From Bacteroidales bacterium (lineage in GTDB: Bacteria; Bacteroidota; Bacteroidia; Bacteroidales; Marinilabiliaceae): DNA of 64,000 nucleotides. Made by a program: the position numbers and the translations under genes. Positions 1-64,000 of the stretch are shown piece by piece. Each line of letters begins with the position of its first letter. Within the stretch, counting starts at the first letter, position 1. The notes under the pieces are model-generated. The model saw only the letters and a list, made by a program, of their open reading frames with translations, was not told the origin of the DNA and did not search any database. Where the stretch lies: positions 101,122-165,121 of the forward strand of contig JAKSLH010000004.1 of NCBI GenBank assembly GCA_024401335.1. Reading direction: 5' to 3'.

Positions 1-1
1 C

Positions 2-1492
2 ACCGCACGCTCACAGGCTATGGGCTCAGCATTCGGAGCCTTGGGTGCCGACCTCACTTCTCAGTCAATAAACCCTGCCGGCCTCGCTGCTTATAGGGCT
101 ACAGAACTGGGCCTCGGCTTCGGAGTGACCGTAAGCAATACCGAAAGCAACTACTACGGCTTCAAGGCCGACAACGACAAGGTCAGCGTTCCATTGAACG
201 TTCTCGGTATATCATTCAACATCGGCAATACTCTTCGCGAGAATGCTACCGGCGTGCTCAACCACAACGTGTCCATCTCCTACTCGAAGCTTGCCGACTA
301 CGACCGCAACTCGACCTACAAGGACGCTTACGGCTACAACTCCATGCTCGACTATTTCTGTGACGACGCTTGCTACAACGATGCCTACACACAGAAACTC
401 TCACTGCGCACTGTCGACGAAGACGACAATCCCAACGCTGCATGGTGGCTCTATAGCGAAATCGACGACGAGAACGGCGTGATCCATAAGGATGTCTTCA
501 CTAATGTCTGGGAAGATGTTTACTGGGATACTGCTAAAAATCAGCTTATCGTCAACAAAGAGGCTCGCACTGACTACGACGAATATGGCAACCCCGTAGG
601 CCTTATCGACCACACTCAGGTGGTCAACGAGAAAGGCAGCAAGGGCGAAACGAGCTTCAGCTATGCTTTGAATATCTCCAACAAGGTTTATATCGGAACA
701 TCTATCGGCATCCAGTCCTACCGCTACAAGGAGGAGATGAAGCACTACGAGAAGTTCTTCGGTGTCACTGCCGACAATGCTTTCGACGACTTCGAATACG
801 GCAGCGAACTCAAGCAGGACGGTAGCGGTGTCAACTTCAAGCTCGGCGCTATCTACGTTCCTGTCACTCCTGTCAGAATAGGCTTCGCTATACATTCTCC
901 AACGTTCTTCTCTATCAACGAGAGATACCAGACTTGGATTGAAGATGCCTACGAGAATCTCATGTGGTACTCTAAGGTGGGCGACTACGACTACCGCTAC
1001 AGAACTCCTTCTAAGTTCATCGCTAGCATCGCCGGCGTCATCGGCAACTATGGCATCATTAGCTTCGACTACGAAAGAACCGACCACTCTAAGAGCAAGT
1101 TCAGAGACTCCGAAAATAGCCTCAGCGATTTCTACGACAACGCCAATACTCAGGTACAGAATGCTCTCAAGGCTACCAACACTTTCAGAATCGGCGCAGA
1201 GGCTCGCGTGCTCGAATCTCTCTACCTCAGAGCTGGCTATAACATGCAGACTTCCCCTTACGCTAGCGGCATACTGATCAAGCCTTTCAAGAACGACGCT
1301 TTCTCGGGCGGTTTCGGTTATAGAAATACCAATTTCTTTGTCGACCTTGCATACACTTGCAGAAGAAACCACACCGAACGTTGGGTACTGCCTGATGCAG
1401 ACATCTACGAATACGACCCTGCAGGAAACGAACCTGCATTGGCCGAAACCAAAAACCATAAAGTAACTTGTACTTTCGGATTACGTTTCTAG
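2..1492 (+). CDS. OmpP1/FadL-like outer-membrane beta-barrel protein (5' partial)
   Basis: The reading frame is already open at base 2, so the true start and signal peptide lie before the window. The first visible residues (TARSQAMGSAFGALGADLTS, then the SINPAGLA motif) match the N-terminal segment of Bacteroidota proteins of the OmpP1/FadL/TodX transport family. The rest is rich in alternating aromatic and polar residues, as expected for a beta-barrel, and ends in an aromatic-basic-Phe residue (LRF), a typical outer-membrane C-terminus. About 496 residues are visible. By family it would take up hydrophobic compounds, but the substrate cannot be read from the sequence. An overlapping 352-codon frame on the other strand is a shadow of its codon bias. 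Confidence 0.75.
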   Translation, partial: TARSQAMGSAFGALGADLTSQSINPAGLAAYRATELGLGFGVTVSNTESNYYGFKADNDKVSVPLNVLGISFNIGNTLRENATGVLNHNVSISYSKLADYDRNSTYKDAYGYNSMLDYFCDDACYNDAYTQKLSLRTVDEDDNPNAAWWLYSEIDDENGVIHKDVFTNVWEDVYWDTAKNQLIVNKEARTDYDEYGNPVGLIDHTQVVNEKGSKGETSFSYALNISNKVYIGTSIGIQSYRYKEEMKHYEKFFGVTADNAFDDFEYGSELKQDGSGVNFKLGAIYVPVTPVRIGFAIHSPTFFSINERYQTWIEDAYENLMWYSKVGDYDYRYRTPSKFIASIAGVIGNYGIISFDYERTDHSKSKFRDSENSLSDFYDNANTQVQNALKATNTFRIGAEARVLESLYLRAGYNMQTSPYASGILIKPFKNDAFSGGFGYRNTNFFVDLAYTCRRNHTERWVLPDADIYEYDPAGNEPALAETKNHKVTCTFGLRF

Positions 1493-1532
1493 TAAAAAAT
1501 AGAAGATATCAGCTATAATTTTTTTGCTAATA

Positions 1533-1564
1533 ATTGCGGTTATCAAGCAAACTTTATATTTTTG
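1533..1564 (+). promoter_or_regulatory. Candidate pckA promoter
   Basis: A Bacteroidota-type -7 box TATTTTTG (1557-1564, consensus TAnnTTTG) lies 20 bp after ATTG (1533-1536), a usable -33 element. Transcription would start near 1570, giving a leader of about 70 bases before pckA. Confidence 0.5.
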
Positions 1565-1642
1565 TAAACGTAATGAACCTAAGTATGGGTAAATAAAACT
1601 CATTTACACAGAAAGAAATTAACTAACAATAATAGAAAAAAA

Positions 1643-3244
1643 ATGGCACAATTGGATTTGACAAAGTACGGCATCACAGGTGCTACTGTGATTGCACACA
1701 ATCCATCTTATGAGACTCTCTTTGCAGAGGAGACTAAGGCTGGTCTTGAAGGTTATGAAGTAGGTCAGGTTACTGAGCTCGGCGCAGTAAACGTAATGAC
1801 TGGTATCTTCACAGGTCGTTCACCTAAGGATAAGTATATCGTTGATGACAAGAACTCTCACAACAATGTATGGTGGACTTCTGACGCTTACAAGAACGAC
1901 AACCACCCTATGTCTGAAGAGGTTTGGGCTAAGGTTAAGGATATCGCAAAGAAGGAGCTCTCTAACAAGAATCTCTATGTAGTAGACGCATTCTGCGGTG
2001 CCAACAAAGCAACTCGTCTTGCAGTTCGTTTCATCGTTGAGGTTGCATGGCAGGCTCACTTCGTGACTAACATGTTCATCCAGCCTACTGAAGAAGAACT
2101 CGCTAACTTCGAGCCTAACTTCGTTATCTACAACGCTTCTAAGGCTAAGGTTGAAAACTACAAGGAACTCGGTCTTAACTCTGAGACTTGCGTAGCATTC
2201 AACACTACTTCACGTGAGCAGGTTATCATCAACACTTGGTACGGCGGTGAAATGAAGAAGGGTATGTTCTCTATGCAGAACTACTACTTGCCTCTCCAGG
2301 GCATCGCTTCTATGCACTGCTCTGCTAACTGCGATATGAACGGCGAAAACACTGCTATCTTCTTCGGTCTTTCTGGTACTGGTAAGACTACTCTCTCTAC
2401 TGACCCTAAGCGTAAGCTCATCGGTGACGACGAGCACGGATGGGACGACGAGGGCGTATTCAACCTCGAAGGTGGCTGCTATGCTAAGGTTATCGGCCTC
2501 TCTAAGGAACATGAGCCTGACATCTACGGTGCTATCAAGCGCAACGCTCTCCTCGAGAACGTAACTGTTGCTGCTGACGGCAAGATCGACTTCAACGACA
2601 AGTCGGTTACTGAGAACACTCGCGTTTCTTACCCTATCAACCACATCAAGAACATCCAGCCAGGTTCATCTGCACCTGCTGCTAAGAATGTTATCTTCCT
2701 CTCTGCTGATGCATTCGGTGTTCTTCCTCCAGTTTCTATCTTGACTCCTGAGCAGACTCAGTACTACTTCCTCTCTGGCTTTACTGCTAAGTTGGCTGGT
2801 ACAGAGCGTGGCATCACTGAGCCAACTCCTACTTTCTCTGCTTGCTTCGGTCAGGCATTCCTCGAACTCCACCCTACTAAGTATGCTGAGGAGCTCGTTA
2901 AGAAGATGACTAAGTCTGGTGCTAAGGCTTACCTCGTTAACACTGGTTGGAACGGCACTGGCAAGCGTATCTCTATCCCTGATACTCGTGGTATCATCGA
3001 CGCTATCCTCGATGGCTCTATCCTTAAGGCTGCTACTAAGCAGATCCCTATGTTCAACTTCACTGTTCCTACTGCATTGCCTAACGTTAACCCTGGCATC
3101 CTCGATCCACGCGACACTTACGCTGCAGCATCTGAATGGGAAGTTAAGGCTAAGGATCTCGCAGAGCGCTTCATCAAGAACTTCGCTAAGTACACTACTA
3201 ACGAAGCAGGTAAGGCTCTCGTTGCCGCTGGTCCACAGCTCTAA
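1643..3244 (+). CDS. pckA: Phosphoenolpyruvate carboxykinase (ATP)
   Basis: 533 residues, the usual length for the ATP-dependent enzyme, which interconverts oxaloacetate plus ATP with PEP, CO2 and ADP in the cytoplasm. In fermenting Bacteroidales it commonly works in the PEP-carboxylating direction on the way to succinate. Visible motifs are [10 protein letters not shown] near residue 55, the kinase-1a P-loop [11 protein letters not shown] near 241, and the metal-binding [11 protein letters not shown] near 260. The gene stands alone, with its own promoter and a strong terminator. Its codon use is more strongly biased (GCT, TCT, CTC, AAG, GTT) than that of its neighbours, which fits high expression. 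Confidence 0.97.
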
Positions 3245-3272
3245 TAAGAGAATAGCTTAATCGCTATATATC

Positions 3273-3304
3273 AGGCCGCTTGGTTTCTACCAAGCGGCCT
3301 TTTT
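3273..3304 (+). terminator. Intrinsic terminator of pckA
   Basis: A perfect 11-bp stem (3273-3283 with 3290-3300, AGGCCGCTTGG) and a 6-base loop are followed directly by a T run. Confidence 0.9.
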
Positions 3305-3324
3305 ATGTTAATTACTAGAACTAT

Positions 3325-3365
3325 TTTGGATAAATATAGTATAACTACCTAAGGTTTTATCCAAA
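3325..3365 (+). promoter_or_regulatory. Inverted repeat before the SpoIIE phosphatase gene
   Basis: TTTGGATAAA (3325-3334) and its exact reverse complement TTTATCCAAA (3356-3365) are separated by 21 bp. The centre-to-centre distance is 31 bp, about three helical turns, and the right arm ends 8 bases before the ATG at 3374. It could be a dimer operator or an RNA hairpin next to the start codon. Confidence 0.5.
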
Positions 3366-3373
3366 TCACAAAC

Positions 3374-5440
3374 ATGAAAGGAACACTGCGTTACATAACG
3401 ACATGCATAATGGCATGCCTCCTCGTATGCTTGAACGCGAATGCTCAGTATAGCACAACCGACTTCAACCTCAAACTCAATGGAGAACTGTCGGAAAAGT
3501 TCAACATGGCTGCTAAGGAGATCTACAACCCTGCCAATTTCACTCTTGCCGATTCTCTCCTCGAAATAGGTAAGCTGAGCAAGGACTCGAATGTCGTAAT
3601 TGCTGGCATGATCCTTAAAACATTCCCCTACATGGCTATCAGCGATCCTGTTAAGGGTATTGAGACTGCCATGAAGGTTCAAGAGATGACCACTAATGCC
3701 AAATATCGTTTTGCCTACTTTGTCTGCAGCCAGATGGAGGTTATCTACCGCACTATGCGCAACGATTACTATGGTAGCTTGAAAAAGGCTCAGCAGATGT
3801 CCACCGACGCTGTCTATGCCCACTATATCGATGGCATCCACATGGGCTACTACTCCATGGGCATCGCTTTCATGCTCAGAAACAACCCTCAGGTGGCTAG
3901 CACATATTTCATGCAGTCGGCCAACGCTATGGCCTCACGCTCTGTCGACGACAGATTCACCTGGCCTACATTCCTCCAGCTGGCAAAATGCCATGAGCTG
4001 ATGGGTGAATACGAAAAGGCTGAGGTGTTTGCTATCAAGGCTGAACAGGCGGCCAGAAGGTCTGGCAACACATTAGTGGCCAACAGGGTCAACGCGGTGC
4101 GACTGACGACTTGCTTCAACTTGCTGACCGACCAGCAATATATCAAGGATGTCGACAAGGCTAAGACAACAGGGGGATTCTATGGCTATCTTACCGATGA
4201 AGATAAATTCATTGTCGAATCACAATACTTGGCCCGCAAGAAGAAGAAGGATCTCGCCATCGCTGTGGCCGACTCAATGGGCACTAGCATGGAGGCTCTT
4301 GCCAATAAGGAGTCTATCTATAAGTACTTTGGCGATATAGAGAATGCCTATAAGTGCAGGGTTAAAAGAGATGCTCTCAACGACTCTCTCCTCACTGCCA
4401 TACAAACGGAAGATATAGCTGCCATCAACGGACAGATGAACAACGCCTCACTTAGAATCCTGGCTGAGGAACTCGACAACCAGAACCAGAAGATCATACA
4501 TATCAGCATTACAGCTATCGTCATTCTCTTTCTGCTGTTCTATATCTACTCTAACATAAACCGACGCCGCACTATCGCCCGAGAACGCGATAAGCTCGAA
4601 GAGGAGGTCAACCGACAGACTGCCGAACTGAAGGCTCTTGTCACGGTTATCAACCAAAAGAATAGCGACATTACCGACAGTATTCGTTATGCCCAAAGAA
4701 TCCAGAAGGCTATCCTTCCTGATTTCACTCAGTTTATCGGCAAGGGCATAAATGGTGCTTTCACCTACTTCAAGCCCTACAACATCGTAAGCGGCGACTT
4801 CTATTGGGCTCACCAAAAGGGCAACAAGCTAATGATCGCTTGCTCCGACTGCACCGGCCATGGCGTGCCTGGCGGTTTCATGTCTATGATTGGCTCTACT
4901 CTCTTGAGCGATATCACTGAGTCTCATGCCGACATTTCGGCTAGCGATGTCCTTAAGGAACTCGACCTGCAGGTTATCAATGTGCTGGGACAGAACAACG
5001 ACGAAATGTTGAGCGATGGCATGGACCTGGCTCTTATCATCTACGACACAGAAACGAAAGAGATGACTTGCTCGTCTGCTCGACGCCCTATTTACATTGT
5101 TCATAATAACGAACTGAAGGAGATCAAGGGTGTCAAGCGTAGCATTGGCGACCGCGACGAACTGAGCAGCAAGATTCCTTTCACCGACCATAAGCTTCAC
5201 ATTTCCGAAGGCGACAAGATCTATCTCTACACCGATGGCATTACCGACCAGTTCGGCGGTCAACACGTGCATGGCGAGAAGGGTAAGCGACTGAGCAAAA
5301 CTGGCATCACTAAGATCTTAAAAGATATCCACACGCTCCCGATGCATGAACAAAAGACTGCCTTTGCCAATATCTTCGAACAATGGCAGGGCACTTGCAA
5401 CCAGACTGATGACATATCACTAATTGGCATCCAGTTCTGA
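3374..5440 (+). CDS. Membrane-anchored TPR sensor with SpoIIE-type PP2C phosphatase domain
   Basis: 688 residues. A signal peptide (about 1-24, ending NANAQ) is followed by a helical TPR-like periplasmic region, one transmembrane helix near 374-393, a short coiled coil, and a cytoplasmic PP2C/SpoIIE domain from about 436 to the end. The phosphatase metal-site motifs are intact: SGDFYWA near 474, DCTGHGVPGG near 492, DGMDLAL near 549 and YTDGITDQFG near 619. By family it should remove phosphate from Ser/Thr of an anti-sigma-antagonist-type or other phosphoprotein partner. No partner is encoded next to it. The signal sensed by the TPR domain is unknown. Two paralogues lie at 13489 and 15825. 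Confidence 0.85.
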   Translation: MKGTLRYITTCIMACLLVCLNANAQYSTTDFNLKLNGELSEKFNMAAKEIYNPANFTLADSLLEIGKLSKDSNVVIAGMILKTFPYMAISDPVKGIETAMKVQEMTTNAKYRFAYFVCSQMEVIYRTMRNDYYGSLKKAQQMSTDAVYAHYIDGIHMGYYSMGIAFMLRNNPQVASTYFMQSANAMASRSVDDRFTWPTFLQLAKCHELMGEYEKAEVFAIKAEQAARRSGNTLVANRVNAVRLTTCFNLLTDQQYIKDVDKAKTTGGFYGYLTDEDKFIVESQYLARKKKKDLAIAVADSMGTSMEALANKESIYKYFGDIENAYKCRVKRDALNDSLLTAIQTEDIAAINGQMNNASLRILAEELDNQNQKIIHISITAIVILFLLFYIYSNINRRRTIARERDKLEEEVNRQTAELKALVTVINQKNSDITDSIRYAQRIQKAILPDFTQFIGKGINGAFTYFKPYNIVSGDFYWAHQKGNKLMIACSDCTGHGVPGGFMSMIGSTLLSDITESHADISASDVLKELDLQVINVLGQNNDEMLSDGMDLALIIYDTETKEMTCSSARRPIYIVHNNELKEIKGVKRSIGDRDELSSKIPFTDHKLHISEGDKIYLYTDGITDQFGGQHVHGEKGKRLSKTGITKILKDIHTLPMHEQKTAFANIFEQWQGTCNQTDDISLIGIQF

Positions 5441-5471
5441 TAGCTTTTCAGCTATATAATCGCTATCTTTG
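5439..5471 (+). promoter_or_regulatory. Nitroreductase promoter with overlapping inverted repeat
   Basis: A -7 box TATCTTTG sits at 5464-5471, predicting a start near 5478 and a very short leader. GATAGC (5439-5444) and GCTATC (5462-5467) form an inverted repeat whose right arm overlaps the -7 box. A repressor bound there would block the promoter. No clear -33 TTTG is present. Confidence 0.4.
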
Positions 5472-5491
5472 CAGGGTAATATATTCTCTAT

Positions 5492-6010
5492 ATGACTATG
5501 ACACTCGACGAGATTATCACTAGCCGTACATCAATACGCAAATACACTTCTCAGGTACCTTCTAAAGATCTGCTGCAACAGGTGGCCGAAGCTGCCCGTC
5601 AGGCTCCTTCCGCTGTCAACAAGCAGCCTTGGCGCGTGGTCATCGTTACCAATAGCCAAAAGCTTGCCGAACTCCGACTGGCTTATAACAGGGAATGGTT
5701 CTCTACGGCTCAGGCTATCATAGTGGTCATTGGCAACCACAACCAGAGCTGGCACAGGGCCGACGGCAAGGACCACTGCGACATCGACATAGCTATAGCT
5801 ACAGAACACATGGCTCTCAAGGCTACCGACCTTGGCCTGTCAACTTGCTGGGTGTGCAACTTCGACCCTGAACTCGCCAACAGGGCTATGAACATCTCCG
5901 ACGGCGAAGAGGTTTGCGTCTTTCTGCCTATCGGATACGCTGACCCTGAGACTCCTGTCAAGCCTCACCAGAGAAAAGAAAATAAGGATATTGTCTCTTA
6001 TATCGAGTAA
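5492..6010 (+). CDS. Nitroreductase-family FMN oxidoreductase
   Basis: 172 residues, a short member of the nitroreductase family. The N-terminal RTSIRKY motif (FMN phosphate contact) and the APSAVNKQPW segment near residue 37 are typical. The central GLSTCWVCNF and the C-terminal GYADPETPVKPHQRK also fit. Such enzymes reduce nitro compounds, quinones or flavins with NAD(P)H, and the physiological substrate cannot be inferred. A second ATG two codons in (5498) is an equally possible start. The gene converges with the kinase gene on the opposite strand and overlaps its end by 13 bp. Confidence 0.85.
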   Translation: MTMTLDEIITSRTSIRKYTSQVPSKDLLQQVAEAARQAPSAVNKQPWRVVIVTNSQKLAELRLAYNREWFSTAQAIIVVIGNHNQSWHRADGKDHCDIDIAIATEHMALKATDLGLSTCWVCNFDPELANRAMNISDGEEVCVFLPIGYADPETPVKPHQRKENKDIVSYIE

Positions 6011-6864
6011 TACTCTATAAGGCCATCCATAGGCGCCTGCTCTACATGGCCAAACCTTAGCCCGCATGCCTCAATGGCCTCTGCTAGGATATATTCAAAA
6101 TGGAATGCTACGCTTCCGGTGAAGCATATCGGCTTCGACAATGCTTCAACTCCATACTGCATGAGATTGCGGTCAATAAACGTAATGAACGACTCTAGTA
6201 TGATGTTGTGTATCTCGTCACGCTGTATGTTGTCCATCGCAAAACGCGTAAAGGTGGCCAGGAAACGATTGGGATACTCCTCTCTATAGACTTTCGATAT
6301 TATCTCCGAATACGACAGCCCACACCATTCCATCATCTTGCCCGATAGATCCGATGGCAGCAGTCCCTTCAACGCATCCGACAGCAGTCGTTTACCTATG
6401 TAGGCGCCACTGCCTTCATCTCCTAGGATATATCCCAGAGGATGGGTGTTCTCCACTACCCTCTCACCATCATAATAACACGAATTGGCTCCCGTACCCA
6501 ATATACAGGCTATGCCGGCCTCATGACCACACAACGAATGGCACGCAGCGAGCAGGTCACTCTCTACAGTGAGTTCCTCTATTTCATGCATGACTCTCCT
6601 CAGTGCCGCTTCAATGGTCTCATTAGCCTTGCCTCCAATACATCCCGCACCGTAAAAATGCACTCTCGCTCCTGATATCTTGTCAAAGGGAATACCCGAC
6701 TCAAGTAGCATATCTGCTATCGAATCTGCTGATTGATATAATGGGTTTATACCTGATGTCGAATAACGCTCTACCTCATCAACCGACCTGATCAATGCCC
6801 AGTCTGTCTTCGTAGAGCCACTATCAGCTATTAATATAGGACACATGTTGTTTCTGTCTTGCAT
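5998..6864 (-). CDS. BadF/BadG-type ATPase, N-acetylglucosamine-kinase-like
   Basis: 288 residues of the BadF/BadG/BcrA/BcrD ATPase family with the actin/hexokinase fold. The phosphate-1 loop ILIADSGSTKTDWAL is near the N-terminus, ILGTGANSCYYD near the middle, and GYILGDEGSGAYIGK follows. Bacteroidota proteins of this type are usually annotated as N-acetylglucosamine kinases, which phosphorylate amino sugars during cell-wall recycling or glycan use. The substrate here is inferred from family only. An alternative start at 6846 (MCPILIADSG) would place the phosphate loop closer to the N-terminus, as is usual. It is divergent from the nucleotidyltransferase gene. Confidence 0.8.
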   Translation of the reverse strand: MQDRNNMCPILIADSGSTKTDWALIRSVDEVERYSTSGINPLYQSADSIADMLLESGIPFDKISGARVHFYGAGCIGGKANETIEAALRRVMHEIEELTVESDLLAACHSLCGHEAGIACILGTGANSCYYDGERVVENTHPLGYILGDEGSGAYIGKRLLSDALKGLLPSDLSGKMMEWCGLSYSEIISKVYREEYPNRFLATFTRFAMDNIQRDEIHNIILESFITFIDRNLMQYGVEALSKPICFTGSVAFHFEYILAEAIEACGLRFGHVEQAPMDGLIEYYSI

Positions 6865-6961
6865 AACGGGTGTTTTTACGGAAAAGCGGTGTTCTAGTTA
6901 CGACATATCTAATATAAACTCAAAAAAATTGTCTTGTCGCATTAATAACGACTAAATATAC

Positions 6962-6969
6962 TATTTTTG
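6962..6969 (+). promoter_or_regulatory. -7 box for the nucleotidyltransferase gene
   Basis: TATTTTTG (6962-6969) fits TAnnTTTG and predicts a start near 6975, about 55 bases before the ATG. The best upstream TTG (6934-6936) is 25 bp away, longer than usual. Confidence 0.4.
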
Positions 6970-7030
6970 CACTATATCTGTGACTACATGTCACTAAAAA
7001 CTAAAAACATAATAGGAAACACATATAACA

Positions 7031-7951
7031 ATGAAACCAACTCTCTTTCTCCTTGCTGCTGGCATGGGAAGCCGCTACGGCGGATTAAAACAACTTGACG
7101 GACTCGGACCAAATGGCGAAACCATAATGGACTATAGCATATACGATGCAATCGCTGCTGGATTCGGAAAAATAGTTTGGGTTATCCGTAAGGATTTCGA
7201 AGAGCAGTTCCGCTCTCAAATACTCGCAAAATACGAGGGTAAGGTGAAATGCGAACTTTGCTTCCAGGCTATCGACGCTCTCCCTGCTGGCTTCAAGTGC
7301 CCTGAAGGCCGCCAGAAGCCTTGGGGTACAAACCATGCCGTGCTTATGGGCAAGGATGTCATCAAGGAGCCTTTCTGCGTTATCAACTGCGACGACTTCT
7401 ACAACAGAGACGCATTTATGGTGATGGGCAAGTTCCTTTCTAACCTCCCTGAGGGCTCTCGTGGCAAATATGCTATGGTGGGATTCCGCGTTGCTAATAC
7501 TCTTTCCGAGAATGGCACCGTGTCGCGTGGCATATGCTCTAAGGATAGCAACAACTACCTCACTACTTGCGTTGAGAGAACAAAGATAGCTCGCGTTGAC
7601 GGTAAGGTCGCTTATAGGGCCGACAACAAGGAAGACGGCGAATGGATCAATGTCGATGACAACACTCCTGTCTCTATGAATATGTGGGGCTTCACTCCCG
7701 ACTATTTCGAATACTCTGAGGAGTATTTCAAGGAGTTCCTTTCCGACAAGGCTAATCTCGAAAACCTTAAGTCCGAATTCTTTATCCCTCTCATGGTCAA
7801 TAAGCTTATCAACGATAAGACGGCTACCGTTGAAGTTCTCGATACCACCTCAAAATGGTTCGGCGTCACTTACTCTGAAGACCGCCCTGACACTGTTGCT
7901 CGTATCAAGTCTCTCGTCGACGACGGCACTTATCCTAACAAGCTGTTCTGA
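7031..7951 (+). CDS. Sugar nucleotidyltransferase (NTP_transferase family)
   Basis: 306 residues. The N-terminal LAAGMGSRYGGLKQ is the nucleotide-binding signature of the NTP_transferase (GT-A-like) family, followed by INCDDFY near residue 120, a metal-binding Asp motif. Members join a sugar phosphate and an NTP to give an NDP-sugar. The exact sugar is not visible. The divergent amino-sugar kinase next door could suggest a shared glycan pathway, but that is only context. It is a single-gene unit with its own promoter and terminator. Confidence 0.8.
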   Translation: MKPTLFLLAAGMGSRYGGLKQLDGLGPNGETIMDYSIYDAIAAGFGKIVWVIRKDFEEQFRSQILAKYEGKVKCELCFQAIDALPAGFKCPEGRQKPWGTNHAVLMGKDVIKEPFCVINCDDFYNRDAFMVMGKFLSNLPEGSRGKYAMVGFRVANTLSENGTVSRGICSKDSNNYLTTCVERTKIARVDGKVAYRADNKEDGEWINVDDNTPVSMNMWGFTPDYFEYSEEYFKEFLSDKANLENLKSEFFIPLMVNKLINDKTATVEVLDTTSKWFGVTYSEDRPDTVARIKSLVDDGTYPNKLF

Positions 7952-7974
7952 TAGTCAGATATCATAATAAAGAT

Positions 7975-8012
7975 AGAGCGGATGATTCTGTGGGTCACCC
8001 GCTCTCTTTTTT
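7975..8012 (+). terminator. Intrinsic terminator after the nucleotidyltransferase gene
   Basis: AGAGCGG (7975-7981) pairs with CCGCTCT (7999-8005). The stem continues with TGA/TCA after one mismatch, and six Ts follow. It separates this gene from the convergent recN operon. Confidence 0.8.
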
Positions 8013-8037
8013 ATCACTCTTTTATCGTGTCTTTTCT

Positions 8038-9690
8038 CTACCTTCCTAGCAGTGTACGCGCATTCTGCAGCGCGGCCTCTGTTATCTGGGCGCCACTGAG
8101 CATCTTCGCCAGTTCTTCTACTCGCTGTTCATCATCTAGCTGCTCTATGGCCGAGAGGGTCCTGTCATCCGTGTCTTGCTTATACACTCTGTAATGGGCC
8201 TCTCCCTTTGCCGCTACCTGTGGCAGGTGCGTAATGGCTATAACCTGCATGTTCGAGGCCATATCGGTCATTATTCGCCCCATCTTGTCTGCCACCTCTC
8301 CACTTACTCCGGTGTCTATCTCGTCAAAGATTATCGTTGGCAGGTTCTTCGACTTCGACAATAGACTCTTTATGCTGAGCATCACTCGCGCCATCTCACC
8401 GCCCGAGGCTACCTTCGAGATGTCTGTTGGGTCACCGTTCTTATTGGCTGAGAAGAGGAACCTGATGCTGTCCTGGCCATTTGGCATATACTCTTCACTT
8501 GTCGTATGCGATATCACAAAGCGTGCATTGCCCATGCCCATCTCATGAAGGTTGTCTTCTATATCTGCAGTGACCTCATCAAACTTCGACTTGCGTCTCT
8601 CGGTCAGTTCTTCGGCTATCTTGGCAACAACCTCTCGCTGCTTGGCTATTCGCTTCTGCAGGTCTTCTATCTCTGAATCAAAGTCATTTACTACTTTCAG
8701 TTTGTCTGCATACTCTTTCTCCAGCGCTATCAGCTCATCAACCGACGACACATGATGTTTCTGCATCAATGTATATACGACGTCTATCCGCCTGTTTATT
8801 TCCGCTATCCTGTCCGGATCATACTCCACTCGCTCACTGACGGCCTCAAGGCTTTTAAGCAGGTCATTCAAGTCTATCCTGGCGTTTTCTACTCGGTTTA
8901 CGGCGTCTGTATCTGCTGGCAGATAATTCTGCACTTTGCTTAGCTTCATGCTCATTGTGCCAAGCAGACTGAGCACTTTCTCATCGCCATCTAGCGACTC
9001 TACGGCATACGACAACGCTTCTTTTATTGTCTCCGCATTGGCTAGCATCCCCTGCTCCTGTTCTAGCTCTTCTAGCTCCCCTGCCTTCAGGTGGGCCTCC
9101 GATAGCTCTTTGTGCTGAAAGGCTATGAAGTCGGCATCTCTCTTCAGCCTCTCGTTTTCCTCACGCATCTGCCTCTCTTGCTCTGCTAGCTTGCGATACT
9201 CTTTATATGCCTTGCCATACTCTGCTAGCATGTCCTTGGTCTGAGCTACAGCGTCTATGACATTGAGGTGAAACGAGTCGTCAGACAACAACAGGTTCTG
9301 ATGCTGCGAGTGTATGTCTATCAGTTTCTGACCTATCTCTTTGAGAAACGAGACGTTTGCTACTGTGTCATTTACAAATGCTCTCGACTTGCCGTTGGGC
9401 AATATCTCTCTGCGTATTATCGTCACCTTGTCATAGTCCACACCTTCCTCCGCAAATCGCTCCTCTAAATCGAGTTGCGAAATGTCAAAGGTGGCCTCTA
9501 CTACGCATTTCTTTTCCTTGTCTAGCAACACCTGGCTGTCTGCTCTCTGACCTAGTATTAGACCAAGAGCACCGAGCATTATCGACTTGCCAGCACCTGT
9601 TTCACCCGTTATTATCGTCATACCTTTGTCAAGACTGAGTTCTGTCTTGTCAATGAGCGCATAGTTGCTTATCGTGAGTTCAGTGAGCAT
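8038..9690 (-). CDS. recN: DNA repair ATPase RecN
   Basis: 550 residues, the normal RecN length. This is an SMC-like ATPase that acts in double-strand-break repair. The N-terminus LTELTISNYALI and Walker A GETGAGKS (about 29-36) are present, followed by two coiled-coil arms. The C-terminal half carries the ABC signature region (ASGGEMARVMLSIK) and Walker B (TIIFDEIDTGVSG). It is the last gene of a three-gene minus-strand operon with DUF4835 (19-bp gap) and coaBC. Confidence 0.96.
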   Translation of the reverse strand: MLTELTISNYALIDKTELSLDKGMTIITGETGAGKSIMLGALGLILGQRADSQVLLDKEKKCVVEATFDISQLDLEERFAEEGVDYDKVTIIRREILPNGKSRAFVNDTVANVSFLKEIGQKLIDIHSQHQNLLLSDDSFHLNVIDAVAQTKDMLAEYGKAYKEYRKLAEQERQMREENERLKRDADFIAFQHKELSEAHLKAGELEELEQEQGMLANAETIKEALSYAVESLDGDEKVLSLLGTMSMKLSKVQNYLPADTDAVNRVENARIDLNDLLKSLEAVSERVEYDPDRIAEINRRIDVVYTLMQKHHVSSVDELIALEKEYADKLKVVNDFDSEIEDLQKRIAKQREVVAKIAEELTERRKSKFDEVTADIEDNLHEMGMGNARFVISHTTSEEYMPNGQDSIRFLFSANKNGDPTDISKVASGGEMARVMLSIKSLLSKSKNLPTIIFDEIDTGVSGEVADKMGRIMTDMASNMQVIAITHLPQVAAKGEAHYRVYKQDTDDRTLSAIEQLDDEQRVEELAKMLSGAQITEAALQNARTLLGR

Positions 9691-9709
9691 CCGTATTATC
9701 TGTTGATTG

Positions 9710-10624
9710 TTATTTCGCCGTCTTTATCTTTGAATATTTGCTGATATTCGCAGGGTCGGCTATCTGCAACGCCTCTATGGCTTTGTCTTTCTCCATCTGT
9801 GGAGCACCTGAGAATATGTTCACTATCTCATCACTCTTCGCTGTAAAAAACAGGGTGAGGAGATACGCATTTCGTGTCGAATTCTGCTTTACTTTCTTTA
9901 GCTGGTCTATGCTCTTGTATATCACCTGACGACCTCTATCTACACTCTCGGCCATCTGGTCTAGCCCTTGCCTGTGATAGTTGTAAAGCTCTTTGCGGAA
10001 TATCTTGTGGTTCTCGTCAAGGGCGTTGTTTATCAGCCAATATCTGTTCTTTGTGCTTTCAAACGATTTCCAGCCTGCAAAGCTCGACGACTGGGCCTGA
10101 TTGACTATCGTCTCTGCCTGCTTGAAATACTGCGAACCGCCGTTCAACGAGAAGGTGTCATAATCTACACCTAGCATGAAATATACATAGAAGGCTATCA
10201 GCGGCACGAGATTGTCCGAATCATACGAATTGGGATTATACACCAACGACTGACCTTCGTTATAGCGGAACTGTATGTCATTATCCTGCATGTTGAATGT
10301 CGTGGTGGTATACGCGCTGTTATATACAGGCCTACGTAGCTGCACTGTCAGAGTTCCTTTGAACTCATTCGACGACAACTGCTCCGTTATGTTGAAGTTG
10401 AGACTGCACTCTATGCGCTCCTTGGTGTCATATTTGTCCGATGTCCATATCTGCGACTTCATGAAGTCCTGCAGGGCATTGCGCATGTTCTCATACACTT
10501 GCTTGTTCGTTCCCTGAACTGAGGCCGACTGTACATTGATGCTGCATTGCAACTCCTGAGCAACGACATCCATACCTGACATCACTACTCCTATTGCAAC
10601 CAATATATATGCGATTGCTCTCAT
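9710..10624 (-). CDS. DUF4835 family secreted protein (PorD-type)
   Basis: 304 residues with a signal peptide ending near residue 22 (VVAQ). The mature start ELQCSINVQSASVQGTNKQV and the later YVYFMLGVDYDTFS segment match the DUF4835 family, found almost only in Bacteroidota. From memory, some databases name this family T9SS protein PorD, but its role is not firmly established. Its ATG overlaps the coaBC stop codon (ATGA, 4 bp), so translation is probably coupled. The order coaBC, DUF4835, recN is widely conserved in the phylum. Confidence 0.8.
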   Translation of the reverse strand: MRAIAYILVAIGVVMSGMDVVAQELQCSINVQSASVQGTNKQVYENMRNALQDFMKSQIWTSDKYDTKERIECSLNFNITEQLSSNEFKGTLTVQLRRPVYNSAYTTTTFNMQDNDIQFRYNEGQSLVYNPNSYDSDNLVPLIAFYVYFMLGVDYDTFSLNGGSQYFKQAETIVNQAQSSSFAGWKSFESTKNRYWLINNALDENHKIFRKELYNYHRQGLDQMAESVDRGRQVIYKSIDQLKKVKQNSTRNAYLLTLFFTAKSDEIVNIFSGAPQMEKDKAIEALQIADPANISKYSKIKTAK

Positions 10625-11820
10625 AGATACTCCTCTAGTTTGTCAACGATATCAGCAGCTACATCTACCTTCGACTTCAGTTCATAGGCCGTATGCCTGC
10701 CATTGCTCTCAAATATGGTTATCTTGTTGGTATCTACTCCAAAGCCCGCACCCTTGTCGTTGAGTGAGTTCAAAACAATGAAGTCCAGGTTCTTCTTCTG
10801 TAGCTTCTTGGCTGCATTGGCTTCTTCATCGTTTGTCTCTAGCGCAAAACCTACTAGCAGTTGCTTGGCTGTCTTCATCGTTCCCATGGCTGCCGCAATA
10901 TCCTCGGTCGGCTTGAGCTCAAGCGTCATGTCTCCTACTCGCTTTATCTTCTGGTCCGCCTTGGTCGCTGGTGTGTAATCGGCTACGGCGGCTGTCATGA
11001 TTGCTGCATCCGCCAATGGGAAGTTGGCTACACATGCCTCATACATCTCATGCGCACTCTCTACCGGTATCACACGTATGTTCTTATGACGGGCTTTGAC
11101 TTTTACCGGACCGCTCACTAATATCACTTTAGCTCCTCGCGCAGCTAGCTCTTCACATATCGCATACCCCATCTTGCCACTCGAATAGTTGCCTATGAAG
11201 CGTACAGGATCCATCTTTTCGTATGTTGGCCCCGCTGTCACCATAACGGTCTTGCCTTCCATGCGCGGACTCTTCTTGAAGATGTCTCCTATGGCCTCCG
11301 CTATCGTCTCAGGCTCTGCCATGCGGCCTTTACCTACTAGTCCGCTAGCTAGCTCTCCGTCTTCTGCTTCAACTATCGTCACCCCTCTGTCCCTCAACAG
11401 CTGAAGGTTCTTCTGCGTCGCCTCATGACGATACATGTCTAGGTCCATCGCTGGCGCTACAACAACAGGACATTTGGCCGAAAGATATGTTGTGAGAAGC
11501 AGGTTGTCCGCTACCCCATTGGCCATCTTGGCTATCGAATTGGCCGTGGCTGGCGCTATGACGTAGCAGTCCGACCATATTCCGAGACTGACATGACTGT
11601 TCCATTGACCGTTCTCCGGATCGAAAAAGTCAACGGCTATGGGATTCTTCGATAATGTGGCGAGTGTGAGGGGAGTTATAAACTGCTTTGCCATCTCTGT
11701 CATCACAACACGCACCTCTGCGCCTTGCTTGACGAGTGAACGTATCAGATAGGCTGTCTTATAGGCTGCTATGCCTCCTGTAACTCCAACAAGAATATGT
11801 TTCCCTTGCATGTTTTCCAT
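10621..11820 (-). CDS. coaBC: Bifunctional phosphopantothenoylcysteine decarboxylase/synthetase
   Basis: 399 residues from the chosen start. The N-terminal flavoprotein (CoaC) domain begins HILVGVTGGIAAYK and contains APAMDLDMY. The C-terminal CoaB domain has MVTAGPTYEKMDPVRFIGNYSSGKMG and the conserved LVGFALETND. Together they turn 4'-phosphopantothenate plus cysteine into 4'-phosphopantetheine for coenzyme A. A longer frame begins at 11874, but a -7 box lies at 11832-11839 inside it, so that start would precede the transcript. ATG 11820 (MENMQGKH) or 11811 (MQGKH) is more likely. First gene of the coaBC-DUF4835-recN operon. Confidence 0.95.
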   Translation of the reverse strand: MENMQGKHILVGVTGGIAAYKTAYLIRSLVKQGAEVRVVMTEMAKQFITPLTLATLSKNPIAVDFFDPENGQWNSHVSLGIWSDCYVIAPATANSIAKMANGVADNLLLTTYLSAKCPVVVAPAMDLDMYRHEATQKNLQLLRDRGVTIVEAEDGELASGLVGKGRMAEPETIAEAIGDIFKKSPRMEGKTVMVTAGPTYEKMDPVRFIGNYSSGKMGYAICEELAARGAKVILVSGPVKVKARHKNIRVIPVESAHEMYEACVANFPLADAAIMTAAVADYTPATKADQKIKRVGDMTLELKPTEDIAAAMGTMKTAKQLLVGFALETNDEEANAAKKLQKKNLDFIVLNSLNDKGAGFGVDTNKITIFESNGRHTAYELKSKVDVAADIVDKLEEYL

Positions 11821-11831
11821 ATTGTTTGATG

Positions 11832-11839
11832 CAAATATA
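11832..11839 (-). promoter_or_regulatory. -7 box of the coaBC operon
   Basis: On the minus strand the bases read TATATTTG (TAnnTTTG). Transcription would begin near 11825, leaving a leader of only about 5-15 bases. This decides the coaBC start. No good -33 TTG is seen. Confidence 0.5.
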
Positions 11840-11861
11840 ATCTTTTCCGCATTAATAATCA

Positions 11862-11891
11862 TTGAAACATACACTTAATGTTGAAACATAC
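11862..11891. repeat. Direct repeat TTGAAACATAC x2 between coaBC and nhaC-like gene
   Basis: TTGAAACATAC occurs exactly at 11862-11872 and 11881-11891, a 19-bp period. The second copy lies in a small palindrome (ATGTT-GA-AACAT, 11878-11889). It is placed just upstream of the divergent coaBC and antiporter promoters, so it may be a regulator site. Confidence 0.45.
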
Positions 11892-11960
11892 TTGACCAAC
11901 ATTTATGGCTTTTATGCTATTCTATTGCCCACAACATCATGTATCTTAGACGGAAAAACA

Positions 11961-11968
11961 TATCTTTG
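11961..11968 (+). promoter_or_regulatory. -7 box of the NhaC-type antiporter gene
   Basis: TATCTTTG fits TAnnTTTG, with a predicted start near 11974 and the ATG at 11995. No clear -33 element is visible. Confidence 0.45.
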
Positions 11969-11994
11969 CATTATAAACCTAACTTCATCAACCA

Positions 11995-13443
11995 ATGACT
12001 AACTCGTCGCCTTCGCCTTCTCTCACTGTCGCTCTCCTTCCTCTCTTGGCGCTTATCGGCCTGATATCTCTTACCATATCAATCTACGGAAGCGACGCTT
12101 TGGCTGGCGGGTGCCAGACGGCTCTTCTTATCAGCACCGGTCTTTGCATCTGTCTGTCTATGAGTATTTATCACATCAAATGGCAGGTTTTCGAAGACTC
12201 TATCAAGGAGACGGTCAGCGGTGCTACGGTGTCTATCGTTATTCTTCTCGTCATAGGCATGATGTCGGGAGCATGGATGATCTGCGGCACTGTGCCGACA
12301 CTTATCTACTATGGCATTCAGATCATGTCGCCTAAGTTCTTCCTCATCAGCACCTGCATCCTCTGTGCTCTCGTCTCTGTGGCTACTGGCAGCTCCTGGA
12401 CTACCATAGCTACTATCGGTGTGGCTCTGATCGGCATCGGCAAGGCGTTGGGGGCTCCGGTAGAATGGACGGCGGGCGCTATTATCTCTGGCGCTTACTT
12501 TGGCGATAAGATATCTCCACTGAGCGACACGACGACTCTGGCGGCTTCGGTAACGGGCACCGACCTGTTCCGACATATTCGATATATGATGGGCACTACC
12601 GTGCCTACAATGACCATCAGCTGCGCCATATATCTCATCGCTGGCTTCTATGTCTGCGGTGAGGGCGAACTGCATATCTCTGAATATACCGAAGGACTGG
12701 CAAGGACTTTCAACATTACGCCGCTGACTCTTGTCGTCCCTCTGGTCACCGGCGTTCTTATCTACAAGAAGGTGCCTTCGCTCATCACTCTCTCGGCATC
12801 GGCTATCACTGGCATCATAATGGCTGTATTCCTCCAGGGCGACATCCTCAAATGCATCGCTGGCGATGACATAAGTGGGCTGCTGGCCTACGTGAAGGGG
12901 GCTATGACTACTCTGTTCACTTCTACTCACGTCGCCACCGGCAGCGAGGCGCTGGATGCTCTCGTCGAGACTGGCGGCATGGGGGGCATGATGGATACTA
13001 TATGGCTGATACTGTGCGCCATGTGCTTTGGTGGAGCTATGATTGGTAGCGGCATGCTGACTAGCATAACTACTGAGATAATAAAACACACTAAAGGTAT
13101 ATATAGCCTTGTGAGCGCTACCTCTTTATCGGGAATAATAATGAACCTGACTACTTGCGACCAGTATATCTCGATAATCATCGAGGGTAATATGTTCAAG
13201 GATGTCTATCGCGAAAAGGGATACGAGAGCTGTCTGCTTAGCCGCACTACCGAGGACTCTGCTACGGTCACTTCAGTCCTCATACCTTGGAGCACTTGCG
13301 GCATGACGCAAAGCACTGTGCTCAATGTGGCTACTATGGCCTATATGCCTTTCTGCTTCTTCAACTTCCTCAGCCCTATAATGACTATTATCTGCGCTGG
13401 CAGGGCTAAGAGACAGTTCGAAAAGAAGAACGTAAGCATGTAA
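11995..13443 (+). CDS. nhaC: NhaC-type Na+/H+ antiporter
   Basis: 482 residues, almost entirely hydrophobic, with about 11-12 membrane helices. The conserved stretch ATGSSWTTIATIGVALIG, then GAIISGAYFGDKISPLSDTT near residue 165, is characteristic of the NhaC family. A second characteristic stretch near residue 405 (CLLSRTTEDSATVTSVLIPW) supports it. It exchanges external H+ for internal Na+ at the inner membrane, for pH and sodium balance. Some NhaC relatives carry other couples such as malate/lactate, so the substrate is by family. Confidence 0.88.
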   Translation: MTNSSPSPSLTVALLPLLALIGLISLTISIYGSDALAGGCQTALLISTGLCICLSMSIYHIKWQVFEDSIKETVSGATVSIVILLVIGMMSGAWMICGTVPTLIYYGIQIMSPKFFLISTCILCALVSVATGSSWTTIATIGVALIGIGKALGAPVEWTAGAIISGAYFGDKISPLSDTTTLAASVTGTDLFRHIRYMMGTTVPTMTISCAIYLIAGFYVCGEGELHISEYTEGLARTFNITPLTLVVPLVTGVLIYKKVPSLITLSASAITGIIMAVFLQGDILKCIAGDDISGLLAYVKGAMTTLFTSTHVATGSEALDALVETGGMGGMMDTIWLILCAMCFGGAMIGSGMLTSITTEIIKHTKGIYSLVSATSLSGIIMNLTTCDQYISIIIEGNMFKDVYREKGYESCLLSRTTEDSATVTSVLIPWSTCGMTQSTVLNVATMAYMPFCFFNFLSPIMTIICAGRAKRQFEKKNVSM

Positions 13444-13488
13444 CCTCTCCCCCTCCATTTCGTATAACAAGCCAAAGGCAAAAGACTG

Positions 13489-15780
13489 ATGACTTATTTC
13501 AAACACATACTGTCACTCACCACAGCTCTCCTCTCCTCTGTCTGCGCTGTGGCTCAAACCAACGACAACACTCTCGACAGTCTCTACATTGCATTAAGCA
13601 GACAAAAAAACAATAACCTGGATCGACTTGAGACAATCGACAAGATAGCTTACGTACACTACAATGTCGATTCTACTCTGTCTTATGCCCAGATCGAACT
13701 CGAACTGGCACAGCACTTGCAGTCTCACAAGCACGAGGCTAAGGCCTACAACTACATGGCTTGGGGCAGCTATGTCAAGGGCAACTACATCAAGACTTGC
13801 GACTACGCTACTAAAGCTATATCTGCGGCGGAAAAGATCGACTCAAAGACCGACATGGGCAAGGGCTTCTACTATATCGCTAACGCCTATTCTATGATGA
13901 AGGATGCCGTGAAGGCCGACACCTACTTCCATAAGGCTCTCGCTCTGTTCACCGAGACAAACGACGACACCAATATGTGCAAGGTGCTCAGAAACATGGC
14001 GCAGATGAATAGCGAATACACTATGTACGACGCTGCCGAAGATTGCTACAACAGGGCTATCGACATCGACCGCCAAAACGGCAACAGGGCACAGATGGCG
14101 GAGGACTATATCGGACTGGGTTACATCGAACAGCAGAAATACGAGAACAACGAGCCCGATGCTATTAGCCATATCCATCAGTCTCTTCTATACACCCAAA
14201 CGGCTAGGAAACTGGCGAAGGAGACGGCCTCTCCCTACTACATCATGAGGGCTGACATATATATGGCCAACCAGATGCTGACTCTGTCAACGTTCACCGA
14301 CGACCCTCTGATCTCTCCACAACGACGAAAGGAACTCCACGACAGCACTAAGGTCCTGATCGATGAGTCATTCGACATATGCACCAAATGTGGCTACGAA
14401 GATGAACAACAAGGTATCAACAATGCCTACGCCAACTGGCTCATAACCGACAAGCAGTACAAAAAGGCTGAGGCTTTTCTCGACTCTCTCGAAATTGTCT
14501 TCAACGCTAATAAGGATGAGCATCTCGACGACTTGCTGGGATTATACGAGACTTTCTCTAACCTGTACGAGAGCAACGGCTCCTACGAAATGGCTTGTCA
14601 AGCTAAAGACAAATATCTCGAGACATATATCAATAGCCTGCAGATCGATTACGCCGCTAAATCGGCCCAGTCAATAGCTGAAGCTGAATACGAAAAGCAG
14701 ATGCGCGACAGGGAGATTGAATATGAGGCCGAATCACGAGTGAGGACTTGGGCTATATATGCTATCTCTACAATTCTTCTGCTGGTATTGATACTGGCTA
14801 TTCTGTCAATAAGAAACTACATACAGAGCCGCAAGATCAATAACGAACTCGACGAAAAGAATCAGGAGCTCGAGTCACAGAAGGAGGAGATTATCGCTCA
14901 GAATGAACGACTGGAGGAGAAGAACGAACAGATCGAGTCTCAAAGTAGAGACCTTAAGCTCCAAAACGCTATCATCAGCGAGACAAACAAGCAGATGAAG
15001 GATAGCATCAACTACGCTAAGGTCATACAGGAGGCTACCCTGCCATCCGACGGACAGATGGAAAGTCTCTTCGGCAGCGTGCTGATCATCTACCGCCCTC
15101 TCAACATTGTGTCGGGCGACTTCTATTGGGCTCAACAGGTGGGCAACCTCAAGATGCTTGCCGTGGGCGACTGCACCGGACATGGCGTTCCGGGCGCTTT
15201 CCTGAGTATGCTCGGCATATCTATACTCAACGAGATAGCGGCTAACTACCAGCCCGACGTCATATCTGCTGGCACTGTCCTCGACAAGATGAGAACCATG
15301 TTCAAGCAGGCTCTCCACCAAAGAGGAGGCGACGAGACAAGCCAGGATGGCATCGACCTCGCTCTCGTGATTATCGACCCTAAGGGTATGGTGATGCACT
15401 ATGCTGGCGCCTATAGACCTATAATTTTCATAAGAGATGGCGAAGCACAGAAACTCGAACACGACAAGATGCCTATCGGCTCACACCATAGGGAGACGGA
15501 GCATTTCAAGGACCACACAATCGATCTGATGCCTGGCGATGCGATATACATGTACTCCGACGGCATGACGGACCAGTTCGGCTACGATAGCAACCACGAG
15601 GAACATAAATTCGGCGACAAGAAACTTATCCCTCTGTTGCGCGATATATGCCGACAGCCTTTCTCTGTTCAAAAGACTAAGATCGAGATGACTATCGACA
15701 ACTGGCGTCTCGACTCTAACATGTCCGACAGACAATGCGAACAAACCGACGACGCATTAATTGTCGGTATAAGAGTGTGA
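13489..15780 (+). CDS. TPR sensor with SpoIIE-type PP2C phosphatase domain (tandem copy 1)
   Basis: 763 residues. A signal peptide (ending CAVAQ near 22) precedes a long TPR-type helical periplasmic region to about 400, one membrane helix near 420-445, a Glu/Lys/Gln-rich coiled coil (about 445-505), and a PP2C/SpoIIE phosphatase. Phosphatase motifs are SGDFYWA near 543, DCTGHGVPGAFLSM near 562, DGIDLAL near 622, and YSDGMTDQFGYD near 687. The architecture is that of a receptor passing periplasmic information to a cytoplasmic Ser/Thr phosphatase. It is 44 bp before its closest paralogue and probably co-transcribed with it. No substrate protein is encoded nearby. Confidence 0.85.
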   Translation: MTYFKHILSLTTALLSSVCAVAQTNDNTLDSLYIALSRQKNNNLDRLETIDKIAYVHYNVDSTLSYAQIELELAQHLQSHKHEAKAYNYMAWGSYVKGNYIKTCDYATKAISAAEKIDSKTDMGKGFYYIANAYSMMKDAVKADTYFHKALALFTETNDDTNMCKVLRNMAQMNSEYTMYDAAEDCYNRAIDIDRQNGNRAQMAEDYIGLGYIEQQKYENNEPDAISHIHQSLLYTQTARKLAKETASPYYIMRADIYMANQMLTLSTFTDDPLISPQRRKELHDSTKVLIDESFDICTKCGYEDEQQGINNAYANWLITDKQYKKAEAFLDSLEIVFNANKDEHLDDLLGLYETFSNLYESNGSYEMACQAKDKYLETYINSLQIDYAAKSAQSIAEAEYEKQMRDREIEYEAESRVRTWAIYAISTILLLVLILAILSIRNYIQSRKINNELDEKNQELESQKEEIIAQNERLEEKNEQIESQSRDLKLQNAIISETNKQMKDSINYAKVIQEATLPSDGQMESLFGSVLIIYRPLNIVSGDFYWAQQVGNLKMLAVGDCTGHGVPGAFLSMLGISILNEIAANYQPDVISAGTVLDKMRTMFKQALHQRGGDETSQDGIDLALVIIDPKGMVMHYAGAYRPIIFIRDGEAQKLEHDKMPIGSHHRETEHFKDHTIDLMPGDAIYMYSDGMTDQFGYDSNHEEHKFGDKKLIPLLRDICRQPFSVQKTKIEMTIDNWRLDSNMSDRQCEQTDDALIVGIRV

Positions 15781-15824
15781 TATATGATATTTTATTATAT
15801 ATTCGCTTATCTGTTATTCCATAC

Positions 15825-18068
15825 ATGAACAAAGCTCTACACATACTACTATATCTTGTCTTATCTGCAGTAACAACACCTGCTATGGCCCAGACTCAAG
15901 AACAGGACCACCTGCTTGATAGTCTGAGAGCTATTTATTGCAATAGCGACGACGACCTTGTCAAGATCGAGGCTATCGATGCTATAGCATATCGTCACTA
16001 CAGCGCCGACTCTACCGTGTTCTATGCCAACAAGCTCATAGAGTTTTCTAGAAAGATCAACCTCAAGCAATACGAAGCCAGGGCTCTCGACTATCTGGCA
16101 TGGGCCAACTATTTCTATGGTGAATACACCAAGTCTTGCGAATATGCCTTCGAGGCTCTGTTCATTGCCGACTCTATCGGTGATAACGGACTAAAGGCTA
16201 ACGATTTCTTCATGCTCGGAACGTCTTACTCAAGACTGCAGAACATGATAAAGTCCAACGAATACTTCTATCAGGCTCTCGACATCTACTACGAGATAAA
16301 GGATAGCTCGCACATTTGCGACGTATTGCGCAACATAGCTGGCAACAACTACGAAAACGCTATGTACGACGCCGCTCAAAACTGCCTGATGCAGTCAACT
16401 GACATCAACATCAAGAGAAACGATAAGATTGGCCTGTCTGAAGATAACTACCACCTGGGACGACTGGCCTATAAGAGACATCTCGACCATAAGACTAGCC
16501 AAAAGGCTACCGACCAACTCTACATTGCCAAGAAGTATCTCCTCTCATCTAGGCGCTACGCCCAAGAGGCACAGTTCGGATTCTCACAGCAGAAGGCTGC
16601 CCAACAGCTGGCTCATGTCATGGTCGAAATAGCTGGCTATGAATACAACGCTAAGGCGAAGGCTCACATATTAGATAGCTGCCAACTACTTCTTAATGAG
16701 GCTTACGACTTGTGTGACAAAATCGGAAGTTTCGAAGAGAGACTCAACATCGACGAGACATACGCATATCTGCTGATACAAAAGAAGCAATACCTGTCGG
16801 CCGAGGCGTTCATCGACTCTCTCTACAACACACTCGAACTCGACAACGACATGAACAGCTCTTGCATACAGCGCTTCTGCCTTGCCAGAGCTAAGCTATA
16901 TGAGTGCATGGGGCATTACGATAAGGCTTGCTTCTACAAGGATCTGTTCCACGAGATGTACTGCAACAACAAGCAGGCCGACTATATCGCACAAACAGCA
17001 CAAAACATGGCACAGGCCAACTTCGACAAGAAACTGAGAGAACGCGACCTGAAATATGAGACAGAGGCTAAGATACAGAAGACTATCAACATAACAACGG
17101 CAACAGTCATTGCCCTGCTGATACTGGCCGGATTCTTCGTGATGATAAGCTACCTTAAGGTCAAAAAGATCAACAAACTGCTCGACAACAAAAACAATGT
17201 TTTGCAGACGCAGAAAATCGAGATTGAGGAACAGAAGAAGAACCTGGAACTACAGAACAGTCTCATTACTAGCGCCAACAAAGAGATGACCGAAAGCATC
17301 AACTATGCTAGCGTCATACAAAGAGCAGTCATGCCGTCAAAGGAACAGATGGAATCACTCTTTGGCGACAATATGATAATCTATAGGCCTCTCGACATTG
17401 TGTCGGGCGACTTCTACTGGGCAACTCAGGTGGGGCGCCACAAGCTCCTTGCCGTAGCCGACTGCACTGGCCATGGCGTTCCAGGCGCCATATTGAGCAT
17501 GCTCGGCATATCTACTCTCAACGACATATCAAGCCGTATCGACGAAAACCACTTCTCTACAGGCGAGATACTCGACGAGATGAGAACCGTCATAAAGCAC
17601 TCCCTGAAGCAATATGGTGGCGACGAAGACAATCATGACGGCATCGACATGGCTCTCATTGCTATCGACACCGAAACAATGGTGATGCGCTTCTCTGGAG
17701 CATATCGCTCTGTGCTGCTGATACGAAACGGAGAAGATACCAGCCTGCCATACGACAGAATGCCTGTCGGCACACACTACAAAGAAGCACTGCATTTCAC
17801 CGAACATACCATAAAGCTGGAGCATGGCGACCTGCTCTACATCTATAGCGACGGCATAACCGACCAGTTCGGCTACGCCGAGAACCACGAGGTGATAAAG
17901 TTCGGCATCAACCGACTAAACACACTCCTGAAAAACATACACCAGCAACCGCTTCACACACAACAGACAATGGTCGAAATGGCCATCGACAGCTGGCGAC
18001 ACGACGACAACAAAACATCCCAATACTGCCAAACCGACGACGCCTTGCTAGTTGGAATAAAAGTATAA
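15825..18068 (+). CDS. TPR sensor with SpoIIE-type PP2C phosphatase domain (tandem copy 2)
   Basis: 747 residues from the ATG at 15825. The frame is open from 15735, inside the previous gene, but only the inner start gives a clean signal peptide (MNKALHILLYLVLSAVTTPA). A TPR region, membrane helix near 419-445, coiled coil and PP2C/SpoIIE domain follow as in the preceding gene. The two phosphatase domains are nearly alignable end to end, while the periplasmic parts differ more. Metal-site motifs are complete (SGDFYWA near 528, DCTGHGVPGA, DGIDMAL, YSDGITDQFGY). This suggests tandem duplication followed by divergence of the sensing part. Confidence 0.85.
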   Translation: MNKALHILLYLVLSAVTTPAMAQTQEQDHLLDSLRAIYCNSDDDLVKIEAIDAIAYRHYSADSTVFYANKLIEFSRKINLKQYEARALDYLAWANYFYGEYTKSCEYAFEALFIADSIGDNGLKANDFFMLGTSYSRLQNMIKSNEYFYQALDIYYEIKDSSHICDVLRNIAGNNYENAMYDAAQNCLMQSTDINIKRNDKIGLSEDNYHLGRLAYKRHLDHKTSQKATDQLYIAKKYLLSSRRYAQEAQFGFSQQKAAQQLAHVMVEIAGYEYNAKAKAHILDSCQLLLNEAYDLCDKIGSFEERLNIDETYAYLLIQKKQYLSAEAFIDSLYNTLELDNDMNSSCIQRFCLARAKLYECMGHYDKACFYKDLFHEMYCNNKQADYIAQTAQNMAQANFDKKLRERDLKYETEAKIQKTINITTATVIALLILAGFFVMISYLKVKKINKLLDNKNNVLQTQKIEIEEQKKNLELQNSLITSANKEMTESINYASVIQRAVMPSKEQMESLFGDNMIIYRPLDIVSGDFYWATQVGRHKLLAVADCTGHGVPGAILSMLGISTLNDISSRIDENHFSTGEILDEMRTVIKHSLKQYGGDEDNHDGIDMALIAIDTETMVMRFSGAYRSVLLIRNGEDTSLPYDRMPVGTHYKEALHFTEHTIKLEHGDLLYIYSDGITDQFGYAENHEVIKFGINRLNTLLKNIHQQPLHTQQTMVEMAIDSWRHDDNKTSQYCQTDDALLVGIKV

Positions 18069-18100
18069 AAAACAAATGCAGATAGAGAGCGACGCCCATA

Positions 18101-18133
18101 TTTGATGACATAAGGAAAAATTAATTAACTTTG
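18101..18133 (+). promoter_or_regulatory. Promoter of the mnmA operon
   Basis: TTTG at 18101-18104 and TAACTTTG at 18126-18133, separated by 21 bp, match the full Bacteroidota -33/-7 consensus. This is among the best promoter matches in the window. Predicted start near 18139. Confidence 0.7.
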
Positions 18134-18153
18134 CGATATAAACAAACTCAACA

Positions 18154-19347
18154 ATGAGCAAAGAGACTGTTGTCATAGGGCTTTCCGGAGGTGTAGACTC
18201 AAGTGTTGCAGCATACGTACTCAAACAGCAAGGGTATAACGTAATCGGCCTGTTCATGCGCAACTGGACAGACACCACGGGTCTCTTAAAGGGTGACTGC
18301 CCCTGGATGGACGACAAGTTCGACGCAGAGGCTGTCGCTCGAAAACTCGACATCCCATTCCACATGGTTGACCTCTCATCAGAATACAGGGCAAGAGTTG
18401 TAGACTATATGTTTTCTGAATACGAGAAAGGACGTACCCCAAACCCTGATGTTCTTTGCAACAGAGAAATCAAATTCGACAAGTTCCTAGAAAAAGCATT
18501 AGAGCTAGGAGCAGATTATGTTGCCACAGGACACTATTGCCGAAAGACAACACAGATCATCAACGGGAAAGAGACTTACAGCCTTCTTGCAGGTTCTGAT
18601 CCCAACAAAGACCAGAGTTATTTCCTTTGTCAGCTCTCACAACAACAACTAGAAAAAGCACTGTTCCCTATCGGCGACATGCTCAAGCCAGAGGTGAGAC
18701 GAATAGCATCAGAACTCAATCTCATCACGGCACACAAGAAAGACTCACAAGGCATATGCTTTGTAGGGAAAGTAGACTTGCCTGTATTCCTTCAGCAAAA
18801 ACTCAAGGCTAAAGAGGGCAAGGTTTTCATCCTCGAAAGTGATTGCGAGATATTCAACAGGGACTGGACAAAGACTGACAACGAAGATTACTTATACGAA
18901 CTGTCAAAGAACTATTCTTTCCACCCTAAATACGGCAAAAAGGTCGGCACCCACCAAGGCGCTCATTTCTATACCATAGGACAAAGAAAGGGTCTTAACA
19001 TCGGCGGATTCCCTGAGCCCCTTTTCATCATAGGCACTAATGTGGAATTCAACCAAATATATGTTGGTATGGGCGACGGCCATCGTGGACTCCACCGCAA
19101 GGTGTTGCGAATCAACAAAGATGAAATACATTGGGTGCGTCAGGACCTCGAGATTGGCGCGGGACAGGAGTTAAGAGCTGACGTGCGTATCCGCTATCGC
19201 CAGCCTCTGCAGAAAGCTACTGTCAAGATGGGCGATCGTGGCCTATATATCGTCTTCGACGAACAACAGAGGGGCGTGACTCCTGGACAGTTTGCCGCCG
19301 TATATGTCAACGATGAAATTGTTGTTTCCGGACCAATCGCTGAATAA
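18154..19347 (+). CDS. mnmA: tRNA-specific 2-thiouridylase MnmA
   Basis: 397 residues. The N-terminal PP-loop LSGGVDSSVAAY, the NPDVLCN segment with the first catalytic Cys (near 103) and DSQGICFVG with the second Cys (near 202) define MnmA. It makes the 2-thio group on U34 of Lys, Glu and Gln tRNAs in the cytoplasm, taking sulfur from a persulfide relay. The C-terminal beta-barrel part (HYTIGQRKGLNIGG-like region) is complete. Bacteroidota often have two MnmA copies. Only one is seen here. Its stop shares a base with the next start (TAATG), so the metallophosphoesterase is probably coupled. Confidence 0.95.
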   Translation: MSKETVVIGLSGGVDSSVAAYVLKQQGYNVIGLFMRNWTDTTGLLKGDCPWMDDKFDAEAVARKLDIPFHMVDLSSEYRARVVDYMFSEYEKGRTPNPDVLCNREIKFDKFLEKALELGADYVATGHYCRKTTQIINGKETYSLLAGSDPNKDQSYFLCQLSQQQLEKALFPIGDMLKPEVRRIASELNLITAHKKDSQGICFVGKVDLPVFLQQKLKAKEGKVFILESDCEIFNRDWTKTDNEDYLYELSKNYSFHPKYGKKVGTHQGAHFYTIGQRKGLNIGGFPEPLFIIGTNVEFNQIYVGMGDGHRGLHRKVLRINKDEIHWVRQDLEIGAGQELRADVRIRYRQPLQKATVKMGDRGLYIVFDEQQRGVTPGQFAAVYVNDEIVVSGPIAE

Positions 19348-20201
19348 TGCCAATGAGACTGACCACACTGATAATCTTATTGTTGACTTGCTCTTTCTCT
19401 TTCGGTCAAAATATCGACATTAAAAGAAGCAAGGAGAAACTGAAATGTGCTCATAAGGGTATCAGCAGATGTGTCAGATATGACATCACTAGCAATGAGA
19501 TTAGCGATAGCCTGGAGGGATTGAGAATCGTATTCATCACCGACATTCACTACGCAAGCCGTTTCAACGATAAGGCACTGGCCGGACTGGAAAGTACTCT
19601 GATAGCTCTTAATCCCGACATACTTCTCATGGGCGGCGACTATCAGGAGGGCTGCGAATATGTCGAACCTCTGTTCAGCTCCGTGATGAAGGCTAATCCT
19701 CAAAAGGCATTTGGTGTATTGGGCAACAACGACTACGAACGATGCACCGACATCATCAGAGAGAGCATGACACGCAACAACATCGAGCTACTCGAGAATG
19801 ATTATAAAGTTATAGAGCTAAACGGCAGCAATATAGCTATAGCAGGTGCCCAAAACACATTTAGCCAGAGAGAAACGATACCTTCACCTACAATAGGCAG
19901 AGACAGCACACTATTCACGATATTACTGACGCATACTCCAGACTACATAGAAGACGTAGATTGTACAAACACCGATCTTGCACTAGCAGGACATCTGCAC
20001 GGAGGTCAAGTCACGTTATTCCGCCTGTATGCTCCAATCATACCTAGCCATTACGGACAGAAATATCGAACAGGCTTAAAATACAATCCAGCCGGTATCC
20101 CAATAATCATATCCAACGGCATCGGCACTTCCAGAAAAAACATACGTTTCGGCGCACCAGCAGAAGTGCAACTAATAGTTTTACATTCAAAGAAACAATA
20201 A
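19347..20201 (+). CDS. Secreted calcineurin-like metallophosphoesterase
   Basis: 284 residues with a signal peptide (about 1-21, ending SFSFGQ). The two-metal phosphoesterase motifs are complete: FITDIHYAS, LLMGGDYQEG, LGNNDYE, LLTHTPDY and AGHLHGGQ. The protein resembles the YkuE/LpxG-like branch, which acts on phospholipid or lipid A precursors in some species, but that is only family context. It overlaps mnmA by one base and is followed 10 bp later by the DPP IV gene, so the three are likely one operon. Confidence 0.85.
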   Translation: MPMRLTTLIILLLTCSFSFGQNIDIKRSKEKLKCAHKGISRCVRYDITSNEISDSLEGLRIVFITDIHYASRFNDKALAGLESTLIALNPDILLMGGDYQEGCEYVEPLFSSVMKANPQKAFGVLGNNDYERCTDIIRESMTRNNIELLENDYKVIELNGSNIAIAGAQNTFSQRETIPSPTIGRDSTLFTILLTHTPDYIEDVDCTNTDLALAGHLHGGQVTLFRLYAPIIPSHYGQKYRTGLKYNPAGIPIIISNGIGTSRKNIRFGAPAEVQLIVLHSKKQ

Positions 20202-20211
20202 TAAAACACAT

Positions 20212-22407
20212 ATGAAAAGCAAAGTAATCGTGACAGGTCTATTGATGAGCTTATTCTCAATTGCAACGACAGCGCAGAAGAGAGAGATCAGCATGGAAGA
20301 CCTCAAGGCAAGCTATAAGTTTCAAGGCAAATACATTGCACCAACTGTTTCGCTAGCAGACGGCGAGCACTATGCGACTATGAGCGAGAAGACAATAAAG
20401 ATCTTCGCATACAAGACTGGCAAAGAAGAGGGCACCATCATGGACCTTGACAAAATCAAAGACTGTCCTATTGAATCATTTGATGGTTATGAATTTTCTG
20501 CAAACGAGCAGAAGATACTTATATACAACAACACACATAAGATATACAGGCACTCATTCACTGCCGACTATTATGTTTATGACATCCACTACAACGAACT
20601 GAAGCCTATAAGCGAGGGCGGCCAGGAACGCAACGCTATCATCTCTCCCGACGGAACAATGGTGGCATACGTGAAAAACAACAACATATACGTAAAGAAA
20701 TTCAGATACGACACTACTTCGACCATAACAACTGACGGTAAGATCAACGAGATTATCAATGGCGCTCCTGACTGGGTTTACGAAGAGGAGTTTGCTATGC
20801 TCAACGCTATGGCTTGGTCCGCTGATTCAAAAGAGATTGCCTACATCCGATTTGACGAGAGCCAGGTGAAGGAGTACTCTTTCCCTCTCTACCAGGCTTC
20901 ATATCCTCAGTACGACGAATATGCTACATACCCTGGCGAATACTCTTATAAATATCCTAAGGCAGGCGAAAAGAACTCTATCGTGAGCGTGAATGTCTAT
21001 AACTTGGATAGCAAGAAAACTAAAACAATGGACATCGGTAGCGACAAGCAGCAATATATACCTCGTATCTGCTGGACTGCCACTCCTGGTCAACTTGCCA
21101 TTTACCGCCTTAACAGACGCCAGGATAAGCTCGACGTTCTCCTGGCTAACACTGCTTCAACAGTTTGCAAGGAGATGTTCACCGACAAAAACCAATACTA
21201 TGTCGACGAATCGGTACTAGACAACTCTATGTTCTTGCCTGACGGACAGACGTTCATATATGTTGGCGAACTGGACGGCAGAAACCATATACATGTGTAT
21301 GGCACTAATGGTGTCAAGAAGGCGCAGCTGACAAAGGGCGACTGGGATGTGACAAGTCTGCTGGGCTACGACGATAAGACTAAAACGTTGTTCTACGAGG
21401 CAGCAAGAACTTCTCCTATGAACCGCGACATTTACTCTATAACACTTGACGGTAAGATAGAAAAGAGACTGAGCAAGGGAGATGGCACATCAACTGCTGT
21501 CATGAGCGCAAACTGCAAATACTATCAGCTTACATATTCTGATGTCAACACACCAAGAATTTACACTATCAACGAGGCGGCTACAGGTAAGGTCTTGAGA
21601 ACTATCGAAGATAACATGGCTCTCCGCAAACGTTTAAATGACGAGTATGTCTTCCACAGCAAGGAGTTCTTTAGCTTCACAACCGCTGAAGGTATCAAAC
21701 TTAATGGCTGGATGGTTAAGCCTAGCAACTTCGACGAGAATAAAAAATATCCGGTGCTCATGTACCAATATAGCGGACCTAACTCACAGGAGGTTCTCAA
21801 CAGATGGAGCCTCGACTGGGAACAGGTGCTTGCCGGCGAAGGATATATCATGGTGTGCGTCGATGGACGTGGCACCGGATGCAGAGGTGAAGAATTCAAG
21901 AAATGCACTTACAGGAGACTCGGACGACTTGAGAGCGACGACCAGATTGCAACTGCTAACTATCTCGGCGGTCTGCCTTATGTTGACGAACAACGCATCG
22001 GAATATGGGGTTGGAGCTTTGGCGGCTTTATGACTAGCTTATGCCTCTGTCGCTCTGACTTGTTCAAGATGGGTATCGCTGTCGCTCCGGTAACCAACTG
22101 GAGATATTACGATAGCATCTACACAGAACGTTTCATGCGTACTCCTGAGGAGAACTCTAGCGGGTATGATAGCAATAGCCCTGTAGGCCTGGCAGAGAAT
22201 CTACACGGCAGACTGTTCCTTATCCACGGAACAGCCGACGACAACGTCCATTACCAGAATCAGATGGAGTTCGTTGATGCTCTGATAAGAAACGGTAAGC
22301 AGTTCGACATGTTCACTTACCCTAACAAGAACCATAGCATCTATGGCGGATCAACACGCCTGCATCTTTACACTATGATGCTCAACTACGTGAAGAACAA
22401 TCTCTAA
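20212..22407 (+). CDS. Dipeptidyl peptidase IV (S9 family)
   Basis: 731 residues, the usual size for bacterial DPP IV. A signal peptide (ending TTAQ near 22) leads into a beta-propeller domain and a C-terminal alpha/beta-hydrolase. The catalytic triad is visible: Ser in GWSFGG (near 602), Asp in HGTADDNVH (near 677), His in NKNHSIYGG (near 708). The EEFAMLNA segment supplies the double Glu that binds the substrate N-terminus. The enzyme removes X-Pro or X-Ala dipeptides in the periplasm, for peptide nutrition. Last gene of the mnmA operon. Confidence 0.92.
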   Translation: MKSKVIVTGLLMSLFSIATTAQKREISMEDLKASYKFQGKYIAPTVSLADGEHYATMSEKTIKIFAYKTGKEEGTIMDLDKIKDCPIESFDGYEFSANEQKILIYNNTHKIYRHSFTADYYVYDIHYNELKPISEGGQERNAIISPDGTMVAYVKNNNIYVKKFRYDTTSTITTDGKINEIINGAPDWVYEEEFAMLNAMAWSADSKEIAYIRFDESQVKEYSFPLYQASYPQYDEYATYPGEYSYKYPKAGEKNSIVSVNVYNLDSKKTKTMDIGSDKQQYIPRICWTATPGQLAIYRLNRRQDKLDVLLANTASTVCKEMFTDKNQYYVDESVLDNSMFLPDGQTFIYVGELDGRNHIHVYGTNGVKKAQLTKGDWDVTSLLGYDDKTKTLFYEAARTSPMNRDIYSITLDGKIEKRLSKGDGTSTAVMSANCKYYQLTYSDVNTPRIYTINEAATGKVLRTIEDNMALRKRLNDEYVFHSKEFFSFTTAEGIKLNGWMVKPSNFDENKKYPVLMYQYSGPNSQEVLNRWSLDWEQVLAGEGYIMVCVDGRGTGCRGEEFKKCTYRRLGRLESDDQIATANYLGGLPYVDEQRIGIWGWSFGGFMTSLCLCRSDLFKMGIAVAPVTNWRYYDSIYTERFMRTPEENSSGYDSNSPVGLAENLHGRLFLIHGTADDNVHYQNQMEFVDALIRNGKQFDMFTYPNKNHSIYGGSTRLHLYTMMLNYVKNNL

Positions 22408-22463
22408 CAAAGAGCCGCCCCCAAATCACCATAAAAACCACAATAGAGAATTCAATAAAGAAA

Positions 22464-22500
22464 AAGTGCCGAAGAGATTCTCCTCGGCACTTATTTTATT
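22464..22500. terminator. Bidirectional terminator between DPP IV and topB genes
   Basis: AAGTGCCGA (22464-22472) pairs with TCGGCACTT (22484-22492). On the minus strand the hairpin is followed by a T-rich run (22463-22455), so it best serves topB. On the plus strand an ATTTTATT run follows, so it can also end the DPP IV transcript. Confidence 0.75.
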
Positions 22501-24640
22501 CCGCAAGTCCTATGCTTCCATTATCAGCCACCACTAACCTACCCGACTTTTTGACGCCAAACTCATCTACAAAGCCATTGACAACACCTGTCTGCTTCTT
22601 CTTACACAACACCGAGAGATGAGTAAGGGTCAGTTTCTTATGCATGAACTCAAATGGCACACGGAACTGGCACCCGCTCTGATAACCTGAGCATCCCCAT
22701 GCCGCACGTCCCTCCAACATCTGCCTGCCACACATAGGACACGTCAAATCCTCCAAACGGACTGGCTCCACACTCTTGGACTTGCGAGTCTTCTTGGGCT
22801 TGTCCTCCGCTGCCGGCTTCCTGGCTGCCTCGGACTCTTCCGACACTCCTGAACCAATAACCATGCTGGTGCGGTCATCATGCACAAGATCAACTACCTG
22901 GCAGACGAGCTGACGCATCTCCTCAAGGAACTCTTTTGTCTGATACTCGCCCTTCTCTATCATACGAAGCTTCTTCTCCCACAATCCAGTCAACTCAACA
23001 CTCTTGAGCAGCTCTATACGAATAGTCTGAATGAGTTTTATTCCTGTCTCAGTAGGCACTAGATTCTTCTTGCGTTTTTCGATGTATTTACGCTTAAATA
23101 ACGTCTCAATTATCGCAGCACGTGTCGATGGTCGTCCAATGCCATTATCCTTCATTAAATCGCGCAATTCGTCATCGTCAACCTGCTTGCCTGCCGTCTC
23201 CATAGCGCGGAGCAGAGTGGCTTCGGTATATAGCTTCGGAGGCTGAGTCTGCTTTTCCTGAAGCACTGGCTCATGAGCACCTGATTCACCGACAACGAAT
23301 TCTGGCATTAGCTGGTTATCGTCGCCCTTCGTATCATCATCGTTCTGCACACTGTTGCCATATACCACACGCCATGCGGGATCCAAAATCTGTTTACCTG
23401 AACATTTGAACTGCACTTTGCCTGCCTGCCCCATTACCGTAGTGGTCGAGACCTTGCTGTCTGGATAGAAATTAGCAATGAAACGACGGGCTACAAGGTC
23501 ATAGACTAGCTTCTCATTTCTAGGTAGTGAAGAACTAGGTGATACTCCCGTAGGTATGATGGCGTGGTGATCGGTAACTTTCGAATTGTCAAATACCTTT
23601 TTACTCTTCTTTATCTTGTTGGCCAAGAGAGGCTGCACGAGATTCATATAAGGCGTCAGCCCTTGAAGTATCTGTGGCACCTTAGGATAGATATCATCAG
23701 AAAGGTATGTCGTATCTACACGTGGATATGTGGTCAACTTCTTCTCATACAGTGACTGGATGAGCTGAAGGGTCTCCTCGGCAGAGAAAGCATATTTCTT
23801 ATTACATTCTACCTGAAGCGAGGTGAGGTCGAATAGACGTGGAGACGCCTCTGTACCTTCCTTTGTCTGGACATCGGTGATAGTGAACAGCTGCTGACTT
23901 ATGTCTGACAGGAAGGCTTCTGCCTTTGCCTTGTCAGAAAACTTTCCTTCAACGGCAGAGAACATGACGTCACGATACTTCGTTTTAAGCTCCCAATATG
24001 TCTCTGGCTTGAAATTATCTATGTCATGCTGTCGCTGCACTATAAGTGCTAGCGTTGGTGTCTGCACACGACCTATTGACAACACTTGTCTATTGGTGGC
24101 AAAACGCAAAGTAAAAGCTCTCGTTGCATTCATGCCTAGCAGCCAATCGGCCATTGCACGTGCCGCTCCTGCTGCATAGAGGTTGTCGAAATCGGAACCG
24201 GCCTTTAAGCTGGCAAATCCTTCTCTGATGGAGTCTTCGGTAAGTGATGATATCCACAGGCGTTTCATCGGGCATTGTATGCCCGCCATCTGATAGACCC
24301 ATCTTTGTATCAGCTCTCCTTCTTGCCCGGCATCACCGCAATTAATGACTTCTTCTGCCTGCTGAATGAGTTGCCTGATAATCTCAAACTGTCTCTTGAC
24401 GCCTTCGTCGTCGCGGAGCTTAATGCCGAACTTGGGAGGAATAATTGGCATATAGTCAAAGCGCCAACTCTTCCATTCTGGACGATAATCGTGAGGTTCC
24501 TTCAATTCGCAGAGATGTCCGAAGACCCAGGTGACACAATAACCATTACCTTCGAAATAGCCGTTACGACGTACATTAGCGCCTAAGACATTAGCTATTT
24601 CTGAAGCTACAGAAGGTTTCTCTGCGACACAAACTTTCAT
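22496..24640 (-). CDS. topB: DNA topoisomerase III (type IA)
   Basis: 714 residues. The N-terminal Toprim domain starts MKVCVAEKPSVASEIA and carries NCGDAGQEGELIQRW. The catalytic Tyr lies in TTYPRVDTTYL near residue 303. A C-terminal cysteine cluster, CPMCGRQMLEGRAAWGC followed by SGC, is a zinc-ribbon-like motif. The enzyme passes single strands to unlink DNA. Copies of topB also occur on mobile elements in Bacteroidota, but nothing around this gene (rnpB, housekeeping genes) suggests mobility. Its promoter overlaps the rnpB terminator. Confidence 0.93.
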   Translation of the reverse strand: MKVCVAEKPSVASEIANVLGANVRRNGYFEGNGYCVTWVFGHLCELKEPHDYRPEWKSWRFDYMPIIPPKFGIKLRDDEGVKRQFEIIRQLIQQAEEVINCGDAGQEGELIQRWVYQMAGIQCPMKRLWISSLTEDSIREGFASLKAGSDFDNLYAAGAARAMADWLLGMNATRAFTLRFATNRQVLSIGRVQTPTLALIVQRQHDIDNFKPETYWELKTKYRDVMFSAVEGKFSDKAKAEAFLSDISQQLFTITDVQTKEGTEASPRLFDLTSLQVECNKKYAFSAEETLQLIQSLYEKKLTTYPRVDTTYLSDDIYPKVPQILQGLTPYMNLVQPLLANKIKKSKKVFDNSKVTDHHAIIPTGVSPSSSLPRNEKLVYDLVARRFIANFYPDSKVSTTTVMGQAGKVQFKCSGKQILDPAWRVVYGNSVQNDDDTKGDDNQLMPEFVVGESGAHEPVLQEKQTQPPKLYTEATLLRAMETAGKQVDDDELRDLMKDNGIGRPSTRAAIIETLFKRKYIEKRKKNLVPTETGIKLIQTIRIELLKSVELTGLWEKKLRMIEKGEYQTKEFLEEMRQLVCQVVDLVHDDRTSMVIGSGVSEESEAARKPAAEDKPKKTRKSKSVEPVRLEDLTCPMCGRQMLEGRAAWGCSGYQSGCQFRVPFEFMHKKLTLTHLSVLCKKKQTGVVNGFVDEFGVKKSGRLVVADNGSIGLAE

Positions 24641-24661
24641 CTGACATGGTTTTAATCAATG

Positions 24662-24691
24662 CAAAGATAAAAAAAACCACCGGGATAACAA
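24662..24691 (-). promoter_or_regulatory. topB promoter embedded in the rnpB terminator
   Basis: On the minus strand, TTG (24691-24689) and TATCTTTG (24669-24662) are separated by 19 bp, a good Bacteroidota promoter. The -33 TTG lies in the loop of the rnpB terminator hairpin and the -7 box begins within its T run. Confidence 0.6.
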
Positions 24692-24701
24692 CCCAGTGGT
24701 T
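24669..24701 (-). terminator. Intrinsic terminator of rnpB
   Basis: AACCACTGGG and CCCGGTGGTT (plus-strand 24692-24701 and 24675-24684) form a 10-bp stem with one wobble pair, followed by six Ts. It starts about 10 bases after the end of the RNase P RNA. Confidence 0.85.
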
Positions 24702-24711
24702 CTATAGATAT

Positions 24712-25072
24712 CAGCAGACTTATAAGCCGAGTTCTGTACTTAGCGAACTAAGTGTCTATCATTTATCTTGGACATTGGTCACCCAATGCCTCAATCGACC
24801 TACCCCCTCCTGCCAGTTTTCACTACCTCAGCGAGCAACCGAGGTGATTTGCATCACCAGGAGTATACATGGTCTTTCAATCCATGGGGCGTACAACAAT
24901 CATGTCACCATGACTTTGGTGAGCTCTTACCTCGCCTTTTCACCCTTACTGCTTGCGCAGCGGTTGTTTTCTGTTACACCTACAAACCATCACTGACTTC
25001 TTCCCGTTAGGAAGCATGGTGCTCTATATTGCCCGGACTTTCCTCTTTAAAAAGCGATAGACCAGCCTACTG
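24712..25072 (-). ncRNA. rnpB: RNase P catalytic RNA (class A)
   Basis: Read on the minus strand, the conserved elements appear in order: GAGGAAAGTCCGGGC in the 5' part, AACGGGAAGAAGTCAGTGA, ACAGAAAACAACCGC, GGTAAGAGCTCACC, and the 3' ACAGAACTCGGCTTAT. The ends were set by the P1 helix: CAGTAGGC at the 5' end (25072-25065) pairs fully, with wobbles, with GTCTGCTG at the 3' end (24719-24712), giving about 361 nt. It is the ribozyme that trims tRNA 5' leaders. It begins only 10 bp after the stop of the SPOR-like gene, with no terminator between them and no clean promoter, so partial read-through from the adhesin operon is possible. Confidence 0.95.
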
Positions 25073-25082
25073 AAAATAAGTA

Positions 25083-25703
25083 TTATTCAATCTTATATGG
25101 AGAATATCTTTCGTATTCAACAATAAAGGCTTTTGCATATCCCTTGCCCTTCATCTGAGCCAAAAGACTCTCTACTTCACTACCCTTCACTGGAGGTGTA
25201 GTATATCTGAAGATCTTGTCGTTGAGACGATACTCATACACTTCATCTACACCCTCAAAGAATGTGAGGTAAACAGGGTAACGGAATGCAGCCAACTGAA
25301 CTACATAGTCCTCATTTGGATATATCACCTTTGTCTTGTTGTTAACCGACTTGGTTGACTCCTCTAAACTAAAACGCTTTGTATTGGTAACGAAAGATTC
25401 CTTATAGCCATTTGCTCTAACTTCTGCGAGATGCGAATTAGCCTCTTCGTATGTGTTGTATGAACCTACACAATATCTCACATATCCATCAGAACAAGGA
25501 TATTCATATACAACATCAAGATTCTGGAAGAATGAGGCATCTGAAGGTGGCAACTTCAACGCTAGAATCTGAATAGAGTATGAAGACGATTCGTTTTCAA
25601 CGGTAACAATCTGCTTCGACGTACGAAGGCTAGATAATTTATCTTGTCCGAATAGCGATAGATGAATAAGCATCATCACCGCAATAGCATATATTGTTTT
25701 CAT
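25083..25703 (-). CDS. Secreted protein with two SPOR-like repeats
   Basis: 206 residues with a signal peptide (ending SLFGQ near 20). Two similar halves are visible. Each has a YSIQILAL or YVVQLAAF strand, a VYEY...RY/RYT strand, a glycine turn, and a (K/R)xxGYxxAF(I/V) ending, a SPOR-type pattern. SPOR domains bind denuded peptidoglycan glycan strands. The first copy is closer to the consensus (VGSYNTYEEANSHLAEVRANG). It is the last protein gene of the adhesin cassette, 9 bp after the OmpA-like gene, and probably helps anchor or place the complex in the periplasm (inference). Confidence 0.7.
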   Translation of the reverse strand: MKTIYAIAVMMLIHLSLFGQDKLSSLRTSKQIVTVENESSSYSIQILALKLPPSDASFFQNLDVVYEYPCSDGYVRYCVGSYNTYEEANSHLAEVRANGYKESFVTNTKRFSLEESTKSVNNKTKVIYPNEDYVVQLAAFRYPVYLTFFEGVDEVYEYRLNDKIFRYTTPPVKGSEVESLLAQMKGKGYAKAFIVEYERYSPYKIE

Positions 25704-25712
25704 TTGACTGAA

Positions 25713-27827
25713 TTACTTTCTAACGTTCCAAACTACAACTTCAATACGACGGTTCAACATATGTTGAGAACGGTCACAATAAACACCTCTATGGCAACGA
25801 TTCTTCAAATATCTCTCACCATATCCGCGTGGTATAACCTGATCGGAATTAACTCCCTTGGCTATAAGGTATGACTTTGCCTTCTCAGCCATCTTCTGCG
25901 AAACGCCAAGATTGCCATATCTGTTGCCCTTAGCCTCTGTATGACCATTGAGCTTAACAACGATATTTGGATTCTGAAGCAAGTAAGCAGCGAGCTTATC
26001 AAGGGTCTCCTTCGCCTTGTCATCAAGGTCGTTTTCATACTGGATATACATACCTGAGATGTCGTCGAGAACTACATCATTGAATATTGGTGTCAACGAT
26101 ATACCATCCTTGCTCAATGTCTCAAGCTCTGCAAGCGAAGCAACAAGTGACTTCTCATTATATCCGTCCTTTGTTACTACAACATTGTAATCCTTGTCTT
26201 TCGATACCTCATTGCCTGGTATTGAAATCTCAATCTTACCAGAAGCGTTTGTAGTACCAGTAACGATTGTCTTACCAGTAGCTGCATCAGACACTACCAT
26301 ATTAGCACCCTCTATCTTTGTGCCGTTATATGTACTGATAACTGTTGTCTTGAACAAATAAGCTGCAGGTGTCTCAATAACTACTGGCTCAGGTTCAGGA
26401 ACAACTACTGGCTCTGGCTCAGGAACAACTACTGGTTCTGGCTCAGGTTCTGGAGCAAGTTCTGGTTCTGGCTCTGGAGTGTACATTGGTGCCATACCCT
26501 CATCACCAAACACTAACATATCACCCAATGAAGGAGCCATCTCTACTGGAGATGCAGACTCAACGTATGGACGCACGGTACAGATCTTATCGGCTGAACC
26601 GTCACCCAATCGGTTAGATGATACGAAACCGATACCATCGATATTTGGGTCCATCACATAACAGAAGTCGTCTCGGTTTGAGTTGAAAGGCTTCATCATA
26701 TTCTTGACGTTCTGCCACTTGCCATCAATATATTCTGCTGAGAAGATATCGAGACCACCGAAACCATAATGACCCTTAGAAGAGAAGTAGAGCTTACCGT
26801 CACGGTTGATGACAGGATAAACTTCATCTTCGTATGTATTGATTGTCTTACCGAGGTTCTTTACTTTACCGAATGAGTTTGGACCTTTGCGCTCGCAATA
26901 GTAGATATCCTTACCACCGAAACCGCCTTCCATATTCGAAACGAAGTAGAGATACTTGTCGTCGAGTGAGAGCGCTGGGTGAGCACAGTCATAATCATCA
27001 CTATTGATTGTCAATTCACGTTCATTGACCCAGTCCTTACCATCGTACTCAACAACGAACAACTTCATCACATCCACATCACCAACAATGACTGACTTAG
27101 TATAATACATATATTTCTTGTCACTGGTGAACGCGATAGCACCTACGTGATATGGTGAACGAAGATTCTCAGAGAACAACTGATATGTGTTATCTACAAC
27201 GTTACCATCTTTGAGCTGTGAACAGAAGAGATTCAAGAAATCACCACCATTCTTGTCCTTTTGCTTTGACTCAACAGCAGAAGAATAGATAACCTTGTCA
27301 TAGAAATACTGAATACCAAATGACTGAGTAGCAGCAAGAAGTTCTACGCATGGGTTTACACGAAGTGAGTTATCGTTTCGGTCATTCTCATTTGCCCATT
27401 TACAATGTTCAATAAGATTATTGACCATCAAAGGATTTGCACCCTCCTTCTTCGCTCTATTATACCAAGTGATTGCATCTTCATACGATCCATTGAGATG
27501 AAGACATGAAGCATAGAGGAAAACATCTTCACCAGTAAGATTATTCTCCATTTCAAGGTAAACGAACCAAGCATTTTCCATGTTATGAGAATAATACAAA
27601 CTGCGAGCATATTTCTTGTTCTCATCTAGGGACAGTTCTGCTCCAAGATCTTTTGCAGTTTGATAACTAATACAAGCATTGTAGTAGTCTTCATCTTCAT
27701 AAAAATTGTTTGCATTCTTAAGAGATTTCTTAATCTTCTTTTGATCCTCTTTCGAGATTTGTGCAAACGATTCAGTTGACCAAATGAAAGGACAAAGAAT
27801 CAAAAATAGTAAACTAAAATATTTCAT
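25713..27827 (-). CDS. PorE-like protein: TPR, PD40 propeller, carboxypeptidase-regulatory-like and OmpA domains
   Basis: 704 residues. After a signal peptide (about 1-22) come TPR helices (about 25-150), a WD40/PD40-like beta-propeller (about 200-430, with blades such as DKYLYFVSNMEGGFGGKDIYY), a Pro-Glu-rich linker (about 450-483), a carboxypeptidase-regulatory-like Ig domain (about 485-565) and a C-terminal OmpA domain (about 575-704). This is the architecture described for Porphyromonas PorE, a T9SS periplasmic protein. In the OmpA domain, the usual peptidoglycan-binding Asp and Arg appear replaced (HTEAKGN; SQKMAEKA). It lies between the SprF-like and SPOR-like genes, so a role in the adhesin complex is likely. 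Confidence 0.82.
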   Translation of the reverse strand: MKYFSLLFLILCPFIWSTESFAQISKEDQKKIKKSLKNANNFYEDEDYYNACISYQTAKDLGAELSLDENKKYARSLYYSHNMENAWFVYLEMENNLTGEDVFLYASCLHLNGSYEDAITWYNRAKKEGANPLMVNNLIEHCKWANENDRNDNSLRVNPCVELLAATQSFGIQYFYDKVIYSSAVESKQKDKNGGDFLNLFCSQLKDGNVVDNTYQLFSENLRSPYHVGAIAFTSDKKYMYYTKSVIVGDVDVMKLFVVEYDGKDWVNERELTINSDDYDCAHPALSLDDKYLYFVSNMEGGFGGKDIYYCERKGPNSFGKVKNLGKTINTYEDEVYPVINRDGKLYFSSKGHYGFGGLDIFSAEYIDGKWQNVKNMMKPFNSNRDDFCYVMDPNIDGIGFVSSNRLGDGSADKICTVRPYVESASPVEMAPSLGDMLVFGDEGMAPMYTPEPEPELAPEPEPEPVVVPEPEPVVVPEPEPVVIETPAAYLFKTTVISTYNGTKIEGANMVVSDAATGKTIVTGTTNASGKIEISIPGNEVSKDKDYNVVVTKDGYNEKSLVASLAELETLSKDGISLTPIFNDVVLDDISGMYIQYENDLDDKAKETLDKLAAYLLQNPNIVVKLNGHTEAKGNRYGNLGVSQKMAEKAKSYLIAKGVNSDQVIPRGYGERYLKNRCHRGVYCDRSQHMLNRRIEVVVWNVRK
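26381..26480. repeat. Low-complexity repeat encoding the Pro-Glu linker
   Basis: Imperfect copies of a unit around CTCAGGAACAACTACTGG encode PEPEPVVVPEPEPVV-type sequence in the minus-strand OmpA-like gene. Such DNA can change copy number, altering linker length between the propeller and the OmpA domain. Confidence 0.7.
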
Positions 27828-27853
27828 AGTGGATGATATAGCTTAACCAATTA

Positions 27854-28834
27854 CTAGAAGTATCGAATAGAACGCATACCTGGGCGTTTCTTTGTTTGGA
27901 AATCAAACTGGATACCAATCTCATGAGATCCCGCAACAGCGTACTTGCGAATATCGCTGATTGAATAATCAAATGAATATCTGATAGCCCATGTCATAGT
28001 CTTTCCTTTCTTACCCTTGGTATTCTTGTCATTGCCACTTGAACCGAACTGGTATTCTACAAGAGCAACAGCCTCAGAAACAGTACGGTATGACAAACCT
28101 ACCCAAAGATTCTTTACAAACATAGCCGAGCAAGTAACGTCAATCTCCAAAGGTGCACCCGGAACTATTCTTATCAATCCTGTTGGCTTGATCTTGACAT
28201 CATTGATATCAAAGACATAACCACCATAGAGATATGAGTGCAGATCAGAGAACTTGACTGTATTCTTGATTTCCTGCTTGTCAGTATTGTATTGATTTAC
28301 AAAGAAACGAGGAATACTTAAACCTGCAAAATATTTTTCATTATAAAAATAGGCACCGAAACCAAAATTAAAGCCAAACTTAGAAACCCTGTCCTGGAAA
28401 AGAGGGTCATCAAAATCAACTTTAATGGCTTTAGTAGCATCATAGACAATATTCTTGAAGCCAAGCTGCAAACCGAGAGCAAGAGTATTCTTCCTATCTA
28501 CCTGTAAACGATAAGAACCAGCGACAAATACTTCAAACTGATTAGTAAAGCCCAAATGATCCTCAGTAACGACCAAGCCAGCACCAAGATTCTTAACCTT
28601 ATCAATAGGTGAATGGACATTAAGAGCTCCAGTAAACGGTGCCCCACTCATACCCGTCCATTGTGAACGTAATACCATCAATCCGCTAATGAAGTCGCGT
28701 GTGCCGTTGTAGGCAGGATTGAGAATACCCTGGTTTGCTATATAGTTGTTATATACAGCCTGATCCTGCGCTTTCATAACATTAAAAGCACTCAAAAAGG
28801 CCACTATCACAACATATCTTACAAACTTTCTCAT
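27854..28834 (-). CDS. PorP/SprF family outer-membrane protein
   Basis: 326 residues from the ATG at 28834, chosen because MRKFVRYVVIVAFLSAFNVM is a good signal peptide. The longer frame from 28867 adds 11 residues before it. The mature start DQAVYNNYIANQGILNPAYNG is the hallmark of the PorP/SprF family, and the rest is a beta-barrel with LRSQWTGMSGAP. In gliding Bacteroidota, SprF proteins are needed for secretion of the adjacent giant SprB-like adhesin through T9SS. That pairing is seen here: the gene follows the 4171-residue protein by 50 bp. Confidence 0.88.
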   Translation of the reverse strand: MRKFVRYVVIVAFLSAFNVMKAQDQAVYNNYIANQGILNPAYNGTRDFISGLMVLRSQWTGMSGAPFTGALNVHSPIDKVKNLGAGLVVTEDHLGFTNQFEVFVAGSYRLQVDRKNTLALGLQLGFKNIVYDATKAIKVDFDDPLFQDRVSKFGFNFGFGAYFYNEKYFAGLSIPRFFVNQYNTDKQEIKNTVKFSDLHSYLYGGYVFDINDVKIKPTGLIRIVPGAPLEIDVTCSAMFVKNLWVGLSYRTVSEAVALVEYQFGSSGNDKNTKGKKGKTMTWAIRYSFDYSISDIRKYAVAGSHEIGIQFDFQTKKRPGMRSIRYF

Positions 28835-28884
28835 ATATGCTATGCGTTTAAAGATCATACAAATCATTCAATAATCCTAATCAA

Positions 28885-31800
28885 TTACTTTCTCAACTCA
28901 ACGTAACCACTAAGTTTCTTAGTTCTAATCTCATTATCGATATTGAAGTTGATAGTGAAGATATAGAAGTAAGTACCCTGAGGCAGCTTTTCGCCAACAG
29001 TCAACATATTCGACGTCTTAGAAGTACCATCCCATTCAGGACAGCCGTTTTCACGTCGCTGACTCTCGCTAGAGCCATCCTTCCATTCGCCGTACTTAAC
29101 ACCTGAAGATCTATATACTAGAGTACCCCAACGGTTAAATACTTCGAGAGAAGATGTATGGTTGTTCTCGTATGCTTCTGGAAGCATTACGTAGAATTTA
29201 TCATTCTTACCGTCGCCATTTGGAGAAATGACATTAGGAATCAAGAATGTAGTTGAATCGCCTGGAACATTCTCATTACCACAAAGAATTGTAATGTGAG
29301 ATATGTTAGAGTAACGAATATTCCTCATTCTAGCATTGTAAGCTCTATAAGGGATAACTTCCTTACCATAGAAGTTAGCAGCTCTACGATAGACGAATTC
29401 GCCTGTCATGCTCTCCCACAAGAGTTCTGATGTACCATCGTAGTCATCGAAGCCACATGAACCGAACATCTTATCCTTAAGACTTTCTATCTTGTAATAA
29501 GTGTAGATTGTGTTCTTCTTCCAGTATGAGTAACCACCGATAGCGATTGAATCGCAACCCTCTTGCCATTCGTCAAGCTTGAGAGTTCCCTGTGCATTAC
29601 CATGCTCGTCGAAGATGTACTTGACATACTGGTAGCTTGTAGTTGTGTATGTTGAGTCACAACCTACTTCATACTTGTCGAGGAATTCTGTAGTCACAAC
29701 AGAATCTGTCAAGCAACCTGGTTCGTAAGCATCAAGATATGTTACTGATGACTGGTCAAGCAACTCGAATACGATATTTGCATTTGTGCACAAATCACCA
29801 CGCAATGAAGAGTAGCCTGTCTGATCACCAAACTTATCGACATTCATATCGCTAGTAACTGTACTTGTACCGTCAGGACTTGTAGTAACCTCAGGAGTAT
29901 AAACCTTATCGATAGTTGCACTCCAGTCGAGGAACTTATGATTGCCCTTATGACCGTATGAAGGTATGAGCTTCTGACGTATAGCCGACTGGCTACCATT
30001 CATGAAGAGGAATACATCATAAGTAGTAAGTTCCTCGTCAATCATTGTAACTCCTTCGAGCTCTGTCTGACACATTGTCTCATGAGTCATATCGGTAATT
30101 CTGATTGTGTAGTCACCAATACCCATTACATTCACAGTATCAGTAAGCATAACACCGTCTGATTCATAAGTGATCAACTCTTTGAGTTCACTTGTAATAG
30201 GTCCCATGAATATTGTATCACCCTCTTCAACGTCGTCTATTGTATGGAGTACATAATCTACACCATTTACGACATTGAGATGAACGAGCTCGTACTTATA
30301 GCCCTTGTGAGCATTTTCGAGAACAAGGAAACCTGTATCAACAAGACCAAACTTATCATTCTTGGTGTCAGCACTTACATTATAATGGCCATTGATAAAT
30401 TCTCCTGCTGCAAAATACATTGAAACAGTATCATTAACGGCACTATAAGGTAGTGGATTCTCTACAACAGTTACTGAGTCTGTAGAGAAGCGACAATTAG
30501 AGTCTGAATCATCAACAACAACATAATAAGTTCCTGCTGCAGCCTTATGTCTGTAATCAGCAGAGTTGAATGCCCAGCCATTGAACATAAGTGTATCAAC
30601 CTTCTCCTTAGTGTAGTAATATGGCAACTCCTGGATATCCATAAGTTCATCGAAGAGTTCGTCTTCCTCCTTAACCTTATACAATCTGTAAGTTGTGTTC
30701 TTATAGCCGTTTGAAAGAGCAAGCTCTACACCAAAGTCGTAACCGCAATATTCGTTAGTGCCGACAGCGAACAATGTAGTATCTGTGCGCAGAGCTGTCA
30801 GATCAAGAACAGATGAACCAAGCTGGAACTCACATTCAGGATTGTTAATATTAACAGCCCATACATCGTAAGTGTAGCTGCCTGTACCTCTAATCTTCCA
30901 AGAGATATCATTACCACTACCCTCCTCAGAATACTGAGGATGATTTCTATCTGAATAGATAAATCCTGGTATTGCGTTAGAAACGAGTATCTCAGTATAT
31001 ACACAGTTTGGATTAGAAGATACTGACACTATATCCTTGAGTGAAGATCCTACGAAGCTGTCACCAGATACTGTGAAGATTACGAAAGGATCACATTCAC
31101 CAACAATAGCGTAAATAGGAGTTGGAGTTGTTGGTATAGATTCAAGTGTCCACTGAACAACACCTGACTCATTAGGAGTCATATCAATGTCATTAAATCT
31201 ATATGTAACACCTGATTCGCAATTAGTAAGGACAACTACGTTATCACCACACAATGTATTAGCAGACAATGTTGCTGTACCTGCGTATGGAATAGATGTG
31301 AAGTTAATTGTCATAAGCTGAGTGAAGCACTCGCTATTGAATGTAGCCCAAACTGTATATACACCAGATGATGTCAACATAAACTCTGGCTTCTCACCAG
31401 TATACTTGCTGAACACCTCACTACCTGTGCTAGGATCATTCTTGCCCTTAACGAGATAGTAGATTGCATCGTTGATGAATGCTACGCCATCCCATTCAAT
31501 CTGATAACCAGGACAAGCATTTACATCCTTAACGATAACTTCACCAGAAGGGTTAAGGTTAGGAATAGTAGCTGCAGAAACAACTCCTATTTCAACACCG
31601 CTACAGCCTTCCTTAGAACCGATAACAGTATATGTCTCATTTCCTACTGTAGAAGCAGCGAATACCCAAGTCAAGTTACCATCTTCATCTGCTACACCTT
31701 CAACATCGTTGATTGTATAGATTACGCCTGGCTCAGTACCCTGGAGAGTTACTGTCACATTACCATCGCATGAAGGTTTAGCGACAACAGGGAACTTAGT

Positions 31801-34800
31801 AAGCGGTGTAACTGTAAAGAGGTATTCCTTGCTGATAGGTGTCAAGCACTTGAATCCGTCATAAGAAGCATAGAACTGATAATGTCCGCTCTCAGATACA
31901 AAGAACTGAGGGATAGTAGCACCAACATATCTGACACCACCTGTGAGGGTGACATCCTGACCTTGCTTTGCTAAGTAATATGTTGCACCTTCTATCAGTG
32001 ACTGACCTTCGTTCAAGAACTTGTCAATTGAAACGTAATCAGCCTGACACAGATTATCAATTACAGCATCATCATTAAGATGAGTGAACTTCTCATTAAT
32101 AGTAACTTCAAATGAAGGGAGAGTAACATTACCACAGCCTTCGACTGAAGCTACGATATAGTATGCATTGGTGCCCATCTCAGAAACAGTCCATTCGATA
32201 GGAGCACCTGTACTGAACTTAGAAGAATAAGTTATAGCATCGCTATTAAGTACGTATGTAACTCCATCCTGTGGTGTTTCAATGACAACCTTAACAGAAC
32301 CGTTGCATACTTCAGTCTCATCGAGAGTGATAACAACGCTCTCATCGATTGAAGTGCGAACATAATTGATCTTATCATATACAACCTTACACAAGTGCTT
32401 AGTTGAATAAGCTGCAATCACGTTATAATCGCCTGTCTCAGTAAGCGTGAACTCTACAGGATCAACACCATTGTATTTAACTGAATCGATAGCATCTACC
32501 AAATCAGAACCTACATTGACAAGATAATAAGTAGCATTATTAGTGAGATTTGTTGTATAAGACAATACCAAATCGCTACATACTATCTTAGAGCCACTCA
32601 TTTCATCATCTTCGAGAGCTGTAATAGGAGCCATCTGCTTAACTACTACCTCACCAAGCATACTAGATGTACACTCTGTGTATTCATCACGAGCAGCAGC
32701 AATATAAGTACCAGCTGGAAGTGTCTTGAAATAGAACTCATCACCTGTACCGTACTTAGTATCTACAAGGAAGAGATCTTCACCCTTCTTCTCGTAGAGT
32801 GCATATTCAACATCGAGTTCGCTACCATCAAGCTTAAGCTGAACACCGAGATCATCGCAATATACATCATCACCTGAAAGCTTGTAAGATATAGGGAGTG
32901 GATGTACTGTGAAGTCGAATTCAGGTATCATTCTGATCTCGCAACCACCAATCTTAGAACCAGTCACATAGTAGTGGCCAGGATTGATAACCTTATAGCT
33001 GAACTTAAAGCTTGCAGTACCAGAAGCGATATGCTCGTCAAGGATATTGTCATTCTCATCGTACAGACGATATACAACACCATCCTCAGCGGCAAGGAGA
33101 CGTACGTCATTGCCGAGGTCACCCTGACACATATGGTCGATAACTGAAACTTCCTGAACAGTCACGAACTTATCAGAAGTAATATGTACCTCCTGTGATG
33201 CAATAGGATCTTCGCAGAATCCATTGTAAACACCTACACGATAGATACCGTTATTATCCTGGATATCATTGAATCTATCATTGTTGATATTACCTGTAGA
33301 TTCGAAGCTTGACTTATAACTCCAAGTGTCATCAGCATTCTTACGATAGAGTTTGTAAGTGAATGTCAACTCTGTTGAAGTCTGAGCATTCTCAACAATG
33401 ATATCAGTACCATAGCAAGGATCAGCAGCACGCTTATCCGCAAGCTCTGAATCAGTAGCCTCACGTACAATTTCGTTCTCACCATCATCAAGAGGACGGT
33501 TTTCTACACGAAGTATTTCAGATGCGGCCATGGTCATAGGACAAGTATTTGTATTAATACCATCTTCTACAACTATAGTCTTAATAGCTTCGATAGTATA
33601 TGTATATGAACCCTTGACACCACCACCATTGACATTCTTGAAGATCAATCGAGCAGTACCCTCAGTATCATAGAGCGAAGTCAGATAATTACCATTTTCG
33701 AGGAGTCGATATTCAACATTCTCTTCAGTACCATTGATCTGGACATCAGTGAAGTCGTCACGACATATTGTATTAGCCAACAACTTCATTGTGATTTCCT
33801 TAGGGAGCTTATCCTCATAAACATCTACTGCATCAGTAAGTGTTCTTGTACATCCTGCTTCAACACCAGGGATCTCAACAACCATTGTATAATTACCAAC
33901 AGTAGTAATATTCTCGAAGTCATATGATGGATTACCACTTACTCCAACATGATCAGCTACCAAATTACCATCACAATAGAGAGCGTAATAGTAGCCTTCT
34001 TCCTGACCACCAAGAGTAATTGTCACACCTTCTGAACCTTCACAGAAATGACCATAGTTTGTAACTGTCAAAGTCTGGTCAGCTGGCTGAGTAACCATCT
34101 TAACATCAACAGAGCCATTCATCAGCTGTTCACAACCATTGTAGAAGCACCATACAGTATAGTTGCCCTCATCAGTCAACTTACCAAATGTATTAGTTTC
34201 GCCTCCAATGATACGACGCTCATGACCTTCGCCATCGAAATACTGGATATTGTCCTTAAAGAGTACGTACTCATAACCGTTTTCTGTACCGCTGAGCTTA
34301 ATCTCAACACCATCAGATGTCTCGCAATACAAGCCATCAGTAGGATACTTGAGAACATCGAAGATCTCTGCCTCAGGAGTGGTTATAGAATAAGTACCGT
34401 CCATCTTAGTCTCACACACATAACCACCGTTATATGAAGAGTATGCCTTAGCAGTGTAAACACCACCCGACTTAGCAACGAGGAAGTCAAGCTGACCGCC
34501 ATTACCAGGAACATACTCGAAGCCTGGCATAGGATCATCGTTTCTGAACAAAGTGTAGAACATATTTGTCTCACTTCCTTCAAGGCTGATCATAAAGCCA
34601 ACATCGCATCGGTCGTATGACTCGTTATAAGGCAACAGCTTAAATGATGTAGGTGCAGGAACTTCAGTCACATCCAATGTATTGGCCATATCGAATACCT
34701 CACCAGGAAGTGACTCATGATATGCAGATACTGAATATGTTGAAGTAGTTTCACCCTCAAGTACCTTAACCTTATACCAAGCAACGGTATTTGTACCATC

Positions 34801-37800
34801 ATAAGTGATTGGCGAGCAAGAAGCACATTCATTCAAACGATATGTAATGCCCTCCTGAGGACCTTCAACTTTAATGGTAACACCATCCTGATTGCTACAA
34901 TAGTAGTCGTAACCTGGATAATCAAATACTACAGGGAGAGAAGCTATACCCTCGAGGGTCTTGATTGTCACAACATCCTCATCAGTACAGTTATAGTATG
35001 TAGTTGCAATAACCTTAACTTCAGCATCCTCAGTCATTGAATACTTGAAGATGTTGTTATCAGTACCAGTCTGAGTTGCAACAGAAACATCGTTAACGAA
35101 GAATTCGTATGTCTCGTAACCTGCAGTAGCTGTATAAGTAACCACATTACCAGTAATAACAAGAGTTGCAGAAGGTGTCAAAGTCACCTGTGGATTCTTG
35201 AATACCTTGAATGACTTAACTACAGCAGCATCATCTTGACAAGTACCAACATGACCTACAACACTAATTACATATTCATTGTAATCAGCACGAGTACCAG
35301 AGAAGCTACCGCTGTTATCAACGTATGAGTATGTCTTAGTTATAACAGCATCCTTAAACTCATCAGCAGGCATCAACTCACCGTCACGAGTAACTGTGAT
35401 TTCATAAGTCTGAGCACCAGTGATTGTGATAGTCATCTCGTTGTCTGAGCAAAGCTCGTCAGCCGAAAGATCTATATTAGTATGAGGAGCCTGAACAGTC
35501 TTAACAATAACCACTCTCGTACAACCACCAATAGTAGCAGATACAACTTGACTCTTAGACTCTGCTCCACCAAGAACCTGAGAATCAACAGTGATAGAAT
35601 TAACACCAGCGTCAGCACCATCGAGAAGAAGTGCTACATCACCTGTGTTACCATCCATAGAGAAATCAAGCTTAACCTGATCACCCTCGCATATCTGAAC
35701 AAGATCACCAACAAGTTCAGTTGTTGTACCGCCAACAGTCTGCTCAACCGAGATAGGAGCCTGGTAAGCAATAGTTATAGTCTTAGTCTCATTTGTACAG
35801 TGAGCATCTCCAACTTCAACATAGATAGTGTGAACTTCAGGATATTTAGAGAGATAAGTGAACTTATTACCGCTCTGTGTCAATCCAACTGAAGAGAGAT
35901 CTGCCACCTCAGCACCATCAACGAATACCTTATATGTAGTTGCAGAAGAAACTTCAAATGTCAAAGCATCGCCATCACATGGCTCAAACTTGTCTGCAGA
36001 AGTCTCTGTATGACTTGTAACAGTGATATCGTTAGATGGGAGGGCATATATAGTGAATGATGTAGTCTTGCTCTTAGAGCATGCTGACATATCATTATAC
36101 TTAGCCTCGATAGTCAATGTATATACTCCAGCATCATAAGAAGAGATAGATGAGATAATATACTTTTTATCAGTAGCACCAAGAACCTGATCCTTAACGA
36201 CATCGTTGTTGTCAGTCAAAGTGAAGTCGTATGTAAACATTCCTGAAGCATCGTCTGACTGAATTTCAAAGTCAACAACAAATGGATCGACATCTGTATT
36301 ACCAATACAGAATTCTGTTTCGTTAGCAACTACATTTTCAATAGTAAAGTCACGAACATCAACATTAAATGTATAAGGGTCCCCAGAACACATCAGCTTA
36401 TCACCAACATATTCAACAGCATATACTGTCCATTCACCTTCGTTATCAAGTGAAACATTTGGAGTGTAAACTTCAGAAGCTTCTACCTCTGCGCCACCAT
36501 TGAATGACCAGTAATACTTATAAGTAGATCCTGCAATAGAATTGCCAAGTGTTGCTGTGAGATTCATACTACCACCCTTAGAGAGGCAGTAAGTAAGATT
36601 ATCAACATTTGCAATAACTGGACGCTCACGAACAACAACTGTCAACTTCTGCTGGAGACCAACACAGAACTTATCACTATAATCGAGAGTGACATCAATG
36701 TGCTTACCAGCTGCAAGAGCAGATGCGTCATAATTGAATGTATCATCGGTAGAAGTAGCTACTACTGAACCATCAACCTCTGCTGACCAAGAATAGCTAA
36801 CCATGTCATTATCCTTAGCCTTAAGAGAAAGTGTAGAGCCTTCACAGATGAAATCATCTCCTATGATAGATGTAAGAGCGTATTTATTTACAGTCACATC
36901 AACATTAACAGTTGCCTGACAATGCTTTACATTCTCAATAACTACTTCAAATGTACCATTGTAAGCCTCTGTAACATTAGCAGCATAAAGATTATCAGAA
37001 GTAGACCATACTGTACCATCCTTCTTCCAAGAATAAGTATATGTAGCAGCATCTGAAGGTACGATAGTGATATTCAACTCATTATCAACGCATACAGTTG
37101 TATTACCATCTACTGTTGTTTCTGGAGCAGTGAATACAGACAACTCAAAAGGACTGTCTTCCAAAGTACAAGCATTCCAGTCAATTATCTTAACAAAATA
37201 GTCATAACCAGACAAAGGAGTAATAGTCTTAGTCACAGGAGACAAATAACCCCAATATCCATGACCCTTAGCATCATCGCTATAATCAACCGGACTAGTT
37301 GTATCACCCTTTAATCGTTTACCGATAAAGATATCTGGGTCAGAAGCATCAGTTGTCAAAGTAAGCTCGATAGACTCACCTTCACAAACATCACGCTCAG
37401 AAGGAGTTATAGTATATGTAGGAGCAGCATTAACATTAAAGTCAAAGCTTACTGTTTCAGACTTACAAAGAGTCTCAGTATCCTCTACGTAAACAGTAAT
37501 TGATATAGGACCTGAAGTAGAAGCCTTATATACTATGTTGTCATTAGCAAGATTTTCTACCTCATCTACTGACCAGTGATATTCAAGATTACTACCAGTA
37601 GCAGTAACATCGAGGGCTACCTCGTCAAACTGGCAATAAGACATATCTACAAGACCCAATTCAATAGTAGGAGAAGTAAATATTGTCATTGTAATCATAT
37701 CAGATTTTTCTGACTGACAGCCTGTAGCATTCTCAGCAACAACATAATAAGAAGTTGTTTCAGAAGGAGTTACTGGCATAGTGACAGGAGTTCCATCAGA

Positions 37801-40800
37801 CTTGAACCAATAATATGTCAAACTTGGATCAGGAGATGAAACCAAGAGAGTAACACCTAATTTCGAATCATTGCTACACATAGAAGCAGATGAAGTCTCA
37901 ATCACAGGCTTAGCAGGATATGCTACAGCAGTAGCAGTAACCGAAGTAATATCAGACTCACAGTCACCCAAGAAAGACTTAACGTAATAAACTGTTGAAC
38001 CAGCAGCAAGAGAAGCCACCTTGTAAGAAGTACCAACAGAAAGCTGATCTGTACAAGCAGCATCAGAATACCACTTATAAGTATATGACGAATTAGGTGA
38101 AGATACTGTCATTGTAACAGGATCACCATCACATACATCTGCAGGAGTAGCTACAACAGGAGCATCTGGCTTAGTATTAACAACTACTTTAGCCTTGACC
38201 TTGTCTGATTCTGCATTAAAGTCACAAGAACCAGATTCAGCAGTGAACAAGAATGTTGTTGGGTTTTCTGTCCATGTTCTGTTAACAGTGAAATCAACCT
38301 TATTATCAACAACTGCCTTTCTCTCACCTCCAGCAAGTGTAACATACGAAGCGTTTCCGCTAGTGATCGCAACATTGATAACAACATCACCAGTAGAACC
38401 GTAACATACCTCACGATCAGGAGTAGCAGTAAATGTAGGTTTCTTATTTACCTTTACAGTAACCGAAGCGTCTGAAGTTGCAGCACATTTCTTGTTATCA
38501 GTAACAGATACCTTATATTCAGTATCAACAATAGGTGAAACTGTTGCAGTATTTGTTGACGAAGAAACACCTGTCCAAGTATAAGTATATACACCAGAAC
38601 CACCTGCTGCAGAAGCAGTTAAAACAGATGACTGACCTTCGCAAATTGTTTCTGGAGTAGCTGTAAGAGTAACAGAAGGTAATGGATTGATAACTACAGT
38701 TACTGTAGCCTCATTCTCACAATAAGGAGCTGTTGTGCTTTGAACCATAACCTTATAAGTCTTGGTTCCAGCCACTGTTGGCACATCAGAATTACTTGAT
38801 GCAGAACCAGACAAACCTTCCCAAGAATATGTAACACCTGTTGCGGTAGCAGTAAGTTTAACAGTTTCACCCAAGCAATACTCAGCCTTATCAGCCTTGA
38901 GCACAACCTCAGGCAATGGGAACACAGCAACAGATTCTTCAACAGGATCAGAATCACATCCGGCAACCGAAGCTACAACAGAATATTTATAAACCTGCTT
39001 TGAAGACACCGTCTGATTAACAGTATAAACATTACCAGAAAACGTTCCTGATACAGCACCCGACAATGGTGTAACCACATAAGTCAATCCAGAATAACCA
39101 GATTTAGGCTCCATAACCAAAGTAGCATCACCATTTGAACATCCATCATTAGGAGTTATAGTAAATTCTGGCTTTGGCTTATAAGTAACAGTGAAATTAT
39201 ACTCATTACCTTTATCACATTCCTTACTATCAACTGCATAAACAGTAAAGTCAAATGCTGCACCTGCAGCAGGAATGTCAATCGAAGGTTTAAACATCAG
39301 AGCACCACCGTTCGCATCATCAGATTTAGAGGTAGCATTCTTTGATGCTCCATTTTCTTTCCATGACCAATAGAAAGTATAAGGAGCAGCAGTAGAACCA
39401 CTTATCGATGTAGGCTTAAGTGTTGCAGTTGCATCTTCACACAAAGGAGTTTCGGCACCACTAACATAGTCAATAACAGGAAGCTGATTTACCTTAACAG
39501 TTATTTCAGCAGGAACTTTCGTATCACAACCAGTAATTGTATTAACTGCAGTAACCTTATAAACCTTACCATCATAATCACCTGTAACGGTATATATCAA
39601 ACCGCCATTCTTTGCTACGCCATCTGCAGGAGTCCAAGTAATATTCACATTCTCCTGAGTAGAAGTAACCTTGAGATCGATTGTCTTACCTTTACAAACC
39701 TCAACGACAGGTTCAACAGCGGTAAGAACAGGGCGTTCATACATCGTAACAATAACGTCGTCATAAATATCGCAACCATCATTAGAAACGGTCAAACGAT
39801 ATGTACGAGAGCCACTATTGAAAGAAGCTCCTTCATCAACAACACTAAGAGCAGAAGCTGATGTCACATAAGAATCAAAAGAAGGAGTACAATCAACGCC
39901 TGACCACGTACAAGTATAAGTAGCAGAATTAGCACCAGTAACAGTTGCCGTCAACGACACACTACCATCTTCACAAACCGAAGCTACTTCAGAAGGGAAA
40001 GTAATTTTAGCTCTCTTTTCCTTCACAGTAATAGTAAATGGCTGTTCATATACACATTCACTCTCCGCCCAGTTATATGTCTGATCATAGACTACATACT
40101 TATATTCATAAGTTGTATTGGCGTTACCAACAATAGGAATATCTTCTGCATATATAGTATATCCTGCATCAAAAAGATCAAATGTCTCTACCAATTCATA
40201 AGAACCACCCTTCTTTATATACAGTTCAGCAAATCCATCATACAGGAAATCATCATCATCTACTTTCTTGAAAGTTGGCTCAAGTTCTACATCGTCACCT
40301 TCGCAGACCGATTGCGCATATGTAGACTCACCGTTAATATCCAAGAAGGTCGTCACAGGTGCATCATACTGAATTCGAATAGCACCCATCTGAGTTCTAC
40401 AACTCTCACCAACTACAGGACCTGTTTTCGTTCCCTCATGAGCAGTAAAAGTAACATAAGGAGTAAACTTATAGACATTTGAAGGACCAGATGTAACCCC
40501 TGAAAGAGATACAGACGAGCCGGATGCATAATCTTGAGTAAGACCAGCCGGATCACCTAAGTTCTCATTCAACAAGTCCCAAGAGTATACAGCCTCATAC
40601 ACATAGCCTAAACCTGTAGGAGATTCTCCATAAGGATACTGACCATTGCCAATAGAAAACTCTATATCATCACCCTCACAAACCGCTGCAGAATAAACAG
40701 CATTGCCTTCATCATATTCAACACCAACCGCACCGGTAATAACAGGGGCTGAAACTAAATCGAAGTCATAATCAAACTTATTTGATATAGCACCTAAAGA

Positions 40801-41400
40801 ACTACCATACTCAGCAGTAACTCGTATTGTCTTACCAGCACACGAAACAAGCTCTAACTCACCATCACCATCAGTATCCTCCTCCCATACAGGTGTATTG
40901 TTCAACCAAACAATCAAATCCTTAACACGGAACACACCATAACCCAAACGATAAGTAGTCGTAGAACCATTCGAAAGAATATACTGTACAAAGCTAGCAC
41001 CAGTAGGACCTATCACATTCGAAGCCTGTGGGTTAGTAAGGCTCCACATTGGATTTCCCGCTTCAACCCAATCTGCCGACGCACCCGAGGCGGTCGTCAT
41101 CGCCGAAGTTTGAACCGCAATCACCCTATCCACATCCATGTTCTCATCAAGAGTAGAAACGGTAATACGCTGCAATCTCCATGTAGAACCAGTTGTACTA
41201 TTAACAGAGTGAAGATACGAACCTTTATCATCACCATTACCAACAAGCGTTGTCGCATCTGTCACAGTACCCGTTGCACATTGAGGCATGGTATAACTAT
41301 GATAATGATACGTCTGGGCAAACGCTTCAGACGAGCAAATAACAGAGATGCATGCCAAAGCGAGAAGCATCAATATTTTAAATCGATTATTCATAACCAA
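28885..41400 (-). CDS. Giant SprB-like surface adhesin with type B T9SS sorting domain
   Basis: 4171 residues (about 440 kDa). The signal peptide is at the N-terminus (FKILMLLALACISVICSSEA; start at 41400 or two codons later at 41394). The body is a chain of repeats, each opening with a cysteine motif. About 20 have the Ig/PKD-like pattern (ICEGQSSVLTA, VCEGESIELTL) from about residue 210 to 2150. About 16 more, from about 2150 to 3650, have a different pattern ending in GxxYxL. The C-terminal region (about 4050-4171; VISPNGDGKNDKF, FNRWGTLVY, GTYFYIF) is the CHU_C gliding-motility-associated type B sorting domain. It should cross the outer membrane by T9SS and remain at the surface with the help of the SprF-like partner. 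Whether it serves gliding, biofilm or glycan binding is not visible. Confidence 0.93.
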   Translation of the reverse strand: MVMNNRFKILMLLALACISVICSSEAFAQTYHYHSYTMPQCATGTVTDATTLVGNGDDKGSYLHSVNSTTGSTWRLQRITVSTLDENMDVDRVIAVQTSAMTTASGASADWVEAGNPMWSLTNPQASNVIGPTGASFVQYILSNGSTTTYRLGYGVFRVKDLIVWLNNTPVWEEDTDGDGELELVSCAGKTIRVTAEYGSSLGAISNKFDYDFDLVSAPVITGAVGVEYDEGNAVYSAAVCEGDDIEFSIGNGQYPYGESPTGLGYVYEAVYSWDLLNENLGDPAGLTQDYASGSSVSLSGVTSGPSNVYKFTPYVTFTAHEGTKTGPVVGESCRTQMGAIRIQYDAPVTTFLDINGESTYAQSVCEGDDVELEPTFKKVDDDDFLYDGFAELYIKKGGSYELVETFDLFDAGYTIYAEDIPIVGNANTTYEYKYVVYDQTYNWAESECVYEQPFTITVKEKRAKITFPSEVASVCEDGSVSLTATVTGANSATYTCTWSGVDCTPSFDSYVTSASALSVVDEGASFNSGSRTYRLTVSNDGCDIYDDVIVTMYERPVLTAVEPVVEVCKGKTIDLKVTSTQENVNITWTPADGVAKNGGLIYTVTGDYDGKVYKVTAVNTITGCDTKVPAEITVKVNQLPVIDYVSGAETPLCEDATATLKPTSISGSTAAPYTFYWSWKENGASKNATSKSDDANGGALMFKPSIDIPAAGAAFDFTVYAVDSKECDKGNEYNFTVTYKPKPEFTITPNDGCSNGDATLVMEPKSGYSGLTYVVTPLSGAVSGTFSGNVYTVNQTVSSKQVYKYSVVASVAGCDSDPVEESVAVFPLPEVVLKADKAEYCLGETVKLTATATGVTYSWEGLSGSASSNSDVPTVAGTKTYKVMVQSTTAPYCENEATVTVVINPLPSVTLTATPETICEGQSSVLTASAAGGSGVYTYTWTGVSSSTNTATVSPIVDTEYKVSVTDNKKCAATSDASVTVKVNKKPTFTATPDREVCYGSTGDVVINVAITSGNASYVTLAGGERKAVVDNKVDFTVNRTWTENPTTFLFTAESGSCDFNAESDKVKAKVVVNTKPDAPVVATPADVCDGDPVTMTVSSPNSSYTYKWYSDAACTDQLSVGTSYKVASLAAGSTVYYVKSFLGDCESDITSVTATAVAYPAKPVIETSSASMCSNDSKLGVTLLVSSPDPSLTYYWFKSDGTPVTMPVTPSETTSYYVVAENATGCQSEKSDMITMTIFTSPTIELGLVDMSYCQFDEVALDVTATGSNLEYHWSVDEVENLANDNIVYKASTSGPISITVYVEDTETLCKSETVSFDFNVNAAPTYTITPSERDVCEGESIELTLTTDASDPDIFIGKRLKGDTTSPVDYSDDAKGHGYWGYLSPVTKTITPLSGYDYFVKIIDWNACTLEDSPFELSVFTAPETTVDGNTTVCVDNELNITIVPSDAATYTYSWKKDGTVWSTSDNLYAANVTEAYNGTFEVVIENVKHCQATVNVDVTVNKYALTSIIGDDFICEGSTLSLKAKDNDMVSYSWSAEVDGSVVATSTDDTFNYDASALAAGKHIDVTLDYSDKFCVGLQQKLTVVVRERPVIANVDNLTYCLSKGGSMNLTATLGNSIAGSTYKYYWSFNGGAEVEASEVYTPNVSLDNEGEWTVYAVEYVGDKLMCSGDPYTFNVDVRDFTIENVVANETEFCIGNTDVDPFVVDFEIQSDDASGMFTYDFTLTDNNDVVKDQVLGATDKKYIISSISSYDAGVYTLTIEAKYNDMSACSKSKTTSFTIYALPSNDITVTSHTETSADKFEPCDGDALTFEVSSATTYKVFVDGAEVADLSSVGLTQSGNKFTYLSKYPEVHTIYVEVGDAHCTNETKTITIAYQAPISVEQTVGGTTTELVGDLVQICEGDQVKLDFSMDGNTGDVALLLDGADAGVNSITVDSQVLGGAESKSQVVSATIGGCTRVVIVKTVQAPHTNIDLSADELCSDNEMTITITGAQTYEITVTRDGELMPADEFKDAVITKTYSYVDNSGSFSGTRADYNEYVISVVGHVGTCQDDAAVVKSFKVFKNPQVTLTPSATLVITGNVVTYTATAGYETYEFFVNDVSVATQTGTDNNIFKYSMTEDAEVKVIATTYYNCTDEDVVTIKTLEGIASLPVVFDYPGYDYYCSNQDGVTIKVEGPQEGITYRLNECASCSPITYDGTNTVAWYKVKVLEGETTSTYSVSAYHESLPGEVFDMANTLDVTEVPAPTSFKLLPYNESYDRCDVGFMISLEGSETNMFYTLFRNDDPMPGFEYVPGNGGQLDFLVAKSGGVYTAKAYSSYNGGYVCETKMDGTYSITTPEAEIFDVLKYPTDGLYCETSDGVEIKLSGTENGYEYVLFKDNIQYFDGEGHERRIIGGETNTFGKLTDEGNYTVWCFYNGCEQLMNGSVDVKMVTQPADQTLTVTNYGHFCEGSEGVTITLGGQEEGYYYALYCDGNLVADHVGVSGNPSYDFENITTVGNYTMVVEIPGVEAGCTRTLTDAVDVYEDKLPKEITMKLLANTICRDDFTDVQINGTEENVEYRLLENGNYLTSLYDTEGTARLIFKNVNGGGVKGSYTYTIEAIKTIVVEDGINTNTCPMTMAASEILRVENRPLDDGENEIVREATDSELADKRAADPCYGTDIIVENAQTSTELTFTYKLYRKNADDTWSYKSSFESTGNINNDRFNDIQDNNGIYRVGVYNGFCEDPIASQEVHITSDKFVTVQEVSVIDHMCQGDLGNDVRLLAAEDGVVYRLYDENDNILDEHIASGTASFKFSYKVINPGHYYVTGSKIGGCEIRMIPEFDFTVHPLPISYKLSGDDVYCDDLGVQLKLDGSELDVEYALYEKKGEDLFLVDTKYGTGDEFYFKTLPAGTYIAAARDEYTECTSSMLGEVVVKQMAPITALEDDEMSGSKIVCSDLVLSYTTNLTNNATYYLVNVGSDLVDAIDSVKYNGVDPVEFTLTETGDYNVIAAYSTKHLCKVVYDKINYVRTSIDESVVITLDETEVCNGSVKVVIETPQDGVTYVLNSDAITYSSKFSTGAPIEWTVSEMGTNAYYIVASVEGCGNVTLPSFEVTINEKFTHLNDDAVIDNLCQADYVSIDKFLNEGQSLIEGATYYLAKQGQDVTLTGGVRYVGATIPQFFVSESGHYQFYASYDGFKCLTPISKEYLFTVTPLTKFPVVAKPSCDGNVTVTLQGTEPGVIYTINDVEGVADEDGNLTWVFAASTVGNETYTVIGSKEGCSGVEIGVVSAATIPNLNPSGEVIVKDVNACPGYQIEWDGVAFINDAIYYLVKGKNDPSTGSEVFSKYTGEKPEFMLTSSGVYTVWATFNSECFTQLMTINFTSIPYAGTATLSANTLCGDNVVVLTNCESGVTYRFNDIDMTPNESGVVQWTLESIPTTPTPIYAIVGECDPFVIFTVSGDSFVGSSLKDIVSVSSNPNCVYTEILVSNAIPGFIYSDRNHPQYSEEGSGNDISWKIRGTGSYTYDVWAVNINNPECEFQLGSSVLDLTALRTDTTLFAVGTNEYCGYDFGVELALSNGYKNTTYRLYKVKEEDELFDELMDIQELPYYYTKEKVDTLMFNGWAFNSADYRHKAAAGTYYVVVDDSDSNCRFSTDSVTVVENPLPYSAVNDTVSMYFAAGEFINGHYNVSADTKNDKFGLVDTGFLVLENAHKGYKYELVHLNVVNGVDYVLHTIDDVEEGDTIFMGPITSELKELITYESDGVMLTDTVNVMGIGDYTIRITDMTHETMCQTELEGVTMIDEELTTYDVFLFMNGSQSAIRQKLIPSYGHKGNHKFLDWSATIDKVYTPEVTTSPDGTSTVTSDMNVDKFGDQTGYSSLRGDLCTNANIVFELLDQSSVTYLDAYEPGCLTDSVVTTEFLDKYEVGCDSTYTTTSYQYVKYIFDEHGNAQGTLKLDEWQEGCDSIAIGGYSYWKKNTIYTYYKIESLKDKMFGSCGFDDYDGTSELLWESMTGEFVYRRAANFYGKEVIPYRAYNARMRNIRYSNISHITILCGNENVPGDSTTFLIPNVISPNGDGKNDKFYVMLPEAYENNHTSSLEVFNRWGTLVYRSSGVKYGEWKDGSSESQRRENGCPEWDGTSKTSNMLTVGEKLPQGTYFYIFTINFNIDNEIRTKKLSGYVELRK
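30700..34930 (-). repeat. About 16 class-2 cysteine repeats of the giant adhesin
   Basis: Approximate bounds (residues about 2150-3570). By eye, each unit shows a Cys, then a strand such as GVTIKVEG or GVEIKLSG, then (E/Q)xGxxYxL and a charged turn. Examples are DGLYCETSDGVEIKLSG and YGHFCEGSEGVTITLGG. Unit length is about 90 residues. I do not recognise a named domain. Confidence 0.6.
34930..40790 (-). repeat. About 20 class-1 Ig/PKD-like repeats of the giant adhesin
   Basis: Approximate bounds (residues about 200-2150). Units of about 80-110 residues open with (V/I/Y)C-x-G-x3-x-L and carry a central YTYTWxG or YKYYWS strand, then an x-V-x-V-x-P ending. They match the Ig-like/PKD-type repeats common in CHU_C proteins. 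Confidence 0.65.
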
Positions 41401-41429
41401 TTAATAGACAAATCGTTAACCTTCAAACC

Positions 41430-41463
41430 TACAGACTTTAGTCTATAGATAGTCGCAAATATA
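41430..41463 (-). promoter_or_regulatory. -7 box and leader hairpin of the adhesin operon
   Basis: On the minus strand TATATTTG (41463-41456) fits TAnnTTTG. Transcription would begin near 41450, 50 bases before the start codon. The leader holds an 8-bp hairpin (41430-41437 with 41440-41447), with one G-T wobble on the transcript strand. No -33 TTG is apparent. Confidence 0.45.
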
Positions 41464-41799
41464 CCAAAAAAAAGCCACATTAGGCACATAATAGTACATT
41501 TTTATTAACAATAAATACAGTGCACCCCTAACAATGACTGGGAAGGGCAAGTCTGTTTAGTGCTTTTCATAGAAAAAAAAGAGCAGTTAGACATAAACCA
41601 AAACACTACAAAATATGGACACGACAACAAAAAGAGAGCGAATAAACATGTCTATTATAACAAAATGACAACAGAAAAACACGAAGAAATTGACATACCA
41701 AGAGCCTGTTATGTGTGCCAAAAACAAAATAAAAGGCAAAAAAGACATGATATTCAAAAAAAACTACATATATTTAGCCAAACATTAAATCGAATAATC
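41464..41799. other. 336-bp divergent intergenic region
   Basis: Between the adhesin promoter and the small T9SS cargo gene. A plus-strand frame is open from 41560 into that gene, but its first 80 codons are Lys/Asn-rich, lack a signal peptide and look non-coding. TATATTTA (41769-41776) is a near match to a -7 box for the cargo gene. I see no other structure. Confidence 0.4.
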
Positions 41800-42528
41800 A
41801 TGAAACAAAGTTTACTCACAATTGCAGCCGCTTTATTTTCATTGTCTATAAATGCGAGCGAACTTCAGGCCTGGGAGAAGGGCGATGCTATAGATTCAGA
41901 AGAGCAGAAATTTGACATATGCGTAACAAACTTTAAGATCATAGCAGAATCAACATTAACAATAGAGGAGCAATATACTGGCATCACCTACCAAGGAGAC
42001 CAGATACAATACGCATTCGTACAAGGCTTAGGAAACGGCACGACGTCGGTAATAAGATCCAACGCTGGTCAATATACAGCGATTGTCATCAACTCCCTTA
42101 GACTCACTTTGATTAAGGCTGCATCGTTGGCTGACCTTACTAATGTAACCTCGTTCAGCATCGCAACAACAACGCCAGCAACAGTAGAAGCCGGAGCCTT
42201 CCCTACCTCTTGGGCAACTACCTGTGCACTTACCGTTCCAGAAGCTAGCAAAGAGGCCTACAAGACAGCTTGGGGACAGTACTTCTACAGCATTAACGGC
42301 GAAGTAATAGAACATGGCACTCCTACTGCTATATCAAATGCGAAAACTTCATTCTCTGTTCGCACAGCCGGCAAGACCATCATATTGAGCGAAGCTACCG
42401 ACGTGCAGGTTTATAGCATAACTGGCGCTAACGTGTTCAGCGGAACAACCGACAAGATCGACGTGAAGCAGAACGGCATCTATATCGTGAAGACTAGAAA
42501 CGGCGTACAGAAGGTGTCTGTTAAGTAA
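41800..42528 (+). CDS. Small secreted T9SS cargo protein with type A-like C-terminal domain
   Basis: 242 residues from the ATG at 41800, chosen because it opens a signal peptide (MKQSLLTIAAALFSLSINAS). The longer frame from 41560 is probably not translated. The C-terminal 65 residues (ATDVQVYSITGANVFSG, GIYIVKTRNGVQKVSVK) fit the type A T9SS sorting domain. The middle has a segment (CALTVPEASKEAYKTAWGQ) resembling the cap after BspA-type leucine-rich repeats (CxLYVPxGSxxxYK), though at most one or two degenerate repeats are present. The function is unknown. It is divergent from the giant adhesin and has its own terminator. Confidence 0.7.
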   Translation: MKQSLLTIAAALFSLSINASELQAWEKGDAIDSEEQKFDICVTNFKIIAESTLTIEEQYTGITYQGDQIQYAFVQGLGNGTTSVIRSNAGQYTAIVINSLRLTLIKAASLADLTNVTSFSIATTTPATVEAGAFPTSWATTCALTVPEASKEAYKTAWGQYFYSINGEVIEHGTPTAISNAKTSFSVRTAGKTIILSEATDVQVYSITGANVFSGTTDKIDVKQNGIYIVKTRNGVQKVSVK

Positions 42529-42556
42529 ACACACACATTCCATAAAAGAAACTAAT

Positions 42557-42587
42557 GGCTGGGACTTAATGGCCTCAGCCTTTTTTT
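42557..42587 (+). terminator. Intrinsic terminator of the T9SS cargo gene
   Basis: GGCTGGG (42557-42563) pairs with CTCAGCC (42574-42580) with one wobble, followed by seven Ts. Confidence 0.8.
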
Positions 42588-42597
42588 ATGACACCCT

Positions 42598-42641
42598 TGC
42601 GATACCTAAGCGATAACATAGCGATAACATAGCGATAGCTA
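42598..42641 (+). repeat. Four tandem 11-bp GCGATA repeats
   Basis: Consecutive 11-bp units read TGCGATACCTA (42598), AGCGATAACAT (42609), AGCGATAACAT (42620) and AGCGATAGCTA (42631). All share GCGATA and repeat with near-exact helical phase. They end 10 bp before a -7 box, so they cover the -33 position, the layout used by PhoB/OmpR-type activators. Confidence 0.8.
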
Positions 42642-42651
42642 AACCATACCG

Positions 42652-42659
42652 TAACTTTG
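42652..42659 (+). promoter_or_regulatory. Orphan -7 box downstream of the 11-bp repeats
   Basis: TAACTTTG fits TAnnTTTG. There is no TTTG at -33, where the GCGATA repeats sit instead, suggesting an activator-dependent promoter. The next coding start (42957) is about 290 bases downstream, so this would make a long leader or a separate small RNA. Confidence 0.45.
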
Positions 42660-42926
42660 CTACAAATGGAGCTTAAGACTATACTGAGGTTATAGTGATG
42701 TATAGTCATCCGTCATCTAACATAACTAACAGTTATAACACAAAAAACATGCATACTATGTAGAGAAAATGACAAATGAATATTCTAACTATATAATAAT
42801 TCTATATAATTAATTACTATATATATCCTCTCTCTATTCCATAATATACACAAGAAACTACCCAAGGGGGGGGCACTTTTTTGTGTTAGTAATGTTATGT
42901 TTGTTATAAATAAGCCATCTTTTGAT
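42660..42926. other. AT-rich non-coding stretch with a G8 tract
   Basis: Very AT-rich, with no open frame of note. It contains a run of eight Gs at 42866-42873, isolated in AT-rich DNA, followed by a CAC-TTTTTT-GTG mini hairpin. It may be the leader of the DUF6057-like operon or a small RNA. I see no clear terminator before 42927. Confidence 0.4.
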
Positions 42927-42934
42927 TACTTTTG
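42927..42934 (+). promoter_or_regulatory. -7 box of the DUF6057-like operon
   Basis: TACTTTTG fits TAnnTTTG, with a predicted start near 42940 and the ATG at 42957. TTTG at 42900-42903 is 23 bp upstream, slightly too far. It lies within the first codons of the longer frame from 42897 and so argues against that start. Confidence 0.45.
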
Positions 42935-42956
42935 CTATATATCACTTTGCAATATC

Positions 42957-44399
42957 ATGTCGCGTAGTCAGAAGATATCTCTTACAATAGCTGCTGCATT
43001 CATTGCCGCAATACTATACTACTTCCAGTTGTACCGATTCTACAGCATATCAGCAGACCACCAGTTTCTGATCGACAAAGAATGGATCCTTACCCAAATA
43101 AAACAACCAGGAGGCACTGCACTGCTGATATCATCTTTCGCAACCCAGTTCTTCACATCCCCTATCATTGGAGTCATTGTGACGACAATCATATACATGG
43201 CAATAGCACTGACCATCACATGCATCATGAGGTGCAGAGATATCATGGCTACAGCCTACCCTATCGCTTTCCTTCCTGTCATATTCATGTTCCTTTCCAT
43301 GGAGAATAGCTACTACGGCTTCAGGGGCCACGTAGCACTGCTGATCACCATTGTTGCACTGTTTATCTATGAAAAATTCATCAAGAGGACTGACACTGCC
43401 CAAAGAGCTGCCATAGCAACAGCAACCGCGGCATTGCTATACTTCATGACTGGTTCAACAACAATAATATTCGCCATATACATAATAATGGACGAATTGA
43501 TGAAAAAACGTGTACCATTGACCGGAATCGCCGCATCAGCAGCCTCATTGGCCATCGCATACCTATCGGTACTCCAATCATCATTCATCAGTATTGAGGA
43601 GGCACTAACACCACAGCAATACTACAACTGGCCATCTTCATATTTCTTCCAGATATACGCATGGGCATCGGTGGTTCTGACAATGCCACTGGGCCTCCTC
43701 ATAAGCAAGATATGCGGCAACCACATAAGAGACATAATAATAACCTCACTATTGGCCTTGGCCATATTCGCCACTGGCACAAGGTTATTCTCTATAGTAC
43801 ACAATAGCAACAACTATCAGCTGCACCACGAGGAATACCTGGCACAGCACGAAGATTGGGACTCTATAATAGAACTGCACAAAGGCAGCAAACAACCTGT
43901 ATATTTCATCAGCTATCTGAATCTGGCTCTAGCCCAGAAAGGCGTCCTTGTAGAAAGCATGAGCAGATACAACCAGATGGACGTGAGCGAGAAACTTGGA
44001 TGGCAGCCTACATCGAAAGAGGGTTTGCAGCTCAAGAGTACTGTATTCTACCATCTCGGATTCCTCTCCGCAGCACGCCAGGCGACATTCGAACTAAACA
44101 TCATGACACCGGGCTCTGCCAACCCCGAAGCGCTCGTCAGACTTGCCTCAATAAGCAAGGCTATGAACTACAGCACCCTAGCCGACAAATACTTCTATGT
44201 GGCCCACAAGGCCTTGCTCTATTGCGACGCACAGCCTCAAGCAATAGAGACACGCACACCCAACGACAACCGTTTCATGGGCATTGACGGATTCGAAAAA
44301 GACCTCGAGGATATCGTCGAAGCCAACCCTGACAACGACATAGCAATACAGTTTCTGAAGGCATATAGAGTTGTCTGCAACAAATACCGAAACAAATAG
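42957..44399 (+). CDS. Multi-pass membrane protein, DUF6057-like
   Basis: 480 residues from the ATG at 42957. The frame opens at 42897, but the added 20 residues precede a promoter box. The first helix is LTIAAAFIAAILYYFQLYRF. About 9-10 membrane helices fill residues 8-300, followed by a soluble tail of about 180 residues with helical, TPR-like character. I associate it with DUF6057, a Bacteroidota family without known function, at moderate confidence. Only 3 bp separate it from the PD40 lipoprotein, so the two probably work together at the envelope. Confidence 0.65.
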   Translation: MSRSQKISLTIAAAFIAAILYYFQLYRFYSISADHQFLIDKEWILTQIKQPGGTALLISSFATQFFTSPIIGVIVTTIIYMAIALTITCIMRCRDIMATAYPIAFLPVIFMFLSMENSYYGFRGHVALLITIVALFIYEKFIKRTDTAQRAAIATATAALLYFMTGSTTIIFAIYIIMDELMKKRVPLTGIAASAASLAIAYLSVLQSSFISIEEALTPQQYYNWPSSYFFQIYAWASVVLTMPLGLLISKICGNHIRDIIITSLLALAIFATGTRLFSIVHNSNNYQLHHEEYLAQHEDWDSIIELHKGSKQPVYFISYLNLALAQKGVLVESMSRYNQMDVSEKLGWQPTSKEGLQLKSTVFYHLGFLSAARQATFELNIMTPGSANPEALVRLASISKAMNYSTLADKYFYVAHKALLYCDAQPQAIETRTPNDNRFMGIDGFEKDLEDIVEANPDNDIAIQFLKAYRVVCNKYRNK

Positions 44400-44402
44400 C
44401 AA

Positions 44403-45845
44403 ATGAAGAACAAGCTCTACATAACAGCATATATCGCCTTGCTTCTCACTAGTAGCTGCACGAACCAAATAGACGTGAAGAGCTACAGCGAGTTCTCTCC
44501 GGCAATATATCCCGACTACAAAGACGTAACGATACCCGTCAACATGGCGCCTCTCAACTTCTTCGTATGCGACACTACGGTTGACAGAGCGATACTGACT
44601 GCGGGACACGACAATATATACGTAAAGGTCAGCGACAATAAGGTCGATATACCAGAAGGCAAATGGCACGACATGCTGTCAAACAATGCTGGCGACACAT
44701 TATCAATCACACTATGCCACAAGACTGCCCAGGGCTACGAGGCATACAAGCCTTTCCACATCGCCATATCACAGGATAGCATCGACCCTGTCATCGTCTA
44801 TCGACTCATACCTCCAGGATATGCTCTATGGAACCGCATGGGTATCTACCAGAGGCGTCTCGAGTCGTTCGAAGAGAAATGCATCTACAACAACAGATAT
44901 GGCAAAGGCAACTGCGTCAACTGCCACAGCTTTCACCAGGGCAACCCGTCGGAGATGATGTTTCATCTGAGAAAACGCCATGCTGGCACATATATCTATA
45001 TGGACGGTGAAATGCACAAGATAAACGCCGACATGAGTCAACAGCTCTCTAACCCCGTTTATCCCTATTGGCATCCGAGCGGACGATATATAGCCTTCTC
45101 TACTAACAAGACTTTCCAGATGTTCCATAGCACTGACCCTAACATCATAGAGGTCGGCGACGACGCTTCCGATATCATTATATACGACATTGAGAAGGAT
45201 CAGATCATAACAACAAAGAGCCTCTCGAGCCCAGACGCTTTCGAGACGTTCCCATGCTTTTCGCCTGACGGCAGCACGCTCTACTTCTGTTCTGCACAAG
45301 CCGTCGATTCCGTTGAAAGAAACTACAAAGAGGTGAAATACAGCCTATGCAGCATCTCTTTCGACCCTGCCAATAGGTCTTTCGGCTCTGAGGTTGATAC
45401 AATATATAACGCTAGCGAAGGCCGAAGCGCTACCTTCCCTCGCGTGTCACCCGACGGCAAATATCTCACATACACCATCAGCGACTATGGCACATTCCCT
45501 ATATGGCATAAAGATGCCGATCTCTCTACCATCGACATCGCGACAAGAGAAGCCATGCCTATGAACGCCATAAACTCCAACGATGTCGAGAGCTATCACT
45601 CATGGAGCAGCAACTCAAGGTGGATAGTGTTCAGCAGCCGACGCGACGATGGTCTATACACTAGGCCTTACTTCTCCCACATCAACGAAGACGGCACACC
45701 TGACAAGCCTTTCATGCTGCCTCAGAGGGACCCGATGAACCACTACCTGATGCAGGGCTTTTCCTACAACATACCTGAGCTGATAAAGGGCGAAGTGGAT
45801 CTCGACGAACATACGACAGCGAGCAAATTATCACCTATCTGGTGA
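44403..45845 (+). CDS. PD40/TolB-like lipoprotein with a CxxCH motif
   Basis: 480 residues. The N-terminus MKNKLYITAYIALLLTSSC ends in a lipobox, with the lipidated Cys at 19. Residues about 220-480 contain PD40-type propeller blades (YPYWHPSGRYIAFSTN, FETFPCFSPDGSTLYFC, TFPRVSPDGKYLTYT, YHSWSSNSRWIVFSSRRDDG). Between the N-terminal Ig-like part and the propeller is GNCVNCHSFH, near residue 175, a c-type heme-attachment motif (CxxCH). It may be a heme-binding or disulfide/redox lipoprotein, or the motif may be chance. It is 3 bp after the DUF6057-like gene. Confidence 0.75.
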   Translation: MKNKLYITAYIALLLTSSCTNQIDVKSYSEFSPAIYPDYKDVTIPVNMAPLNFFVCDTTVDRAILTAGHDNIYVKVSDNKVDIPEGKWHDMLSNNAGDTLSITLCHKTAQGYEAYKPFHIAISQDSIDPVIVYRLIPPGYALWNRMGIYQRRLESFEEKCIYNNRYGKGNCVNCHSFHQGNPSEMMFHLRKRHAGTYIYMDGEMHKINADMSQQLSNPVYPYWHPSGRYIAFSTNKTFQMFHSTDPNIIEVGDDASDIIIYDIEKDQIITTKSLSSPDAFETFPCFSPDGSTLYFCSAQAVDSVERNYKEVKYSLCSISFDPANRSFGSEVDTIYNASEGRSATFPRVSPDGKYLTYTISDYGTFPIWHKDADLSTIDIATREAMPMNAINSNDVESYHSWSSNSRWIVFSSRRDDGLYTRPYFSHINEDGTPDKPFMLPQRDPMNHYLMQGFSYNIPELIKGEVDLDEHTTASKLSPIW

Positions 45846-45875
45846 CATAGGTCAACAACAAGTGAAAAAAGATAG

Positions 45876-45883
45876 TATATTTG
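45876..45883 (+). promoter_or_regulatory. -7 box of the LytS/LytR-type operon
   Basis: TATATTTG fits TAnnTTTG. It overlaps an in-frame TTG (45881), so that TTG cannot be the start and the ATG at 45905 is used. Confidence 0.5.
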
Positions 45884-45904
45884 CATATACCAATCAAAAC
45901 CACA

Positions 45905-46957
45905 ATGCGAATAAATTCTAACGAGATCTACCTGCACACTATTATCTGTGTCGTACTGATTATCATTCCGCTCATGCTGCAGATAGAGAGCAGCGCCCTT
46001 AACATACACATCATGAGTCGTTTCTGGCTCATGGTATTCGGACTTCTGCTTACCTTCTACTCCAATTACCTCTATGCAATAGACCATCTGCTCTACAAGA
46101 AGCGCTATATTGCGTTTGTCATCTTCAACCTTGTTCTCCTGGTGCTCAACGATGTCATCGAGACCAATGTTGTTGATCTGATAAACCCTGAGAGGCCTCA
46201 CCATCGACGTCCGGGAGTGATACAGACTTTCTTCGTCTACTACCGACTGATATTCACTGCCCTTGGCGTGGGAGCATCGCTGGCGGTGAGATACTACAAG
46301 AAGCTCCTCGACAGTGAGAAGGAACGTAAGCAGCTGGAGAACGAGAAGCTCACATCTGAGATATCGCTGCTGAAATATCAGATGCAGCCTCACTTCTTCT
46401 TCAATACTCTCAACAACATCTACGCGCTGATTGCCAAGTCGCCCAACGACGCTCAGAAGGCTGTCCATAGCCTGTCTAAGATGATGCGCTACATCCTCTA
46501 CGAGAACACCTCGGAAACGATAAGCCTCACAAAGGAGATCGAGTTCATCGACAACTATAGCAAGCTGATGCACCTGAGGCTCAATGATAAGGTGAAGGTG
46601 ACCTTCGACATTGCTGAATGCGAAGATGGCATAAAGATACCGCCGCTGTTGCTTATTCCGCTTGTAGAGAATGCCTTCAAGCATGGCGTATCATATAATG
46701 ACGAGAGTTTCATAGAATGCCGACTGAAGATCGAAGACGACAATCTGATATTCAATGTGGAAAATAGCATAATAACGTCAGAGACTGAAGACAGGAGCCA
46801 TTCGGGCATAGGATTGCAGAACCTCAAGAAGCGACTGGAGATCCTATACGGTGAGGCTGCGTCATTCACAGCTGGCAAGACTGATAGAAATACGTTTGAG
46901 ACTCACATGATAGTGCCTCTCTACATACAGCCCAAACAGATAGAAAAGAATGAATAG
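45905..46957 (+). CDS. LytS-type membrane sensor histidine kinase
   Basis: 350 residues from the ATG at 45905. Four membrane helices (about 10-150) lead into a short coiled coil and a His_kinase domain with the phospho-acceptor His in YQMQPHFFFNTLNNIYALI. The ATP-binding part (HATPase_c) has IPLVENAFKHGV and the G-box SGIGLQNLKKRL. It phosphorylates the response regulator encoded next, whose ATG overlaps its end by 8 bp. The signal sensed by the membrane part is unknown. Confidence 0.92.
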   Translation: MRINSNEIYLHTIICVVLIIIPLMLQIESSALNIHIMSRFWLMVFGLLLTFYSNYLYAIDHLLYKKRYIAFVIFNLVLLVLNDVIETNVVDLINPERPHHRRPGVIQTFFVYYRLIFTALGVGASLAVRYYKKLLDSEKERKQLENEKLTSEISLLKYQMQPHFFFNTLNNIYALIAKSPNDAQKAVHSLSKMMRYILYENTSETISLTKEIEFIDNYSKLMHLRLNDKVKVTFDIAECEDGIKIPPLLLIPLVENAFKHGVSYNDESFIECRLKIEDDNLIFNVENSIITSETEDRSHSGIGLQNLKKRLEILYGEAASFTAGKTDRNTFETHMIVPLYIQPKQIEKNE

Positions 46958-47702
46958 CATAAGGACATTAGTAGTAGACGACGAGCCGCTGGCTCTCGAC
47001 CTGGTTGCCGACTACGTTGCACAGGTGCCATATCTCGAACTTGTAGGCCGCTGCACAAATGCTAAGGACGCTTACGAGAGGATATCGCAAGGCGACATAC
47101 AGCTTGTGTTCTGCGACATACAGATGCACGGCATGTCGGGCATAACGCTTATGAAGTCGGTGCAGTCGTCCAACAGAGACACTAAGGTGATTTTCACCAC
47201 GGCATTCCCCGAATATGCCCTTGACGGATTCAAGCTCGACGCTGTAGATTACCTGCTCAAGCCTTTCGACTTCGACGAGTTCATGAAGGCCGCAGGCAAA
47301 GCGAAACGACTCATCGACCTCGAACTGGGAGCCGCCGCTGCTCAGAGCCAGAACAACGCGGAACCGGTGGAAGGCAAAGACTATTTCTTTGTGAAGAGCG
47401 AATACAAGCTCGTGCGCATCGACAAAAAGAAGATTACATACATCGAGGGACTGAAGGACTATATCAAGATTAATCTTGACGGCGAAGCAAAGCCTGTATT
47501 GACGCTTCTCAGCCTTAAGGAGATGATGAACAAGCTTGATGAGCCCAACTTTGTGAGAGTACACCGCTCGTTTATAATCAATGTGGCATTCATCCGTGGA
47601 GTTGAACGCAACAACATAACGACTCACACGGGCGACAAGATACCTATAGGCGACCAGTATAAATCACAGTTCAACGACATTATTAACCAGAAGACTATAT
47701 AA
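46950..47702 (+). CDS. LytTR-type response regulator
   Basis: 250 residues. The receiver domain has the acidic pocket VVDDEPLAL, phospho-acceptor Asp56 in FCDIQMHG, and the conserved Lys in DYLLKPFDF. A C-terminal LytTR DNA-binding domain follows (about 150-250; YIEGLKDYIKINL, FVRVHRSFIIN). It partners with the overlapping kinase. LytTR regulators bind pairs of about 9-bp direct repeats. No such site was identified with confidence in the window. Confidence 0.93.
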   Translation: MNSIRTLVVDDEPLALDLVADYVAQVPYLELVGRCTNAKDAYERISQGDIQLVFCDIQMHGMSGITLMKSVQSSNRDTKVIFTTAFPEYALDGFKLDAVDYLLKPFDFDEFMKAAGKAKRLIDLELGAAAAQSQNNAEPVEGKDYFFVKSEYKLVRIDKKKITYIEGLKDYIKINLDGEAKPVLTLLSLKEMMNKLDEPNFVRVHRSFIINVAFIRGVERNNITTHTGDKIPIGDQYKSQFNDIINQKTI

Positions 47703-47717
47703 CCAAAATTCTACGAC

Positions 47718-49010
47718 ATGACGCCCGAAAAGCTCTTGCACTACATCTGGCAAAACAGGCTATTCTACCCTATCGACATGAAGGTCGAAGGCACTGGCGA
47801 AAAGATAGAGGTGATAAACACTGGCCAGCACAACACAGATGCGGGACCCGACTTCTTCAATGCACAGGTGAAGATTGGCGAAATACTTTGGGCGGGGAAT
47901 GTTGAGATACACACTACAACTGACGACTGGTACGCGCACGGACACGACAAAGATGCGGCCTACGACAACGTGATATTGCACATCGTGGGATCTTCTACGG
48001 GCAAGATGGTCCTGTCGAGCAAAGGGAGAACCATTCCTGAGGTGGCGCTCCGCTATCCATCGTCTATAGAAGAGAGATACAGTGCCTTAACCGGCCACCA
48101 TACGGGCGATATACATTGCGCCCCATACCTGAAACAGATAAGCAGACTCGAGAGAGACGCGTGGATCGACAGGCTCATACTCGAACGCTTCGAGGAGCGC
48201 AACACAAGAGCTGAGAGCGCATTCGAAGCGAGCGGCTGCGACTGGGACCAGACATTTTTTACACTCCTATGCCGCTCTATGGGCTTTGTTGTCAACGCTG
48301 AACCTATGGAGATGCTGGCTCGTCTGACGCCGGTAAAGATAATGATAAAGCACAACGACCCTATACAGACCGAAGCACTCTTGATGGGTCAAGCCGGACT
48401 GTTACCTCAGACGGCAACCGACGAATACACAGCAACGCTCAAGAGGGAATATGAGGTGCTGAGGGCTAAGTTCAGCCTCACACCTATGTCGGGCTCCGAG
48501 TGGAAGCTGCTACGCCTCAGACCAAGCAACTTTCCTACAATAAGACTATCACAGCTGGCCGCCATAATAGCGAGAACTCCAGGAAACTTCGAAAACGCAT
48601 TCCGCACGCTCAAGGCAGAAGATATATTGGAGCGACTCAATGTGCGAGCCTCAGCTTATTGGGATACACACTATGAGTTCGGCAAGGAATCGAGCACAGA
48701 CCGCCCTAAGGGACTCGGCAAAGACTCTCAGCGACTGCTCATCATCAACTCAGCAATACCCTTTATCTTTGCCTTCGCTAGGCGACAAGGCGACGAGCTG
48801 GCGCAACAGAACATCATCAAGATGCTTAGTTTCCTGCCGATTGAGAAGAATAGCCGGCTTGACAGATGGACCGAAGCTGGCATCAAGGCCCTACACGAAG
48901 GAGAGGCGCAGGCACTACTGCTGCTCTATAAGAACTACTGCATGCCTAAGAAATGCCTGCTCTGCAGATGGGGACATGCCGTAATGGCGAAACATCAACC
49001 AACAGAATAG
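47718..49010 (+). CDS. DUF2851 family protein
   Basis: 430 residues. The N-terminus LLHYIWQNRLFYP, followed by NTDAGPDFFNAQVKIG and WAGNVEIHTTTDDWYAHGHD, is diagnostic of DUF2851, a Bacteroidota family of unknown function. The D-x-F-N-A-Q and VEIH elements resemble a nuclease-like acid-base cluster, but no activity is established to my knowledge. The C-terminal end has Cys-rich MPKKCLLCRWG. It starts 15 bp after the LytTR regulator, so it may be in that operon. Confidence 0.82.
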   Translation: MTPEKLLHYIWQNRLFYPIDMKVEGTGEKIEVINTGQHNTDAGPDFFNAQVKIGEILWAGNVEIHTTTDDWYAHGHDKDAAYDNVILHIVGSSTGKMVLSSKGRTIPEVALRYPSSIEERYSALTGHHTGDIHCAPYLKQISRLERDAWIDRLILERFEERNTRAESAFEASGCDWDQTFFTLLCRSMGFVVNAEPMEMLARLTPVKIMIKHNDPIQTEALLMGQAGLLPQTATDEYTATLKREYEVLRAKFSLTPMSGSEWKLLRLRPSNFPTIRLSQLAAIIARTPGNFENAFRTLKAEDILERLNVRASAYWDTHYEFGKESSTDRPKGLGKDSQRLLIINSAIPFIFAFARRQGDELAQQNIIKMLSFLPIEKNSRLDRWTEAGIKALHEGEAQALLLLYKNYCMPKKCLLCRWGHAVMAKHQPTE

Positions 49011-49059
49011 ACCACAGTCAAGCTGTCTTTAACTTGTAATTTATAACCCCATACATACA

Positions 49060-49101
49060 AAAACAAAAACGCCTGAACTCTTTCATCAAGAATTCAGGCG
49101 T
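49060..49101 (-). terminator. Terminator downstream of tRNA-Arg
   Basis: On the minus strand ACGCCTGAA and TTCAGGCGT pair perfectly (49101-49093 with 49077-49069), with additional inner pairing and a following T-rich run (49068-49060). Confidence 0.85.
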
Positions 49102-49108
49102 TTCGTCG

Positions 49109-49182
49109 TGATACCGGAGGGATTCGAACCCCCAATCTTCTGGGCCGTAACCAGAGGCATTATCCAATTGTGCTACGGTACC
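49109..49182 (-). tRNA. tRNA-Arg (ACG)
   Basis: 74 bases on the minus strand. The acceptor arms are GGTACCG and CGGTATC, with A as discriminator base. The anticodon stem TCTGG/CCAGA encloses the loop TTACGGC, so the anticodon is ACG (arginine, read as ICG after editing). The T arm GGGGGTTCGAATCCCTC is standard. The CCA tail is not encoded. Together with its own promoter and terminator it forms a single-gene unit. Confidence 0.95.
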
Positions 49183-49207
49183 ATCCGTATGTCTTTCAAA
49201 GACGATG

Positions 49208-49237
49208 CAAAGATACACGCTTTTTCTTTATCTGCAA
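49208..49237 (-). promoter_or_regulatory. tRNA-Arg promoter
   Basis: On the minus strand TTG (49237-49235) and TATCTTTG (49215-49208) are separated by 19 bp. Predicted start near 49202, 20 bases before the mature tRNA. Confidence 0.65.
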
Positions 49238-49280
49238 TATCTGCGAGACAATTTTAGCAAAAATTAAATCTATCTCGGCG

Positions 49281-52200
49281 CTACTCTACTGCCTCCTCAT
49301 CAACTGGCGTGTTAACAGCCTCCTCACTCTCACCAGCCTCCTCGTCATTATCAAACTGCATTTCAGCCAGAAGCACTGTCTTGCTGACGAAGTTGGTCAA
49401 GAATCGTTTCCTGTTGCTCTCTGGCGAGAGTGTATAGCGTATGCCTCGCGACTTGCTCGAACGGTCGGATGCAGGTATGGTCTGAAGCGCTGAGTTAAAC
49501 TCGCTATCCGATGAGAGTATCTGCAGCCACCCTCGCTTATAGTAGAGGTATATCCAGAAATCATCGCCTGCACTGATCTGCATACATACTCGCGGACCTG
49601 TCTTCTGAGCTATAAACTCGGCCTTGATGCGCACTTTCTTGTTGACACTGCGCGACCTCATCATCATCAGGTTTACTGTCGTGTCACATACATATGCCTT
49701 CTCCTGCGTGAGCCATGTCATGGCTACCTTGTCAAAGGTAAACAACTCACCAAACGATGCCGACAGGAGATTGGTCTTAGGATCTAGGCCCGATGAACGT
49801 TCTCTGAAGATGGCTTTCACCGACGCGGTGTCATAGAGCTCATAAAGACGCTGCGAGAACTTGTCATACAATGAGTCGCAACTAGGGGCCTGCGACTGCT
49901 TGATCTTGTTATAGAGAAGGGTCGCAAGTTCGTCATGGAACATGAAGTCGATGTTCATCAGAACATCCATGGTCTGCACATTCCTGTTACGATCGTCTCG
50001 TATATTGCCGGCTGTGGTTATATCAAACGGACGTTTCTGCCCCATCATCTCGCTTATGCCTAGCTTGAGCTGTCCGAAACCGGCTATGGTATTTTCACTA
50101 GGGATGAAGCTCATCAGCGAACCGATGGTGTCCGACTTGGCTATCTTCTCTGGCAATGTTATGTCAAAACGCTCAAAGAGGTCGTTGTGGTAGAGATAAC
50201 CCTTGGCGTTGACAATGGATATGTCGGAGGCGTCTTTGCGCACCTCGGCGTATGAGCTATATACATGAACGGAGTCTTTGCGGATAAAGAAGTCCTTGAA
50301 TATCTGATGACGCTGCTTGGGGTCGTATTTGTAAACGAGCAGCTTGTCGCCTACAGGTATGCGCACCTTTTCCGGATTGATGATGGAGGTGAAATAGGAG
50401 TAGCCCGTAGGTCCGTTCTTGGCATTGTGTATCATGCGTGCACCGCCGTCCCACTCAAGGAGCTGTCGTCCACATCTGATGCGCGCCTCGCCCTTGAAGG
50501 CGAAATACTTGTCAAACTTTATCTCATCGGATATATGACCTATGGCATTCGAGACGAAACGGGTCTGTCGTCGGCCATCTTCATCTCTATAGTTCTCCTT
50601 TGCTGTGGTGATGGAATCCATGAAGATGGTATATTTCACTCTCTCCTTATTGACGAAATCATAGTCACCGATAGCACGATAGTCAACGGCGCCATTGATA
50701 AACGACTTGGCATTGTATATCTGATGATATGTCGAGTCTGTCTTCAGGTCAATGGTCGACTTCTCGAGCGGATCGATGCGTATGGTGTTCTTGTTCTGCG
50801 TAGAACGTATGGTAAGCAGTCCATCATCGGCCAGATGTATGGTGGCATCGGCACAGTTGACATACTTCACCTCCTCACAATGCATCACGTTTGATGTGGC
50901 GTTGTAGATGGCATATGGCACATAGAAGGCGAGCGAGTCGTCGGTCTCTTTCTCGTTCTTGGTGCAGACGAAACGCAGACCTGGCTGAGCGCCATGCATA
51001 CCGATGGTCTGCTCGTTACGCTCCATATCCCATGTAAACTCTTTCACTCGGGTGCGGAACTTGATGGTGTTGTAGTGTTTCTCACCACCGGCTATGTTCT
51101 TATACGAGAACTTGCCTATTCGTTCATCAAAGTCGAGCATGGCTACCATACAGCGGTTGCCTACATAGCGCTCCATGTTGTGATTCTTCTCAAAGAGCTT
51201 ATAGAACACCTCATTCTCTGTGAGGGCATCATTGGTCTCGTAGGCCTTTTCTACCATGGTGGCCTTTGTCGGACTATATTCTCTGTTATACCAGTCTCTC
51301 TCGTTCTTTATGAGGTCACGACGCAAGCCGTCGGACACGAGTTCCTGCAGACCGTCCTGGTTGACCATATACTGCGCGAAATAGGTGGTGTCGGCAATGA
51401 CGGTATGGTCGGTGAAGTCCATGATGCCAGCCTCTATCTTGGCTCCATGTGGGAGCTGGGCCTCGCCAAGTCCGCGAAGACCGCTCGGAGTGACAGAGAG
51501 ACCGCCGTCGAGGATGCAATCGTAGCCTCCGTCAACTTTTTCGTTAGGGAACATGCGGAACTTGCCTACTGTGTTATATACATTGAGCTTGTCGCTGAAT
51601 GGGAAGAACTCCAGCTCTGTAGATCCTGAACGCACACGGCCGGTTCTCTCGTCGGTCGTTGACTGCTCCTTGCCTATCTGAACACCAGGGAAGGTTGTCA
51701 TGGCATTAGGCGACTTGGTCACTGTGAAGTTATATGTCTCTCCTAGTGTCAGGTCGGGAAGGAAGGTGAAATCTGCACTCGACGACAATGATTTCTGGTA
51801 CTCTATGTCACCCGCTCCATGAAGTCCTGCATTGGAGAGGTCTATACCGGCATAATAGGTCGCTCTGCCTTCATATATAGGATAGCCTTCCTCTGGCGCA
51901 TTGGTCTGGAAACCTAGTGAGTTGTCTTCACGGCGGATGACTAGCTCCTGACGTATCTCGGGGAATATGTTCGACGTGAGAGCACCCTCAAAGCGTGTGT
52001 TTGAGTAGCGTATGTTGTTGATGTCTGTGAAAACAAACGGATCGACGGTGTAATAGAACTTATCGCGCTTATACTGGCCGTCCTGTATGTCCTCTGCATC
52101 GAAATAGACGTAGGCTTCTTTGGTCGATGACAACTCTGGGAAGCGTGGCTTCTTGCCTCGCAGACCCGACTTGTTGTTAGGGAAGTCTATCTGCAGCGTA

Positions 52201-54272
52201 CCGGTAAGGTCGCATATCGTATTCTCTACGGGCACTTTCATGCGCTGTCCATACTGGTCAAGCTCGTTCGAGATGACTGTCATGTTCATGGCGCTGATGC
52301 GCTTAAGGTCGATGTTGAAGTTGTCGTATGAGAAATAGAAGTTGTCGCCTCTGAGGGTGACCATACCTGCCTCGATCTTGCCATTGAACTCGAAGTCGCG
52401 GTTTTTCTTGAGGAACACTCGTCCGCTGTCTGGATAGAAGGCTACATTCTGGAAGTCGGAAATGGAGATGCCGACAACGCCATTGAGCTTTATATCATAG
52501 TTGCGTAGGTCGATGATGCCATTGGGCTGGAGACCTCTCGACTTCTGGTCATACTCTGTCGTAAGGCTCTCAAACACCATGACATCATAATCTACATCGG
52601 CAAGACGTGGATTGCGAAGACTTGGGTTGGCTTGCTTGCGTGGATCAACGGCTTCGGCTTCGGCCAGTCGGTTGTCTAGGTAGTTATAGAGTCGCTGGGT
52701 TGGCTTGATGATGTCTGTGTCTTCGTTGTATTCTACAAAGCTGTCGAATGAGAATTGTATCATCATCATGCGCACTTCGCTGACTGTGGCGCCAATGAAT
52801 CCGGCGTATGCCTCAGCGGTGAACTCGTCACCGCCGTTGTATCTGGCGAAGTCTTTGATCGACTGGAACGGATGCGAGAGGGCCATGCCTTGTATCTCGT
52901 TGTAGTCTTCCTGTCGATAGTAGTCTATGGACTCAAAGAGGGCCAATCCTCTGCTTGCTCCATCTACCATGCCAAGATGCATCTCTTTCTCGCCTAGCCT
53001 CCACTTGATCTGCTCTACATCAAAGGTGACCATGTGGTATGTGTCATAGTACTTGCTCTTCTCTGCTCCTTCATCACCACGTAGCATGGTTATCTCGCGG
53101 TTGCGGTCGGTATAGCGGAAACGCAGACCCGGATGTCGTATCTCGCCATCGTTGAGGATGACATATACCTGTGTGTTGTTGCTCTCTATACGGTCGGGAT
53201 AGAGCGCGAAGCTGACTGCCCTGGCGGCAATGAAGAGCGTGTCTTCTCGATAGACAGTGAGCACTGCCGGATTGTCGGGCGATCCGCTGCCCTGGAATCG
53301 CTGACCTATCTGGGCGAAGCCGCCTTCGTAGTCTATGTCCTTGAATATGCCCTTAACTTCACGACGTTCGTCGCTCTTGGTAAAGAACTTTGGATAGGTC
53401 TTGCCGAGTGTGCTCTTGCTCTGAATGACTTTATGCTCCACTCGTCCATAAAGGGGATATGGGAAGTATTCGGTGTTCATGAAGCATACGCTGTCGATAT
53501 TGAAGTAGCTCTTGGTCATGTCAAGGCTATACTCGCCAAATGTTGCATAGGTCTTTGTTGGGTCGAGACCGCAACGCTGCCATGTCACTCGACCGCTCTC
53601 GCCTGTCCACTTGCGCTCGTCAAAGTCAACGACGCCCTCGGTTTCGAGTATCTCTACACTGTCGCCCTGAGCCGCACAGACGAGTCGCGACTTTGGTATG
53701 TCAATATATAGCTTTACGCCTTCATTGCGGAACACGACATTCTGCGCGTCGGTCTTCCAGAGTGCTGAGTTGGAACGGGCCACTGCTCCCGACTCGAGGT
53801 AGGCTGTGGTGGCGTTCAGATAGTTCTGTATCTTCTGAAGGGTGACGTTCTTTGTGCGTAGCTTCTCGCCGAGCACTTCATGCCACACGTTATAGTTGCT
53901 GCCCGCAATGCGTGAGTCGGCTCCATTGATCTGCATCATGGTGGAGATGAGGGCATGGTAGTCTGGGAAAGGACGGGCTTTTCGCTTCTTGAGCAGGTTA
54001 CAGTCGTTGATGATATGCTGCTTGCGGTCTTCATTGGCTATAGGTGTCGCCATGAATTGCTTGAGTTCATCTATAAAGGCCTTTGCCTTCTTCTTGTCAG
54101 CTGAGATGCTGAATATGTCGTTCATCTGCGAGACGAACTCCTGTGGGTCGTTGCTGAATTCAGTGGTCTGAGCCACAACGGTCTGCGGAGCGCCAACCAA
54201 GGATATAACGACCGCGAGGAGTAGCGACACACACGCGGTCACACCGAAAAACCTTGCTACTTTATGCTTCAT
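49281..54272 (-). CDS. Very large secreted protein of unknown function
   Basis: 1663 residues. A signal peptide or N-terminal anchor (about 1-35; VTACVSLLLAVVISLVGAP then VVAQ) is the only hydrophobic segment. The rest is soluble and appears beta-rich, with many short amphipathic strands and repeated elements such as GVVGISISDFQNVAF and GKIEAGMVTLRGDNFYFSY. These recall stacked-strand (LptA/AsmA-like) sheets, but I do not recognise a family. The C-terminus is an acidic tail (DNDEEAGESEEAVN). No T9SS sorting domain or lipobox is seen, so it is likely periplasmic or outer-membrane-associated. It lies 6 bp after prmA and is probably co-transcribed with it. Confidence 0.75.
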   Translation of the reverse strand: MKHKVARFFGVTACVSLLLAVVISLVGAPQTVVAQTTEFSNDPQEFVSQMNDIFSISADKKKAKAFIDELKQFMATPIANEDRKQHIINDCNLLKKRKARPFPDYHALISTMMQINGADSRIAGSNYNVWHEVLGEKLRTKNVTLQKIQNYLNATTAYLESGAVARSNSALWKTDAQNVVFRNEGVKLYIDIPKSRLVCAAQGDSVEILETEGVVDFDERKWTGESGRVTWQRCGLDPTKTYATFGEYSLDMTKSYFNIDSVCFMNTEYFPYPLYGRVEHKVIQSKSTLGKTYPKFFTKSDERREVKGIFKDIDYEGGFAQIGQRFQGSGSPDNPAVLTVYREDTLFIAARAVSFALYPDRIESNNTQVYVILNDGEIRHPGLRFRYTDRNREITMLRGDEGAEKSKYYDTYHMVTFDVEQIKWRLGEKEMHLGMVDGASRGLALFESIDYYRQEDYNEIQGMALSHPFQSIKDFARYNGGDEFTAEAYAGFIGATVSEVRMMMIQFSFDSFVEYNEDTDIIKPTQRLYNYLDNRLAEAEAVDPRKQANPSLRNPRLADVDYDVMVFESLTTEYDQKSRGLQPNGIIDLRNYDIKLNGVVGISISDFQNVAFYPDSGRVFLKKNRDFEFNGKIEAGMVTLRGDNFYFSYDNFNIDLKRISAMNMTVISNELDQYGQRMKVPVENTICDLTGTLQIDFPNNKSGLRGKKPRFPELSSTKEAYVYFDAEDIQDGQYKRDKFYYTVDPFVFTDINNIRYSNTRFEGALTSNIFPEIRQELVIRREDNSLGFQTNAPEEGYPIYEGRATYYAGIDLSNAGLHGAGDIEYQKSLSSSADFTFLPDLTLGETYNFTVTKSPNAMTTFPGVQIGKEQSTTDERTGRVRSGSTELEFFPFSDKLNVYNTVGKFRMFPNEKVDGGYDCILDGGLSVTPSGLRGLGEAQLPHGAKIEAGIMDFTDHTVIADTTYFAQYMVNQDGLQELVSDGLRRDLIKNERDWYNREYSPTKATMVEKAYETNDALTENEVFYKLFEKNHNMERYVGNRCMVAMLDFDERIGKFSYKNIAGGEKHYNTIKFRTRVKEFTWDMERNEQTIGMHGAQPGLRFVCTKNEKETDDSLAFYVPYAIYNATSNVMHCEEVKYVNCADATIHLADDGLLTIRSTQNKNTIRIDPLEKSTIDLKTDSTYHQIYNAKSFINGAVDYRAIGDYDFVNKERVKYTIFMDSITTAKENYRDEDGRRQTRFVSNAIGHISDEIKFDKYFAFKGEARIRCGRQLLEWDGGARMIHNAKNGPTGYSYFTSIINPEKVRIPVGDKLLVYKYDPKQRHQIFKDFFIRKDSVHVYSSYAEVRKDASDISIVNAKGYLYHNDLFERFDITLPEKIAKSDTIGSLMSFIPSENTIAGFGQLKLGISEMMGQKRPFDITTAGNIRDDRNRNVQTMDVLMNIDFMFHDELATLLYNKIKQSQAPSCDSLYDKFSQRLYELYDTASVKAIFRERSSGLDPKTNLLSASFGELFTFDKVAMTWLTQEKAYVCDTTVNLMMMRSRSVNKKVRIKAEFIAQKTGPRVCMQISAGDDFWIYLYYKRGWLQILSSDSEFNSALQTIPASDRSSKSRGIRYTLSPESNRKRFLTNFVSKTVLLAEMQFDNDEEAGESEEAVNTPVDEEAVE

Positions 54273-54278
54273 TCTTGT

Positions 54279-55118
54279 CTAGTCTTTTTGAAGGAACAAC
54301 CCATTCCAGTTGTTCATCACCTTCTTTTCTACGAGGCTAAGCCCAAAACGTTGTGCCTCCTTGAGCACTATGTCGGCATCTTCAGAATAAAAGCCGCTGA
54401 GCATCATCTGCGCTCCTGGCTTGAGTGTCTGCGCATATAGATGCATGTCGCGAGTGAGTATATTGCGGTTGATGTTGGCTACTACAAGGTCATATTTTGG
54501 CTCCTTACCAAGCACTTCGGCGCCTCCAAGTATCGTCGTTATGCCGTTTAGGGAGTTGAGCGAGATGTTCTCTAGCGTGTTGTTGTAGCACCATTCGTCA
54601 ATATCTACGCAATCTACTGCCTGCGCTCCGCGCATGATGGCCATGATGCCCAATATGCCTGTGCCACAGCCCATGTCGAGAACTGACTTGCCTGTGATGT
54701 CTTTCTCCATGAGATACTCCATCATCATGGTGGTCGTCTCATGATAGCCTGTGCCAAACGACATCTGCGGATTGATGATTATCTCATATTGCATGGATGG
54801 GTCTGCTTCATGGAATGGACTGCGTATGCGGCATTTGCCTCCTATGACAATTGGCTTGAAGTAGTTCTCCTCCCACTCTTTGTTCCAGTCCTGGTCTTCT
54901 ATGATATCTTCTTCTATCGTCATCGACACTCCTTCTACATAGGTCGAGAGTGTGGCTAGCGTGCCTTCTGTATAGTTGCTTATCTGTGCATATCCTATGA
55001 AACCGCCTTCGGTCTCTTCGAAGCTGTCGAATCCTAGTTCACCCATCTGGGCCATCACGATGTCAGAAGCTGTCTCGTCGTAGGGTGTTAACACTACAGT
55101 AACCTTCTTGTATTGCAT
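54279..55118 (-). CDS. prmA: Ribosomal protein L11 methyltransferase
   Basis: 279 residues. The segment DWNKEWEENYFKPIVIG is the PrmA substrate-recognition linker, and the SAM-binding motif VLDMGCGTGILGIMAI and NPQMSFGTGYHETT are typical. It methylates several amino groups of ribosomal protein L11, using SAM. It is the first gene of a two-gene unit with the 1663-residue protein, a pairing that has no obvious functional link. Confidence 0.95.
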   Translation of the reverse strand: MQYKKVTVVLTPYDETASDIVMAQMGELGFDSFEETEGGFIGYAQISNYTEGTLATLSTYVEGVSMTIEEDIIEDQDWNKEWEENYFKPIVIGGKCRIRSPFHEADPSMQYEIIINPQMSFGTGYHETTTMMMEYLMEKDITGKSVLDMGCGTGILGIMAIMRGAQAVDCVDIDEWCYNNTLENISLNSLNGITTILGGAEVLGKEPKYDLVVANINRNILTRDMHLYAQTLKPGAQMMLSGFYSEDADIVLKEAQRFGLSLVEKKVMNNWNGLFLQKD

Positions 55119-55149
55119 GATTCTATCTGTTTTTTATCATTGTGGAACA

Positions 55150-55181
55150 CAAAAATAACAAATTAAAAGCGCTAATGGCAA
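55150..55181 (-). promoter_or_regulatory. prmA promoter
   Basis: On the minus strand TTG (55181-55179) and TATTTTTG (55157-55150) are 21 bp apart. The predicted start is near 55144, with a leader of about 25 bases. Confidence 0.55.
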
Positions 55182-55246
55182 TATTAGTATGACAAAAAAA
55201 AGAGCGGTCTGCTCGCTGAGGTGTTTCGCATAAGAGATAATATGAC

Positions 55247-55254
55247 TATCTTTG
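55247..55254 (+). promoter_or_regulatory. -7 box of the membrane LytTR gene
   Basis: TATCTTTG fits TAnnTTTG. It lies downstream of the two earliest in-frame ATGs (55221 and 55242), so translation should begin at 55284. Confidence 0.5.
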
Positions 55255-55283
55255 CATACAATACGAACACGAAACAAACAACA

Positions 55284-56084
55284 ATGAACATCATAAGGGA
55301 CTTCCTTACCCATCCTATGCAGTTCCGCGACTGCAACATGTGGATTGCGGGTTTGATCTATGCAATAGCTGTCTATCTGATTCTCGTCATCATGCAGCCG
55401 TTTGGCATCTACAACATGGGTAGCCTACGTTTTATCACTATGCTTCCTTTCAGCATCGTGACTCTCATTGGCTGCGTGGCGCCTTATTATGTGTTGCCTA
55501 CTATTAAGAAGGACTTTTTCCAGGCCGACCGTTGGACTCGCGGCCGCTATCTTGGCTCTTTGCTGATGACGGTGGGCATAATAACACTGGGCATCTTGTG
55601 CATCTTTGTCGTTATGCTCAAACTTCCTCTCTCGCTCAACGTGGCTTGGACCGCTCTTTGGCAGACGGTTGTCATCACATTGCTTGTCTTTGGAATAAAC
55701 ATGGTTCTGCCTGAAAGGAAACAAAGGGAACAGAAAAAGTCTGAAAAAGGTGTCTCGTCAGTGGTTATCAGAGGTTCCGGCAAGAATGAACAGGTGGATA
55801 TATCACTCGACAAACTTCTCTATGTGGAGTCCGACAGAAACTACTGCAACATCGTGACGACAGATGGCACTACTCAGATTCGCTCGACAATGACTGCCAT
55901 CGAGGAACAGCTCGAAGGTCACCCTCAGATGAAGAAGTGCCACAGGGCATATCTGGTGAACACTGATAACATTTTGACTACCGACGGTAGCAGCACAACT
56001 GGCTATAAGCTGATTATGCTCGGTGGACTGCATTCGGTGCCTGTAGCCCGCTCCTATGCTAAGGAATTAGATAGCTTTATCTGA
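55284..56084 (+). CDS. Membrane-anchored LytTR transcription regulator
   Basis: 266 residues from ATG 55284. Four membrane helices (about 20-150; GLIYAIAVYLILVIMQPFGIY is the first) are joined by a basic linker to a cytoplasmic LytTR DNA-binding domain (about 170-266; LYVESDRNYCNIVTTDG, KCHRAYLVNTDNI). There is no receiver domain. One-component membrane LytTR proteins sense signals directly and act at the DNA from the membrane. It is convergent with, and overlaps by 8 bp, the DUF3592-like gene. Confidence 0.88.
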   Translation: MNIIRDFLTHPMQFRDCNMWIAGLIYAIAVYLILVIMQPFGIYNMGSLRFITMLPFSIVTLIGCVAPYYVLPTIKKDFFQADRWTRGRYLGSLLMTVGIITLGILCIFVVMLKLPLSLNVAWTALWQTVVITLLVFGINMVLPERKQREQKKSEKGVSSVVIRGSGKNEQVDISLDKLLYVESDRNYCNIVTTDGTTQIRSTMTAIEEQLEGHPQMKKCHRAYLVNTDNILTTDGSSTTGYKLIMLGGLHSVPVARSYAKELDSFI

Positions 56085-56511
56085 TGTAGTCGCTTATGAG
56101 ATTGACTTCGGGATCTCCCTCTTTATAATATACTTCTACTGGCGTCCCTATCTTTGGGGCTCCGTATCCAGCATCCTGGCGCACCGCATAACGGCCATAG
56201 CCATTGGAGAATCCTTCGTAACGGGCTCCATCAACAACAAATTCATAGTATATCATCTCATGCTTGGGATTAGTCCGTGTGACGTGTCCTGTTGCGACTT
56301 TATATCCTTTCGATAGCTCTACTCTATAGCGGTCGAGCTTGCTGTAGCCATAGGCATAATAGGAATAGACCGGATAGACGACTGCAACGAGTATCACTGC
56401 GCACAATATCGGCCATGTATATCTCTTCAACCCATTTTTAATCGTGTCCCATACGCCTCTCTTGGCGTTTGCAGTCTCTTTTGTATAGAAGCGTTTGCTC
56501 TTGTTTTTCAT
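56077..56511 (-). CDS. Small DUF3592-like membrane protein
   Basis: 144 residues. One membrane helix (about 33-52; WPILCAVILVAVVYPVYSYY) is followed by an extracytoplasmic beta-rich domain (KVATGHVTRTNPK, MIYYEFVVDGARYEGFS, GTPVEVYYKEGDPEVNLI) matching the general DUF3592 pattern. The function of such proteins is unknown. Confidence 0.6.
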   Translation of the reverse strand: MKNKSKRFYTKETANAKRGVWDTIKNGLKRYTWPILCAVILVAVVYPVYSYYAYGYSKLDRYRVELSKGYKVATGHVTRTNPKHEMIYYEFVVDGARYEGFSNGYGRYAVRQDAGYGAPKIGTPVEVYYKEGDPEVNLISDYIR

Positions 56512-56552
56512 AGCAGATGTTTTTCGGAGTGAATACCCACTCCCACTAGCGA

Positions 56553-56586
56553 CAAAGGTACAAATATAATGTTATTCCATCCCAAA
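56553..56586 (-). promoter_or_regulatory. Tandem -7 boxes for the DUF3592-like gene
   Basis: On the minus strand, TATATTTG (56568-56561) and TACCTTTG (56560-56553) are directly adjacent. TTTG (56586-56583) lies 22 bp before the second and 14 bp before the first. Two start points 8 bp apart are possible. Confidence 0.4.
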
Positions 56587-56641
56587 ACAGCCTTGCACTT
56601 CGTCCCAAAACAGGCCGTTGAGCACAAAAAACGGCCATTTT
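56580..56641. repeat. Direct repeat TCCCAAAACAG x2 and adjoining hairpin
   Basis: TCCCAAAACAG occurs at 56580-56590 and 56603-56613, 23 bp apart. A 7-bp hairpin (GGCCGTT 56613-56619 with AACGGCC 56630-56636) followed by ATTTT adjoins it. It lies in the 238-bp gap between the DUF3592-like and CcdA-like genes. The spacing, about two helical turns, is like that of LytTR sites, but the sequence match is loose. Confidence 0.45.
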
Positions 56642-56749
56642 CTGTCATCTATCCCAATGTTTTTGAGGTAAGCTACAAGGGCTTTTACTTTGCATTCGTC
56701 GAAACGATGACGCTTCGACTCAAAACAACAAAATAACGTTAATGTAACA

Positions 56750-57352
56750 ATGACTATCGAAGGTTTAATAATAGGACTTAGCGTCGGCGCCTCTTGTGTG
56801 GCATCATGCGGACCACTTATCATGTCGGTCATCATGAAGAACTCTCCTACCCCATCGGACGCCTATTCTTACCTGGGCCGTTTCATGGCTGGACGACTGA
56901 TGGCTTACTTGGCTATAGCGGCTGTTACTGGCCTGATGCGCGGATGCCAGTGGCAGAGCGCAAAGGTGATGGCTGTCATGTCGATTGCCGTAGGGGTAAT
57001 GATGATTGTCAACGCTTTGGTTAAGCTGCCTTCTTATTGCGCAAAGGGTGTGGGCGTGAAGACTTACATACGTAGCCATGCTCCGATGATGTACGTGCCT
57101 GCTCTGGGCTTCATCTCGAGCATCAACATCTGCCCTCCTGTCATCGCTGCGGCTACGGCTTCCCTCAACGCTCCTTCGACGGCACAGGGCATAGGCACTT
57201 TCGTGCTGTTCTTCATCGGGTCATCTATCTATATGTTGCCCCTGCCTCTCATCTCGCTCTTTGAAGATAAGGAGGCTATAAGGACTATCGGCCGTTTCAT
57301 GTCGTGGATAATAGGGGTGATGTTCATCGTGAAGGGGTTAATCGGACTATAA
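56750..57352 (+). CDS. CcdA/SafE-like membrane electron-transfer or exporter protein
   Basis: 200 residues with six membrane helices and no signal peptide. Two Cys sites are conserved in the DsbD/CcdA pattern: CVASCGP near residue 16 and NICPPV near residue 125. Such proteins move electrons (thiol reduction) across the inner membrane, while some of the SafE/TauE-annotated type may export sulfite. The downstream ferredoxin-like membrane protein favours electron transfer. The pair starts a likely three-gene operon with 37-bp and 12-bp gaps. Confidence 0.7.
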   Translation: MTIEGLIIGLSVGASCVASCGPLIMSVIMKNSPTPSDAYSYLGRFMAGRLMAYLAIAAVTGLMRGCQWQSAKVMAVMSIAVGVMMIVNALVKLPSYCAKGVGVKTYIRSHAPMMYVPALGFISSINICPPVIAAATASLNAPSTAQGIGTFVLFFIGSSIYMLPLPLISLFEDKEAIRTIGRFMSWIIGVMFIVKGLIGL

Positions 57353-57389
57353 AGACTAATAAGTATTAAATCAAAAAATATCATATAAC

Positions 57390-58517
57390 ATGAAAAACAA
57401 GCTTTATTCTACGGGCAACGTGCTCAGAAGCATCTTGCTCACTCTCCCAATGACACTGATATCTATGATGATGCTTAGCCAGGGCGGACAGGCATTGGGA
57501 ACATTGGAAGACACTTGCGTATATCTGGCTGCATGTGCAATCTACAACATTGCTTTCTTCTTGATGCTCTACAAGGGTGAAATCGACAAGTGGCGCGCTG
57601 TCGTGTTCGCCACATCGGCCGTGCTCTTCTCTGTTTCGTTCATGAACAACCTCATCGAACTTAGAGGTAGCGTGACCTATTCCGATGCCGATGTCCTGTC
57701 GTGCGAGATTCCTTTCTGCCATATTGTGACTACTATGGTTGTGATTCCTGCTGCCATAAAGCAGACGATTATCTTCCCTGGCAGCATCATGACTGGCTTC
57801 GCTTCAATATCGGCTATGTTTGTGATTATCTTCGGCTCTAGCATCATTCTTGGCAGGGGCTTCTGCTCATGGGGCTGTTTCTATGGCGGATGGGACGACG
57901 CCTTCAGCCGCGTAGCGAAGAATCCTATCATAAAGAAGGTGAACGTGGCCTACCGTTGGTTCAGCTTCGCTATGCTTATCATCATGGCTCTATGGTCGGC
58001 TGCCACTCTGGCTCCTGAATACTGCTCTTGGCTGTGCCCGTTCAAGCTCGTGACGGAACGCGACGCCATTGTCGATACCGAGACTCTACTCAAGAATGTT
58101 GTCATGGTCATTCTTTTCCTGGGTCTTGTGGTGGTGCTTCCGCTGATTACTAAGAAGAGGATACAGTGTGCTACTTTCTGCCCTATGGGTGCTTTCGAAT
58201 CGCTGTTCAACAAGATTAGCATCTTCCATGTGAAGAACAACGAGAGCAAATGTATCAAGTGCGGCAAATGCCAGAGATCTTGCCCATTGCTGGCCATAGA
58301 TAGCAAACTGAAGCCTCTCATCAACTGCTCTAAATGCGGCAAGTGCGTCGATGCCTGCCCTACGGGTGCTATGCAGTTCCATATCAAGGGCACTCCTGTG
58401 GGCACTAAGATCACAACGGCTCGTCTGCTGTTCCTCTACCCTGCCTACACGCTGATGGTGACTCTTATCGGTGGTAGCGTGGTCAATGCAATTAAGATTA
58501 TTATCAACCTGTTTTAA
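57390..58517 (+). CDS. NapH/RdxA-like membrane 4Fe-4S ferredoxin
   Basis: 375 residues. Seven or so membrane helices enclose cysteine pairs GRGFCSWGC (near 156), CSWLCP (near 211) and CATFCPMGA (near 261). Two classic 4Fe-4S motifs follow, CIKCGKCQRSCP (near 289) and CSKCGKCVDACP (near 313), then a last hydrophobic segment. The family includes NapH, CcoG/RdxA and NosR-type polyferredoxins that feed electrons to periplasmic or membrane partners. The final electron acceptor is unknown, and the neighbouring CcdA-like protein is the best candidate partner. Confidence 0.82.
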   Translation: MKNKLYSTGNVLRSILLTLPMTLISMMMLSQGGQALGTLEDTCVYLAACAIYNIAFFLMLYKGEIDKWRAVVFATSAVLFSVSFMNNLIELRGSVTYSDADVLSCEIPFCHIVTTMVVIPAAIKQTIIFPGSIMTGFASISAMFVIIFGSSIILGRGFCSWGCFYGGWDDAFSRVAKNPIIKKVNVAYRWFSFAMLIIMALWSAATLAPEYCSWLCPFKLVTERDAIVDTETLLKNVVMVILFLGLVVVLPLITKKRIQCATFCPMGAFESLFNKISIFHVKNNESKCIKCGKCQRSCPLLAIDSKLKPLINCSKCGKCVDACPTGAMQFHIKGTPVGTKITTARLLFLYPAYTLMVTLIGGSVVNAIKIIINLF

Positions 58518-58529
58518 ATACCAATAGAG

Positions 58530-58913
58530 ATGAAATACATATCATATAGCATAGCGGCTACAATGACAATAATGATGATGCTCATTTTTATCAATCTTGA
58601 CGGATGGATGCAGATGGCGGCTCAGCTGCCTTTCATGAAGATCGACCCTACTATCACGGGCGGCGAAGTGGTCGATAGCATTGTGAGCGACAACTACAAG
58701 CTGTGGATTCACGAGGGTGTCCACCCTGGCCTCTTCGAAGACAAGAGTAGAACGATAACTCAGATCGACATCGAGGGCGACTACTACGGAAAGGTGACGG
58801 TGAACGGCAAACAATACGAACTCAACGCTACATCCCACGACGTAAAGGTTAACGGAGAAGAATACGCCGCTTCTTTCAAAAGAAAAAACGGATGGACTCT
58901 GAGAATCGAATAA
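58530..58913 (+). CDS. Small anchored periplasmic protein of the redox operon
   Basis: 127 residues. One N-terminal membrane helix (about 5-24) is followed by a small beta-rich domain (YYGKVTVNGKQYELNATSHD) facing outward. It contains no Cys, so it is not itself a thiol carrier. I do not recognise a family, though the size and position recall NusG-II/FMN-binding-like accessory domains. It is 12 bp after the ferredoxin gene and therefore likely part of the same complex. Confidence 0.6.
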   Translation: MKYISYSIAATMTIMMMLIFINLDGWMQMAAQLPFMKIDPTITGGEVVDSIVSDNYKLWIHEGVHPGLFEDKSRTITQIDIEGDYYGKVTVNGKQYELNATSHDVKVNGEEYAASFKRKNGWTLRIE

Positions 58914-58947
58914 AAAGGTAGGTACCACACAAAATACGCATCTTTTT

Positions 58948-58990
58948 CAAGGCATACCCCACTATAAAAAGGGGGTATGCCTTGGTTTTT
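58948..58990 (+). terminator. Strong intrinsic terminator of the redox operon
   Basis: CAAGGCATACCCC (58948-58960) and GGGGTATGCCTTG (58972-58984) form a perfect 13-bp stem, followed by GTTTTT. Confidence 0.92.
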
Positions 58991-59255
58991 ATATGATTTT
59001 TATCAAACTATCAATTTATAATAGGGGGTATATATGAAATTTTTTATTTTTACATATCAACCCCTATTTTTGAACCATATACGGCTTTTTACTCTCTAAA
59101 ATGACTCTCTTGGGGCACAAATCACCCCCTCTTAACGCTCTGAACATCATTTTTACTTCATTATTTAACACTTACAATTTAAAAGTTATATACCGCATAT
59201 ACTTTCAATATATTATTTTTATCGTATAATATTTTTATATCTAAAACCTAAATAA
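58991..59255. other. AT-rich intergenic region with a second hairpin
   Basis: 265 bp, AT-rich and with no open frame. ATAGGGG (59021-59027) pairs with CCCCTAT (59061-59067), with extra ATATG/CATAT pairing inside and a T run after. It may be a back-up terminator or a structured RNA. Nothing else is supported. Confidence 0.4.
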
Positions 59256-59288
59256 TATATTTGCATTGTAATTGTAAGAATAATTACA
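59256..59288 (+). promoter_or_regulatory. Promoter and start-site palindrome of the ATP-grasp operon
   Basis: TATATTTG (59256-59263) is a -7 box, with a start near 59270 and a 60-base leader. TGTAATT (59267-59273) and AATTACA (59282-59288) form an inverted repeat across the predicted start. It may be an operator or a 5'-end stabilising hairpin. Confidence 0.45.
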
Positions 59289-59332
59289 CCAAAAGAACGA
59301 ATTTATTACTCAAGACCTAAAAACTATCAGAT

Positions 59333-60652
59333 ATGTACACGCGACTATTAACACAAAAAGATGCGGTAAACAAGTGGATGGAGAGATATGGCGTCCGCTT
59401 TGGAATCTACAAGAACGGGACGTTCAAAGAGCAGATTTTCCCGTTCGATGCAATACCGAGAGTGATAAGCAACAGCGACTGGACTGAACTCGAAAAGGGT
59501 CTCAAGCAGCGCGTGGATGCTCTTAACGCTTTCTTGCGTGACATATACACCGAAAAGAGGATCATCAAGGACGGTGTTGTTCCAGAGGACTTTGTCTACT
59601 CATCTAAGGGCTACCTTCCTCAGTGCGAGGGCATAACGCCTTCTAAGGGTATCTTCTCCCACATTTCGGGCATCGACCTGGTGCAGGCTGAAGATGGCAC
59701 CTGGTATGTCCTCGAAGACAACCTCAGAATACCTTCCGGCGCCTCTTACCCTATGATCGCGAGACAGCTCACCAGAAAGGCTTCGCCTGAGACATTCGAC
59801 GGGGCAAAGGTTTTCGACAACCGCGACTACGCTCGTATGATTCGCGAAATGATGGATCATGTGAATGTCGATAACGGTCTTGAGGTGATACTGACTCCTG
59901 GCCGCTACAACTCGGCTTTCTTCGAACACTCCTACCTGGCCGAGAAGGCTGGCGTGGTGCTTGCCTTCCCCGACGATCTGTTCGTCGATGGCGATAAGGT
60001 GTACTACAAGGGTCTTTTCAACGAGAGGGAACGCGTGGGCGCTATCTACCGTAGATTGTCCGACGAATATCTCGACCCTATGACGTTCGAACGTTCGTCG
60101 CTCTTGGGCGTGCCTAACTTGTTCCAGGCTTACGCTAAGGGCAATGTCGCGATTGTCAACGCTCTCGGCAATGGCGTGGCCGACGATAAGGGTATCTACT
60201 ACTTCGTGCCTAAGATGGTCGAATACTACCTCAACGAAAAACCTATTCTTAAGAACGCTCCAACTTATCTGCCTTTCTACGAGAAGGATAGGAATTATGT
60301 ACTGGAGAATCTCCATAAGCTCGTGATAAAGGATGTGGCCGAAGCGGGCGGCTATGGCGTGATGTTCGGCAGAGACATGGACGAGAAGCGCCTCGAAGAG
60401 GTGAAGGAGCTCGTGCGCACTCAGCCTCGACGCTGGATCGCACAGGAGGTGATCAACTTTATCGACCTCGAGATTATGGAGGGCGACGAGAGGGTGATGA
60501 GAAAGGCCGATCTGAGAGCTTTCGTTGTCTCGGGCAAGGAGACGAAGGTGTGGCCTAGCGGCTTGACTCGTTTCACTAGAGACCCTAAGTCGTTTGTTGT
60601 CAACTCCTCACAGGGCGGCGGATTCAAGGATACTTGGGTAATGGCGGAGTAA
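59333..60652 (+). CDS. Circularly permuted ATP-grasp protein (type 2)
   Basis: 439 residues with the features of the circularly permuted ATP-grasp family: RFGIYKNGTF near the start, SGIDLVQAEDGTWYVLEDNLRIPSG near 110-135, VLTPGRYNSAFFEHSYLAE near 180, and GGYGVMFGRDMD near 345. ATP-grasp enzymes join a carboxylate to an amine through an acyl phosphate. In published comparative work (amidoligase survey by Iyer and colleagues, 2009) these proteins co-occur with alpha-E and transglutaminase-fold proteins and are predicted to make short peptides or peptide tags. The substrates are unknown. It is first in a probable operon with the next four genes. Confidence 0.85.
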   Translation: MYTRLLTQKDAVNKWMERYGVRFGIYKNGTFKEQIFPFDAIPRVISNSDWTELEKGLKQRVDALNAFLRDIYTEKRIIKDGVVPEDFVYSSKGYLPQCEGITPSKGIFSHISGIDLVQAEDGTWYVLEDNLRIPSGASYPMIARQLTRKASPETFDGAKVFDNRDYARMIREMMDHVNVDNGLEVILTPGRYNSAFFEHSYLAEKAGVVLAFPDDLFVDGDKVYYKGLFNERERVGAIYRRLSDEYLDPMTFERSSLLGVPNLFQAYAKGNVAIVNALGNGVADDKGIYYFVPKMVEYYLNEKPILKNAPTYLPFYEKDRNYVLENLHKLVIKDVAEAGGYGVMFGRDMDEKRLEEVKELVRTQPRRWIAQEVINFIDLEIMEGDERVMRKADLRAFVVSGKETKVWPSGLTRFTRDPKSFVVNSSQGGGFKDTWVMAE

Positions 60653-60690
60653 TAATCAATACGAATAAAAACATTTAAACTTTTACAGAT

Positions 60691-61380
60691 ATGACGACCA
60701 AGATGTTTCTTTCAGCTATCTCTCCTGCTAAGGCAGACCGACTCTACTGGCTGGGCAGATATTCAGAACGTGTATGTACTGTTCTCCATATACTACGCAA
60801 ATACTACGATGCGATAATCGACGACGAGCACACTAATTCTCACAAGGTGTTCTGCTCTAAGATGGGCATCCCTTGCGAAGTGGAGAACTCTCGCGAATTT
60901 GTCCATAAATATCTCTACGACGAGACGCTCAACTACTCGGTTATCAATATGCTCGAACGTGTGAAGGACAACGCTATTCTTCTGAGGGAAGAACTCAAGA
61001 GCGAGAGTCTTCAGTATATAGAATTGGCTATCAACTTCATGAAGAGGGCTGGCGAGGAGGATCTTAAGCTCTACGACATTCAGTATGTAACCGACGTGAT
61101 GTATTCGTTCTGGGGCGCTGTCGAGGATAGAATATACAACTCTAAGGTGAGGGACATCATCACTTCTGGTAAATATATCGAGAAGCTCGACCTCTATATC
61201 CGTTTTGGCTACGAGGCTGAACGCATCGAGGATGTGTTGTCAAGACTGGAAAGGGTCGATGCTTTCGAGGGCGATTTCTACAACACTACCGACTTCATCA
61301 ACCTGAAACAGCGCATCGCAATGCCTGGCTTCAGCACTGAAGAGACGCTCAACGTTGTCAACAGTCTCTTCGCCGCATAG
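60691..61380 (+). CDS. Alpha-E domain protein
   Basis: 229 residues, all-helical. The opening LSAISPAKADRLYWLGRYSERV is the alpha-E signature (LSRxAxxLYWLGRYxER). The family is usually about 300 residues by my recollection, so this one is somewhat short, though complete. Alpha-E proteins are nearly always encoded next to circularly permuted ATP-grasp proteins. Their role is unknown, and they could be the peptide-modifying partner. It is 38 bp after the ATP-grasp gene. Confidence 0.85.
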   Translation: MTTKMFLSAISPAKADRLYWLGRYSERVCTVLHILRKYYDAIIDDEHTNSHKVFCSKMGIPCEVENSREFVHKYLYDETLNYSVINMLERVKDNAILLREELKSESLQYIELAINFMKRAGEEDLKLYDIQYVTDVMYSFWGAVEDRIYNSKVRDIITSGKYIEKLDLYIRFGYEAERIEDVLSRLERVDAFEGDFYNTTDFINLKQRIAMPGFSTEETLNVVNSLFAA

Positions 61381-61402
61381 AGTAGTAACCAAAGGTACTG
61401 GA

Positions 61403-62209
61403 GTGATTCTGAAGTACACATACCGCACGCTTATCACGTTTTCGACGCAGGTGTCTTCGCATACGTTCATGCTGCGATGCACTCCCTACGCCAACGAATA
61501 CCAGCGCCTCATTGAACATAAGACATCGGTCATCCCTAATTGTCTGCTGACAAGGAGCAACGACACTTTCGGCAGCATACTGGAGACTGGCTATGTCGCT
61601 GATATGCACGATGCGTTTATGTTCGAATCGACGGGTATCATCGAGATTGGCAACAACCGCAGCATCGAGAAGGTCAACCCGCTTTTCCACTACCATTCTG
61701 AACTGACGACGCCCGACATGGCTATAAGGGATGCGGCTAGGCTGATCGGCATGGACATGTCTGTGACTGAATGGGTCATGAGGTTGTCCGACTACCTGCA
61801 GGGCCACTTCCAATATGAGAGCGGTGCGACGAATGTGAAGACTACGGCCTCCGAAGCATTCTCGCTGGGCAAGGGTGTCTGCCAGGACTATGCCCATATT
61901 GCCATTGCAATGTGCAGGGAGGTCGGAATAGCGGCAAGGTATGTCAACGGGTTCATGATTGGTGAAGGGGCCACTCACGCATGGATAGAATATCACGACG
62001 GAGAGCGGTGGCTGGGCTTCGACCCGACAAACAACAGGCCTGTTGATGATACTTACATCAAGATCGCTCACGGCAGAGACTTCAACGACTGCTCCATCAA
62101 CAGAGGTCGTTTCAACGGCATAGCGGAGCAAAACATTAAAGTGACATTGATGGTCGAACAGCTAAAGAAGCTGCCTAAAGAACAGACAAAACAAATAAAA
62201 AACCAATGA
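61403..62209 (+). CDS. Transglutaminase-like cysteine protease-fold protein
   Basis: 268 residues from GTG 61403 (preceded by AAAGG). The frame is open from TTG 61355, inside the previous gene, but residues before VILKYTYRTLITF do not look like the family start. The catalytic triad is clear: Cys in GKGVCQDYAH (near 160), His in ATHAWIEYH, Asp in LGFDPTNNRPVD. The N-terminal part is the usual beta-sandwich (HTFMLRCTPYANEYQ). It has no signal peptide, so it acts in the cytoplasm. In this context it may cleave or cross-link the peptide product. Its stop overlaps the next start (ATGA). Confidence 0.85.
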   Translation: MILKYTYRTLITFSTQVSSHTFMLRCTPYANEYQRLIEHKTSVIPNCLLTRSNDTFGSILETGYVADMHDAFMFESTGIIEIGNNRSIEKVNPLFHYHSELTTPDMAIRDAARLIGMDMSVTEWVMRLSDYLQGHFQYESGATNVKTTASEAFSLGKGVCQDYAHIAIAMCREVGIAARYVNGFMIGEGATHAWIEYHDGERWLGFDPTNNRPVDDTYIKIAHGRDFNDCSINRGRFNGIAEQNIKVTLMVEQLKKLPKEQTKQIKNQ

Positions 62210-63138
62210 TAAAGACAGTTGTTTCAGAAGACTTGCCCGTTCACGAAAGGCTTCTGATATATAAGAACGTCGTTGGAGCCAAGGGCAAAGACGGTAAGCG
62301 TATCTGCATCGTCACAGGCATACACGGCGACGAACTCGAGGGACAATACGTATGCTACGAATTGCTACGTCGCCTCAACGAACAGACTAATGAACTACAT
62401 GGCCAGGTGGAAGTCTACCCTGCTATCAACCCTCTCGGTGTGGACAGCGTGACGCGTGGCATTCCTACATTCGACCTCGACATGAACAGGATATTCCCTG
62501 GCTCACCTAACGGCCACATGGTGGAGAACGTGGCGCACCAGGTGGTCGAGGATCTGAAGGGGGCCGACTTGGTGATCGACATCCACTCTTCCAACATATA
62601 TCTCTACGAGGTGCCACAGGCTCGCATCTCTAACATATACGCCGACAAGCTCTATCCTATGGCGGAGAAGCTCAACCTCGACTTTATCTGGATTCACGAG
62701 GCTGCAACGGTGCTCGAGGCTACAATAGCTCACTCTCTCAACTCGGCCAACACACCGACTATTGTTGTGGAGATGGGCATCGGCATGAAGATAACACGCG
62801 AATATGGCGACCGTCTTGTTGACGGCATCCTCAACTTGCTTACCGACATGGGTGTGTGGACTGGCAATAAGCCTACTGAGGTGACTCAGCCTATCGACTC
62901 ACGCACTGGCGACGTGAGCTTCATCAACGCTTCTCGCTCTGGTGTCATCATAAGCGCACTGCCTCATGGCACAAGGGTCAAGAAGGGCGACACGATCTGC
63001 CAGCTGGTCAACACACTGGATGGCACGGTGCAGGAAGAGGTGAAGAGTCCTGTTGACGGACTGTTGTTTACCGTGCGTAGCTACCCTATCGTTTATGAGG
63101 GTTCGCTCATCGCACGCATATTCAGAGACAAGGAGTAA
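62206..63138 (+). CDS. AstE/AspA-type zinc amidohydrolase (succinylglutamate desuccinylase family)
   Basis: 310 residues. The zinc ligands are intact: GIHGDELEG near 38-46 (His and Glu) and DIHSSN near 125 (His). LDMNRIFPG near 90 and VVEMGIGMK near 188 (catalytic Glu) are present. The C-terminal part has the beta-domain of this family (VKSPVDGLLFTV-like). Family members remove an acyl group from an N-acylated amino acid, so it could hydrolyse a gamma-linked or acylated peptide. It overlaps the transglutaminase gene by 4 bp. Confidence 0.85.
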   Translation: MIKTVVSEDLPVHERLLIYKNVVGAKGKDGKRICIVTGIHGDELEGQYVCYELLRRLNEQTNELHGQVEVYPAINPLGVDSVTRGIPTFDLDMNRIFPGSPNGHMVENVAHQVVEDLKGADLVIDIHSSNIYLYEVPQARISNIYADKLYPMAEKLNLDFIWIHEAATVLEATIAHSLNSANTPTIVVEMGIGMKITREYGDRLVDGILNLLTDMGVWTGNKPTEVTQPIDSRTGDVSFINASRSGVIISALPHGTRVKKGDTICQLVNTLDGTVQEEVKSPVDGLLFTVRSYPIVYEGSLIARIFRDKE

Positions 63139-63144
63139 GGCTAT

Positions 63145-64000
63145 ATGAAACAGACTAACATATTCACAATGAAGTCGCCTTTCCGCGACGACTTCGCAAT
63201 ACCAGGATATTACTTCGGCAACGGCGAAAAGACGGTTGCTATAGTAGGATCGATGCGTGGAGACGAGATACAGCAGCTCTTTGTCGCATCACAGGTGGTA
63301 AAGAACCTGACAAGACTTGAAGAGGCCGGAATGATATCTAAGGACCACGGCATTCTCGTTATACCATCAGCCAACCACTATTCTATCAACATACATAAGC
63401 GTTTCTGGGCCATGGACAATACCGACATCAACCGTATGTTCCCTGGCTACGACCAAGGAGAGACGACACAGCGCGTAGCGGCCGCTATCTTCGAAGCTGT
63501 GAGAGGTTACGAATATGGCATACAGCTCGCCTCATACTACCTGAGCGGCAACTTCGTCCCTCATGTGAGAGTGATGGACACTGGCTACCAGGACACCGAC
63601 GACGCTAAGGCTTTCGGCTTGCCATACGTCTATGTCTATGAGCCTAAGCCTTTCGACACTTGCGTGTTAAACTACAACTGGCAGGTGTTCGAGACGAAAG
63701 CTTTCTCGGTGTATAGCGGATCAACAGATACAATAGAGAAGGAGATGGCTAAGATGACGTGGCTCTCTATATTGCGATTCCTCGACTCTAAGGGGATAAT
63801 AAAGCACCCTTGCCACGGCGGATATCAGCCCTACATCTTCAACAAATCATCACTCCACACCATTGTGTCGAAGCAGGCAGGACTCTTCTACGTCCAGTGC
63901 AAGGTCGGACAACAGGTGCGACAGGGCGACATACTGGCCAAGATACTCGACCCATACACTGGCGAGACAAAGACGCTCATCGAGTCACCTGTCAACGGAA
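63145..64000 (+). CDS. AstE/AspA paralogue, apparently lacking zinc ligands (3' partial)
   Basis: At least 285 residues, open to the end of the window. The ATG at 63145 is 6 bp after the previous stop. It aligns with its neighbour through the NRMFPG motif (near 97), the C-terminal VQCKVGQQVRQGDILAKI and the ending TGETKTLIESPVNG. However, where the neighbour has GIHGDE it reads GSMRGDE, and where the neighbour has DIHSSN it reads GIQLASYY. Both zinc His ligands therefore look replaced, so it is probably not a hydrolase, or uses a different site. It may be a non-catalytic partner of the preceding enzyme. Confidence 0.75.
   Translation, partial: MKQTNIFTMKSPFRDDFAIPGYYFGNGEKTVAIVGSMRGDEIQQLFVASQVVKNLTRLEEAGMISKDHGILVIPSANHYSINIHKRFWAMDNTDINRMFPGYDQGETTQRVAAAIFEAVRGYEYGIQLASYYLSGNFVPHVRVMDTGYQDTDDAKAFGLPYVYVYEPKPFDTCVLNYNWQVFETKAFSVYSGSTDTIEKEMAKMTWLSILRFLDSKGIIKHPCHGGYQPYIFNKSSLHTIVSKQAGLFYVQCKVGQQVRQGDILAKILDPYTGETKTLIESPVNG

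Follow-up and report, generated by a model that had tools for sequence, protein, structure and literature searches.

What is the job of a gene unit that sets a predicted ATP-dependent ligase beside two proteins of a hydrolase family? The question is raised by one end of the 64-kb stretch of DNA analysed here (the window), where five genes, AG-AE-TG-AA1-AA2, lie on the + strand at 59333-64000. These, and a candidate promoter element, are as follows:

59256..59263, + strand: possible Bacteroidetes-type -7 box TATATTTG, 77 bases upstream of the AG start, called without a control
59333..60652, + strand: AG, circularly permuted ATP-grasp amidoligase, 439 aa (PF14403, E=1.9e-139; PF04174, 1.1e-125; PDB 3n6x, 5.9e-106)
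60691..61380, + strand: AE, short alpha-E protein, 229 aa, predicted to be all-helical (PF04168, E=1.4e-16)
~61403..62209, + strand: TG, transglutaminase-like protein (PF01841, E=6.3e-21; PF08379, E=1e-9)
62206..63138, + strand: AA1, AstE/AspA-type hydrolase with a complete predicted zinc site, 310 aa (PF24827, E=3e-25)
63145..64000, + strand: AA2, AstE/AspA-type predicted pseudoenzyme, 285 of 308 codons inside the window (PF24827, E=1.8e-8)

The first-pass annotation had described these five genes with a 4-bp and a 6-bp junction, and both the gene content and the junctions are correct: TG and AA1 overlap by 4 bases (62206-62209), while 6 bases (63139-63144) separate AA1 from AA2. In the genome the 3' end of AA2 lies at L003:6193, equivalent to window position 64071, about 71 bases beyond the window. 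As the gene 3' of AA2 is on the opposite strand and ∼420 bases separate AG from the preceding ORF, the unit comprises exactly five genes. The mechanical ORF start of TG is TTG 61355; GTG 61403 was taken instead because the relatives L100 and L110 start M-L-L-K-Y. The element TATATTTG was called a -7 box on the basis of TAnnTTTG, which we take to be the Bacteroidetes-type consensus. A palindrome just 5' of AG, TGTAATT-N8-AATTACA, was discarded because it is missing in the near relatives L004-L006 and because the expectation of ∼0.35, which follows from 0.0044 occurrences per 400 bases across all loci, is not corrected for the high A+T of upstream regions, 3 of 79 of which (L003, L042 and L074) contain such a pattern. 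No second copy was detected in the window's genome, in which an AA1 query returned only AA1 and AA2, and PF14403 matched in one place.

The arrangement is beyond chance, as the full order is repeated in 68 of 80 loci located through AG (11 of the 80 are at or near a contig end and one, L028, is a clear exception) and in all 16 loci located through AA2, nine of which were new. This comparison of gene order, which the first-pass annotation had recommended, shows that the AstE-like genes are linked to AG-AE-TG in relatives, the opposite of the outcome it had named as damaging to its view. An apparent AA1-AA2 fusion ORF in L119 proved to be two genes in different frames. Carriers of the five-gene order span four phyla. 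Among 119 genomes of the taxonomic order, PF14403 scored above the cut-off in five (any match, eight), and AA2 was present in those same five. In 249 Bacillota genomes AA2 was found in two and full-length PF14403 in five, consisting of those two, with a short AG, and three with a classical AG. A 148-genome sample of the window's phylum, Bacteroidota, contained PF14403 matches in 57 genomes and AA2 in G000 only.

In AG, 54 columns are conserved in the AA-type and classical branches alike, including K333, Q371, R395, G428-G429 and K432-W435. The TG triad of Cys (codon 61880-61882), His (61976-61978) and Asp (62021-62023) is present in 77/77 sequences, and W20, G22, R23, Y24 and R27 of AE in 78/78. 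The AlphaFold2 model of AE has a pLDDT of 90.7, and a fold search with AE against the PDB gave 67 matches at E≤10 and none at E≤0.001. The sole match of AG to PDB sequences at E≤0.001 is 3n6x; ‘putative glutathionylspermidine synthase' is the depositors' label only for that entry. The AA-type AGs form a single clade (support 100/100) on a long branch separate from the classical AGs. The tree includes 37 of the 81 AA-type sequences and 13 of the 15 classical ones, and carries a long-branch warning for L091 and L094. The open frames of the AA-type AGs are also shorter (438-472 aa vs 476-537 aa), as is AE, with 229 aa in the window compared with 311-356 aa in classical open frames. The first-pass annotation had foreseen neither this separate clade nor the connection with ammonium transport and with nitrogen limitation described below. 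AG, probably partnered by AE, would use ATP to couple a carboxylate with an amine, and TG would form or break an amide through its Cys-His-Asp triad.

The first three genes were proposed at first pass to follow a predicted peptide- or tag-making pattern, and they do match the amidoligase pattern outlined in PMC5666114 and PMC6376114. The known system that most resembles the unit is the Anbu operon, which has homologous AG, AE and TG genes on one strand, together with a hydrolase-type protein. ATP-grasp, alpha-E and transglutaminase genes on one strand are thus common to the two, but the unit lacks the Anbu gene. An Anbu query gave no match on AA-type ORFs (L003-L083, L099-L102 and L108-L119), although the same query detected the gene in 5 of 15 classical loci from the phylum sample; it also gave none in five AA-type genomes, a search that included no positive control. 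Lack of Anbu does not by itself set a core apart, as the other 10 of these classical loci are also without the gene. Conversely, AA1 and AA2 were found in 0 of 18 classical loci examined, among which Anbu occurs in five. In the published operon, both as listed in PMC6376114 and as the genes run from PP_2688 to PP_2685 (PMC7801951), Anbu follows TG, where AA1-AA2 stand in the unit. The view that AA1-AA2 occupy the place of Anbu fails, however, for the Bacteroidota Anbu loci examined (n=5), where the positions differ because Anbu is between AE and TG in four and, in L094, after AE with TG on the opposite strand. The account in PMC6376114 also reports no specific interaction between the Yersinia operon proteins and no peptidase activity of Anbu.

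The likeness of the two cores brings in an explanation already predicted for the Anbu operon, namely that proteins are tagged with an amino acid or peptide, here by AG and TG, with AA1/AA2 taking the tag off again. The core of the unit is identical in kind to the one for which tagging was predicted, and a removing enzyme beside a ligase suits the turnover of a tag. Tagging is described in PMC6376114 and a version based on peptide synthesis in PMC5666114; both refer to the system of Iyer et al. 2009, in which proteins would carry a covalent peptide tag. The unit, however, contains no small tag protein, and the characterized relatives of AA1 among its PDB matches, DoeB and CphZ, have a small N-acyl amino acid and a dipeptide, respectively, as substrates rather than proteins. 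We regard protein tagging as unlikely.

The AstE/AspA proteins are the part of the unit where the first-pass annotation needs amendment. Both are members of the family, as it held, but they are not equivalent. Roles of zinc ligands and catalytic Glu were assigned to AA1 and AA2 from work on aspartoacylase, which we assume to apply here. In AA1 the HxxE...H ligands and the catalytic Glu are complete, with H40, E43, H127 and E189 in 68/68 sequences. AA2 displays the AstE/AspA domain and fold without this site in 67/67: H40 is replaced by R38 (67/67), H127 by A129 (61/67, and never His) and E189 by Y190 (66/67). The alignment excluded rows shorter than 280 aa, reducing AA1 from 73 to 68 and AA2 from 69 to 67. 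AA2 keeps E41, the middle Glu of the zinc site, and R86, N96 and R97 in 67/67, and the ligand-anchoring residues are retained in both proteins. As both zinc His and the catalytic Glu are replaced, AA2 is, by its residue pattern, a conserved pseudoenzyme, new here, and only AA1 would then be a probable remover of acyl groups. AA2, probably a metal-free paralogue, most likely serves AA1 as a binding or regulatory subunit. Alternatively, AA2 could be an active enzyme with a new metal-free chemistry mediated by Arg38 and Glu41, a suggestion prompted by the near invariance of R38, G39, E41, Q44, T107-T108-Q109-R110 and N176-Y177-N178-W179-Q180. These residues may serve binding, however, and pseudoenzymes are usually recognized by just such a loss, here of both His and the Glu, making this highly improbable.

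Among relatives of the pair, AA1 matched 3cdx, 2qj8, DoeB (6twm) and CphZ (8ein) in the PDB, while the best fold match of AA2 was DoeB 6twm (2.8e-20), followed by CphZ 8eip (5.5e-19). DoeB/EutE, the N-acetyl-diaminobutyrate deacetylase, shares its fold and zinc ligands with AA1. CphZ, which hydrolyses the beta-Asp-Arg dipeptide of cyanophycin in the breakdown of that nitrogen-rich polymer (PMC12661447), has the AstE/AspA-type fold and matches AA1 at 2.4e-5 and 1.9e-7, a likeness of sequence and fold only. Both similarities are distant: the fold matches listed for AA2 share 16-20% identity with it, and those to CphZ just 16-18%. The RimK-RimB and Rlo systems also place an ATP-grasp protein beside a peptidase, in one case with an inactive transglutaminase domain, but the passages of PMC12239564 that describe them feature an aspartic peptidase and a membrane protein, RloB, and name no alpha-E protein. 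In the preferred reading AA1 would act as a zinc hydrolase that cuts an amide bond adjoining the carboxylate of an amino acid; the simplest assumption is that this bond lies in the compound made by AG or a form thereof. The nearest NCBIfam model, DoeB TIGR02994, describes a deacylase of a linear pathway, and thus favours one-way biosynthesis, in which AG and TG build an amide and AA1 removes a protecting group late, with no cycle. AA1 and AA2, however, score 76.2 and 32.2 bits, respectively, far below the model's cut-off of 402.7, and no sixth gene travels with the unit, making this route rather unlikely.

Of 128 upstream and 114 downstream proteins, 92 and 91, respectively, entered the family scans from which the absence of a sixth gene derives, near-copies and doubtful ORFs having been excluded. 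Within two genes upstream the ammonium transporter was the sole family with more than 2 of the 92 proteins (8 proteins at 7 loci), and none of the 91 downstream proteins belonged to a family that recurred more than twice. Of 95 loci, a set in which L109, L111, L112, L113 and L117 are apparently on the same contigs as others, 11 have an ammonium transporter gene in their flanks, and 7 transporters in this list are within 200 bases. Six of the 11 (L029, L032, L033, L037, L041 and L114) count as one event because they share one arrangement, with transporters 88-93% identical to that of L041, and the 11 represent ∼4-5 independent events. In the window's genome both ammonium transporter genes are on contigs other than that of the operon, and are not linked to it. 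Within the genus, 1 of 11 AA2 loci has an adjacent transporter, that of G588, whose operon may have been transferred or misbinned, as its scores (AG 738 bits, AA2 359 bits) resemble those of Prevotella operons. In L028, the exception in gene order, a glutamate dehydrogenase gene directly follows TG. Other nitrogen genes in the flanks of the 95 loci (CarB 6, GltB 2, AsnB 2 and GDH 2) were counted without a control and are not evidence, apart from the case of L028, which is given as observed.

Published expression data, which concern the classical core genes only, show induction under nitrogen limitation. A table in PMC7801951 gives, in its first data column, increases of 11- to 15-fold for PP_2686-2688 and just 1.1-fold for the Anbu gene, PP_2685; PP_2685 and PP_2688 gave log2 values of 4.4 and 4.0 on nitrate vs ammonium (PMC8050072), and in Burkholderia core genes are NtrC-dependent (PMC5491218). 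The literature matches listed include no transcriptome of the AA-type variant under nitrogen limitation. Both the response of the classical core and the ammonium transport link, with the one glutamate dehydrogenase, would also fit use of amides or amines as a nitrogen source, where AG would equip an amine with an amino acid as a handle, after which the nitrogen would be freed by the hydrolases. No recurrent oxidase or amine uptake gene was seen in the scanned neighbours, however, and such a role appears improbable.

In some gut bacteria, then, the five genes probably build and cut a small nitrogen-containing compound. Our tentative proposal, to which we give somewhat less than an even chance, is that the unit represents a variant Anbu-type operon, whose products synthesize and hydrolyse an amide-linked compound under nitrogen scarcity. 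The module would most likely serve nitrogen economy through a make-and-cleave amide cycle, as suggested at first pass, under scarce ammonium, with the AA1-AA2 pair providing the hydrolase that Anbu may provide in other members. A fuller version, which is doubtful, is a self-contained nitrogen-limitation cycle of gut bacteria in which AG and AE lock nitrogen into an amide that serves as a store or a signal, AA1 releases it and AA2, a twin without the metal site but with the substrate-anchoring residues, senses the compound and gates AA1, such that Anbu and the AA pair are two unrelated solutions to one cleavage step. The first-pass annotation knew of no product, and none was described for the cluster among the literature matches listed; the Anbu-operon literature cited names none for that operon either. 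As the substrates of DoeB and CphZ are a small N-acyl amino acid and a dipeptide, a small substrate panel should suffice to seek the compound. Carriers include the cultured strains Parabacteroides distasonis An897, Bacteroides mediterraneensis Marseille-P2644T and Prevotella sp. P6B1, P2-180 and P5-92, and the question is therefore open to genetics. AA1 and AA2 would constitute a widespread pair of active enzyme and pseudoenzyme, and the version of the operon that carries them narrows the possible hydrolase step of Anbu-type operons.

The operon AG-AE-TG-AA1-AA2 (59333–64000, forward strand) encodes a circularly permuted ATP-grasp protein (AG), an alpha-E protein (AE), a transglutaminase (TG) and two AstE/AspA-type proteins (AA1 and AA2). 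Sequence inspection and domain matches confirmed the five genes of the first-pass annotation on the same strand, together with their 4-bp and 6-bp junctions. The most likely start codon of TG is GTG 61403, and AA2 extends ∼71 bases past the end of the window. As the downstream neighbour, a low-molecular-weight phosphatase gene, lies on the opposite strand and a gap of ∼420 bases separates AG from the nearest upstream ORF, the unit comprises these five genes. An inverted repeat (TGTAATT...AATTACA, window 59265–59290) is located between a possible promoter and AG; similar patterns occur upstream of AG in loci L042 and L074, and none was found there in the near relatives L004–L006. Elsewhere the window contains:

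28885–41400 (with 25083–28867), reverse strand: 4171-amino-acid ORF containing Ig-like domains and carrying a type IX secretion signal.

This ORF adjoins PorP/SprF, an OmpA-family protein and a SPOR-domain protein, and the G+C content around it is low (0.39–0.42 in 24001–44000 vs 0.46–0.50 elsewhere).

A search of named genomes with AG, from which the best 80 loci among at least 585 relatives were retained, identified the full five-gene order on a single strand in 68 loci. Eleven end at or near a contig edge; one of these, L079, continues for 659 bases beyond AG with no alpha-E there, and may be a true exception. The sole clear exception is L028 from Tannerella, in which a glutamate dehydrogenase gene (L028:5976–7160) directly follows TG, in the usual place of AA1-AA2. 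Since the 80 loci had been picked by AG, a search starting from AA2 was added, and all 16 loci recovered displayed the five-gene order (7 appear to repeat contigs from the AG search and 9 are new). The AstE-like genes are thus linked to the core in relatives by both routes, contrary to the refuting condition set by the first-pass annotation. AA2 was found in 11 of the 71 genomes of the window's family and 10 of the 15 in its genus, and the module is therefore patchy. One genome of the genus, G584, carries two different copies of the operon (L115 and L116). In a single relative (L016/L111) AG is broken into two ORFs, and AE, AA1 and AA2 are fragmented in the Calditrichota locus L036; faulty assembly or decay may explain these breaks.

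The Cys, His and Asp positions of TG are kept in 77/77 sequences, as are W20, G22, R23, Y24 and R27 of AE in 78/78. AE is confidently predicted to be all-helical (pLDDT 90.7), and the predicted fold had no match in the PDB at E≤0.001. When 68 AA1 and 67 AA2 rows were aligned jointly, AA1 invariably displayed the zinc ligands and catalytic Glu of the family (H40, E43, H127 and E189; 68/68). In AA2 the zinc-ligand Glu is retained in 67/67; the first zinc His is replaced by Arg in 67/67, the second by Ala in 61/67 (otherwise Ser, Pro or Thr, never His), and the catalytic Glu by Tyr in 66/67. A profile comparison of AA1 and AA2 concurs at both His positions and places a gap opposite the catalytic Glu, while one pairwise alignment places Ala186 there; none of the three alignments has a Glu at this position of AA2. 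As the zinc His and catalytic Glu positions are substituted, AA2 is, judged from its sequence, a conserved pseudoenzyme. R84, N94 and R95 of AA1 and R86, N96 and R97 of AA2 are invariant in the joint alignment; these correspond to the aspartoacylase residues that hold the substrate carboxylate. The predicted structure of AA2 (pLDDT 88.1) matches DoeB, related AstE/AspA proteins and CphZ. The simplest role for AA2 would be that of an AA1 partner with a binding or regulatory function.

AGs of these AA-type operons share 54 alignment columns with those of classical operons, which have another kind of AG. In a tree of 50 AG proteins, for which the program warns of long branches, a branch 3.05 changes per column in length separates the 37 AA-type rows from the rest (support 100/100). 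The clade contains Bacteroidota, Bacillota, Thermodesulfobacteriota and Calditrichota, and the Bacillota rows adjoin two Bacteroidales rows (93/91). The tree suggests that the AA-type operon has spread horizontally; misbinning could, however, account for single MAG contigs such as that from Calditrichota. Across 148 genomes sampled from the phylum, PF14403 matched in 57 (54 above cut-off), but at E≤1e-40 the AA2 profile matched no genome other than the window's own. Among 119 genomes of the order PF14403 matched in 8, and AA2 was found in exactly the 5 that passed the cut-off. In 249 Bacillota genomes PF14403 matched in 25 (14 above cut-off, 5 full-length) and AA2 (E≤1e-30) in 2; the full-length AGs of the two AA2 carriers are open frames of 438–441 amino acids, those of the other three 498–507.

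Neither AA1 nor AA2 was found in 15 classical loci fetched from the phylum sample. Five of these contain the proteasome-like Anbu gene (PF00227); the other ten display AG-AE-TG, AG alone in the fetched stretch, or a long AG. Three classical Bacillota loci contained neither Anbu nor AA genes, and an Anbu query that recovers the five known Anbu genes had no match among ORFs of AA-type loci. In passages of two reports Anbu lies behind TG, as the last gene of the published operon (PMC6376114) and in the Pseudomonas putida run PP_2688 to PP_2685 (PMC7801951). In contrast, four of the five Bacteroidota Anbu loci (L084, L092, L096 and L098) have Anbu between AE and TG; in the fifth, L094, Anbu is behind AE and TG is on the opposite strand. 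Given these differing positions, AA1-AA2 gives the module an alternative hydrolase and does not replace one slot like for like. The opposite-strand L094:6029–9430 fuses the transglutaminase to a DUF2126 putative amidoligase. L088:4536–7139 encodes an 868-amino-acid fusion of alpha-E with a third, distant kind of ATP-grasp; proteins of 857 and 896 amino acids from L089 and L091 cluster with this ATP-grasp in the tree.

Among 92 proteins encoded no more than two genes ahead of AG, only the ammonium transporter family had more than two matches (8 proteins, 7 loci); no family exceeded two among 91 downstream proteins. Transporters occur in the flanks of 11 of 95 loci (866,272 flank bases) vs an expectation of ∼0.47 based on the 9 copies that five genomes contain, and 7 of the 11 are within 200 bases. 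As six loci have one Prevotella-like arrangement in common, the tree places L065 and L070 as sisters, and L044, L053 and L017 each stand alone (the L017 transporter being only 28% identical, 2.5 kb away and on the opposite strand), the 11 loci represent four or five events; the chance of four is roughly 0.0015. In the window's own genome (2.7 Mb, 33 contigs) the transporter genes are on other contigs, unlinked to the operon; within the genus a transporter is adjacent only in G588, whose operon scores like the Prevotella ones. Passages of published studies report that nitrogen limitation induces P. putida PP_2685–2688, with PP_2686–2688 up 11- to 15-fold and PP_2685 (Anbu) 1.1-fold in the table's first data column (PMC7801951); that on nitrate vs ammonium PP_2685 and PP_2688 reach log2 4.4 and 4.0 (PMC8050072); that core genes of Burkholderia cenocepacia are NtrC-dependent (PMC5491218); and that in marine metagenomes core Pfam domains co-vary with urea-use domains (PMC3597751). 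Confidence in a nitrogen link is good for this kind of operon as a whole and moderate for the AA-type variant.

AG would form an amide via an acyl phosphate, and AA1 would hydrolyse an amide adjoining an amino-acid carboxylate. The AG product may be the AA1 substrate, AA2 may act on AA1, and the compound would serve nitrogen economy. According to passages of PMC6376114, a Yersinia AG homologue frees phosphate from ATP, and neither specific interaction between the operon proteins nor Anbu activity was found. An Ulva metagenome library clone carrying genes for an ATP-grasp protein, alpha-E, a transglutaminase and a protease appears in a review's table of antinematode bacteria, where the entry, taken from a thesis, gives the compound as unknown and the mode as undetermined (PMC7764037). 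Among the papers listed for the core and its domains, for Anbu and for AstE next to the core, the titles, abstract openings and passages describe neither the five-gene unit nor a product; the founding study (Iyer et al. 2009) may mention AstE/AspA in this setting.

The five-gene operon is real and widely conserved, of a kind that is itself known but unsolved. Reading it as a nitrogen cycle is reasonable, though unproven; the new fact is an enzyme/pseudoenzyme pair, AA1 and AA2, joined to a separate ligase clade.
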